Source of the DNA: Membranipora membranacea | Lineage: Eukaryota > Bryozoa > Gymnolaemata > Cheilostomatida > Membraniporidae | Direction: 5' to 3' | DNA: 64,000 bases | NCBI GenBank assembly: GCA_914767715.1 | Contig: OU612075.1 | Location: 8,494,001 to 8,558,000, forward strand | In this document: positions 1 through 64,000 of the stretch, piece after piece | Layout of the letters: every line of letters begins with the position of its first letter | Numbering within the stretch: position 1 is the stretch's first letter | Notes under the pieces: model-generated | Seen by the model: only the letters and a program-made list of their open reading frames with translations | Databases searched by the model: none | What the model was told of the DNA's origin: nothing | Program-made: the position numbers and the translations under genes

Positions 1-323
1 TGATCTTTTTTTAGGTATAATGATGACATGGGTTACTGTCATCTCAAGTATGATACATGTGTTTATCTCTTGACTTGGGAAGAACTTATTCATATCTTTT
101 CAGTGTGATGCTTTGCATATAGAAAAGGTAACGTGAAACAGATTGTAAATCCTATTTTATTATCAGTTAATAAGCTTTTTTGCAATGAATTATCAGATAA
201 TCCAAGGATATTGAATTGAAGAAAACTGGATCCAACCTCAGCAATGGCAAAGACTTCTAGGTTCATTTGCGGAATTTTAATAATAGTTCATCGAGTTATT
301 TGAATCATCAGAGGTTGTTTTAC

Positions 324-3300
324 CTTGTTTGCACTGACATGTGTAGTCAGTAGTACCACTGATACATTTCTTTGTATTTTCTGAGACACATGGGTCATCC
401 TTACAAAAGTCTACGACTTCAGTACAGTTCTGTCCAGTGAAACCAACAGGGCAAGTACACGAATATCCTCCCAACTTTACCTGGCAAGGAAAAATAACGG
501 AGATTGCAATTTATGGTTGCTTTTAGAATAACCTTCGATTTAACGATATGTTAATAGGCTAAAAGTTTTTAGAGCTGGAGGACCAGAATAAACTGAAAAA
601 ATACTTTCTAATTGCATGAACAGAAGTCACAGCCATTCATTTTTAATCATACTGTGTCTTTGGAGTTTGAGCCCATTTTTAGTGCAAACATATTATGATG
701 TTATTTCAATACAACTGTCTACATATTCAACATGTCAATCACTGTAGCACACTTACATGGCATCAGGTATCAGATAAACGGGTAACCTTGTAATTGGGAC
801 GAATTCTTTAGAAATGGCAACAAACTTAACTTTCTTAACAAAAAATTACCTCATTGAAGCAAGTACCATTATTTTGACACGGTTGATCTTTACAGTAATT
901 TATCTCCTTGTTACAGAGAAATCCTTCCCATCCCAGATCACAGTCACATCTAAACAACTGGTTCCTACAATACAAATTTTACATGTCCATGACGAAATGA
1001 TGCAATGAGAAGAAATAAATAATATATGTATATGTATATGTATATATATATATATGCATTATTGGGAAATTCATTTTGAGCTGATGTACTTTTCAGGACT
1101 AGCCTTCCAGAGCAATATGTTCATATTTGTATACAGTGTACAGCATACTTGCCAACCTGTACGCATAAAGCGTTTGTAAACGCTTATTTGACACTAATTG
1201 AGTTTTAAACGCAAAACGCTAGTTGTACTCATTTATGGTTTTCCAAACGCCTGTTCATCTAATTAGGCAATCAAAAACGCATCTTTTATCTTTAGTGTTT
1301 ACTTGGTTGTCATGGTTAAATAATAGTCTAAAAATCTGGTATTGGCTGCAGAAAACCATGATGTTGATTTACAGTTGACTTTTTACCTGTCCAAGTTTTG
1401 CATGAGCCAAATTGCAACTTTTCTTCAATGAGACACAACATAACTAGTAATCCATTGTAGAATATGGTGGTTCTGCCAACTTCAACTTTTCTTTAATCAG
1501 AGTAACAAAGTTGTCTACATCCTTGTTGGGGTGAGATAAATCAGATCTCCTGCCCCAGTGTTTCAAGGGCAAACCAGGGAGGATGGGCAAACATGTCACA
1601 TCATGAAAAACATTTGAAATAATGAATTGTTGCTGACAATAAAAGTATATATAAGTATATATATATATATAAACAGGGTTTCAAATAGCCTGTCTTGTCC
1701 AGACAGGCTAGGTTACAAACAACTTCTCATTTATTATTAGCAGATTGCACCTTACAACGCAAAGGGAAAAAGACTAATGTTGAGTGATCTGCACTCCTAT
1801 GCTACTAAGGACTACTTACTGTGATAATAGCATTTTTCGCGCGTAGCGCGAAAATTTTTTTGGGGCGTTTTCTGGTCATTAGAGGCACCCTGGAGTTTTG
1901 TACTCATTTTTAAGCATTTTGCAAATTTTTGTACTCATTTTGGAAAAATTAGGTTGGCAAGTCTGTGTACAGACTGAATATATGTATGGCCAATAACCAT
2001 TCAATGAACTATTTAGGCCGTATTTAAAAATTGTAAACTCAGCACACACAAGGGAGTCCAACTCGCATTGCATGAGTACTGTATAGTTCTATGACCTGTA
2101 CTATACATTTCTAAACAAGCATAAAAAGAGTGAAAGAAGCAACAGTAGGTAGGTTCAATTGGGATAGAAAGAGAGCAATGTAAAATGTTCTTCTAAACAA
2201 CAGCAGTTGATAAAGCAAATTTAAGTAATGAGGGGTGTGAAAATGTTACAGTCCTTTGTGGAGGTATGGATAAAGGTTACACACTTGTTTCTTACCGGCC
2301 ACCACCAGGTCCAATAAAATAGTTGAATCAGTTAAAGTCATAAAGTAGGTATTATTGGGCCGCCCGTGACAGAGTCTGTGTGTCCTCTAGAGAACTAAGA
2401 CTCAAAGAGTTTTTGTAACCTTTGCTAGCATACCCAAAACTGCACCATGCAGTGTTTGACTTATCAAATGATAACACTAAAAACAAAGAAATTTGTTCAA
2501 ACAAGTCATGCTTGAGCTGAGGGGTAAATAAGAAAAATACAATGCTTTCTTTTTTATACAACATGCAAGACCTTTCAGTGTACAAACAGAATGCCTGCAT
2601 GCTAAGAGCAGATGCATGCTAAGCTAGAAGCATTCTCTATACCAAATGAAAACCCCATTGAGAGAGCAGTTCAAATCATGTCAGAGAAACTAGACATGAT
2701 GGAGGCCAAACTTGACAAAGTCTCCTCACCCCCAGCTGATTATCGTCAGGCAGTAATGAGAAATATCCAACCACCGATTCCGCCTAAGTCAGCTTACACT
2801 GAACAAAGAAACCATTATCACCAATCTCTCCACCAACGAGAACAACCTCAACAGACACAACAACAGCAGCAACAGCAACAGCAACAACAGCAGCAACAAC
2901 AGCAGCAACAACAGCAGCAAAAGCAACAGCAGCAGCAACAAACACAACAACAACGTCAAGATCAGCGCCGTACACAACCACCAAAAAGTCAATATACTGA
3001 CAAATCTACCAATGAATTCGACCATGAAAAATGCTTTATAATACACAGTACAAAACAGGACTTCACGTCAATCAGTCAGGATGGCGCGAGAAAAGCAATC
3101 GGCAAATTAAACGGACCAACGATGATTGACTTTATCAAGCAATACAAGTTCAACTCGGCAGACCCTAAATTCATAATACAGATAACAAAACCTGAACAAG
3201 TAGATATAATAATAAAAAAATGGGAAGCTGAAGCACTTGAGGCTCATCAGCCAGACGACCCATTCAACCGAGCCAACATGTTGGCATCATCAAATATGTT

Positions 3301-6300
3301 CCTATTTACATAATCAATGAAGCCCTCCTACAAGAGGTCCAAACAGTATTCAAAGACGCTACAGTGTACCGTATGAGGACCAAAGATGGCACTAACCCTC
3401 TACGAACTGTAAAAGTAAACTTCAATGATGAAACACAGCTAGGAAATGCACTGGCAAACGGCATTACCTTTAATAAACATCAGCTTCTGTTTCGAGTAGA
3501 GAAACCGTACGTCTTCCCTCCCAGGACCTACAATGGCTAATCTAAGCGTAAGAAACCAAGCATCAATAAACTCGTCTAACATTTATGAACAAAGTCTCTG
3601 CTACCATAACCGCATATGGAATACTATTAGCTCCCTATCTGACATGAAGCCTGCATCCAGCAACAATTTGAGACTTCTACATCACAACGTAAGGTCATTA
3701 TATAAGAAGATGTTTTATTATGAAAGCCTCAATCTTTTTAAGTCAACCGACATTTTTTCTGTTTCTGAAACATGGCTCACTCCTGATATTCCAGATAGTC
3801 TTATTGACTTGCCTGGATTCTCAATAGCTAGATGTGACAGAAAATCTACAACCAAAACCCGGGGAGGTGGTGCTGCGCTCTTTGTAAAATCTTCATATAA
3901 ATTCTGTATAATAAGTCAATTAAGTGTTAAACTGTCCAAATTTTGTGACTCGGTTTGGATAAAAATACCTTCCACAAACAACCAACACGGTTACATCATC
4001 GGATCAATTTATCTTCCCCCTGATGCTAACAAAACCGAATTCATTACAATGATGAGCTCAATTCTACATCAAAACCAATATATTGGCCATAAATTTATAC
4101 TACTAGGAGATTTTAATATTAATTGGAATTCCTCATCAAACGAAAAAACACATTTAGAGCAGAGCTTCATGTCTGCAGGGCTATTACAGCAAGTTAATGG
4201 GATTTCATACATTAGCCATTTAGGGAGAGAAAACTTATTAGACCACAACTATGTGAACAGTGACGTTAGCGTTAATAGTTGCAAGATCCTGACACGATAG
4301 ACCAATTTCTGATCACTATGCCACATACTTAGTAATTAATCAACATCATGCTATAAAACAGCCACGCAAACTAATTAGAAGCAGAAATATTCACAGCATT
4401 AATCATGAGGAATTTTATAATGACTGTTCGAAACTTCCACTACTGCAAACAGCAACTGACATGAACAAATCATTGCATCACCGCATGGAAAATATTGAAA
4501 ACTTTATCTCTGACCTGATTGACAAGCATGCTCCAGTAAAAACAAAAAGAGTGCGAGGGGCTAAAAACCAGTGGCTTTTCCCTGATATTCAGCATCTCAT
4601 TAATTTAAGAAACAAATTACACAAGAGGGTATTCAAGGATACCTAATCCAGCTACAGCGCAAGTCAAACAGTACAACAAGTTTCGAAATTTTGTTACAAA
4701 TAAAATTAGGAATGCTAAGAAAGACTTTATAAATGACTCGTTATCTAAAGATGAAAAAAGTTTTTTCACCTGCCTGAAATCACTGACAGGAAAGAAGAAA
4801 TCCTCTGATCAAATCGAGAAAATTAGCTATCAAAACTCTACCTACACCTCAAACTCTGACAAGGCAAATGCCCTTAATAGATATTTCACCACGGTCGCTG
4901 GACAATCGGTTTTTATTCCTAAGATCGATCCACAACCTGACCTTTTCCATGGTCCAAGTTTCTCTTTCACATATGTTGAGAGCGAAACAATCTACAAACT
5001 GATGAAGTCCCTCAAACCAAACAAACGTGGTGGCTTGACCATGTTTCCAGCTTCCCTGTACCAAATTGTTGCAGACCTATTAGCTCTTCCCATAGCCCTG
5101 ATCATTAACGAATGATACAAGAAATCAATTTTCCCCGACTGCCTAAAAACAGCCCTGGTCACCCCACTCTTTAAGAAGGGCGATTAAACAGACCCTTGCA
5201 ATTACAGACCAATTTCCAGTCTGCCAATCATGTCAAAGGTGTTTGAGCTAGATATGAAAAATCAAATTATGACCTTTATCAAAACACATGGAATACTCTC
5301 AGATCGACAATTCGGTTTTAGTAAGCACCATTCCAGTGAACAGTTACTACTTTCTCTTTTACAAAATTGGAGAACAACGCTAGACAACCCTCAACCGAAT
5401 TTCATAAGTGCACTCTCTTTGGACGTACGTAAAGCATTTGACACTATAAATCATGGACAACTCATCCACACTCTAAAGCGACTAAATTTCGCAGAGTCAA
5501 CAACAAAATTATTTACATCCTAACCTTTCACATCGAACCCAAATCATGAAAGTTGATCATGATCAGTCCTGTGCACTACCGATTACATGTGGAGTACCCC
5601 AAGGAAGTGTTCTAGGTCCAATCTTATTCAATCTTGCTATCAATGATCTCCTTAACAAGCACAAAACTGCATTCGCCTACGCTGATGACACCGTTATTTA
5701 CTGCACAGCAACAGATATCCCTACCTTAATGGATAAATCTGAGTCATTGATGAGAGAAGTATCGAATTGGTATTCAAACAATCTCCTTCAACTCAACTTA
5801 TCCAAAACCCAATACTGTATTTTCTCAAATAGGAAAGTAGAAGATTTTTACCAAATCCAAATAAACAATTTGAAAATAGAATCCAAGCATTCGCTCAATC
5901 TTCTTGGAGTTATTCTTGATTCAGAGCTTAGTTTAACCCCTCAGGCTAATGCCACCGCCTCTAAAGCAAACAAAATGGTCTACTTGTTATAAAAACTAAA
6001 AAAATACATGACAGTAGAAAACTCATTGAAGACTTACAAATCACTGATCAGACCTATAGTAGAATACTGCTCATCATTGTACCTTGATGGTTTAGCCAAA
6101 AATTCAGATACATTAGAAAAAGTACAAAATAAAGCAATCAGAATCATAACTTCAGCCCCCAAACAATTTTCTGTCACATCTGGCCGCTTGCTCCTAAATT
6201 TATATACTCTCCACAGTAGAAGGAATTTTCTTTTTCACAATTTTGTCAAATCGAGGGTCCATAAAGGCCGTGCATCCAAGCACATACTTCATCTCGTTAG

Positions 6301-9263
6301 CAAATCAAACAGACATACACGATCACTTCACTTCGTAGCAACTGTGCAATAATTAAACCCTCATTTAGATCAAACCTAGGCAAATCAGCCTTTTTAAATA
6401 TTTTTCATACATTTGTAACTAAATCAACCAAGCCTCATGAATCATTATCATTTAATCCTACCTTATGCTGTTAACTTGTATTTTTGTTTGCCACTCTCTG
6501 TTTCTTCTTTTCTTTTTTCATCTTATTCATGCAATTTATGATACCATGCTTTCATTATCCTACACACTATATAGTATGTAACACCCTACCACTTATATCT
6601 TTTTATTCAAGTCATTTTTTGTATCTATGTTAATGTGTGTGAGGTCAACAAGTTATTTTTAATTTGCTTTAATTATAAACTTTTAGAAAACCTCAATAAA
6701 TAAATAAATAAATAGATAAATAATTTCAGTCAAGTGATAGGCCAATTTTCTCATTTATTTTTCGGAACTTTGATAGCTCCAAAATTCTTTCTGTTTAAGG
6801 CACGCCAGAACATCGACAGTATAACCTGTACTATTGCTTTCTAAACTAGCACATGAGCAGGATAAAAGAAGCAGCGGAAGGCAGGCACAAAAAAAAAGAT
6901 AGAAAGAGAGCAACACCTTATGATGTTTTTAACAAAGCCAGTAACCAATGTAAATTTGATTAATAAGGGAGGTGAAAATGTTGAATGCTTTGTGGCCACG
7001 CCCACCAGACTCATATTGAAGCAATTTTGATAGTGGATCTTTATCGTAGTTTTTGGAGTTTTGGTCAAACCCAAATAATTGATTTTTTTCTATTCATTCA
7101 TTGCCACACAGAGCAAGCTTTAGAGCAGATTTAAAATAGACAATACTTATCGCTGTCACTGCTGCATTTTAATAACCTAAATCAAGACAACCTTTTGATG
7201 CTGCCACAAGACTGCAATTATCAAATCGGCTTAACAGGGATGGGTAATAGAGGTATGACACTCATTTCTTACCGACTACTACCAGGTCTAAGAAAATAAT
7301 AACTGTCTCAAATGTATGGAAAGAGGTTTCTGGGGCCTTTGTTATTATACCCAAAACTGCACCATGCAGTGTTCGACTTACCGAATGATAACACTGAAAA
7401 CAAAAATATCTGTTCAAACATGTCATGCTGGAGCTATGAGGGATTGTGAGAATAAGATAAAATGCTTAACATATCATAAAACATGCAAGAGGGTTCATTT
7501 AACTAACCACAGCAAGCTTTTGTGGAAACGATTAACTGGTGTTTGAATGTCCGAAAAGCCATTCATAAGCTTTATTTTTTTAAATTTAGACAGCTCTTAC
7601 CATGCATATTTTACATGCAAATGAAGCATTTGTGACTATTTGCATCCAAAACAACAACACAGCTTTGGTGGAAGCATTCAAAACTTTCTGTTTGAGGAAA
7701 TAATGCAAAAGCCCTCACCCATTTTTCTTGGTTGGAAGTACATCTACGCATTTCCCGTTTTTACACAGGTTTCTTGTCGGGCAGATATAGTTCCTTGTCT
7801 CGCATTTACTTCCTTTCCAGCCTCTTTTGCAAATGCATTTGAAATCATTTCCGTCCAGGGGGAGACAAGCACCATTGTTGAGACATGGAGTAGAAGAGCA
7901 ACTATCCGTTTTCTACAACAGTTATCAAATTAGTGCCAGTCAGTTGAGATTTTACTTGTATAAGAACTTGGACAGGCATAATTTGATGCGTTTGTTTCAA
8001 TGCAGTTTGGAAAAAGCAGGGCAAGCTGGCATTTCAAGCTTTTTAAATCAGACATAAAATATTTCAGCATTCATCATTCAGGCACCAAGCAATGGATGCA
8101 TGGATGTTTAGTTGAAGGAGAGGAATTGTGACAAATTGTACAAAATCATTTGACAATGATCCAGTGTGCATCGAATTTACATAATATTAACAAGTTAGCA
8201 AATGAACAAAGTAATGATTTATCATTTATTTTTTCATGTGTAGCAAAATAAATGATAAAATGTAAAATGATCAAAATGTTTCAGAGTAAGCCACAAATAT
8301 ATAGAATGTAAGGAAGCCAAAGAGCTAAGCCAAGCAGACCTCATAGAAAAGGCAGGTTATGAGAAGGGAATAAGATCAAGATGCAGCTGACCAGAATGTA
8401 ACAAAATCAAGACCTTAGTTACCGTAATTGGACTTTGAGTTGAAACAGATACTGTTGCATCCCGCTTATGTCGGGACTGGCCAACCTATTAAAAATGTCC
8501 TGTATGTCTTAACAGTTGATAATGAGACCCGCAATAGGATCAATGTGTACAGAAGAATATGTACATAAACCACAAAACATGAGCCTATCACTGGACACAA
8601 ACTGTATCATCAACAGGATTCATCATAATAAGCGAGCTCCTTTATCTTGGTATAAATTGTACATTGAGATATAAAATTTAATTATGGTTGAATAGTTTCT
8701 AGACTTACTTGGGATGTTTGCACCTGAGCTGTGAAACCTCCAACCTACAAAGCAAAAAAAAACAGGGGAATGCAAGCAAAATTTCGCAAATTTGCCAACC
8801 GATTGTTGTATAAAACTTTCTTCAGATCATGAGTCCTGCAGCTACAAGGATTGATTTCCACACTCACCCAACAAATTTATTGAATAAGTTTTAGGTTCTA
8901 GGCTAACATCTTAGGAACTGTTTGGTCTGAATGGGATACATACCATTATCGCAGAATTATTGTTTCTTGATTGAGCACGATATTGGAACAAATAACAATT
9001 AAGTTGATTGCCGAAGGATTGAAAGTGATTGCTCTCTCCTACGAAGGAACTAGGTTTAGCCGAGGGCGAAAAAACAGGATTAGTGTACGCAGAGCTCTTT
9101 CTTTGATATATTATCTCCCCTTTTTTTACTCTGGAATCTTTTGAAGTAACTTTAAAAAGTTCACACCCTTACAACAAGTAAGGCAAATATAAATGATCAA
9201 ACTACTTACCATCAACACCAGAACAACACCTACTACCACACTTCCCCTCAGAACCTTCTCCAT
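324..9263 (-). CDS. Secreted multi-EGF-domain protein, 5' part (five exons, runs off left edge)
   Basis: Exons on the minus strand: 9263-9210, 8744-8709, 7912-7719, 964-850, 480-324. All have AG/GT borders (gtaagt, gtaagt, gtgagg, gtaatt, gtaaaa) and phases that close (0,0,2,0, then 1 leaving the window), giving 185 codons so far. The start MEKVLRGSVVVGVVLVLM plus exon 2 (VGGFTAQVQTSQ) reads as a signal peptide likely cut near FTA/Q. Three complete six-cysteine EGF modules follow: the first from CSSTPCLNNGAC, the second from CPTRNLCKNGKC, the third from CKDQPCQNNGTC; a fourth begins at CKDDPC. The EGF hallmarks CxC-x(4)-GW/F-xG-xxC are present in each. The product should be extracellular. Which EGF family protein it is cannot be told from the N-terminus alone. 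Introns hold a LINE and several repeats. Confident that it is real; function unknown. Confidence 0.85.
1670..1780. repeat. Dispersed repeat, copy 1 (second copy near 53590-53680)
   Basis: Shares the ordered blocks CAACTTCTCATT, ATTTATTA, TAGCAGATTGCACCTT and GGGAAAAAGAC with the copy inside the receptor gene intron 50 kb away. Also contains the small palindrome TAGCCTGTCTTGTCCAGACAGGCTA. Unclassified interspersed repeat. Confidence 0.6.
1826..1858. repeat. Short GC-core hairpin
   Basis: The core TTTTTCGCGCGTAGCGCGAAAA folds into a near-perfect stem (TTTTCGCGC / GCGCGAAAA) inside the fold-back element. The GC-rich core is unusual in this AT-rich DNA. Confidence 0.6.
2090..2600. repeat. Diverged duplicate of intron sequence, left copy
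   Basis: Ordered matches to 6822-7498: a GATAGAAAGAGAGCAA block, a GTGAAAATGTT block, TTTCTTACCG..ACCACCAGGTC, then ACCCAAAACTGCACCATGCAGTGTT, AATGATAACACT and ACATGCAAGA (long blocks quoted in part). The right copy carries about 200 extra bases in the middle. The LINE lies exactly between the two copies. Confidence 0.7.
2612..3540 (+). pseudogene. LINE ORF1 (polyQ, nucleic-acid-binding type), one frameshift
   Basis: Starts MHAKLEAFSIPNENPIERAV, with a predicted short coiled coil (EKLDMMEAKLDKV), then a glutamine run encoded by mixed CAA/CAG at about 2850-2960, then a C-terminal domain. The first frame stops at 3313, but the protein continues in another frame from about 3280 (KYVPIYIINEALLQEV ... 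PYVFPPRTYNG) to a stop at 3538-3540. So a single indel near 3280-3300 broke ORF1. The stop overlaps the ORF2 start (ATGGCTAA at 3533), the tight ORF1/ORF2 overlap seen in many LINEs. ORF1 proteins bind the element RNA; that role is from family knowledge. Confidence 0.75.
2850..2962 (+). repeat. CAA/CAG trinucleotide tract encoding polyglutamine
   Basis: Imperfect CAA/CAG array inside LINE ORF1. Because CAA interrupts CAG frequently, it is a coding homopolymer rather than a pure microsatellite. Its antisense frames give spurious Leu/Val runs. Confidence 0.85.
3533..6352 (+). pseudogene. LINE ORF2 (endonuclease plus reverse transcriptase), multiply disrupted
   Basis: The endonuclease part (3533-4300) shows LLHHNVRSLYKKM, VSETWLTPDIPDS, the Gly-rich RGGGAALFVK, and LLGDFNINW, the APE-type catalytic blocks. 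A frame change after 4280 leads to a linker (DKHAPVKTKRVRGAKNQWL near 4520-4580). RT motifs follow: LVTPLFKKGD then a stop at 5185, NYRPISSLPIMSKVFE, SLDVRKAFDTINH, GVPQGSVLGPILFNLAINDL and AYADDTVIY (the YADD active site). Breaks occur near 4285, 4645, 5115, 5185, 5521 and 5990. Reverse transcription of the element RNA at a nicked target is the family role. This copy cannot make a full protein. Confidence 0.85.
6353..6725 (+). other. LINE 3' untranslated region and tail
   Basis: AT-rich non-coding part ending AGAAAACCTCAATAAATA followed by repeated AAAT units. The same end sequence appears as a truncated copy near 35345-35412. Confidence 0.7.
6822..7498. repeat. Diverged duplicate of intron sequence, right copy
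   Basis: Partner of 2090-2600 (see that entry) in direct orientation, lying just after the LINE. The pair may be an old tandem duplication of intron DNA into which the LINE inserted at or near the junction. Confidence 0.7.
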
Positions 9264-10917
9264 TATAAGGTCTTGTGTAATAAAGACAAGAAAATTAATT
9301 GTCTAGCCGAAAACAAGAATGAACAGCAAATGCCATCAACTAACACATTAATTTGTTATATAGACAAATTTGTATCTTATCGTTGAAAGTTAAGTTAAGT
9401 TAAGTGATAAGAATATTTTGATCTAGCTGATAAGCCACCAATTTACTATCAGCTTCTTCCGCTCATTATGTGATCGAGCTGTTCACACGAAACCACTCAA
9501 GGAAATAAAATAGTCTAACAACTCCCACTGATTGTAACATACTCCTATATCAAGCAGAGAAACAACCAGAAACATATTTAGATTGAGATACATATTTGAG
9601 AGATTTCCACAAGGAAGTCCACCTGTTGCACCTGATCTACAATTGAGATGGAGGGTGCGCCTCACAGTCTTGTTGCCACTGATTTCCATGCAATGTCAAT
9701 CGGGGTAAGAGGTGAGAGCTCAGACAATGTTGGAGGTAAATGCAACCACTGATATTTGATTCCAGGACAAACGTACAAGACCCCATTGAGTAGTAATCTT
9801 CTGTAGTTTGTTGTCAATGTCTAAAATGACCAGATGGTGTAACAAGAGAACTTATAACTTCCTTGTGAAGATAGCAGCAGCAGCATAATGGATGTGTGAA
9901 CAATCCACAGCATGACAACGGACAGTGAGATAAGACAGTAGTTGACAATGTTATCTTAAATCCACAATCTCCAATGCAGCTGTTCATTAGCTGTGGTTGG
10001 GAAAATATTAAATTCTCTTTCACTGCTCAGGTTTGACCCTGTGAAGGTGAGTCCCCAAGTAATGATGATATGTTAACATTAGTAGTGTGATCTCATATGT
10101 AGTTTTTGACTCAGCGGCGGTGAGCCAAAGTGACGGTGGCTAGGCAGTAGGTCTGTTGCTTAGGCGTGTGCCTGTCCTGAATAGTTGCACATAGCTGCCT
10201 TAGACATGAAGACCAAACAATGTAGGCTACCACATACCAAACTGAAATGTATTCTATACAAAAGAGACAGACTGAGGGTGTTCTCCTACATGCATTCATA
10301 ACACAATGCAGAATAGATGAATTTCGCTAAACAAAGAGAGAACACAATTGATGCATTGATACATGATAGGTTCGGACCTTGAAAACTATGTGCAAAGTAT
10401 CAGAGCCTTCTTAAACATTGCTCCTGTTTTTGAAGCCAAATTTTGACAGATAGTTTTTTTTCATTGTTTATGCTTCAAAATTTTCGCAAATTTATTGAGA
10501 GTCATGGATTGTCAGGGAAAGATATCCTTTTTGCTGGTGAGTGTTATTGAGATTATAACCTTTAAAGATTAAGTTATCGTAGACCGAACAAAAGGAAAAC
10601 AACTCCAATCGTTCAATCAATAATAATACGAGATAGAATTACAAAATAGTATTAAAAGTTGAATAGGTTTGAATTTGTTAGTTTTGATTTGTCAGAATCT
10701 GGATGAAATATAACTCTTTGATTTTATGCTTCTCTTAGATAGCCTCTACACACAGTTGCTGCATAAATGTATATATTTATGAGACGAATATATAACAACC
10801 ATTAATTTGAGAATTAGCCCTTGATAACCAGGTTTTATTCAACATTCATAATGAAATCGATAATCACAAAACGCTGTATATGCACAGAGTAATTAGCGGT
10901 AATGATGTTTCTTTTCT
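9264..10917. other. Intergenic stretch, no gene recognised
   Basis: Upstream of the EGF gene and downstream of the minus-strand peptide gene. I see only short open frames without splice or family support. The block at 10775-10830 (CAACCATTAATTTGAGAATT then TGATAACCAGG) resembles 13865-13920. A minus-strand AATAAA (plus-strand TTTATT at 10833-10838) fits the polyadenylation signal of the peptide gene. Confidence 0.5.
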
Positions 10918-11392
10918 CTACTTCTTTTTACCGATGACTGCACCGACTGCTGCGGAGATAACGGGCCCTTTAACTGCATCTACAGTTCTGCTGACGATTC
11001 TTCTAAATCTAAGGCTTCTTCTCCTCCATGCGTTGACTGAGAAACAGTAAGAAAATTACACGGTAAGTACAAGTGTATTTGTGCAACACAAAATGAAAGC
11101 GCTTCACCTTGGAGTGACTTACTGATGAAAATATATGCCTTTTCTTTAGGTTTAAATGGTGCGAAACTTAAACAAATAACAATACTAGTTCTGCTTGCCA
11201 ATTTATGTCTACAACTTTTTTCTATCATCTTTTTTCAGTAAGATTCAGAAAACTGAACGATATTAGAGTTTTTCCGAACCCCTGCACCTGCTTACACGTT
11301 TTATTTATTCTCAATAAAACGCTAAGTAACTTACCATCAAGAGTCAAAGCAGAAATCACAAAGATCACCAGGAGTACATGGAGAAGTCTCAT
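10918..11392 (-). CDS. Secreted cationic antimicrobial-like peptide precursor, long form (58 aa)
   Basis: Two exons: 11392-11335 and 11036-10918, with donor gtaagt, acceptor tttctcag and phase 1/2 closing. Exon 1 is almost entirely signal peptide (MRLLHVLLVIFVISALTLD); cleavage is likely after the VNA at the exon junction. The 36-residue mature region starts WRRRSLRFRRIVSRTVDAV and continues KGPVISAAVGAVIGKKK. It has an N-terminal Trp, an Arg-rich amphipathic half, a Lys-Gly-Pro hinge, a hydrophobic Ala/Val/Ile half, and a terminal Gly followed by three Lys. Gly plus basic residues is the classic C-terminal amidation signal. Net charge is about +10 before trimming. The plan resembles cecropin-type membrane-lytic peptides, inferred from layout only. 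A paralogue lies inverted at 15449-15953. Confidence 0.8.
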
Positions 11393-11432
11393 CTTGTGTG
11401 AATAGGTATGTTTATATAGAGGCTGAAAATAC
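11393..11432 (-). promoter_or_regulatory. Conserved 5' leader and splice-acceptor-like site of peptide gene
   Basis: Reading on the minus strand, TATTTTCAG is followed by CCTCTATATAAACATACC and the ATG 30 nt after the AG. The plus-strand paralogue has the same TTTTCAG/CCTCTATA arrangement with ATG 35 nt after. The TATA-like string lies too close to the ATG to be a normal TATA box with a leader, so an acceptor for a 5' UTR intron or for spliced-leader trans-splicing is more likely. Confidence 0.5.
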
Positions 11433-11527
11433 AGAAAATATAGAAAATAGAGTAAATATAGAAAATAAAGAAAATATAGAAAATAAAGAAAATATAGAAA
11501 ATATAGACAATATAGATATAGATATAA
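11425..11527. repeat. Purine-rich tandem array (GAAAATATA / GAAAATAAA units)
   Basis: About ten units of roughly 9-10 bp in plus orientation. On the minus strand it is a pyrimidine-rich TATTTTC array immediately before the acceptor-like leader of the peptide gene. Open frames across it are artefacts. Confidence 0.8.
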
Positions 11528-13059
11528 AACCACAGCACAGATAACTCGTTATAAAAACATGATAATAAAAGTGCTGCCAAATTGCTCTTACAAAGAAAGG
11601 ATAAGGAATCATATTAAGTTACAATATAAAATCCTTCCAAAAACCTCACTTTATCACAATCAAGCATTCTATATGCAACATATGCCATAAAGAAAATGTT
11701 TGTTATGATAAAAAGAAAGTGACACTTTTAAACGATTGATAGCGTTTAGATGACCATTAGTTTCCTTACCAGTCTGCTAGTTGTTGTCTGCGGCTTGGTT
11801 TGGGAACCGATGATTCAATCAAATGAAAAGCTCAACTTTTATACTGCCAATATGATTGCGACGGCTGTATTGAGAACGGACAGCTGGTGGTGTAGCCTCA
11901 TGCCTATTCTGTAACAATTCTACCCTGAAGAAGAGAAATATTCATTAAACCCTCACCCACTGACCCCCAGATATAGGGCTCAAGGAAATTCTGACAGGTT
12001 TGTTTACATAATTTAGGGTCCAGCTAAGATCACAAGAGCCAAGGGGCGCCCATGGCAGTTTCTCCAATCCATCAATTACCAAATTGTTATTTTATTTTGT
12101 AATTTACTATTGCTGACAGGGAAAACAGGCTGTTTTGACAGGGCCAGTACCAGGGTTCACTCCTGTTTCAGATTTTGGGCCATTTTTGAGGAGAGTAGTC
12201 TGACAGTTACCCCAGAGTGGCAGAATTTGTGACATTCGTGACACTGGTGACTCTGTGCTGGCTACTCATAACATTAGGGTATGATTTACCATAAAGTGTA
12301 TATTCATCTGGAAGCTCTTAATTCTTACGCGAGAACTCAGCCAATCATTGTGGAGAGCTTTGCCGTGTTTGGAAGAATAAACCATGACATGAACAAAGCT
12401 CCGAATTTGAAAAAAATTGGGAGAGCTATATGGTTGCAAAAAAGCATCTTAGTTTGTGTTTTGGTTACTGTCGTTGATCCAAAACTGACGGTTTTATTGA
12501 AAATAGTGGCTGGAGGACTAAATCACAACTTCAAACACACGCATGTTATAACTGTTTGAGTGGAGCGGGTAGGTGAAAACGAGAACGGGTTGGATATCAG
12601 GTATATCTGAAAAGTATTATATCGAAAATCATGTAGCTGGGATTACCAAGTGGTAAGATTTAGGACTGCTGATCAAGGTGAGCTGAGCGGCACAATGTAA
12701 TTGGATATTAACAAAGCTAACTACCGATCTGATCCGCATCTAATAACTGGGAGAAATGCCCTTTCCGACCAGTAAAGATCTAACGCTTGTTCTATCTCTA
12801 GTTTGCAGCAGCAATCAGCCTTCATAATGTTATAGATGTTATCACCACACATTCACAAAACATGCCGTGGTTGTGTTAGTTGCAAACATTTTCAATTAGC
12901 AATTAAAAGACCGGTAACGTAGTAACATTTTGGAGACACGTATAATCATTTTTTTGTTTTCTATTCAGTGCTCAATCCATCGGTGAGTGAAATTGCTGCG
13001 CTTTTCACCTTCAACTGTGGCTAAGCCAATCTCAGCATATTATTGCCATTGCCATTGCA

Positions 13060-13120
13060 TGTCATAAGTAACTGTCTGACTATAACATGCATTGGTATTT
13101 GGGTAGTCTTTAGGGCCAGT
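13060..13120. mobile_element. Fold-back element family A, fragment
   Basis: Contains AAGTAACTG, CTGACTATAACATGCATTGG and GGGTAGTCTTTA, the right end of the full copies at 16983-17275 and 23067-23386. The left half is missing. Confidence 0.7.
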
Positions 13121-13671
13121 ATATAATTATGAGTACAGAATTCTAAACATTCTCCTGAATCTTTAATCCATTTTGTCACAAGATTGTATACTAACAAGTT
13201 GCTACGGACAGAAAACACCAACACATTACCTGAAGCTCAAGTAAGAATATTTTATAATCTTTACCTTGAAACATAACTACAAGAGGTCGTGATACAGGAC
13301 ATATTCTCTGGGAAAAACCAGAAGTTTTTAGCATCAAGATTGTTTACTAGGACAACTAATGAACAAATGAAACGCAATTTCTTTGGCACATTACGAATAA
13401 CATCCGTCTAGGATGATATTGTCTGTCAAATAAAATAGTGTATATATTATATATTATCATGTTATCTGACACGCACGGCGTCAGTGACCGATGCACGGTG
13501 ATAACATTGAGGAACTTTTAACATAATATCCAAAGTTCATGAATGTTTATTACTCCCTAAGCAGTGATGATTCATGACATGCATGTGTTATTAAAATCTT
13601 GATTAACCTTGAGAATTTCCAAACAACAAACCTTGGCCTAACAAAAGTCCCTAAAATAATAGTAATCTCTT

Positions 13672-14142
13672 GCAAAGACACAAACCTGGGCTGTGACTGG
13701 ATAATTTTCTAATCATCTATTTGTCATATTTTGAATTTGGAACTTTATTGACTCGCTTTTCAGGCACTACAGTTGCCAAATATGACGGGTCCGGCCGTGA
13801 AGTTAGAATTCAAGCAACAACACCCGATTAGCGTATTTTCACTGTTGACGTTACGTTATTCGTGGAGAAGAACATATAACAACTTTCAATTTGAGGATTA
13901 AAGCTCGATAACCAAGTACGATAGTAATCCAATGAATTTTTTGTTTAAACTCTTTAGTCTTTGACTGTTGCAAAGACACAAACCATGTGGCTGGATAATT
14001 TTCTAATCATCTATTTGTCAAATTTTGGAGCATTATTCGCTTGGTTTTCAAGTACCAGTTTTCCAATATGACAAATCAGGCCATGAAGTGAGAATTCAAG
14101 CAACAACGCCCGATAAACATATTTCTACTGTTGGCGTTACTT
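13672..14142. repeat. Diverged direct duplication, two units of about 175 bp
   Basis: Units at 13672-13853 and 13969-14142 share GCAAAGACACAAACC, GGATAATTTTCTAATCATCT, ATTTGTCA, GAATTCAAGCAACAAC and CCCGAT in order. They are separated by a block related to 10775-10830. No coding signal. Confidence 0.75.
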
Positions 14143-14545
14143 GTCCCTTGCAACAATAATTATTTGCAACAGTAAATATTTTTATAATTATTTTTGCGCA
14201 TATATTTACTATTTTTTTCGTTTCTTTTTGTTCATGGTAACAAGTTGTTATTTTCTTTTCTACATGACCTCAAAAAATGCGTAATAATATTAGTGGCAGC
14301 AGGAGTAAACACGTCTGTTGTCTAATCAAGACAACTTGTTCAGCCTAGAGAGCAATAGCTGCTGTAAATGAAAAGAAAACTATTTTATTGTTGATAAAAT
14401 GGAGATATTGTTCTTGACTCGTCAGTTCTTCCCCTCTAGTGCATAAGTCATTGACATCATCTGTTATTGTGATATTGGTAGTATTCCGATAGCTGCACAT
14501 TTCATGTATCGTTTATCACTTTAATATGACAATATTTGTGCATTT

Positions 14546-14655
14546 ATCAAGTTTGATCAAGTTTGCCTTGCATCTGCACCCCTTTCACTCCACTGAAAAA
14601 TCGGAGGGTGAAAGTTTACCCCTTTGCCTGAACTGGATCAAACTTGATCTAGTAT
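14546..14655. mobile_element. Palindromic element family C, copy 1
   Basis: The ends GATCAAGTTTG and CAAACTTGATC are inverted about a Gly-rich middle. Related copies lie at 26559-26668, 31338-31458 and, decayed, 62572-62632. Confidence 0.6.
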
Positions 14656-15136
14656 AGCCATAACCATTAGGCTTGCCCTAGCCTGCCTATCAATGACAAT
14701 CTGAATCTGTAACCACAAATGCTTGACTGCGATCTCTACCATGTCCCGAAGTGGGTAATCAGAATATCCTTGAGCCATATATCTGGGAGTCAATTGGGGA
14801 GGGTGCCATGCACATTACCTAAGGTCTTTGTAAGATATTCTCAGCCCATGGAATAAGGCTAACCCATCTGCCTGTTCACAAAATGAGTGTCGCAAACAGA
14901 TTACAGTTTTGAAGATCGTAAACTGGGACAACGCCGGCAGTAGATAAGCCGAGCTTTCCATTTAGCTTAATCATTGGTAAGCAGACCTACAAAAGAGAAA
15001 AACTATCCAACAGGTAAGGAAACCCTTCATTCTTTTCATTCTAATCCTCCTGAAGTGCAGTTTATTTAGGTACTGTTGATCATTCAGCATAGCCTTGTTG
15101 TGCGGCCTCGTGAAGCGTAATGCAGCCAGGCACTGA

Positions 15137-15206
15137 TATATATTCACAGATATATATACACTGATATATATTCACTGATATATATGCACTGATATATATT
15201 CATATA
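15137..15206. repeat. Short tandem repeat, CACTGATATATATT unit
   Basis: About five imperfect copies of a 14-20 bp AT-rich unit, upstream of the plus-strand peptide gene. Confidence 0.75.
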
Positions 15207-15275
15207 AATGCAGCCAGGTTTTCAGAAGGCTTTATACTGTAACTTAATGTACAGGCAATGTGGTAGCTTTTTTGG

Positions 15276-15365
15276 GTAGCCAATGTGTTGGCTCCGATAT
15301 AATTGGCTGGTGGGTGGGAAAATATTTCCCACCCACCAGCCAATCAGAGCCAACACATTGGCTAC
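15276..15365. mobile_element. Palindromic CCAAT-bearing element family B, best copy
   Basis: A 90-bp near-perfect hairpin: GTAGCCAATGTGTTGGCTC ... GGTGGGTGGGAAA then the exact reverse. Each arm contains CCAAT/ATTGG cores. It ends 83 bp before the ATG of the plus-strand peptide gene. Related copies: 23616-23875, 24644-24716, 35451-35520, 38145-38202. Confidence 0.75.
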
Positions 15366-15404
15366 TTTTTAGGGTACACTGGTTATTTATATTGTGATCT
15401 TCTT

Positions 15405-15448
15405 TGTTTTCAGCCTCTATAAAACAGACCTATTATAAATAAATCAAG
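15405..15448 (+). promoter_or_regulatory. Conserved 5' leader and acceptor-like site of peptide gene, plus copy
   Basis: TTTGTTTTCAG ends at 15413, followed by CCTCTATAAAACAGACC and the ATG at 15449. It matches the mirrored site of the minus-strand gene while more distal sequence does not. The TATA-like word starts only 31 bp before the ATG, which argues against a standard TATA box. Confidence 0.5.
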
Positions 15449-15953
15449 ATGAGACTTCTCCATGTACTCCTGGTGATCTTTGTGATTTCTGCTTTGACTC
15501 TTGATGGTAAGTAATTTTATCGAGAATCTGTAAGCAGTGTTTAGCAAAGATCGAATATCTTACGTTTTCTTAATCCTACTACAAAAACTTAGCCTTGGAC
15601 ACAGAAATTAATTATTTCACTAAGGTCAAGAAACAAGGGTGACAGTTCAACAAATGTCAAATATCTTTGGCTCACATACCTGTAAAAAAACTTACCGAAA
15701 GTTCAAGCTCCAGACAAAATTTGCAGGCAGAACTGGCATAAGTAGTTGATTAGGGGTACATGAGTTACACGGTAGGAAAAATCGTCCATCTTTTTGAATG
15801 AATCATTCAAAGTAGTTAGATCCAATTTTTGTACTTTGTACTGTGTATTTTTCTTACTGTTTCTCAGTAAACGCATGGAGGAGAAGAAGCTTAAGATTTA
15901 GAAGAATTGCCAGCAGAACTGTAGTCGGTACAGTCATCGGTAAAAAGAAGTAG
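15449..15953 (+). CDS. Secreted cationic antimicrobial-like peptide precursor, short form (46 aa)
   Basis: Exons 15449-15506 and 15868-15953, with donor gtaagt, acceptor tttctcag and phase 1/2. The signal peptide is identical in amino acids to the minus-strand paralogue. The mature part begins WRRRSLRFRRIASRTV and ends VGTVIGKKK. Compared with the long form, an exact 33-base, 11-residue block (DAVKGPVISAA) is absent. It covers the Gly-Pro hinge and half of the hydrophobic helix, but the reading frame and the GKKK amidation signal are kept. The first exon is conserved base for base apart from its flanks, so the duplication is fairly recent or under constraint. AATAAA occurs at 15971 and 16012. 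Likely secreted defence peptide; activity not shown by sequence. Confidence 0.78.
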
Positions 15954-16574
15954 AAAGAACTACGCTGTGCAATAAATATTGTGTATGGTTTTTGTTTTGC
16001 TATGAATCTTAAATAAAATGAGATTACTAACATAACCATTTCCAGTATTCTGATATTGTAAGAGATAGCTTAGGGTGCATATCGGAAGTATATTGTAATA
16101 ATAAGAAATATTTATACATGATAAAGTTTTATAGTTGTTTATTCGCAATTCATGGACGGAAACTAGAAATGAAGTTGGCCACAAGGGGTTTCAGTTAAAT
16201 CTATCTTCAAAAGAATTTGCGTAAAGAATTATCGCTAGTCAAAAAGATTGGATACATATCGCAAAAGAAACCACCTAGCTGGGTCCCTTATCTTATGCGA
16301 TAGTATGGAAAATAAATAAGTAAGTTGGAGTAAGATAGCCCAAGATATACTTTGGCAACTAAAATATATCAATGACAGATTTCCATTATTTTGATAGCCA
16401 ACAATTCAAGAAATAATCCCATCATTCTTTTTGAAAAGATACAGAAGAGTGTTGCTATCTTTGTATAATATATAAACATAGAACAAGGCTTTTAGGAAAA
16501 AGCAGAATTTACATATGTGAGCGGGATAGCTAAGGAATTGGAGTATCTAAATTCACTATACAATAGCTAATTTT
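15954..16574. other. Intergenic stretch, no gene recognised
   Basis: The 3' flank of the short peptide gene. AT-rich, without supported exons. Confidence 0.5.
15971..16017 (+). terminator. Polyadenylation signals of short peptide gene
   Basis: AATAAA at 15971-15976 and 16012-16017. The second has a counterpart (ATGAATGTTGAATAAAA) in the 3' flank of the paralogue, so it is probably the ancestral signal. Confidence 0.6.
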
Positions 16575-16696
16575 AGCGCTTAAACTGTGTAGGAATAGCT
16601 GGTAGTAGCATTTCATTATCAACCACATTCTCAATGGAAAGTTGTTGATAATTAAATGCTACTTCCATCAATCCCGACACAGTTCAAGCACTTAAA
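16575..16696. mobile_element. Palindromic element family E, copy 1
   Basis: AGCGCTTAAACTGTG and CACAGTTCAAGCACTTAAAC are inverted ends, with an inner inverted pair GTAGCATTTCATTATCAAC / GTTGATAATTAAATGCTAC. A related copy is at 32332-32445 and an end fragment at 29256-29311. Confidence 0.65.
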
Positions 16697-16982
16697 CTAT
16701 AAACTATACACTAGCGCATGTATGCTTATTTATGTAAATAAAACTAATAATATATATATATATATATAATAGCGGGTACATCACAACTGGCAGAAAGGGG
16801 ACAAATAATATGGTATCTAAAAGTATTCACAAAATTTAAAAAAAGCAATGTTTGTTCATTGGACAGGCCATTCACTTAGCTTGATACGATAGCAAGAAGC
16901 ACTTAAATACTAAGAACTAAAAATAATCTATGGGAAAAATAATGAGATCTACTAATTGGATGAGAACATTGAGATCTTAAAG

Positions 16983-17275
16983 TTAAAGTCTACCCAAAGA
17001 CCAATGCATGTTAAAGTCAGGCAGTTATTTATGATTAAGTTTTGCCAGATTTGCACGGTAAAAAAATTCGATGCTCTACTTGGCATGAATTATTGATGGT
17101 GGAATAAGTACCTCCCATAAGGGAAAATAACTTCCATTCTCTGCATTATGATGTCTCAACCATCAATAATTCATACCGAGTAGAGCTTCGAATTTTTTAC
17201 CTTGCAAATCTGACACAACTTTATCGTAAATAACTGCCTGACTATAACATGCATTGGTCTTTGGGTAGTCTTTAA
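16983..17275. mobile_element. Fold-back element family A, full copy 1 (293 bp)
   Basis: Begins TTAAAGTCTACCCAAAGACC and ends GGTCTTTGGGTAGTCTTTAA. The two arms of about 130 bp are reverse complements through most of the element (MITE). The TTAA at both tips may be the target duplication. It ends 18 bp from the WDR17 stop codon, so it probably supplies WDR17 3' UTR. Confidence 0.8.
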
Positions 17276-17292
17276 ATTAAATGGCAGGAGAA

Positions 17293-20200
17293 CTAATAAA
17301 GACTGAGCTTGTAGGCTATAGGCACTGTCTGTCCACAGCATATAGGACTGAAGGGGTTGACTGTAGCCCACATAATAGCTTCACTCAGTGAGATCGCTGA
17401 CACATCATCTTCAAGTGTATACATGGAACCCTGAAATATAAAACAGAGGTCTATTGAAATGCTATGTGATATTTAATGATTTTCAAAAAGTTTTTTTAGG
17501 CAGGTTCTACATAGCCAAGTGAAAGTGTAACTGAATTGGGTAGGTTCTCCGTAGAAACAAGAGCTGCACAGTTACAGATTCCTTGCTGTCTAACAGGTCG
17601 AAATCTGGTAGATATTGATGTTTTAGATTGAGTAACCCAATGAAGAAAACAAGTATATAGAGTAGGAGTGGTTGTACATAAATATTCAATGTGACATCAT
17701 AGCTAAGTTTTGACAAGGGTTTTTAAACTAATGTTAGTGCAGAAGTTTCAAGATCGACATTGTGTGCCATATAAGGTTTTTCACAAATAAAAGTAGGCAC
17801 AAATGGCGCTAGCCTGTCTTAACAAGCTTTGTTGACGGGGGTGTTGTTTTCCCCCACCAACAAAACATGTCAAGCCAGGCTAGGGTGGAGAATACATCAA
17901 TGTCTCTGTTGTCATTCATGAACTGGAGAGTTGTGGACAACTCAAACAAGACCTAGTTCGATAAACTAGATTAGAACTAGACCCGGGACCATTGACGGAC
18001 ACATATGAGAGCACATAGGTACAAGGGGAAGCCATCACCGAAACTTCTACCAAGTCATCATGATATGACCCAACCATTTTATGCTCTTACATGTATAATT
18101 TTTCCCGAGATAAGGGATTTTCTGCTCTTGTTGGAATAACTTGGAAGGTTGTAGCCTGAAGTCACAATCTCCCCGTAGAGAAGGCCGCGGTCACCGGATC
18201 TCAGGTTAGATTTTCTGTGCAGCGTTTCCAACACATCGTTGTCTCTGAAAATGAAAATTAAACGGTGATAAGATATTCTATAACATATTTCTTATGAAAG
18301 AACAGACAAGGCTGACCGACCGCAGCAATTATATGGCCTGTTTCTTCGCCACCCGTGCTCTTGGCACTCACAGATTAAACGCAGTCTCAGTTACACAGGA
18401 CTTGTTCCGCTCGTGGGTTTAGCCTGTAAATTGAGTGCGAGCTTGACTCCTTATCCACCCACTATAAATTACTTCATGGCAAAATTATGTTGGAGTTGTC
18501 AGTTCCTTGCAATTTACCCACAATGCAATACCAGGAGGAGGCAGTCAAAAAAACGGGCGTACAATCAAATTAGTATATCGCCTGCGCCTTGTACCTATAT
18601 ATATTCACATGCACAGATGAGAATAGAGTAGTCTGAGTAGAATATAATCTCATAGAACTACGCAAAAAAATCCAAAATGACCTCTTAGAACCACACGAAA
18701 AAAACCACATTACCTGCTATCCTTTAGGTCATTCCAGGCCCTGAACTCCTGTATAACATCGGATACTTTGAGAGGAACAGAAGTTGTCTTATCAGCTTGA
18801 AGACGCCTAATAGTCAGCTCCAGTAGATAAGATACTATGACATCATATCCTGTTTGTATAGCTAGCAAAGCTCCGACATAGCAACTGATAGTCAGCAAGT
18901 CATATAGCAGCCTGGAAATAAGGATTTTACTGGTCTGAAGATCATCATTTTTTTCAGGATATAGGTTTGGTACCATAACAGTGAAGAGTGTACCATAACT
19001 ACTCTGTTATCTGTAAACTTTCTAGAACACCTCTTTAAACAAATAAATAAATAATATAATTTATTGGACCATATAATTATAAAAATTAATCTCCACAATA
19101 ATTGACCAGAATTAATTCAGGTCAATTATTGTGGAGATTAATGTCTGCCTTTTGATATGATTCATCTATTCTACAGAGATTGTCGCAAAGATTGGCTTTG
19201 GGATCGACCCACTATATAACAGACAAAATATCCTGGGCATATTTTACAGTTTTATATTATATATCCATATAATTTTTATATAATAAATTTATAATATATT
19301 ATATAATTTTCATATAATAAAATCTATATAAAATATCCAGGGCATATTTTAAGTAAAACTTACAGTTTTACTTACTTGAGCCAATGTTAGACAACACTGA
19401 GTATTAGATCAAATTAATACGGGCGTGAAAATAACACCCTAGTCAAGTTCTCATCAAGATAATACATGTATCATACTTACACAGGGTCTTTAGTAAGGAT
19501 GTGACAAGGCACGGACTGGGTGCACTGTAATACTTCTATAAACTGCTCTGTGACGGTAAAAGCCTCTTCTGCCATCGCACCTATGACAAATGTACAAGAC
19601 AAGAAATTTAGCAAACCCAGCTATGGTTGGCCTCCTTTAGATTATCGGGATCATTTGGTAACATCGAAATTAGTTAATGTTAGTAGGTCTAGGTGTGTAC
19701 TGGAAATGTTCCTATAATGGAACATGCAATGTGTAGTATGAGTTCGAAACTCCTGATTTTATTTAAGTTTAATATGCTCCAGCTCCTGACTTTTCATCTA
19801 TTCGGTCTGTTTTTTATTCAAGGGTATATTGACGCCATAGAAAATGTAAAAAAGTTGTCACGAAGGTTTGCCGTAGGCTTTGAACCAATTGCAGTAAACC
19901 TTGGTACATCAAGAAGATCTAGAGTACAACTAGCCAACATTTTTAATATAACCAAGCCGGGTGAAAGTCAATTAAGAGTTTTTCACTTTAACTATGTAAG
20001 CCCATAAAGACTGAGTGTAATACTGAAATTAATAGTGAACATTGACAATCGCTTACACAAGAGAAATAATCAATTTGTATGATTCTAGGCCATGTAATAA
20101 AATGTATAATCAATGGGGTTATGTTTTTCGGAGTAATCTCCCTTGATTATTTATATATATTTTGTTTCTATCTTAATTTCACTGGCTGCCAGGCCAAAAA

Positions 20201-23200
20201 GTGTGATCTGCTTCAATGATAGCTAATATAAAAAAGTGCAAATTTATGGTCGCATCTGTTCAGCGCCCCCTATAATAAGGGACAACTCCTGACACAACCC
20301 AATCACTCACCATTAAGGTCCTGCAGAGCTAGTTTGATTCCTTCTAACTGCTGAGTCTGAATGGATGAGAGAAGTAAAGACTTAACTCTGTCAGCTATAA
20401 GATCATCTGCCATAGACAATCCACCTAGACCTGCCTGTAAAATCAAGTACTTGATAAATATTGTTCTCAGATCTGTGAAACAATAACACTTCACAATATA
20501 TAATAATATATATAATATTATTATATATGTATATAATATATAATTTATTTTATATATAACATAATATCTATATAATATTATTATCAGCGATTATGTTCAA
20601 CGATTGAAAAGGTTCTATACTGATCTGGGAAAATATTTTCAATGATAAGGCGTTAGGACTGGTATTCCAGCCTGTGGCCCTTCCCACTAACCTATTGGAT
20701 TCTTTCTCCACAAATATATGTTGATGGGAGGACAATTGAGAGTACGATACTCTGTACAGGAGGACAATAAAGTTCTAGATAGATCAAACCTTGACGAGAC
20801 ATATATGAAGGGCATGAATTTTTACAATTGCGGTGACAGAAACTAGGCAGTAAAATGATGAAAGTTTTCTCTGATTGGTTACTGACCTGAATCCTGATTG
20901 GCTCATTCTCAGCAGAGTCACAGCAGCTGATACACAATCTAGTGAGAGCTTTCTCTGTATGCGTAACTGAATTCAACATGTCCGCCGCTAAGGACCTGAA
21001 GAAAAGCCATGGCTAGTAGTAAATCACTAACAATCTACTGACAAAAATGATTCTGATGTAAATTTAGAATAGTTCTAGGTGCTGTCTTCCAAACCTGTGT
21101 AATATTGTGTTCCTGCCATGGGAAATTCATGAGCGCGTCAACTGTAGCCAGGCCCGTAGTTCTAGGGGAGGCAGGGAGGCACTGCCTCCCCTAGAAAGCT
21201 AAATACAGTGGCCTAAAAACACTATTTTTGAATGATCCATGTTTGAATCAGCTCCATTTGCTTATTATATTCCTCAAATTGTTTGGGAAGGAGCTTACTG
21301 GTGATGCCTCTGACTCATCTCGGACTTTTGCCTCCCCTAAAATTTTCTTCTAAACTACGGCCAAACACCTATCTACAATTAGCTCCCTCTTTGTAATAAA
21401 AATCTGAATTGAGGAAAAGCAAATGGGGAAGTTCAATCAATCAAGTGATAAAATTGACAGAAAGTTTAGATTGGGTCCGACTAACCAACACCATGCTGAC
21501 AATGCAGGTTGGTATTAGAATTTGATTCTTCACGTGAGAATATCACAAAGTAGTATTGCCCAACAGATGCTTCTATTGAAAACTTCAGTAAGTTCAATCA
21601 CAGGATTAAGAAATCTGGTCAAAGCGAGGGGATGAAAAAGCTGATGATGTAGCCTACTGTTGCATTGCAAGATACAATAATTAGGCCGGCAGCTAGTTCG
21701 GCAGTTGTAAATTCAATAACTTTTACACTGACACATTTCATAGAACTTCCGAATAAAAGTTGTGTAATGTGCTAGAAATTGTCACCCCCTACTCATCTAT
21801 GAGGTATTTCTATTGGTATGTACTGTACAAGCCCAATAAGCTACCACTAACTTATCATATACATGTTGACATGACATACCAGTTGTTGAGTTTTTGACAT
21901 CTCAGTGAGAGTGACTCAGCTGCCCTTGTGAGGAGATCCGGAGAACAGTTGAGAAGTTTAGCTACAGAATAAGCCAGCTCTATCATACATCCCCTCAGTA
22001 ACACAGCAACACATTCCTACAACAAAAGTTACTTTTCAAATGAGAACAAAAGCAGAAGGATGAAAGAAATGAAATTGTTCAAATATGAGGTAATGAAAGA
22101 ACTGCAATTGAAAGTATTCTGACATTTTTAGGAGGCAGGTTAAACTCTACACACACAATTTATTCTGTCAGAGAAGTGTCATCGCATATGAAATAAAGAT
22201 GAGAAAGCTTATTTGAACATCTTCATATATACCAATGCAATAAACTTTGAGACACTGAATATTGATGGAGGTTCCGAAGTAACTCAGCGTAAGGGAACGT
22301 AAAAAGTTTTATGAAAATGACTAGTGACACAGCTGGAAAAAAGTCCAAAACACCAAGAGAGGGTCAGAATCAGATAATTGATATCCAGGATGCCTTAGCT
22401 TACACAAACTATGGCACTCAAACTCACATCGATCATATCATTAGACAGGTAGCAGCAGGCTGCTAACACAGGGTATCCGCTGTCCATGTAATGATTGGAT
22501 AGTTTTCTGACTGTCTCAATCAACAGGGCATTCCTGTAACAAAAAATCATTTCAAGGATTATCAATTGGAACAGTTATAACTGTAATACTTGTAACAATT
22601 AATGAATCAGGCAAATGTTCCGTTCCAACAACTAGGTGAGACACATTTAAGTACAAATTTGAATCTGAGAGACATGTCGAAGGATCCATGCTTTGAAAAA
22701 GCGACTGAAGCAGGACTTTTATTCGATTCTAACTGCATAGGGAAACATGACACCATCAGATTGTAAATTAAGCAAACGCTGTACAAAGACAGTACCTATC
22801 TGCATCGTTATTATTGTCTCCGTTTTCATCCACCCTCTGCATTCCCTGGATGGCCTGGTGCTCAACCAGTAATCCTTCTGAGCAGGCCACAGCAGCAGTA
22901 AGGGCATCGCTGTACGCTCTGTTCTGTATATGATAGTGAACAAGGTCCTGAGGCTGAGCTCGAGCCACATGATAGGCTAAGGCTTCACTGGGATCAGCAT
23001 CCATTAGATGCTTTGTGTACCTGATGTAGAAAATCACTCTTATTGTTCCCTCCACAAAGCGTGATGTTAAAGACTACCCAAAGACCAAAGCATGTTATGA
23101 TCAGACGGTTACTTATATCAAGTAATGTCAGATTCGCATGGTAAAAGATTCAATGTTTTTCTTGGTATGTGCAATACAAGATACGAGCACTTCCTGTTTA

Positions 23201-26200
23201 TTATGGCATCATAATGCAGAGAATGAGAGTTACCTTCCCTTATGGGAGGCACTCTTTACACCATCAATAACTCATACCAAGAAGAGCATCAAACTTTTAC
23301 CATGCGAATCTGAAATGACATAGGTATAACATTAGCATGAGTAACTGCCTGACTATAACATGCATTGATCTTTGGTCAGTCTTTAACATAAGAATGACAC
23401 ACAGACAGAAAACAGCATACTGTGGACGAGCATACATTTTATTCGGAAATAAGTTCACTTGCATTTTTCAATAGCTTAAGACAGTGATGAACATCGAGGT
23501 GTGGCCTACTCACTTTGTTAGAAGACTAGACCAGAATTTCATAGACACAGCTGGTGCTAAGGCTAGGGCCTTCTCCCACTACAGGACAAACAGACAAAAT
23601 TAATGAGCTATATTAGGGGTAGCCATTATGTGTCGGCTCTGGTCTGATTGGCTGTTGGATGGGAAAGAGAGCCAATGAAATTATCCATCGAGGTATAGTG
23701 AAAGTGAAACTAAATTCCTTTCCTCTATACAATATCAATGGGTTCTTTCAAAAATGTACCATCTGGTCTGGCATTGGCTCTCTCCCTCCCACCAGCCAAC
23801 CAGAGCCAACACATTGGCTACATTAAAGGCCATCTCCCTCCCACCAGCCAATCAGAGCCAACACATGAGCTATATTATGGTTTAGCTTCAGACACAGATT
23901 AGAACATAGACAGGGGAAAATAGTTACAATGAAAGGTTTAGAGAAATAAAATCGGTATTTCTAGTCTATATGAGGACACTGCAGGTCTGGCATTGTGCCA
24001 TATTAACCACTAAGGAATTAACCTTGAACTCCCATAGAGAGTGAAAAAATGCTCTAGTTGTATAAACTATCTGGGTCTATAGGGTCTGCAAGAGAAGTTC
24101 ACACATTCACAATTACATAAATTATACCTGCTCATTTTCCACCATAAGTTGACAGTATTTCTGAATATTTCCGAGTTTTAGATAGAGATCTGCAGCTTTC
24201 TTCAATTTATCTTGTCGAGAAGGGGCACCTATTTGACCGCCCGCAGATGTGTGTCTAGCCATATCCAACTCAGCAGCCTCAGACTAAATTAAACACAAGT
24301 ACACAAGCTTGCATGGTAAATCACCTGTCAGGGCCGTAAATTAGAAAAAATATTGGGGGAGGCGAAAAAACTTTGAGGGTGTGAAGTGACCCCAGGTTGG
24401 ATGTGTAAGCCCCTTCTGTGGAGTCTGGGGTTAGTGCCCAGCCTCCAAACTGTTTTTTAAGATATATGAATGGCAAATGGAAGTCCCAAATTCTGACATG
24501 GAATTATAGCATTTTTAGGCCACACTATTGAGCATTGTAGGGGAGGCATTGTAGCATTGTAGTCCCTGCCTCCCCTAGAACTATGGGCCTGCCTGTATCC
24601 ATGACGCATCCTGGTGGTGAGGTTTTATAAACACACTCTTAAACTAGCCAAGTTGTTGGCTGTGATTGGTAAAGTGGAGTGAAGCCAAACAATCAGAGTC
24701 AACACATTGACTACTTCAAGACAATCTCTCGAATTTCAGGGTAATCTATGAATAAATAACCTTATACAGCAAAACAGCAGGTAATAATGCAATCTGTACT
24801 GGCCAGGGGCAAGATTTTTTTTGGTGGGGGGAGTGCATATATTGCTCTGGGTTTTGACAAAATATAAATATTTGTTTTCTCATTGCTTTAGGTGGTTGAT
24901 TATTTCCATATTCATAATATATGTATATATATATATATATCTTATGTAGATTAGTGTTCACATTGACATTTCAGAGCCAGGGTTAACATGTATTTATATT
25001 TCTTACCTGCTTATATCGTGTTAGGTCTTTGACATGAACAATCCCTTTCCCATAATCCTCTGATAAACTGCTCTGTGGTTTATTAGTCGCGACTTTTATA
25101 AGATCCAGTAGGTTATTCACTCCAATATGATACTGCAAAAAAATAAGAAATGATCTCGTGTAGTCATCTAAGCGGCACAGTACAATGCAACTGTCCCCAT
25201 TGCATTAAAGGTAAATAATAAAAAGGCAACTACAAATGATTAAACTCTACCTCAGCTAACCTACTAGCTATCATTAAGTCGTCCAATAACGAGCTGAACC
25301 AGATTCACGCTAAATTGTACATTTCTAAGGGAACATATTTCCTTTAAAAGGACGACATACCTGGAACATCTTGTGTATAGCGAGCACCATTTCTTTGTTG
25401 CTGAGTTGATCTTTGTTTAGTTTAGAGGAAGCTGAACCACAGAGTAAAGACGGAGACTTCTCTACCATGGCCACTTCTACAGGGAGGCAAAAAAAAACAA
25501 TAATCTTAGCAAAAACAGGATGAGACTTAAACCTTGTAGGGCATTTAATTATCAGTGGGACACAATCGAAACCCTGATTTGCTATACATCAATTCAAGTT
25601 CACAAAGGATAGTTTGATAAAATATTTTAGGAGTCCATATTAAGGTTATGGGGCCAGCTTGATTATTATCTATGCTCAACTTTGTAACAGGAGTAGTCAC
25701 TTTCAAAGTTTTCTAGATATTTTCTAGATGATGTCTAGATGTTGTCTAAATGTTGTCTAGATCTTTTCTAGATGTCGAGAAGAAACACTGACTAGTATTA
25801 GTAAGTCACATATCAGAAGCACAAAAGTATGTCAGTAGAGCAAAGCATGAAGCCAAATAGGCTGGTTCTATCAAGGACTCCTTGGTTCTATGAAGCAAAG
25901 CGCAAATAATGCAAAATTAAATAAAACTTGTGCTGTAATCTACACGTAAAGTGAGAAAGGTGAACACAGAATAAAAATCTATCATTATTTTGTCTATGGG
26001 TGAACATAAAACCTAATTAGTATGGTTGTTAATATACGACAGTGCACTCATATTATTTAAATGTTAAAGGAACCATTTCTTTTTTTTAATTATTCTGCTA
26101 AAAGGACGGATACAAAAGAATGCTAAGAATTTTAAGGAAAGAAATAAAATATATAGAATAAAAAGCATGGAAACAGTTAGATAGTCCAGGGACTAGAGCG

Positions 26201-29200
26201 ACAGCTGTCCACTTTCCTGCCAAAAGGCACCAGGACGCATAATTATTACTTTGCTTCAACCATTTAAATTTTTAATTCTTGGTGAATTTTGAAGTTGAGT
26301 GCACAGTTGTACGACTAGTACATAAAACATCGTCAGATCATTAGTTTCAAGAAAGTGAGGTGTGTCATTCTTACCAAATTTGTTCATATTTTGGTTCGAA
26401 TCTGTAGCAAAAATGCAAGCTTGAGATGGACATGACTCGGAAATCTGTTCAATGCATGAAACTCGTACAAGTTTCAAATCCTAGACTTGATATTGGCCTT
26501 CTATACAATTGACAATCAATGTTCATTATAAAATAAGATCTTACAGCAATGCCATTAGACCAAGTATGATCCAATTTGCCTGCATTTCGGGCCGTTACCA
26601 TTCTACTGGTGAGCCCCATGTGGAAGCAACTCCAAAAGCAGGCATATTGGATCAAAGTTGATCATTGTGTCTTGTCTTATGAAGGTTAGGGTAGCGACCA
26701 TACTCTCCAGATAACAGGTGATTTGACAGTTATAGTTCTCAAAAAGACCTGGAAAATGTTGACTAGTACTGATATAACAACTCTTCCAACTGTCAGTGTT
26801 GTGATTATGACAGTACTGTTGTCTGAATTTGAGACATGGGTGATTTGTGAGAGTTGTCGGTTAACGTTGTTCTGAATATTGTGGGTAGGAGAAGCCAGGG
26901 TAAATCCCGCAAAACGAGAGGGGAATTGAACCCTCTAGCTCATATGGACAATAATGTGAAAACTTACCTGGAGTTGCAAACACTCTCTCTTTGGGACAAT
27001 CCATCATAGCTTTCACCGGTAGAAGTGACGCGACGTGATATGTAGACCAGATTCTTACAGTAGAATCCCTACTTGAAGACGCAAGAGTGAAAGGTCGGGA
27101 CGGGTGTATGGATAAACCTGTAAATACATAGAGGTTTGTTCTTGGGTACTGAGGCCTGAAAATACTAATAACTTCAGTCATAGCTTATGAGCCAAAGAAG
27201 CTTTAACACATAAAAAAGAACTCCGAGCATACAGGTAATTTGACAATGAAAATCTTCAAAAGGCAATGACATATATTAACCTCTACAACAGCTGATTGCA
27301 TAAAGAAACACAAATACGGTGATGGTAGATATAACAAACTCTAAACTCATAACTCTATATTGTCGAACATTGGATACACGAAAGTGTATTAGTGAAGAGT
27401 TCTAAGTACAGATGAGACTTATAGATATTTTATCACTTACCATAAACATCACCTCCATGATCCTTGAGAACAGCTAGTCTAGCACCACATCTTACATCCC
27501 ACATGATGATAGTATAGTCCCAGCTACCAGTGTACAGCAGGTAAACTAACTCAGGGCTCCAGCATAGTCCTCTCACATGTGATGTGTGACCTTTTAATAC
27601 CTGCTGCGTGCTGTCACTAGATTCACCACTGTAGTTCCAAACTCGGACTGTCCTATCAGATAATAGTTAACAAAACATGGTCAGGCTTTATGAAAAAACT
27701 TCTCTAGATCTAGACTCCACCTGCTCTCCTGTATAGGTGAAATACTAATCAAGCTGATTGAGACAAAACTTCTGCTTTCACCATGTGGGGTTGATTCATT
27801 TGCGGTCAAGTAGACATTTTCTGAGCACAAATTTTAGCTTCTGTTTATTTTGCTACGATGTGTGCCCTATATATCTGAAAAGGGAAACTCCATCAATAGG
27901 CTCAAATTTGACATCAGAAAACTGTCTATACACAAGGGTGGCATTAACAGACTACCATTGAGGTATTTCTGAGCGTCACCCCGAGACCATTGTTGTGGTT
28001 TGCGAATGAAATCATGAACAGTTTTGTTTTGGAACAACACCGAGTAGGCTTTTATCTTGGGCATCTACTGTACCATGGGAGAACAGAATAAATGGTCAAA
28101 TTTATGATGCATATATGATAATGTACGAGGATATCATGTGTTGGCGTATTGCCCCAGAGAAGAAAGGACGACATATTAGCCTTTTCGAACATGTGTGAAA
28201 TACTGTAATCTAGATAACATTTACTCACCTTCTTCATACATGCATGCATTTGTACGTATGTATGTACGTGCATGTACATACATACATGCATTTGTACGTA
28301 TGTATGTACGTGCATGTACATACATACATACATACAAGCATTTGTACGTATGTATGTACGTGCATGCACATACATACATACACGCATTTGTATGTATGTA
28401 CATACATGCATGTACATACATACATACATGCATTTGTACGTATGTACGTACGTGCATGTATGTACATACATACATGCATACATACATACATACACGCATT
28501 TGTATGTATGTACATACATGCATGTACATACATACATACATGCATTTGTACGTATGTACGTACGTGCATGTATGTACATACATACATGCATACATACATA
28601 CATACATACTGGTGCTAGCTAACATTAACTACCGTAACTGAGCTCTAGCTAATATTTATTCTCCTAGAGCGTGGTTAAACACTTACGTATCATCACTGCC
28701 GCTAGCCAGGAATCCTTCTCTTAGAGGTGACCAGTGGATATGGAACACTTTACTTGTGTGTCCACTGAATAGCCTTAGAGGCTGTGACACTATCTTCACA
28801 CCATGATTGGAGGAGGGTAAACTGAACACCCGTATGTTGTGATCATCGGAACAAGTTGCAAGCATCGACCTGCATTGACAGAAAATAAGAACATAGATGG
28901 ATTTATTCTTTTCTTTACTGACAATTATGTCTTGGCTCTCAATTCATTTGGTTTTTTTTTCTTTATGTTTTTATTCCTAATTGAAAGCATTCATCTAGAT
29001 AATTACGACAGGCAATAAAAGGAATTTGATAACAAATGCAATCGGTTGTGAGAGGGCAACCCATTGTGTTAAGATTCTGTCAGTGACTGATGCAAGAAGC
29101 CAAATAATGAACTATTTAAAGTTTTTCCACTGAAGTACAGACAAAATGTCCGCCCTCATAGAACAATTGAATGCAGGAGAGCCAACATATTGGCTTAAGT

Positions 29201-32200
29201 ATGTGTCTGAGTTTTAATAATAATTTAGCAGCGTTACAGCTTCAAGTCCTCAAACTCTGATAATAGAATGCCACTACCGGCAACGTTAGCCAAGCTTGAG
29301 CACTTAAACTAGTCTAAAGCTGGCGTGTTCAGCACTACGCGGATGGATTAAATTATACAAAAAACAATTATACTTGTTTGTGGGGCACCAGTCACATCCA
29401 TGAACAGCAGCAGGGTGTTCAAACTTGACCACATCACTACCATCGACATTCCTCACTATTCTACAACACATACAAACAATCACAGGGTTATTTACCTCCA
29501 ACAGGTCATCGACAGCAGCATAAATAGTGATTGTTAATTTTGCAGTCACTCCAGTTTATGAGCGAATGCTTCGATTTTGTTGTGAGTTTGGCTGCTGCTG
29601 TTGCAACAGAATGCAAATCCTTTTCATTGCGAACACAATTCAATTTCATGGATTAGGCAGCACATTGCATTTTTCGGCTAAAAATATTCAGCATCAACCC
29701 ACATCAAAGCCAATCGAGATATCTTGTTGCAGGAAATAATTTGCAGTTTAAAACAATAACGGTTACCATATACCGTATACCTAAATACCGAAAATACCTT
29801 TAACCAAAATGAATTTTTCGGGTAAAAATCTGTCGAGTTTTGGAAAAAAACTGAAAGAGTAAATATGTGAAAGCTGTGAACTCACGCTAAGTTTCCCTCT
29901 CCACCCGTAAGGATTTTATTAGAGTTTATCTGATTCCATGCTATACAGTAAACAATCGTACCTTTACCATGCTAAAAATCAAACATGCAGGTATTGATCA
30001 CATACATACAGATTGTGTTCCTAGAATTTAGTTTCACAAATTTTCCAACAGCGAAATCTAATCACATGAAGATAGGCCAACTTCAGACAAGGTATAACCA
30101 ACTTTCAACTGGGTAATTTTACCTCTAAGTTACTACATGGCATTTATCTATTGTTTTCTTGACAGCAAAGGGAAGGGGATTACTTCCATTGGTCTATCTG
30201 ATTGGCAAATTTTAACTGCAAATGGGCAAAGAGGTAGTACTGTCATTTAATATCTGCTGAGATAGTTGGGTGATGACCCAAATCAAGCAATTATTATATT
30301 GGCCTACTGATCAAGGGACAGTGGTTGCCTACGGATCAGCACACTGTCAACGAGATAGTTATATTATTTTTTTTCTGCTACAGAAAGAAACACGGGTTTT
30401 TGAGCTTAAATTTGTGTGCTAGAAAGTACCCAAATGAAGGAGGGCAACTCTGAGTATAAGCTTATGTGGGAGCTCAGAAAACTGTCTTTTGACAACAGCA
30501 TGCCCTGGCGAGACCTTTTCTTCAAAAGATACTGATTTGAGTGGATATTTCTTATCATTATCATATCACCTCCTCAGCTGGCTTTCATACCTCAGTGTAT
30601 CGCTGCGTGATTCTTCCTCGTTGTACGTCCCAGATAAAAGCACCTGTTTTAGTAGCCACTGCTATACAGTTGAGATCATGAGGAGCCCAGCTTATCTGGT
30701 ATAAAACGCCTTCGTTACCTGGAGAGCTAGATACCTGTAATCAGAAAATGAAATCAGACTAAACAGGCTCTTGTATCGACTTTTAGGTTATACCCTGGGC
30801 CTTTTAATGTCAGATAGCAGATACATGCCCTACAGGAGTAAATATAAGTTTTGGGGACTGAATGTTAGCTAGGATAAAGTTATGCAGGCATAGGTGAAAG
30901 TTTATCGAAAACTGAGGTCGAGTGATCGTTAGCTAGCCACAAATATCAAGTCTAGTCTTCTTGCAAATAGTCTCTTCCTCCAGGGTAAGCAAACTTGACT
31001 GCTTTTATATGCAAAGTTGTTAAAAACATTTAAAGATAATAGTACTATATTTTCAAGATTTAAAAATAATAATTACGTTATGGCAAAAGAATGCTAAGGC
31101 CCAGGAGTGTTTCAAAAGTCTGAAGTTTAAATATTATTACAAACCATCACGATGAACTTACACACTGGAGTTGTGTTTGAGAGGTATCCCATATTTTCAC
31201 GCTGCCATCGAAGCTTGCTGTAGCCAATCTGTCGGCTGACTGAGGGCTGAACTTACAGTCAAACACCGTCTCTATGTGTCCCTGAAATAACAATTGGTTT
31301 GATCATTATATAACAGAAATCAATCAGGGGTGTACTAGACCAAGTTTGATCCAGTTTGACTGCATCCAGAGTTGCTCTCACACCATTGATAAGCCTACGA
31401 GTTATCAATGGAATGGGAGCAACTCCAAATGCAGACAAACCAGATCAAACTTGATCTAGGGTTTATAGACGTTTTGATATGTGTGTTGTATGTTGAAATT
31501 GGGTTATTTATTAGTAGATGAGATCCAGGAGTTCGTCTCCAACTTGTTGGTGTGATCAAAACCTAGTTCTATGAAGCAATAATATCTGAGAAAAACTATT
31601 TTCCTTAGAGTAGGTCATACCACAAGCCCGACATTTGACAGTGTATGTCACAGCTGAAAGGTGCGCAGCAAAGTTTAATACTGGGAGTTACCTCCTTTAT
31701 TAACATGATAAGACAACTCCTTGATGTCATTGCATTCTCTGGTATGGAGAATAGCGGTCTGCATGCTGACAAATCATCGACCAGGACCGGATATAATAAA
31801 CGTAATAAACCCATTCTGACAGTGACTTGACACAACTCATGGCGTGGAGATGTTTCCAAAGTTTTTGTATACACTGATCTGTCTCAATGATCTTTATAAT
31901 CATTAGGTCTAAAGTAGCAGACCATGTGCCTACCTGTTCTCTGATGAAAGCCCAATTCCGGTGCTGAAGATCATACAATCCCACACCTCCATCAAAGAAT
32001 GTACAGAATATATAGACAGCAGGAGCGGGTAGTTTGTGTCGACTAGAGGAGAGTTTGCGTGAGCTCTGAGCATTTGAGTTGGATACATTTTGTGTAGTGC
32101 TGTGTTTCTTGAAAGTAGCGATTGCATGAAAACCTACAACCAAATGTTTGTATGAGAAATAACAACTCTTTTAATGCAGAGTTATAGTGTAATATCAATA

Positions 32201-35200
32201 TGCATAGGAATATTCACATAGTGATAATAATATTTCAGACTTTAAAATACTTTCTCAAAGTCACTTCTTATGAAAATAACCTTTATTCAACCATGTCCCC
32301 TTTGCTCATACATCAAGGGTGACTTAGATCGAGTGCTTGAACTCTGCCAGGTTGCTGGTAGTGGCATTGTTTCATCAACCACTTCCAATCAATCATATCC
32401 CTGTTGATAATGGAAAAAACACTGGCAGAGTTTGGCAAGAGCAGAAAATTTCCTATCCCTAGATCTTGCACGATCTTGTTTGGAAAAGAAATAGTAGAGA
32501 TCAGTGACAAACAATATTCCCACCTGTAGACTTGATTTTAATACTCTCCAAAGGTTCTGAGTTAGAGACGTTCCATAGCCTGAGAATCCCACTCTGCTGA
32601 TCACCCGACACGAAAACTCCGGAAGCACCAGGTACCCAGGCTACGCACTGTATATGAGCCGCCTGAGAAGGCAGTTTATATCTCATCAATACTGTCATAC
32701 TACAGAGAAAAGGAGTATGGTGGTAGTTCTGGTTTGGCCAAGATGAACAATATGTATGTATGCATGTATGTATATATGTATGTTTATATTCGGTCTCAAT
32801 CTCTGAGAAATAAAACCGTCTCTATAGGGTGCTCTGTAAAATTATTATAACTGTTGATTCTGTAAAAATAAATAAAATGATAAGAACATAAAAAATACTA
32901 TTACTTTTTGAAGACACTATTTAGATATTTGATACACTCTGCTCTAAAACATTTGGCACGGATCTGCACGCGGAACTTGATTGATTGAAATCGGCCTGAC
33001 AGCAGCTGGTTAAGACGGAGTTGTGGTTCGTCTTCACAAACAAACATCAATCAACAGTTTTGGTCTCAACTGGATGAGCGTGTTCTGAATTTCCTAAGGT
33101 GTCGTGTTTACTGATAATCAACATCCATACAATGTACAATGCAATCAATCAGGATGTTTTAGTCAGGAAACACTACTACATCATAGGAGTAGGAACCTCA
33201 GATTTAAATTAAATTTTATAAAAAAAACAAACATACAAAGTCGCACAATCATTGACAGCCATAAACATATAAACAATAATATATTAATATATTAATAAAA
33301 AATTTGTATTCATATGTTTATAACAATCAATTCACCTGTTTGTGTCTAACATGACCAGTCCATACTGATATCTGGTCACTAAAGCATAGTCTGGTGAGTG
33401 AGGATCCCAGTCTATACTGATGACTGCGGACTCATATTCTCTATCTGAATCATTGTCATCGTCATCCTGAGGACTCAAGTCTACTCCTCTCTCTGGCTTC
33501 TTACCTGTTTAATCATTCAAATTAGATCAGTAAAATGTTATAAAAAAGGATCAGTGTTTTCACAGCTTGAAACTACTACAGTAATATTCTGTTCACGCTC
33601 AAATCTCATTTAAAAGAAAATTTCAAACCTCATAATTTTTGGAAACAGATAACAAGCATTATAAATATCCTTATGAATAATCATTGAGATTTTGAGAGTT
33701 GGATTTCTTAAATTGAGCACGTAGAGTGCATGAATGAAAAACTTACAAGGAAAAAATAAAGAGTTGCCAATAAAATGACACCAAACACTTAGCATATTCC
33801 AAGTAGAAGAAGATATTTACTGTATTTTTCCTTTTAATCAAGAACGCAAGTTTCTAAAGGAAGAACCAAGCACTTATTTCAATCAGCCACAATGTAAAAT
33901 AGTGACACAATAGTTTGATCAGATTTTCCAGGGACTTCAAGACTAAAATTGATTTCTAAGCATTTTCCAAAGTGTATGAATTTTGTCTGCCGACCTGTTT
34001 GCAGTAGGGAGACACAGCCGCTCTCATGCCCAATGAGCAGTTTGGTGAGATCACATGGGGAGAACTTTATCACTGTTACTTGGTTAGAGTACGTGTAGTT
34101 ATATTCTCGAGGCACTGTTATGGCACCTCTAGTCTTGTCAGCATACCTGCATGTAAAGGCAATATAATATCAAAGACTGAGTAATTAGAAAATGATCTTT
34201 CAATCACACTGCTTGTAGATCGGCTCTAAGATACGAGTCTATCTGTGCCGTAGCTACAATGCCACAAAGTGGCCAAATTGACCTATTTACGTTTTTACTA
34301 TTGCTGCTAACATTGTTCCGGTGCGGGTGGGATGCCATTACAGTTAGAGACCTCAAGTAAATTTAGATTATTGAAAAAAGCTACAGTGCAAAGATGACCA
34401 ACCTGAACTGATTGGTTGTACATGGGCAAAGTCACATTTCAATATTATCATATCAGTGCTTCATAACACTAAAAGGTCATCTAGATAAAAGAAAAGATAC
34501 TATATTTTTAAACCTTACTAGCTATGACTGCGCTGTGAATAATGGAAGCTCTGTATCTGCTTTAGACTCGACAATGAGTATTTTAATGCCACGGGGTTGG
34601 GTTCCGCTAGCTCTTACCTCCAAAACTGAACTGGACCTTTCCTAGTAGAGAATACCAGATGATCAGAAGTGAAGCAGCATGTCACAGGGCTGTCAGCCAA
34701 GCTCTGTAACTGTAATCATTTAAACATAATAATATTCAGTTAATTTTTGGAACACTCACTGAAATTGTTTTATAGACGGTTACTTCTGAGCCTTGAACAA
34801 TGAAGTAAATGAGATTAAAAGTGAGGAACAACAAAATCGATAGGAAAAAAATGGATACAGATATAATAATTCCATACTCTACATTGATAATACTAAGTGC
34901 TACTTGGAAAAAACAGAGTAAATTCGATATGGAGTTATACTAAATCTAGGAATAAGTAAACATTTCAGATGTCCATAGATGGTACACAATGTCTTAATTG
35001 TATTGAAACTATGGGTTAATTTCTCTCATATCAGAGCGACTTAAGGGCACAACTCATGAGTGTGGTAATTTTGAATGAAGGTTTTACTAGTATGAAGCAT
35101 GAGAAACCTATTCCGAGTTCGTAGGCCTTATATTTATGAATAATCAGGATGCAGTGCTTGTTTTGGTGCGGATAATTTTTTATAAATTGTCTAAGATAGA

Positions 35201-36108
35201 TCTGATTCCAGCCAGAGCAAACATATCCCTTGATATAAGCATATATCCTGATTTATATATGATTAAAACAGATATCCTGATTTAAGCATATAGATTTAAG
35301 AATAATATATCCCCTGATTTGAGGAGTCTAGCTTGCAATTCAGTGTAGTGCAGGTCATCAAGGTACTTTTCAACAACTAACTAACTAACTTCCAGAAAAC
35401 CTCAATAAATACAACAGAGACAGATGAATTGCTGATTTGAACTTGTTCGTGCAGCTAACCAATGAGGTGGCTCTGATTGGTTAGCTGCACTAATCAGAGC
35501 CAAGTCATTAGCTACGTGCAGCCTCCTTACCTGAGCAACTAGAGCTTGTTGCTGTATATTCCAGATAACGATGGATTTATCTACACTTGTAGTACATATG
35601 ATATCTTCATCTGTCGGGTGCCAGGCTAGCGATGTGATCCCTCTTCTGTGCTCAGCTACTATAGAGTGAAGTGTGAACTGGTCTGTGACAGGACTTCTCT
35701 GTAACAAAATAATAGAGGTATCCGTGTTCAGATTACAACTGTGGTAGTTGGAATTTCTACATATTTATCAACTCTTCTAATGATGTACCCACTGTCTTCA
35801 AAGTTCAGCAATAGATGACATCAAACAATTACAATATACATGTATGTTGGGAGTTGGTCTGCAACTTTCACTGATATGTAGCCATATATCAAAGGCCCCT
35901 TCAAGATAAGGCTACTGTGATATGAGAAAAACAATCCGATATTTACCTCATAAATATATACAGATAGTGTAGCACAGTATGCACATCTTTGTCCTGATGC
36001 AGCAACAACTTGGAAATTCCACGGCTGGCATCCTGCAGATAGGAGACTAAGCTGTACTGGAGCATCCATGACACCGACAGGTCCCGTCTCATTTGTTTTA
36101 CAGTTCAA
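17293..36108 (-). CDS. WDR17: WD repeat-containing protein 17, complete (27 exons)
   Basis: Exons: 36108-35947, 35698-35531, 34709-34618, 34146-33995, 33504-33336, 32699-32524, 32133-31934, 31281-31162, 30734-30591, 29971-29886, 29460-29374, 28869-28687, 27652-27441, 27117-26968, 25476-25361, 25132-25007, 24283-24128, 23578-23514, 23020-22796, 22533-22428, 22016-21880, 20995-20887, 20434-20311, 19580-19481, 18911-18714, 18244-18091, 17430-17293. All phases close. The product is 1284 aa, or 1271 aa from the second in-frame ATG (36069), which aligns better with the vertebrate start. The N-terminal half (to about residue 690) is WD40 repeats (LSAGCQPWNFQVVAASGQR, FFDGGVGLYDLQ, FEHPAAVHGCDW, SGSDDTTVRVW, IHPSRPFTLASSSRDSTVR). 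The rest is TPR-like helices (LYLKLGNIQKYCQLM, WEKALALAP, YPVLAACCYLSNDM), ending ISLSEAIMWATVNPFSP. This is a WD40-plus-TPR scaffold like IFT-A proteins; cellular role poorly known. No minus-strand AATAAA was seen within about 900 bp after the stop. Confidence 0.95.
17809..17886. repeat. Imperfect hairpin
   Basis: GCTAGCCTGTCTTAACAAGC pairs with the region ending CAAGCCAGGCTAGG. An inner GGGGG / CCCCC pair flanks TTTT. Lies in the last WDR17 introns; probably another fold-back element. Confidence 0.55.
19092..19143. repeat. Perfect 23-bp-arm hairpin
   Basis: ATTAATCTCCACAATAATTG and its exact reverse complement flank a short AT-rich loop, in a WDR17 intron. No internal gene. Confidence 0.75.
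21151..21362. mobile_element. MITE-like family D, copy 1
   Basis: Left end GGCCCGTAGTTCTAGGGGAG; right end, read inverted, GGCCGTAGTTTAGAAG with AGGGGAGGC inside. An extra GGGAGGCACTGCCTCCC palindrome lies near the left end. A second copy is at 24331-24589. Confidence 0.7.
23067..23386. mobile_element. Fold-back element family A, full copy 2 (320 bp)
   Basis: Same TTAAAGACTACCC start and AGTCTTTAA end as copy 1, with long inverted arms. It starts 47 bp upstream (minus sense) of the WDR17 exon at 23020-22796, close to its acceptor. Confidence 0.8.
23616..23875. mobile_element. Family B palindromic elements, composite copy
   Basis: A left arm (GTAGCCATTATGTGTCGGCT) and two right arms in tandem (CCAGCCAACCAGAGCCAACA... 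and CCAGCCAATCAGAGCCAACA...). The right-arm duplication suggests unequal exchange or slippage. Confidence 0.65.
24331..24589. mobile_element. MITE-like family D, copy 2
   Basis: GGGCCGTAAATTAGAA plus GGGGGAGGC at the left and GCCTCCCCTAGAACTATGGG at the right, inverted relative to each other. Confidence 0.65.
24644..24716. mobile_element. Family B palindromic element, small copy
   Basis: CTAGCCAAGTTGTTGGCTGT at the left and AATCAGAGTCAACACATTGA at the right. Same arms as 15276-15365 with a shorter, altered centre. Confidence 0.6.
25705..25777. repeat. Tandem repeat, TTTTCTAGATG/TTGTCTAGATG unit
   Basis: About six copies of an 11-12 bp unit rich in TCTAGA, in a WDR17 intron. Confidence 0.7.
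26559..26668. mobile_element. Palindromic element family C, copy 2
   Basis: AGACCAAGTATGATCCAATT at the left and AGCAGGCATATTGGATCAAA at the right are inverted, with GGAAGCAACTCC inside. Confidence 0.6.
28233..28611. repeat. TACA/TGTA-rich minisatellite, higher-order palindromic array
   Basis: Units of CATTTGTACGTATGTACGT and CATGTACATACATACATG alternate, so both strands are open in nearly every frame. The large His/Tyr/Cys open frames here are artefacts. Lies in the WDR17 intron between exons 12 and 13. The array can extrude as hairpins. Confidence 0.9.
29256..29311. mobile_element. Family E fragment
   Basis: CCACTACCGGCAACGTTAGC then GAGCACTTAAACT match one end of 32332-32445 and 16575-16696 in inverted sense. 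Confidence 0.45.
31338..31458. mobile_element. Palindromic element family C, copy 3 (best preserved)
   Basis: CTAGACCAAGTTTGATCCAG at the left and CCAGATCAAACTTGATCTAG at the right. The inner part GAGTTGCTC / GAGCAACTC and CATTGATAA / TTATCAATG is also inverted. Confidence 0.75.
32332..32445. mobile_element. Palindromic element family E, copy 2
   Basis: AGTGCTTGAACTCTGCCAGG at the left; at the right CACTGGCAGAGTTTGGCAAG. Inner TCATCAACCAC / GTTGATAATGG pair as in copy 1. Confidence 0.6.
35345..35412 (+). mobile_element. Extremely truncated LINE 3' end, same family as 2600-6725
   Basis: Aligns with the last 70 bases of the LINE: AGGTCAtCAAGgTA... and the identical AGAAAACCTCAATAAATA. The tail is short. 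Shows the LINE family has mobilised elsewhere in this genome. Confidence 0.65.
35451..35520. mobile_element. Family B palindromic element next to WDR17 exon 2
   Basis: GCAGCTAACCAATGAGGTGG ... AATCAGAGCCAAGTCATTAG with GGCTCTGATTGG in the middle. It ends about 10 bp from the exon 2 donor. Confidence 0.6.
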
Positions 36109-37080
36109 AGAGTCGACTCATCTCCACGGATAACTGCAATTCGAAATAGTTGAGTTCACAGGGGGTGAAGTTTAAGACATTCCTAAAATATACTGAATGC
36201 TCAGCACCCGAAAGAGCTAAGTGTGTTTGCCCAGATCATGCAAAACCAAGAGGGTAATGTTCATTTCATACCAATGAACAACCTTACATTTTCATGAACT
36301 ACTCTTGGTCGAATGCAGCAAAGATTTTGTTTTATGATACTTAATTGATGATGCAATGTTTTACAAATAGCCCAAGTATGTAGCCTCAGAGGCCTCTTTT
36401 GTTTTTTTATGAAAAGGGATTCGTTTTGGAGATAATTAGGGCTTGTAAGTATCATACTTACAAGCCTAATTATCTCCAAAATAAAACTGAGTATGAGGTG
36501 CATTGATTGACAGACAGATGGCACAGCCAGTATTATACTCATACTGGCATATCTAATACAGTAGCAATGTTTGCTATATACCAAGCTTCCTAGACAATGG
36601 AGATGGGACAATATGGGCAGCTGAGACTTTCAGGCATGTCGTTTAAAGCATGTGCAAGAAAACACAGAGACAAAACAGTTACTTACAGTAACAAACAAAA
36701 TATTCAACAACATGTCAATTTTTTGTCATGGAATGATAGTAAAGTAAAGTATGGTATGAAGCCTCAGCTCAGCAACTACCATGGCATGATGGCCATACAT
36801 ACAAATTTTAGTATAATTTACTCCTTACTAAGTCAAGAGCTCAGCTCACTTCAATCTTTGGCAAATGACTTACTATGCTCATACTATTTTGACTCTAGTG
36901 AGAGATTCCCAGGCCAATCTCTTTCCATAGACTCTACTCACTGTACAAAACTTTGGTCAACAACAAAATATTTTATATTCGATGTTTATATCACGTGACT
37001 ATGTGGCGATGTAAGAGTTACTGTATCAAGAGAATAATTTATCTTTCAATTATTACATAGGATTATTTTTGCCAGCTTAC
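36109..37080. promoter_or_regulatory. Divergent intergenic region between WDR17 and CCDC169-like gene
   Basis: Under 1 kb separates the two start codons, so the genes probably share a bidirectional promoter region. It contains a perfect hairpin (36424-36482). No TATA arrangement was evident to me. Confidence 0.45.
36424..36482. repeat. Near-perfect 28-bp-arm hairpin
   Basis: TTTTGGAGATAATTAGGGCT... and ...AGCCTAATTATCTCCAAAA surround a few-base loop. A compact fold-back element or inverted duplication in the divergent promoter region. Confidence 0.75.
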
Positions 37081-37093
37081 ATTGCTAAGTAAC
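37081..37093 (+). promoter_or_regulatory. Candidate RFX X-box (ATTGCTAAGTAAC)
   Basis: Fits the consensus RYYNYY-N(1-3)-RRNRAC with a one-base spacer and ends 10 bp before the CCDC169-like ATG. X-boxes near the start are typical of RFX-driven ciliary genes. The match is short, so chance is possible. Confidence 0.35.
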
Positions 37094-37103
37094 GATAGAC
37101 AAA

Positions 37104-40453
<3,350 letters not shown>

Positions 40454-42004
40454 TCTTTCAATGGAGTAGAAGTAGTAGCCTTTGGCATGTGTTGTTCTTT
40501 GTCAGCTATTTTAGTGTCCGAGATAAATGGTCGATGGTTAGTGTGCTAGTTATTAAGCCCCTCTACAGACTTAATTACAAACCTTACAGGTATTTCTCAC
40601 TTTTAAGAGCATATGAGAAACCATTAAGCTGTTCATAGGTTTCCAAATGAAAATAGAGGAAGACAGGACACATATCAATCATATCATAATGTTTTTGTTC
40701 TAGCTCATTGAGCAGCTGGAAGAATGAATTTCACATCCAGCATATCTGCCATAGCTGAAACTGCTATGCTTCTGATGTAACTTATATAAATTTTAATAGT
40801 GGCATGATGTACCGAGTAACATGTGAGAATTTCTGGTATTACAAAATATCTCTTCACCTTCCTTCTTCAAATTCAACGACTCCTCTTTTTCTTCATTTAA
40901 ATTATTTTGCTCCTATTTGAAGCCATTTTCTTTCTAGTCATTTTCTATCTAATATTGGTGTCACACAAAATAAATTGCTGAATTTTGACATTATCGTAAT
41001 TATGTCATTCTAAAAGTAAGGTAGCAGAGTGTCGATGCCTTGGTTTATAACAAACTGTTGAGAGTGTGTATGTTAGAGAATGCACTACCATCCATTTAAC
41101 AGCCCGGATTACTTGGAGAAATTCTCAAATTTTTCGATTCAACTGTTTCGGTTCACAAACTCACTTCAGCTGATAAACTTTGTATACAGTCTGCTTACTG
41201 AATTGTATGCTCTGCCTCAATTCAACGCATGTTTGCGTAACTCTTAATCTTTGCTATAAGCAAAGAGTAACGGTTACTCCTTGCAAGGAGTTAAAGTCTT
41301 TAACTCCTTGCTCCTCGCTATAAGCATGTTTTACTGGAAGTCACACTAATTTGGAGTTGCCCAGTATTTAATCAAGTGTAGGCAACTTCTTTTTGCATAT
41401 TGTTATTGGTGAACTATCTATAAAATAAATAACTCTGTTCAGTAAAATACAAGTCACCTAGCGGCTAATTATTATACCATTGTGTCTACTCCATTATTGT
41501 GTTCCCATGTACCCTACCCCTATAATGAAAGAACAAAATCATTTAAAAAAGTATTCACAAAGTCCAAAGGTTGTGTGATGTACGACATGTATACATGCCA
41601 GTACAGCTAGCTGTCCCAATACATGGAATACTTGTAAAATCAACACAAAAGCTTCCGGCTTGTATTGAGGACTGTTTCATATATCAAATTATTTCAGCCC
41701 TTGCATTGAACCAGCACCTTCTCCTTTTTTATATTGTTGTTCCGGGTATATTCATGAATGACACAGTGATAAATGTAAAGACTTTAAAACGTACATCACA
41801 CTGTGCGCAGTGTGACATTGTAAGGCTACTATCATTGCTGCTACATTCATAAAGTTGTCCATTTCGTTCAGTTTTAGTGTTACTTATTTTACTTATTCGA
41901 CATGTAGGCTGTACATAGTTTGAAGGCGACATATTCATGATGTTGAAATCAGGTGAGTAACTTTTTTCAACCTGTATCATCAATTTCTGTATTTTGACAA
42001 CTCT
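40454..42004. other. 3' flank and intergenic stretch, no further gene recognised
   Basis: Probable 3' UTR of the CCDC169-like gene up to about 40990, then AT-rich DNA. A perfect palindrome with 14-bp arms sits at 41283-41311. Open frames near 41570-41850 have no splice or family support. Confidence 0.5.
41283..41311. repeat. Perfect palindrome, 14-bp arms
   Basis: GCAAGGAGTTAAAG and its reverse complement separated by one base. Another TACTCCTTG/CAAGGAGTA pair occurs near 59365-59392. Confidence 0.7.
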
Positions 42005-42007
42005 CAT

Positions 42008-42212
42008 AGGGATGGTGAGATGGCGCAACCAGTTAGTGCATTCGGTTAGCGCGCTTGCTATTCACTGTCAGGCGAATAGTGCCGCAAGAGTTGTGGGTTT
42101 GAATCCCATTGGGGGAGCTTTCAAGGTTGATTGTTTCAGCCCCCAGCACCGTCGGGTGTATACCTCTTCTTGGCAAAAGCAGTGTTGTGTTTATTTACCT
42201 GGACCAGATTAA
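42008..42212 (+). mobile_element. tRNA-derived SINE-like element
   Basis: A box-A-like segment (TGGCGCAACCAGTTAGTGC near 42020) is followed by a good box B (GGTTTGAATCC at 42096-42106), the RNA polymerase III promoter pair. A non-tRNA tail follows. The body does not fold as a normal tRNA, so this is a SINE or tRNA pseudogene. It lies 250 bp before the receptor ATG. Confidence 0.55.
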
Positions 42213-42460
42213 AATTCATGAACCGAAATGGTGTGACCTATAGAATTCGAGTGTATTAATATAGTTTTCTTCACATCAGATACATTATTTATCACATCTT
42301 TTTCTGCTGTTGACCAACAATTTGAGGTAAAGCAAAAAAGATGTCATTGGACAAGTTTTTAGCAAGTGAAATATTGATCAATCAACTAAAAGTCAATAAG
42401 TTCAATTCATCATTTTCGTGCGCCTTTTCTCTGTTTCTATTGGGTAAAACTAACTCAACC

Positions 42461-45400
42461 ATGCTGATTCTTTTCCCTTTTGTAGCTGCTGTGATATTTA
42501 TTCTGATTGAAGTAGCAAGATCAAATACTCAATGCGATTATGACGACTCGAATAATGATAACACCCGAGTTTGTTCTTCAGCCTGCCAATGTGACTGTCA
42601 AGATAGAATAATGTGTCTACAAGGACCACCCAGGAAGCTCACCGGGGTATGCATATATTATCATCACCATAAGATAACAGCTTCAGAAAGCTGGCGGAAT
42701 ATGATTGTTCTTGGCTGTGTTATTTGCGATCCAGACAGACTGAAACTTGGTACTCCATTTAAAGAGATTTTAAAAGAATCAGGTCTTTCATATCATTCTA
42801 GAGTTCTCAGTCTAATTTGAATACATTCTAAGCTTATAAACGGACTGTGGCCCAGTTTCAACTGATCTTCACTCGAAGTTGAGACAAGCTCCTGTTTACT
42901 CATTCGTTTATTGAAGTGGCAAATCTGACTACTCAGCTGATAGATTTGAGCAACACAAAAGTGAGGTTTGCACTTCCAATATACTCCCTCATTCTTATCT
43001 ATATCATATTTTTCATCAACTCAGATCTTTTTTTAGCAGCAGAACATTTGGCCACACTTTATTTGGCAACATTGACACACTAAAGGTACATTGATAGATA
43101 TATATTGTGGCTCAATGAATTTCCATGTGCTGCTGTGTACTGTGTATCACCATTTATTTGCCCTACGCAGCCTAGTTTTTTTATCTGCTGTCTTTTGTTG
43201 CAGGCGATAGACCTGGAAGTCTATCTTGTCGGCTTAGATCCACTTGCCGACAACGTGAAGTATATTGATCAGGGCTGGTCATCAAATATGGGGTATTTCG
43301 ATGGTGAAGAAAATTGGAGTTATCTGGAACTGCGCTGGGGCAAATATGACCCGGTAGGGCGTCAAAGTGAGTATATACGAGTTGTTTACATATTTTTTAA
43401 GTGAAATCCTAGGCAATCTCTGGAACTGTGAATGATCACTGCTTCTTCCTTGGCTTTACTGAAAGTTGTTCAGAGTTTGTGCTGCTAGCTGTGTCACAGG
43501 TGTAGCTGTTTTATATAAAATAGTGAAAAAGGCATTGATCAGTTTAGGGCGAAGCTCAGTTGCAAGGAACTGAACCTGTAATCTAGCAGTGTCACACATT
43601 AAATTGATCGGACAGTATCAAAAGTAATTGGAAGAGAAGTTGAGGAGGGCTGTATTTCATCTGAGATTCTAAAGGGAGGGAATAAACTTACTTGTGAGAA
43701 TTCCGGGGATTGAAGTACCTGAAAGTTTTAGTAATTGATAGTCTTCTCTGCACCGTCATTTTCCTCTGCAGGTGGAAGACAATTGGTTGACATAAACTCA
43801 CCTCGATTGCATCTACTTTTACAATAAGAGATAAAAAAATTGTTTGTACCGATAATCTTTTGTAGACAGGCAGCTAACAGGCGTCAACGTTCATGTATCT
43901 ATAGCACAGTTTGCAAACCTTCAATATATCAAAAGTGATGCATTCGATGATGTGGCTCGAGTTCTTGTATCTCTCGAGGTTGTCGACTGCCCTCTCCTTC
44001 ACACCATAGAACCAAGGCAAGACTTTCCAACACCTGGCCTCGCCAAACTAACAGATCTTGACTTCATCCGCTTGGCTTCGCTTGAGACAGCTGACTTTCT
44101 CAACAGTCAATTCTGGAACTGGAAAAACTCTCTTTACAAGCGTGACGCTAATCACACAATAAACGTGAGACTTAAATCTAATCCAGAATTGAGATCTCTC
44201 GGACTTACACGCCCTTTGTCTCTTGGAAGTGATGCTCAAATTGTGAGGTTTTATAAGCCTTCAGGAAGTGATGCTATGATGGCTCTTGAGTTGAGTGATA
44301 ACCCCAAACTAGATTCTGGATTCGACGTCTGCTTCCTTAAAGGAAAAATTCTGTAAGTTACTGTTGTATTTAGATTTCATGATCAAATATTCATACTCAG
44401 GGTGGCAATAAATCATATACTGTGTGACCATGAATTCATCATATCATAATCTCTGATATTGATCATGTATTTTTGAAATAAAGAGAATTTGCAATTCATT
44501 ATTTTAGATAGACAATAAATATACACCCAATTTTTCATGGGTGTCCAGATTTTCTTCATCTTGAGGTTTTTTCAAGCAAGATATTTAAGTGCTGCTATGG
44601 AAAGGGGAAAAATTGGATTTACAATGGAAAGACGTAGGCAGTTTCTGCCATTTAAATCAAAGGCTGGAGGGAAAATACCCGTCTTTAACCTGACACAAAA
44701 GAAGAGCTCCTTGAAATTGTCTTTGTTGTAAAAGTAGAAGTTTTCGCATTCCCTGCGATGGAAGTAAATTGTCGTGTTCTTCTGCAATTTTTTTACTTCA
44801 GAATGAGTGAAACCAGATTGTTTAAATTTGTAGTAAGAGGTTTCAGTACATATTTTGTAAATGTTGCTCAGTAGTCAGTAATATCATTTATATTTTTATA
44901 ATCCTTTTAAAGGACCATTAGTATGTGCGGTATGAGCTGTAGATCCTGTGAGCGGGCATGGCTAGCAGCTTTGAATAGTGAGGCCAATCAAGGCTCTAAA
45001 CACAACGACTGGAATGCTATAGGATACCCATGGCTAAAGAATAGAACTACTGATGATTGGTAATGTTCTTTAAATTGTTGTCTCGGTGGAGGTATATTTT
45101 TGCTTTTGAGAAGAACTGTCATTACATCATTAGGAGGCAATGAGTTAATTGTCCCGTATTTTTTCAACATAAATATTAAACTCCGCCTTATGATATATAA
45201 ATTTTTTTTCCCATACGACCGCAATATAGTAACTAAATAATGAACAATAAAAAATAATAAATGACATTTTATTCTCCTCACGTGATTATAAATAAGAGTT
45301 AACAAACACGTCACATGTTTGCGGTTATATTATAAATCATGATATAATGATAACATTTCATTTTGCTGTTTTCTAGGTTTTGGTTTGATGCGACACCATG

Positions 45401-48400
45401 CAATGATGCTCCTAAATGTACTGAGCCAGAATATAAGGACAATGCATCGTATGACTTCACAAACTGGCCTCTACCGTGAGTCATGTAAAGTTTTCAAGTA
45501 ACTATTTATGCAAAACCCAAAAACAATGTGGACTAGTCAGAAAGAGGCGAATTACTAAATATGATTAGTGCCATGCACCTCTGATTCGGCTATACATTGA
45601 ATCTTCATGCATGAATAGATATGACCAGATATTTGTCTAGCAAAATTACTGATGAGAATGATTTTCTTTCCAGGTTGTTTGGTGATGATGATTTTGTTAT
45701 AAGCACAGACAAACCTCCGCTCACACCCATGAGGTATTTTCATTTGCAGTAAAGTACAACTTTGCTTCCATTCAGGCACAACCTTGCTAGAAGTTATTTT
45801 TTTTCATATCCGATCATTTAACAGTCAGAACTAGGGGTTTCACAGCAGCTGAAGAGGTGAAGTTGACCTGTGAAGTCCCTGACTGCTCTCATTTTTCTGT
45901 CTTAGTAGTGTGTGCGTTTCTCTGCCGAAGTTTCCGTTTTTGTTGCAGCGCTAAGTGCAACTTTGGAGGGAAATATGATCCATTTATGGTGTTCCATGAC
46001 TGTTTTAAGTCAGCCAATGGATGGACAAGCTGTCTAGAAGGATGTGACTGTTCAAACACAACTGTAAGTTATTGTAATAAGTATGACAAAAAACGTCAAA
46101 AAATATACTATTTTTTCTAGTGATTTGACTTGGGCTAGGATGGTTTCCTTGAAGTTTCTACCTAACATTGCTTTTGTACCATGATGTGAGATGAATAGAT
46201 GAACGATACAATTACATCCCTGCTTTGCAGCAGAGTACTAAAATTGATCATTTCTGCATATTTCAAGCTGTACAAATAATTTCCTAATTTGGCAACAGAT
46301 TTAGACTAGGTATCAGAGTCTGGACGCCAGTTCATTGTTGTTGGTATCATCCGTTGAGCGGATTAGATACAAAAAACAAGCATCTGACTTAACCACTCAT
46401 TCCAGATGCACTGTGTGCATGGGCCTCATTATGATGAGGCACAGAGGATGATCATAGTGTCTCATGAAGACCTACCTGATCTTGTTACTATGGACAAGAG
46501 TGCATTCGCTTACACGCCAGAAGAACACCTAGAGGTGGAGACGTTTTATATCTATAACAACCCTACTCTATCAGCCATTACGGCTGATGTTAGGTAGGTT
46601 GTTAATGCCAAACACCAAATTAGGGAAAAGTGGAAAAAAGAGCATTGAATGAGATAGTTTGAACACGACCCCTTATTGATTTGATTATCTTTGATTCATC
46701 TGTGTCCTAGGAAGAAACTTGAAATAATCAAGTTTACGACCCCAAGTTACAGTTTCAGTACAGTACAGTTTACAGTAACAGCACAAAAATGACCGGTTAA
46801 TGCCGGCTTTCTTGTGACCATTTATTGTCTATTTTTGTCTATTTTTTTCCATTTCTTGTCTTTATCTTGTATATTTGTCGTCTATTGCCTGTCCGTTTTC
46901 TGTCTGACCGATTTACTCTCTATGACTGATAAGGATATAAATGTTCAATCTCAGGATGTTCGATAATGAAACAGTCAAAAATGTTATCATATCGAAGAAC
47001 CCCCGCCTAACTAGAGTGGCTGAGTTCATATCTCCATACTGGATGAACCTTGAATACCTGGAGATGAGCTATATGGGCGTGGCTTTTGGACAAAATGCGC
47101 GTGAAATACTTCAAGACATATTCAGATATTACCGCACCAAGGTATGCACGGCATATGAAAAGTTTCAATTTGAGCTAGTTTTTTTTAAATACATTTCATT
47201 TTCTGCTGTAATCATTAGGATCAATGTTCTTCATCAGAGGTTCTAACATAAAGAAGAAAAATCAGAGACGCTTGTCAGCAACTAAAAATAAATTATGTTT
47301 CTGCGAGTAATACACTGATAACGAGGTTCAGTTTTAATTTCAAATTTGGGAATTCAAATGAACTGTTGTTTAGTTAAGATGAATCCCCATAGAATTCACC
47401 TACACCAGATTTGATTACATTGGAAGAAACACATTATACACAAAAAAGCTGAAACTGTTCAGCTTTTTGGAATATTTTCTAGTCTTTTTAAGAATACATA
47501 TTTTCCAAGCCAGACTGGGTAAGGTCTAAATATCGCCAGCATTCAGATGTGTCTGTGTTCAAAAGTCCTCATATCCTATTACAGTTGTTGGTGCTGGACC
47601 TGACTGGCTCACGTATCACATCTTTCCCATCACTAAATCATATCCAGGGATCATATAACCTTCGATATCTCATTCTTGAAGGTAAACAAATAAGACTTTG
47701 TTTTATTTTTATGTCTTTTCAATCATTAAAAACACTTACTTTTGCGTGTGTATTGTTTCCCAAACCTGTGTACCGTTTTTGATAATCAAAATGCTGAACT
47801 GTCAACGGTTTGTTTTTCCTATCAGCAAAAGGTGGAAAATCGAATTTAAAGCCCGAAAATTATAAAATCTCATGACTGAGATTACTTTATATGTATCCAT
47901 GCTGACTCTTTCAGGGAACTTGTTGCAGTCTATTGATATGGAAACATTCATGTCATTTTACATATTAAATGCCACGGTAACTTCATTGCATATAATGTTT
48001 TGTTCTCAGTTGAAAATTATGTTTCTTACTTCTATTTACATTTTCACACATGTTCTCCTTCCAATGTACTTTGTTCAAAACCTTGATATCTCCCTGTTTA
48101 TTGATAGGCTGCCCATGATCATTAGTCTGGTAGTTTAATGATTGAATGATCGATAGCCAGGCGGGGGGGGGGGCATATAATTGCTAATTTATGTTAAGGT
48201 TATGATATCAACGGTGGCAGAATTTTACATTTTTTTGTGTCGCTGGAAAGCTATTCGAACACTGATACTGAAAATGTAAGTCACTGACTTGATCAGGTAA
48301 AATTTGAGTGGCCATAGCAACAACCAATCATATATCTGGCAAACAGCAAATGTCATTTGATGTATTTAACACCTACTTTTCTTTAATCTCAGGTGGAGAC

Positions 48401-51400
48401 AATACCCCCTATGCTCATTAAGAGAACTCCTAGCTATAGACCCCCGTATAAGAAGATGAAGACGCTTAACTTGCTCAATCTCTCTGAGCTTAAGTGCGAT
48501 TGTCGTATGAAACTGGAACACATAGCCAGAGTACAGGATCCTATCTACTGGGACCCGAGGATCCTCAACCATATCATGATTGGAGATATATGTATACCTA
48601 ATCCAAGTAGGCCTAATTGAGCATTTATTACTCCAATATAAATCTGATGAAGTTTCTGAAAGGTTGATATGAGGGTTTCCTGACAGTATATTGGCCCTGA
48701 TTTCCATAATTTTGTCGCCATCAGGCAAGATGCGGTGGAGTCTGAATGACTACCCAGTGAGAAAATAGTTATATCGCAATGATCGAACAGGTATAGGGTA
48801 GTCACGCAGACTTGAAATAGCTTATCTCCGCGGCCTAAAGCAACAAAAATGGAATTGAAAGTGAATCTGATTATCTAGTCAATTAGAGTGTCAGAGCCCC
48901 TCATGGTTTTTTAATGATTAAAATGGTGCTATGACATACCATCATAATACATTTATTTGAAAATCCCTTCCTCACAAGTGATTGATACATAATATTTAGT
49001 TTTGAACAATCATTTTAGCAACAACAGTCGGATGCAGAGTGCATTTTGACCAGCTGACAGGCTGCTCAGCGTATGAATACAAAAATGGAACAATTGCTTT
49101 TGATCTGCCATGCCGCAACAGGAATTATGCTGTGGAGGTTTATAATGCAAGCACCAAAGCGGAATCAGGTATGACCATTTTTCAATATGCGACCATCTTT
49201 GTTTACGAATATTGAAACTTGCCATGCTGTGCTAGTCTCCACAATGGTATTATAAAATGCAAACCAATCATTAATCTTGGTGATGGCATGACAGACTAGT
49301 AAATATTCAAGGTTATCGATCTCAAATCTCACTTTTACTACTATGATTTTGCAAGAGAATCTGTCATAGATTAATTACCCTAACTCTTATCCCTTTCCCC
49401 AATAAATTGGTTTGCTTATATTACAATCATTTGCAACCTTGTGTGTGAATATTTACTATACCCTAATAACTTTTTGTATTGAAGGAGTTGCCTGCACCCC
49501 AACCCCAGGTGTTGCTACTTACTGTACAGAGGGAAGTACAAACGCTCGTGATTACTCCTATTTTTACTGTGATCAGAACACTGCCAGATGTAAACCAGGT
49601 AATTAAAATTGACACTTCTCCAGGACTTATCAAAACTGATGTCCGTTCAGGACTCATGATCATCTTTGTATTGTTGGGCCTTCCGAATATATCATTACAA
49701 CAAAAGCTAGCTTGTGAATGTGTGCGATGAGAAATCAAAGATGTTATTATTATAATATATGATATATAATATTATTAATTATTATCTGTCAACAACAGCT
49801 CAGATCTAAGTATAAGATTAGGAAAGAGTGACCCACGCTTTTTATGTGACATGTAACACAGGCAGGTAAGTAGGCTTTAAAAATGATGCAGGAGACAAAC
49901 ATTAATTATACATGTTACCTGCATAAATTAAGTAAGGATATGGTTTTCTACAAGTAATATTGATGAATAATAGGTTTAATGGGAGTGATAATCAGAAAAT
50001 AACTATTTGTAAAATAAATTTGAAACGTATTTTATTTATGCTTACAGCACCAACTGCTGATCCAGTGATCCCTTATCTGAGGTGTTCTGCTAATGGTACC
50101 AACACCTGCTTCATCTTTCAAAACCTTCATCTAAGATGTCCTGGCCGACAGCATTTTATTTGCAAGTTATACACCTTCCAGAATGGTTCAAATCAAAATA
50201 ACTAATGTCGACTATCAAAAATTAGAGTATATATCCATCTGAAGTTTTCATCTTTATTTCCCTTTTAACCCAACCAGTCATTTAATCACATCATGTCAAC
50301 TGATGCATTTAAATAAAGCAAGCTGAGTCACTTTTGACTATATTTATTCTCACCTGGTTTTAACAGGCTCCTTCTCAAGTTCCCTTGAAGTAGATTCACA
50401 TTGATAGTGCAGTTCTTGTTGCATGAACTTTCTCAAGGGAGTAAGTTAAATGTGATCCGCAATAATCAAGCACACACAGTGATTGTTAACCTTGTCACAT
50501 CTTGGAGTATGTAGTTTTATTTTGGAGTCATCAAACTTGGACACCACAAACTCAATCAACCTAAATGATGGAGGGAACTTAGGACAGTCTGTAATCAATT
50601 CAAATTTCTAGCTAAATTTGAGTAACAGGTAGGCCTAATGTATTGTGGTTTAATGAAGTTTTATCCCAGGCAGGCAAGTACTTCAGGAGGAGTTGTTTAT
50701 CAAAGTATTTCCATAGAAAATTCAAATTTTTCTATTTTGTTTCGTTTTAATAATCATATTACAGTTATTTATTATGTCAATTTTCATACTTTTTAGTTGG
50801 ATGCAGTGTGCAACTGCTTGAGTGTAACACTCATATCGGCAGATGCCAGTTCAAATGGCCACATCGGAAAACTGACTACAAAGCCAATATGTGTCAATCC
50901 CGTATTGCAAGACTGACTGTGGCAAACCAGCGTAAGGAAGTACAAACAGCTAGTCTTTGTGCTCAAAAGGCCGCAATGCGAGTTTGTGGCATTACATTAT
51001 CAAACACCCCTGAAAATGAGTGATTGATAATGTAATGTCACTAACTAGCATTGCAGACGTCTGAGCACTTAGACTAACAAAAAACATATCAATGGTTAAC
51101 TCAACTCATTTCTAATCGTTGCAACTGAGCTACACCATTTTTCAGTACAGTTCCTGAGTATGAAATTCCCCAACATCTTAGTGCGATAATGCAATCATTC
51201 TGTACAGTCAAATGATTGTGACAATGATAAACAAAACAATTTCCGTAATTTTTCTCTTTCAAACTTAAGGAATTATATTTTTACATATGTATTTTCTTCG
51301 ATATATTTTTAATTTATCATGTGAGGATGATTTTTTATGTTTCTGTAGCTTATAGTGCAAAGCAGGTAACAGACGCAGCCAGAACTTGGCTCGGGGATTG

Positions 51401-54400
51401 TGGACAATTATGCGTTCAGCCCGGGGCATGTGACCGATGGAGTTTTGCCCTTCAGCAGCAATACTACTTTTGTTGTACTAATGATGGATACTGTGCCACA
51501 GAGTGCTACAGTTAGTTTTAATATACTATGTCAAATCTATGTCAAATCTATGTCAAATATATGTCAAATCTATGTCAAATCTATGTCAAATCTATGTCAA
51601 ATCTATGTCAAGTCTATGTCAAATCTATGTCAAATCTATGTCAAATCTATGTCAAATCTATGTCAAATCTATGTCTGTGTCTATATCTGTTTCTATGTCT
51701 ATGTCTATGGCTATGTCTGTGTCTATGTCTGTGTCTATGTCAGTGTCTATGTCCATGTCTATGAAAATTCTCAAAACAGGTGCAAGCATGTCAGACCTGG
51801 GAACCAGATGTATTACAATAAAAACTGCTCAGGAATTAAAGATGATCAGATGGTCTATCTGCAATTTCAATCTGTTATAACAACATCAAATGGCTAGGTT
51901 TACGCAGCTCAATTTATGTCTAAATCGCAGCACTTGAAACAGCCGTTGAAAGGAAAGAATGTATTAAACATGTCGAAATATATTTGTAGACCGATGTCCT
52001 GCCGGCAGAACAGGTGTTCATTGTGAGGCACCTATAACTTTTGAACAATTCAAGTGTCCCACAGGCTGGGGAGGAGTTGTGTGCCAAATTAAACTCTGCA
52101 ATAAGTTCTTTGAGTGCCAGAATGGTGCACAGTGTGTACAATGTAAGTTTCCACAAAGCCAAGCGTCTTTCTGGCATTACATATGTGATAGAGGGCTATT
52201 CTTATTGTTGCTGCCTTGCCTCTTCTCGTCATAACACCCATTTATTTGAAAAGGAGCGAAGACACACGTATGTCATACACATAGGCCTGAATGGAAATTT
52301 TGAATAAGAAACTCATCCTGATAAAGATGCCTCATTTTATGCAGCTTTTTATCTCAATCGCATGTGCTCACCAACAGAACGTTTAACACATTATGTATTA
52401 TTGTATATTTTGTTATCATTATTTATAATGATGCATTATGTATAATAATGTATCATTACCTTTATATATCTTTGTATATTACATATTATTATGTTGCAGC
52501 TCAATGTGAATGCAAGGAAGGGTTTTTTGGAGCTGATTGCTCCAAACACCAGATTTGTTCTGATAACCCATGTCAGAAGCCTCATTTACGTTTCTGTAAG
52601 GCTTCTGACGCTAACAATTACATTTGTATGCCGGCCTCACGCATCCTCACCAAGTATAGATTCGCCGATGATTCATCTGCAGCGATGGAGGGAGGGGTTT
52701 GTGATGCAGATAAATGCAGGTAAATCTTCCGTACAGTATTGCATCAGAAAATTATTTTTTGTTGACACATTTTTTTCTAACAGCAGCCTCGATATCCTGT
52801 TTGCACTTTGAAGCACATTATTTTGGCTAAACACTCATCAATATACTGATGCAGTTGTGATGAACAGAAAATTATAAAGGAATCAAATGCCAATTTCTAA
52901 GCAGAAGTAATTGCTATCGGCTGATTATCTTGCTAATTTTGATAAAAAAATGCAATTATTGCAGGCGCACTACCAGTTTACAAGATTGAGATATTGAAGG
53001 GCAACAATAATATTGCTACCTGTTAATTAATGTTCATCTTGTGTTATTTTATATTACAAGATGGAAATTTTACACGATCACCCTAAACATTTTTGAGAAC
53101 ATCAAATATATTATATTATATATCAATCAACATATTTATTATCATTATATTATCCATTACAATCAAATCTAGCGAAGTGCTGTCAGGCAGCATCTGCTAT
53201 GGTAATCGCTGTGGCTGCCCACTTGGTTATGTGGCCAGAAAGCCGATTGGACAGGCTCATGAGTGCGTGGTCGGAGCGGCTCCGTGTGATCAGGAAAATT
53301 ATGGGGAGTGTGCCACTATACATGAAGCTATGGTGTGCTCAGGTGGGTTCAGCTCACTTGTATCTTGTTGGAGGTGGTATGGTTTGAAGCTATATTACCT
53401 TTGTTATTTAAGACCAACATGCGATATGCAATGCAGGCTGAAGATGAAGTATGAACAAAAGTACCGTATTAAAATCCTACCATAACGTTTGATTTTGACT
53501 AGCCTTATCTCGAAGGCTCCTTTTTTGTTATGTTCCTTTGGGATAAAGGGGCCTTTGGGATGCTTGACATTTTCACTCTCCTACCAACTTAAAGGGCAAC
53601 CAAGGTTTCAAACAACTTCTCATTGATGGCCATTTATTAATAGCAGATTGCACCTTCCGCATGGGGAAAAAGACAAAATATAATTCGGATGATTATTCAG
53701 CCAGAATTCTTGTGAAACATTTCTTCCATCAGGTACTCAAACTCAGCTAAAAGAGAATACCACATAGCAGTTTCCTGTGCCTGTTATTATTTAGCCTGTG
53801 CTCTATAATTATTATAGCAAAGTCTTGGAACCTCCCCTAAACTGAAGTGTTACCCTGCTTAGAGTCAGCAACTACTTTGAGTTTTGCATCGCGTAATGCA
53901 CAAAGCTGATGCTGCCCAGCACATTATTTGCTACCCATTAATGCATTGCTGCGAAACCTTGTTTGCCCTTTAAATGATATGAAAATTTGATGACAATAAA
54001 GTAATGGTGTATAATGTTTTCTCACAAAGGTAATGATGACTACATAATGAAGGTATCACAAAGACCGGTAGCCTATCGCTCATACTGTTTGTGTTCGCTG
54101 CCTCAGTTCTTCCACACTGTCACAGGGGCCTGCCTGCTTGAGGTAGGAATGATTTACTCAGAGTAACTAACTATAAAGCGGCGACATTCTTGAGGATATT
54201 ATTTGAAAACAGATATTTTTAAACTAGATAATGATGCTGTGACCTGTGTAGTTACTGGTACACATCATGATCGCGTTCATGGCTGGATATCTTGCAAATG
54301 AAGGACCCGAAACAGATTACACATTTTTCTGTGACTATCTGTACACAGGTCATAATCAGTAATCACTTTTGCTGCGATAATAAGATGAGAGCCAATCATA

Positions 54401-55300
54401 GTGCACATGTATGTTATTTGAGTCCATAAACAGTCATAATAATATGTATTTTCTCATCATAATCTTCAGAAAAATGAGACGGCAGATGCGGAATTTCTCA
54501 GAGGTGCAGATCAGCCTCTAATGATGTCCTCTGCCTTGATTGGGATAATTTGTTTGGCTGTTATCGGAGTTGGTAAGTTTTAATTACTTAGAATATGGCA
54601 GCTATCAAATGAAATAAATTATGGATACCAACTGGATACTCAGGAGTAGAAACATTGATTGACAAATCAGAGAAGAGCCGACACATTGGCTGATAATATC
54701 ATTAGTTTTACATTGAATTCTTGAGGATCAGGTCATCAACAATGCTGATATTAAGTTCATAACCTGATTCCTAAGAATTCGATATAGAACCAACGACATT
54801 ATTAACATTTTATCCTAAATATTTTCCACCTAGTACCAGATATACCAGCTAGTACTACTAAGTACTAGTTAGTACTACCTAGTACTACCTGGTTAATTTG
54901 TTGCACAATTGTCTCACAATAATATGTTTTAGTTGCGATAGCTGGAGCTGTGTTGGTGGTGCATGACAGTAAACAGAGTCTAGCTAGAGCAGTAGAAAGG
55001 AAGAAGGCTAAAACATCAGTGCTCGCAGGCCAAACATCCAGGGTCAGTGTACGAAGAGGGCAGAGCGCGACTTCGGTGATTGAAGAGAAGATTATCCCTC
55101 CTAAACCAAAGATTTCAGAGCCAATCAAGAAAACCACTTTGCAGACCTCAGTTTCAGAATCGATCAAGATAACTGCTCCAAAGTCCAAGCTTTCTGGAAA
55201 AACTGCCTTCCAATCTGTCATCGATTCGGAATATGGTTCGGTCATGATGGGAAGTTCTGCCTTTTTGGAGGTAAAGACCAGTAAAAGCAAGAGCGATTGA
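42461..55300 (+). CDS. Orphan LRR/Cys-rich/EGF type I membrane receptor, complete (22 exons, about 1256 aa)
   Basis: Exons: 42461-42646, 43204-43366, 43866-44352, 44913-45059, 45377-45475, 45949-46063, 46406-46593, 46955-47141, 47585-47681, 47915-47976, 48393-48606, 49019-49168, 49485-49598, 50048-50185, 50797-50931, 51349-51510, 51990-52142, 52500-52719, 53173-53342, 54030-54142, 54470-54572, 54933-55300. Phases close throughout; only the exon 14 donor (gttcaa) is weak. Signal peptide MLILFPFVAAVIFILIEVAR. LRRNT-like cap CSSACQCDCQDRIMC (38-52), LRR block 1 to about 280, Cys-rich cap (CGMSCRSCERAWLAAL), second LRRNT (CLEGCDCSNTTMHC, about 390-402), LRR block 2, LRRCT-like LKCDCRMKLEHIA (about 612-624). 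Then Cys-rich repeats (650-880), EGF-like modules (882-1000), another Cys-rich part, transmembrane helix about 1117-1144, and a Ser/Lys-rich tail of about 110 aa without kinase or TIR domain. Surface adhesion or recognition role is inferred. Confidence 0.82.
51525..51768. repeat. Minisatellite: TATGTCAAATC (11 bp) array grading into TATGTCTGTGTC
   Basis: About a dozen copies of the 11-bp unit, then a six-base-type CTATGT/CTGTGT array. It begins 15 bp after the exon 16 donor of the receptor gene. Frames through it are open on the plus strand but are intronic. Confidence 0.9.
53590..53680. repeat. Dispersed repeat, copy 2 (partner of 1670-1780)
   Basis: CAAACAACTTCTCATTG, TTTATTAATAGCAGATTGCA and GGGGAAAAAGACA in the same order as copy 1. 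Intron 19 of the receptor. Confidence 0.6.
54835..54895. repeat. Short tandem repeat, CTAGTACTA unit
   Basis: Five to six copies of CTAGTACTAC/AGTACTAGTT type units just before the last receptor exon. Confidence 0.75.
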
Positions 55301-55329
55301 TTTAAAGTGACTAAATCTGACTGCTATGT

Positions 55330-55335
55330 ATTAAA
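55330..55335 (+). terminator. Possible polyadenylation signal (ATTAAA) of receptor gene
   Basis: ATTAAA 30 bases after the stop codon. A common variant signal; no AATAAA nearby. Confidence 0.3.
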
Positions 55336-55475
55336 GACGAAGGGAAATTTCAAAAAATTCAGTTGCAAGTTCAATTTAACGTTCTTCATACTCAGGGCAT
55401 ATAAGGTAATTTTGTGAACCCGAGTTATCTCCACATCTCGAAAAGGCCAAAATTCATATAAATTATAAAGCGAAA

Positions 55476-57155
55476 AACTTCTTTTGTGGCTGGCATAAAA
55501 ACTTATCAAGCTACAGACCTCAAATTTTCAGGACACACTCACAAACTGTGTATTTCTTTGCCCCCCATGAAAGTGGAATAATTGCATACATAAGCCGGCA
55601 GCAGGGCAGCAATTTATATCATTTTTTAACCGTTTTCCGTAAAGCTTTCGATATGTTGGTAGATATTTTCCTTGTTTACTAAAGAAAATAACCACTATGT
55701 TCCTCAGAAGATGAGCAATCCAATGATATAAAAATTTGTGGTGTCAGACCATTTGAAGCCATGCTGCTGCTCAAAAGAAAATGCGCTTCTACATTATTTT
55801 ATTGATTTGCGATGATTTAGCTGTGCACAAATATGCTGATTGTGTGTGTATTCATCATCAGTAATGTAATGTAATTATTGTAATACAGAATTCATGCTCC
55901 ACTGAATTTAAGGCAGACACTCTTATTTTGATACAACATGTCTGTGTAGCTCAGTGGATAATTCTCTATTTCGTCAACGCAGAGCTCTGGGTTCGAGTTG
56001 GTGCCAAATTTTTTAAACTCTCAATATGGCTATAAATCATAATGATTGTAAAGAGGAATCCTTTTTTGTTGCAAACAAAATAAGTTGTCGAGCTACAGAC
56101 CTCAGATTTTCAGATCATACTCAAAAAATGCCCGCCATGAAAATGGAGTAGTTGCATACATATGCCGGCAGCAGGGCAGCAATTTTATCATTTTCAAACT
56201 GTTTTCACTAAAGCTCTCGAAATGTTGGAAGATGTTTTCCTGTTTTACTAAAAAAATTAACACTATGTTCCTCGGGAGATGAGGAATCCAATGGTATAAA
56301 AATTTGTGCTGTCAGACCTTTAGAAGTTATGCTGCTGCTCAAAAGATAATTTGGCTACACATTGTTTTACTGATTTGTGATGCTTTAGCAAAAGCTTCTT
56401 TTGTAGCTGGCATAAGAAAATATTGAGCAACAGACCTCAGATTTTCAGGACACACTCACAAACTGTGTATTTCTTTGCCCCCCATGAAAGTGGAATAATT
56501 TCATACATAAGCCGGCAGCAGGGCAGCAATTAATATAATTTTTTAACTTTTTTCCATAAAGCTTTCGATATGTTGGTAGATATTTTCCTTGTTTACTAAA
56601 GAAAATAACCACTGTGTTCCTCAGAAGATGAGCAATCCAATGATATAAAAATTTGTGGTGTCAGACCATTCGAAGCCATGCTGCTGCTCAAAAGAAAGTG
56701 TGCCTACACATTATTTTACTGATTTGTGATGCTTTAGAGAAAGCTTCTTTTGTAGCTGGCATAAGCAATTATTGAGCTACAGACCTCAGATTTTCAGGAC
56801 ACACTCACAAACTGTGAATTTCTTTGCCCCCATGAAAGTGGAATAATTGCATACATAAGCCGGCAGCAGGGCAGCAATTTATATCATTTTTTAACTGTTT
56901 TCCATAAAGCTTTCGATATGTTAATAGATATTTTCCTTGTTTACTAAAGAAAGTAACCACTGTGTTCCTCAGAAGATGAGCAATCCAATGATATAAAAAT
57001 TTGTGGTGTCAGACCATTCGAAGCCATGCTGCTGCTAAAAAGTAAATGTGCCTACACATTATTTTACTGATTTGTGATGCTTTAGAGAAAGCTTCTTTTG
57101 TAGCTGGCATAATAAGCAATTATTGAGCTACAGACCTCAGATTTTCAGGACATAC
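55476..57155. repeat. Tandem repeat array, unit about 350 bp (four units plus a partial)
   Basis: Units begin near 55476, 56066, 56388, 56740 and 57086 (partial). Shared landmarks: CTTCTTTTGTAGCTGGCATA, GAGCTACAGACCTCAGATTT, GCCGGCAGCAGGGCAGCAAT, AAAGCTTTCGATATGTTGG, AGATGAGCAATCCAATGATA and GCCATGCTGCTGCT. Units 3 and 4 are closest to each other. About 230 bp of other DNA, with a tRNA-like segment, lies between units 1 and 2. No long open frame is conserved across units, so this is satellite-like. Confidence 0.88.
55939..56010 (+). other. tRNA-like segment (SINE head or tRNA pseudogene)
   Basis: Box A TAGCTCAGTGGATAA near 55947 and box B GGTTCGAGTTG at 55990-56000. The spacing suits a tRNA, but the anticodon and acceptor stems do not pair well. 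Not a functional tRNA by eye. Confidence 0.4.
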
Positions 57156-57788
57156 ACTGAGTTTCATGCCCCATATATCATTACCCAACCAGCAACATTA
57201 TCGTATAATTAACCCTGCCTGCCAAATAAACTACATTCATTATTGCTATTGTATTGTTATAGTATAATCCTTTACAGTTCTAGCCCAGTTCTAGTCAATA
57301 TTATATAATTGGATTGACATTGTATTCAATGAGTTTGTATTTAGATGACCAGGCAAGTTAGCTGCTACAATGAAAGCATTCCATTCGAATTGTCCTCCTC
57401 ACAATTTTTGTAAGCACAGAAAACTCTTAGTATTGAGTATGATGAGCCGACAAAATACCTATGTTCAACTCTTCTGTGTTGTTCTGTACCCTAAGCTATA
57501 TCTTGTGCAATCTGAGAATGTAGGCAGCAACTGCATAAATAGAATACATCAGCTAAATTATGCTAGCAGAATTATCACAAAACTTTGCTACTAATAAAAA
57601 AGTACAATATCGCTCACCAGTTGAGCGAGGATCTAATTTGTATTAATCGCCCTACATGCCTAAGTGGAGAAAAGTGATATGCGAATGAGGCCAAATTCTC
57701 CACAGAACTACCGAAAATATGCTGACTGATGCTAGAAAACATACTTGGTGTCAAAGCATGCAGTATTAATACTGATTATTGGCATAGT

Positions 57789-59862
57789 CTTAATCTACGC
57801 TCCTTGGGATTTTTGAGATTGAATGGCTCTGAGCAAGGATTTAGCTCTGAATGCTATGGTATGTGGGTAGAGAGAGGCAAAGGTAAATCTATTGTAAACC
57901 TGGTATACAGTCATTACCTGTCTACAAAGGAGCTCTTGATGTTAAACTTTATCATTCCCAGCCATCTCAGTTATATGGTGTACAGGAAGCCAGGAAGCAA
58001 TTGTGGCATTTTTCTCTCTCACTCTTGGATGGTAGTTCCCTAGCAGGTGTTGGCACTAGTACAGATAGTATTTAAATGCTAGTGACAAGACAACAACGTT
58101 TACAGTAATACATTTTAAGCTGTCAGCTTGTGTGCCACAAGCAGGGAGGTTCGCCTTTAACAGGTATAATGACTTAATTACCTCAATATTCCTTGTCAAA
58201 ATTTTTAATTATCGAATTAATTGTCGCTGGTAGTTAATGCTACATACACATTCCATTGCACTTGTAACAAGTCATCATGACACACTTGTGGAATTGGAGA
58301 GACAGGATGTCATCGTAAGCTAACCTAACTTCCTGTCTTTTGCTGCTGATAATGAATGCGATGAGTTTTTAATTTTGCGAATGTACATGTTTACAATGAT
58401 GGTTGTTTTGGTGAAAGTACAATCATGATCATTCTTTGACAGAAGAGTGAGGGGGCGGGAAGTTTTAACCTTTTATGAAAAATACTAGATGGTTGACCAA
58501 ATTCCATTTGTATATTTTGATCAAATTATTTCACCAAACTCTGCTTCCATGCTCATCATAGTACAGAGTAACTATGCCAAAAATGAGATTGCTTTGCAAA
58601 AAAATCTCTTGCGCCCTTATTATCCGGTATTTGCAACCATGTTTCATTGATTTTCCTCTGCTACTTGGTCAACTACAAGAGCTGAGCCGGACACAACATA
58701 CAGTGGTTGTATCTGGCTCAGCTCTTGATAAACTGCTGCTAGCACATTACGATAATCTGTGTGTTTACCCAAAGGGTTAACCATTTTTAAATCTACTGGT
58801 ACCTTTTAAGTTCTGTGCAGGTTGCCTATGAATGCCAATGTCAACAAAATTAACATTCTGACTGGCTTATCTTGATTATGACTTCATGGGTAAACAACTT
58901 GGATAACAGCTATACATCCAATTATGCTTGAACTCAGCTGCTTGGCTAAGATGTTGATGTCAAGTAAAAGGTTAACAATTGGCAAATAGACACTGAGAAT
59001 CTTGTTCAATTCAATAAGCTAATCCCATTGAAAGTGATCAGGCAGATTGAACTGTACATTGTAGCCATTGAATGCATGCATTGAAAAGTTTGGTGTGTTG
59101 AAAGTTCTTTCAACCTAAAGGTTTGTCAATGAATATCAAGACTGATTTCACCAACCTACTCCAGATTAATACAATTTTCGACTAAAAAGGTTTAATTTTT
59201 TTAACATTTCATTTCAAATCAATTGCATATAATGTAATTGAGTGATGTGGCTAGTATCAGGCAAAACAACATCGATGCATCAGTTCCATGTGGTCTACCA
59301 AATACATTTCCTAGAAGTTTCGACCATTACGACAGGATTTCCACAATGCAGCTATAGTCTGGAGTTCCAATCAAGGAGTACTTTTACTCCTTGTTCCAAT
59401 CATTTCAACAAATTCCTGTCAAAGGAATACCCACACTGATATTTATTCTGTTATATATGAGACCGGTAGCTTAGACAGGCGGCTGGGTTGCCAGATTAGG
59501 GGCTTGTAGGGCCATAACATCAGTTAAGATTTAGAGCGATAAATAATTGCCTGGACAGTCTTGTAGCAGATAATCTTTCAAAGCTATCAGCTTAATATTA
59601 TCGCCTGCATTGATATATTTAGAATTTACAGTGACCATCAGACATTCCGTACAAACGAGTTCTATTGTGTCATTGAACTATAGGTCTGTTTGATCAAGAA
59701 GTAACAGGGGAAGCTGTTACTCCTTGGTTTGATTTACCCTTGCTTCTCTCTACCCACATTCCATAAAATTCAGAGCTTGCGCTCCATGCCCAGAACATCT
59801 TCAGCCAACAAACAGCTAATGAAAGCCATCTACGCTAAAAAATCCCAAGGAGCGTAGATTAA
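57789..59862. mobile_element. Pair of about 100-130 bp inverted repeats 1.9 kb apart, possible DNA-transposon remnant
   Basis: Left (57789-57889): TTAATCTACGCTCCTTGGGA..., GCTCTGAAT.CTATGG.ATGTGGGTAGAGAG, GGTAAATC. Right (59730-59862): the same blocks in reverse complement (TCCCAAGGAGCGTAGATTAA at 59842-59862). The interior has no transposase frame, so either a non-autonomous element or two oppositely inserted copies of one repeat. Confidence 0.55.
58676..58727 (+). ncRNA. Candidate pre-miRNA-like hairpin
   Basis: CAAGAGCTGAGCCGGACACA at the 5' side pairs with the segment ending TGGCTCAGCTCTTG. A stem of about 22 bp has two small mismatches and an 8-nt loop (ATACAGTG). The size suits a compact precursor, but a short fold-back element is an equally good explanation. 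Confidence 0.25.
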
Positions 59863-61254
59863 CCCTTAGTGTGTCATCTATATAATCCCTCTGGTTAGCT
59901 ATTCTTGTTGAAATTCCTAAAAATGATAAGGGGTTGTAAAAATTGATATATCTTAAAATCTAGAGGGTGTAGAAGGAAAGTTTAAATAAACTTCTTCTAA
60001 ACAAGATTCCTGATCTATCTATATAACTTTTAACCACCCAGCAATAACAGAAATGATTGATGAGGTATTGAAACACACAAAAAAGTGTACAACTAGACTT
60101 ATTTTGTATATATCTGATATCTGATATCTGAATTTGTACCACTGGACAGGAATTTTGTTTAGATGAGAAATAAAAAAATAACTAACTCTTTACGAGCAAT
60201 GATACTACCATGGTGATGATTATAGCAAGGAGGGTTCAATATTAGCAAAGTTTATGCAAGCAGTGCCATCGTACTATAAAACTCTATCAATTGGTAAGCT
60301 GCTTTGTACTAATTTCTAAAAATTGTTAAACTGCCTTGTACTAACTACTAACCAGGATAGTAGTCTTGGACCTCACTAACCAAAATATGTGTACTAGCAG
60401 CACCGATTCCCACCTAACTGCAACCCTCTATGAGCCATAAGAAGCTTAACACAGGGATAAACCGACTTGTAAATTTGCCTGCCATTGCTAAACACAATGC
60501 CTGAGAAACCATTCTGTGATCAATGAAGAGGGAGTTCATTGCTGTGATCAAACCTCAATATGTATGTGTGCGCTATACAAATGACACCTCTTGTTTCGGA
60601 CATACAGAGGTAGACCGACCCTCTCACCAACCTCAACCGGAGTCACCCACACAGTTCAGTGACAACGACAACCAAATGTATCATCTAATGATATATGACA
60701 AGATGTAAGATCAGTGCATCAACATGAACCTAGTGCTCAGCCTATTTGTGGAGTGATGAACCTTTTGATCATGTTTTGGAAATGAATTGAAAGCTGTTTA
60801 TTTTAAAAAACAAGTCGTACTCATTGTACTCTTAAATATAACTGATATACATGTTAATCCACAGTAGGAATACCTGCATTGAACTTAAGTTCACTGATAC
60901 CTGAATAGGATGCAAAGCATTGGAATGAAAAATTATGAATAATCGACGAGGTGAGAACAATAAACTGTCCAAAAAAAAATTGAATCAGTAGAAAATACTA
61001 AAAAGTTTAGATGTTATTCTTGCATATGTTAACCAACAAAACATTGGCATTCACAATCAACAACCCTAGAAGGCCTCCTGCGATTGTCAACAGGATAATA
61101 AAATACCAGAAGGCGCAAGAAATGCCCTAAAGTCAATTGATATATCAATACAAATGTGAACACTGAACAGCTTGAAACTTTGATAAAATGAGAGCATGTG
61201 CCCATCCCTTTCAATTATCATATGGGGAAAGTTTATGTGGCACTACTTTTTGAT

Positions 61255-61410
61255 CTATCGATTCAACAGTGTGCAGTGACAACATAGTGCTGCGCAGATA
61301 TAAGAGTGTGACTTTTGTGACAGTTCACTATCGGAGGAGGTGCTCATGGTGCATATTTGATGTGTCATGACTGGTGTCCGCTCTATACCACCATGAGTCT
61401 CAATTATAGT
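61255..61410 (-). CDS. Possible terminal exon of an unidentified minus-strand gene
   Basis: A strong acceptor (a pyrimidine run ending cttcttttcag) precedes a 51-codon open frame TIIETHGGIERTPVMTHQIC... ending in a TAG. Upstream on the same strand at 61705 a donor (CCAAG/gtatgt) follows an open frame with SADALFVTLGTEVVETPGT and a proline run encoded by C18. The phases do not join with 18 C; they would with 16 or 19. No family recognised. Could be chance. Confidence 0.25.
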   Translation of the reverse strand, partial: TIIETHGGIERTPVMTHQICTMSTSSDSELSQKSHSYICAALCCHCTLLNR

Positions 61411-62571
61411 CTGAAAAGAAGAAAAATGTATATCAATCACCGTGTCTTACTTTCAGAGCGATTGTGGCTAAATTAGGGGGAGGGTGTCAACGTGTCGCTG
61501 GCTAAAGTATCCTCAATTTGATATACTTGGTATATTCGATATTTACCGCAACCCATCACCAAAAAAAACTATATATAATACGCGTCTAAGTGATGTAGCA
61601 ACAATCATGAATCAGAAGATTACATTGTTTGACATGATAATTTTGCTGGTGACTCCCAAAATATTGATAGATAAGCATTGGTGATCATTCAAGCCCATAC
61701 ATACCTTGGGTGGGGGGGGGGGGGGGGGGTATTTGTCCCTGGTGTCTCCACAACTTCAGTTCCAAGTGTTACAAAGAGAGCATCAGCAGAGTGTGCTTCT
61801 TTGAAGCTGGAGTTATTGGTGGTGAGTGACAAGGTGTGAGAAATCTGCTGAGTATGATGCTCTGTCGTATATCTTCTGAGTCACTGTCCCCATTCTACGT
61901 TCACTCCTCCAAATAGTAAAACTGTAAAAAATAATCTTGTATGTAGAAATTTCGTGATGTGAAGTCAAAACAACGGTAAGATTGTTGTAGAAAAAAATTA
62001 TGTGCGGAGTTTGGGACACCATATATGAGTATATCTGTGAGAAATGACCTCCTGACAGCTATCTATTGTATGCCGTCTATAGAATATGATGAAGCTATGA
62101 CTGTCCACTAAACTCCGAATTGAGATGTATGTAGGCCCACGCGGCCACATCAAAACAGCACTTTTTGAAGTACCATACTATCACAAAAGACAAAAGTATG
62201 TAAAGCGAAAGCAGATATAATATATATAAGCTCAGTGTCAGGCCCAAGGTGAAACAACACTAGCAAATACTCACTCCGATGGTTTGTTCAAAAGCTTCAG
62301 GTGTCATACAATAACCCCCCCCCCCCCCTAATTCCCTTATAACAGAGGCACTGTTGAAGTTTAGAACAGAGTACACAATATGACGCAAAAATCATGGCTC
62401 AGAATAATTCATTTTAGCAATCAGGAGTGGGGAAACTTTTCAATATGGAGAGCGTTGGTTGGGTGGTTGGCCATCAATAATGTTAAGTTGGTTGGATGAA
62501 GACATATTTCTTCTTTCTTTGATCCAGAACCATTACAAGTTCTGTGATAAATGCCTACATTTCAAGTTCCT

Positions 62572-62632
62572 CCCATTTTACTGGTGACACCAGAAGCGAA
62601 TCCAAATGCAGAAAAATTGGATAAAACGATAG
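62572..62632. mobile_element. Family C element, decayed
   Basis: CCATTTTACTGGTGA, GAAGCGAATCCAAATGCAG and TTGGATAAAA follow the order of 26559-26668 (CCATTCTACTGGTGA, GAAGCAACTCCAAAAGCAGG, TTGGATCAAA). Confidence 0.45.
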
Positions 62633-63042
62633 GGATAATGACATAACATACACTGTGACATTGCATTGACTAGATTGGAAAGCAAGCACTATGTGCTCGA
62701 CATCTACTTGACTCTTTGTTAGGTTATTTACTGAGAATGGTGACAAAAAGTAAAACATTCTCTACCTCAAGAAAAATTTTAATCTAATTTGCATATATTT
62801 GGAGCTGCTCCCCCTCCAGCCATCAACACAAGACAACATCGTTTTACTTGGATTTTACTAGGATTGGAGCAACCGGAAATGCAGGGGTGAAAATATTTTA
62901 ATTGACATACAACTTATATTATAATCATGTGAGAATTTGCCAACAGCATTTACAGCCATGCTTTTTTTATTGTTATTCAGCAGACTGTTAGTACTACAAT
63001 GGTTGTCTGCACTTAGTTTTTGTAATAGAGGAGAACTCCGAA

Positions 63043-63098
63043 GGCACTTGGGTGCCTTTCTCAAGAATTGGATGTGACAACCCTGTCACAACCATCCA
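63043..63098. repeat. Two adjacent small hairpins
   Basis: AAGGCACTTGGGTGCCTTT, then TTGGATGTGACA / TGTCACAACCATCCAA. Both are short stems with few-base loops. Confidence 0.5.
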
Positions 63099-63316
63099 AT
63101 GAGCTCATTAAAACCCAAGTATCTTAAAACTTTGAACGTGAGGTCACCCACTGGAAGTTAATGTCAAGTGACGGAGTTGAGAAAATGTTGGCTAGCCATA
63201 ATTTTATTACTTCAAGCCATTTTCTCGAAATGCAAACTTTTCCTATTGAACTAACATTACTCCACTAGAGTAGCCCCATCATGTAAGTGGGGTCCAATGG
63301 TATTGAAGTAACTCAC

Positions 63317-63362
63317 GGTTTAATCTTCTGGCAATTTCTGGCGGGAAGCCATGGTTTATTAA
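63317..63362 (-). CDS. Possible internal exon (46 bp) of an unidentified minus-strand gene
   Basis: Between a clean acceptor (tattcagtag) and donor (gtgagt) the frame reads LINHGFPPEIARRLN, reminiscent of a helix-turn-helix segment. It is too short to assign, and neighbouring exons were not found inside the window. Confidence 0.22.
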
Positions 63363-64000
63363 CTACTGAATACCATCAAATCATCTTCTGATCTAAAACC
63401 ACATATTATATATATATATACGGGTGTGAATATTGAGTTTTTTGAGACATTCATATATCACTCTAAATACAATAGGACGATGAACTTGATATTACATAAT
63501 ATTCAGGATAGTTGTCTAAAGATGATTTGCAGTAAATTACTCCTCTAGCGGAGGTGGGAGTCTATATGAAGAAATGAGAGCAAATGTTAGCTTGCTTTAA
63601 ATGTAGCTATTTGTGAATTTTCCCTGCTGCAAATACTTAACTCTCTTAGGGTATACACAATGTTACATTGACTGCCAGCAACTCACATTTCGGCACATAT
63701 TATATAATATAGTGACTATGGACCAAATTTGTTTCCCCTGAAACAGCTGAGGTCGGCTCAACAAATATGAATGGCTGAGGATGAATTTTTTTCGCAATTC
63801 TTAGTTTTGGATTTTTTTACCAGATGTATTATTACTAATGAAAACCGTGTAAGCCCTCTTTATTTCACCCTATCTAGATATGAAGTTAGGGCACTGAGAT
63901 CATTGCATTTGGAGCCGGATTCTAACATTTTAACAAATTACAAATAACACAACACTTAAAAACCAAAATCACAATCTGATCGCTCACCAGGTGAGTGAGC

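Follow-up and report, generated by a model that had tools for sequence, protein, structure and literature searches.

Two divergently oriented genes of two exons each lie in the 64,000-nucleotide stretch of the Membranipora membranacea genome analysed here (the window), at positions 10918–11392 on the minus strand (gene 1, the long form, with a precursor of 58 aa) and 15449–15953 on the plus strand (gene 2, the short form, 47 aa). The original prediction described two inverted two-exon genes with a common signal peptide, and both spliced frames are present as it claimed, with splice sites and stops in both copies. In gene 1, exon 1 (11335–11392, minus strand, 58 nt) runs from the ATG through MRLLHVLLVIFVISALTLD and the first base of a Val codon to a GTAAGT donor. 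It is followed by a 298-nt intron (11037–11334, minus strand, GTAAGT...TTTCTCAG) and by exon 2 (10918–11036, minus strand), which encodes VNA-WRRRSLRFRRIVSRTVDAVKGPVISAAVGAVIGKKK and ends in a stop codon. In gene 2, exon 1 (15449–15506, plus strand) encodes a signal peptide identical to that of gene 1, the intron is 361 nt long (15507–15867, plus strand, GTAAGT...TTTCTCAG) and exon 2 (15868–15953, plus strand) encodes VNA-WRRRSLRFRRIASRTVVGTVIGKKK and a stop. Both introns have the form GTAAGT...CTGTTTCTCAG, are of equal phase and fall within the Val codon of VNA. The predicted products are MRLLHVLLVIFVISALTLDVNA joined at the intron to WRRRSLRFRRIVSRTVDAVKGPVISAAVGAVIG-KKK for the long form, and the same leader joined to WRRRSLRFRRIASRTVVGTVIG-KKK for the short form, which is 33 nt shorter, in frame. 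Upstream, a conserved stretch of 45 nt adjoins each ATG (11393–11437 on the minus strand, containing TTTTCAG and CTATATAAA; 15404–15448 on the plus strand, containing TTTTCAG and CTATAAAA), and the 5' flanks of the two ATGs agree at 34 of 39 aligned bases. The TTTTCAG, a possible 5' splice acceptor, ends 30 nt ahead of the ATG in gene 1 and 35 nt ahead of it in gene 2. An in-frame TAA starts nine bases 5' of the ATG of gene 2, and AATAAA is present 3' of both genes.

The signal peptide is indeed common to the two genes, although it probably extends three residues further than originally drawn (...LTLD, then VNA). It would thus comprise 22 residues, probably with cleavage after Val-Asn-Ala, and the W is likely, judged by eye, to be the first residue of the mature peptide. 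Counted before GKKK, each mature part has a net charge of +7, and both peptides end in GKKK, a glycine followed by basic residues of the amidation type. A signal-like start (judged by eye), positive charge, absence of cysteine and a length of only 47–58 aa are found in both precursors, and these are the features of the linear cationic antimicrobial peptide class. The amphipathic half that had been proposed is present in the long form, in which the first 19 residues have a helical moment of 0.50 (equalled by 3% of shuffles), but not in the short form, in which the whole peptide has a moment of 0.20 and 54% of shuffles reach that value. Taken over the whole peptides, the moment peaks at a strand-like angle (0.34 at 140 degrees for the long form and 0.43 at 145 for the short). 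AlphaFold2, run on the single sequence of the long peptide, gives an unbroken helix from residue 5 to 34 in which the hinge is not visible, at low confidence (the top-ranked of five models has a mean pLDDT of 69.8 and a pTM of 0.25; the other four 66.0–56.2). K-G-P occurs in the long form and is absent from the short form, which has 11 residues fewer. Going by composition, the best reading of both products is that of putative linear cationic membrane-active peptides.

Both peptides also contain an RRR run and the furin/dibasic-like motif RFRR, and cleavage at either, if it takes place, would break the peptide. Such sites, together with the amidation-type end, are what a neuropeptide or hormone precursor would offer: prohormone convertases cutting at RRR and RFRR would release IVSRTVDAVKGPVISAAVGAVI-amide from the long form and IASRTVVGTVI-amide from the short form. 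We regard this as unlikely, given that the precursor holds a single peptide in so few residues, that SLRF between the basic sites has no Gly for amidation, that the lengths of the two putative released peptides are very different and that, compared by eye, none of the 11 precursors listed for Bugula neritina in PMC4990251 is similar.

Gene 1 and gene 2 are the only copies found in the M. membranacea genome, and no further copies were found within 110 kb on either side of the pair. A weak exon-1-like stretch on L013 was rejected as a further copy, given that Met is missing at the start position. No relatives turned up among 5.8 billion proteins, a set that includes at least one Bugula neritina protein. 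The sub-threshold Pfam matches to DUF6708 (13.6 and 16.5 bits versus 27) and Polysacc_synt_3 (13.7 versus 23), and a PDB match to a phage lysis protein (E 0.91), were judged to be chance matches on the hydrophobic leader. No tRNA or Rfam matches were found in the 64-kb window. Among the matches listed in the open-licence literature, no title reports a bryozoan antimicrobial peptide (AMP), and the word bryozoa is absent from the main text of a 2025 review of marine invertebrate AMPs (PMC12466427). A 2023 survey of lophotrochozoan AMPs (PMC10414684; 390 AMPs from 113 species) has Bryozoa among the 15 phyla searched, and its species list may include bryozoan entries. Within the searches made, the genes are what they were first taken for, namely undescribed peptide genes of a non-insect invertebrate, and they are secreted-looking, cationic, head-to-head duplicates. 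A secreted-looking cationic product for which relatives were not found, in a sessile and colonial host, could have another role than that of an antibiotic, such as adhesion, binding of cuticle or mineral, or protection of the surface by lysing the cells of predators or settlers. This too is improbable, as the peptides are very short, are not acidic and have neither repeats nor cysteine, and specific support for such a role is absent.

Comparison of the two copies suggests that the genes are real. Exon 1 is identical at 58 of 58 positions and exon 2 at 80 of 86, with a single in-frame length difference of 33 nt. The copies differ at 6 of 144 exon sites versus 58 of 249 aligned intron sites (Fisher p = 1.6e-7). 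Over its whole length the intron aligns at 77% identity compared with 72% for shuffled sequence (shuffle maximum 77%), and without its ends it aligns at 73%, no better than the 73% of shuffled sequence. Gene 1 and gene 2 are probably real genes, because their exons have been kept between the copies while the introns drifted. Local gene conversion could also cause the likeness of the exons, and the conservation test is limited to two copies because relatives were not found. The pair might instead be non-functional, either as a duplicated stretch with accidentally open frames or with the short copy as a decaying pseudogene. In line with this, exon 2 considered by itself shows no significant amino-acid bias: 2 amino acids differ, and a number as low arises in 2160 of 10000 neutral placements. 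ATG exons that resemble a signal and carry a GTAAGT donor are not rare in themselves, with four on the two strands of the 64-kb window, a count that should include those of the two genes. Against it stand the retention of exons and splice edges, a sole coding indel that is a multiple of three and the identity of exon 1, which make the non-functional reading quite improbable.

Our preferred reading, to which we assign a probability of roughly 0.55, is that the two genes are a lineage-restricted pair of orphan paralogues that arose by inverted duplication and probably encode antimicrobial peptides. We infer that the pair is transcribed, cleaved, amidated and antimicrobial in action. The inverted duplication would have produced the two paralogues within one lineage, and each precursor would consist of the 22-residue signal peptide, followed directly by the cationic active peptide without an acidic pro-piece, and then by Gly-Lys-Lys-Lys. 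The peptides would be secreted or stored in granules, a carboxypeptidase would remove the terminal lysines and the glycine would become the C-terminal amide. The Trp/Arg-rich N-terminal half (net +7) would bind anionic surfaces on bacteria, and the amphipathic helix and hydrophobic C-terminal half of the long form may lead to membrane insertion and permeabilisation. In the short form the cationic head and the amide-type end are retained, but the 11 residues including KGP are missing, so that this peptide should bind more than insert; it may act as a partner, or be weaker or aimed differently. Bryozoans are known chiefly for small-molecule defences; should these peptides be produced and prove able to kill microbes, they would represent a gene-encoded bryozoan defence.

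The pair was originally likened to the cecropins, by convergence or deep homology. Deep homology finds no backing in the comparisons made here. Neither protein matched the Pfam Cecropin profile PF00272 at E<=10 (HMMER filters on), and an exact match to either of two published signatures (one dipteran/lepidopteran and a wider one with mosquitoes and nematodes; PMC6929098) is absent in both peptides. The best partial signature fits of the long form cover 10/19, 12/18 and 13/19 positions, and are equalled by about 28–31% of shuffles; taking both peptides together, the share is about 28–32%. Local alignment to a single member, cecropin P1, scores 17 for the long form (shuffle mean 19.2) and 12 for the short form (17.5). 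The argument from gene plan, a signal exon split from a mature exon, fails against the one gene compared, Anopheles gambiae cecropin D, in which exon 1 encodes the signal peptide and the first 10 mature residues (PMC11554196); the intron lies after mature residue 10 there, whereas here it interrupts the probable signal peptide ahead of VNA. Although the long form has Trp1, a basic half, Gly-Pro, a hydrophobic half and a Gly end, true homology with insect or nematode cecropins is highly improbable given these results, and some authors consider insect and non-insect cecropins themselves to be non-homologous (PMC6929098).

What stands of the cecropin plan (Trp1, basic half, K-G-P, hydrophobic half, Gly end) stands in the long copy and not in the short one. 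Because the resemblance is real in the long copy only, the claim is stronger when put as convergence. Tentatively, the pair may be the first gene-encoded AMP family of bryozoans, one that arose within the lineage and came by convergence to the cecropin plan, with one full hinge-and-anchor copy and one hingeless, head-only copy that acts as a partner or is non-lytic. If true, it would be a test case for an orphan peptide without relatives reaching that plan, and the two natural versions, whose main difference is the hinge segment, would provide a built-in structure-function comparison.

Like the cecropins of insects and cecropin P1 of Ascaris, both genes have a short precursor in which a linear cationic peptide without cysteine comes after the signal peptide, and the long copy also shares a Trp near the N-terminal end, a basic then a hydrophobic half, Gly-Pro and an amidation-type end. 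Unlike them, the pair is Arg-based rather than Lys-based and shows no kinship in sequence, whether judged by profile, signature or alignment, and the short copy is without a hinge. The styelins and botryllin of styelid ascidians, which are called cecropin-like cationic helical peptides (PMC9966394), can be likened to the pair by description alone, but the botryllin precursor has 158 aa, with a signal of 23 aa and a mature part of 37 aa (PMC9966394), compared with 47–58 aa here. The linear cationic alpha-helical peptides (LCAMPs) of Ciona (Ci-MAM, KH.C1.640 and KH.C7.94; PMC7387483) differ in that an acidic helical pro-piece follows the cationic part in 17 of the 22 Ciona candidates but is absent here, where both precursors end in GKKK-stop, and in that two conserved Ciona leaders (MDRK... 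and MNKS...) look, by eye, unlike the bryozoan leader. Among 21 of the 22 tabled Ciona helices (one row with a duplicate helix was omitted), the closest by alignment are KH.C7.94 (score reached by 3.7% of shuffles), KH.C1.640 (5%) and KH.S908.1 (5.7%), which are not significant after 21 tests. The Ciona peptides likewise come from a marine invertebrate and are Trp/Arg-rich and cysteine-free with short secreted precursors, and for Ciona peptides of this make-up the measured minimum inhibitory concentrations (MIC) against E. coli were <3.1–6.25 uM in five of five (PMC7387483).

The window, C11:8494001-8558000, carries a real pair of secreted-type cationic peptide genes, and the two inverted two-exon genes with a common signal peptide of the original prediction are borne out by spliced reading frames at 10918-11392 on the minus strand (gene 1, long form) and 15449-15953 on the plus strand (gene 2, short form). 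Their ATGs lie approximately 4.06 kb apart in divergent orientation. In translation, both genes begin with the leader MRLLHVLLVIFVISALTLDVNA, followed by WRRRSLRFRRIVSRTVDAVKGPVISAAVGAVIGKKK in gene 1 and WRRRSLRFRRIASRTVVGTVIGKKK in gene 2. Signal peptidase cleavage follows the -3/-1 rule. The leader has a basic start, then a hydrophobic core, then V-N-A before W, which agrees with this rule and makes it a putative signal peptide. The start of gene 2 is fixed by an in-frame stop that begins nine bases upstream of the ATG. No in-frame stop occurs in the 60 bases before the ATG of gene 1, where there is simple repeat; a 9-base GAAAATATA-like array (11416-11525) adjoins this gene upstream and holds an upstream frame open by accident. 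In gene 1, AATAAA is found 79 nt past the stop; gene 2 has it twice, at 18 and 59 nt.

Gene 1 and gene 2 are clearly duplicates in inverted orientation, with 86-nt (92%) and 73-nt (97%) inverted repeat arms, and conservation between them follows the gene model. Exon 1 is identical (58/58), exon 2 matches at 80/86 positions plus one 33-nt in-frame difference, and the intron's final 30 nt (27/30) and the 45 nt 5' of the ATG (34/39 aligned bases) are also retained. Without its ends the intron is identical at 155 of 212 aligned positions (73%), equal to shuffled sequence (73%), and neither the farther 5' flank (84/112) nor the first 120 nt of the 3' flank (69/87) exceeds the shuffle maximum. Differing sites number 6/144 in exons versus 58/249 aligned in introns (p = 1.6e-7, conservative because gap placement favours the intron), a pattern that could also arise from local gene conversion acting on the exons. 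Four of the six exon 2 substitutions are silent; amino-acid selection there is suggested, short of shown, given that 2160/10000 random placements yield as few amino-acid changes.

The conserved stretches 5' of the ATGs (15404-15448, plus; 11393-11437, minus) both keep TTTTCAGCCTCTATA(TA)AAAC, with a CAG ending 30 nt (gene 1) or 35 nt (gene 2) before the ATG. The motif may be a TATA box, in which case the leader would be very short, or it may be a 3' splice acceptor, implying either a 5'-UTR intron or a spliced leader. Immediately upstream of gene 2 lies a palindromic, apparently MITE-like hairpin element (15276-15365), pieces of which are found again at 23617-23872, at 24641-24716 and on two other DNA stretches (L003 and L010).

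Across the 339,339,785 bases of the genome, exon 1 searched as DNA gave two candidates, gene 1 and gene 2; all four protein matches at E<=10 were the four exons of this pair. No further copy was found in 284 kb (window plus 110 kb on each side). A set of 5.8 billion proteins returned two candidates, neither at E<=10, an absence to be read knowing that annotation often misses tiny intron-split genes. The set contains at least some bryozoan proteins, since a Bugula neritina query matched a protein named for that species at 95% identity. Three sub-threshold Pfam rows and one PDB row (E 0.91) were judged chance, and three stretches of the sequence had no match in a full-text literature search. The pair was not found in the protein-set, Pfam, PDB and full-text searches; it is probably functional and lineage-restricted.

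Elsewhere in the window are non-LTR retrotransposon remains (2606-6352, plus; one frame matches RVT_1 above cut-off, E 6e-11), a long simple-repeat stretch with several frames open on both strands (28052-28641) and a WD40 protein exon (35402-35764, minus; best match THOC3 propeller, E 1.7e-9, a fragment below the family cut-off). Candidate exons of a large gene for a secreted protein or a receptor, judged by the appearance of the frames, span 42326-53485 (plus); among three scanned frames only 52325-52723 gave EGF matches, all sub-threshold. The published genome of Membranipora membranacea has 339 Mb, 11 chromosomes, a longest scaffold of 41.1 Mb and a 14.7-kb mitochondrion (PMC10290214). Contig C18 (14,741 bases) has frames under code 5 whose translations read as COX1-, COX2-, ND1-, ND4- and ND5-like.

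The long mature peptide has a charge of +7 before GKKK and a neutral, hydrophobic tail. The predicted amphipathic half stands for its first 19 residues (moment 0.50, reached by 3.25% of shuffles) but fails for the short form, which is not amphipathic as one whole helix (0.20, 54% of shuffles); nor is the whole long peptide (0.22, 25.5%). For both whole peptides the highest moment falls at 140-145 degrees. AlphaFold2 on the single long sequence gave one helix (5-34, mean pLDDT 69.8) with no hinge.

Deep homology with cecropins, one of the two origins first proposed, is not supported by sequence comparison: the Pfam Cecropin profile does not match the peptides, two signatures given in PMC6929098 are lacking, and alignment to one member, cecropin P1, gave no similarity. 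The intron place also differs in the one gene compared, Anopheles gambiae cecropin D, where exon 1 extends over the first 10 residues of the mature peptide (PMC11554196), at odds with the claim that cecropin genes separate signal from mature exon. It is possible that the long copy works like a cecropin. A neuropeptide precursor is a rival reading, based on RRR and RFRR sites in the peptides. Likeness to linear cationic alpha-helical Ciona peptides supports, by analogy only, a membrane-active defence peptide: in PMC7387483, five tested peptides of comparable make-up showed micromolar inhibition of E. coli, three of them doing so in 500 mM NaCl. An antimicrobial function is likely, and the pair would rather belong to a familiar functional class than form a separate kind.
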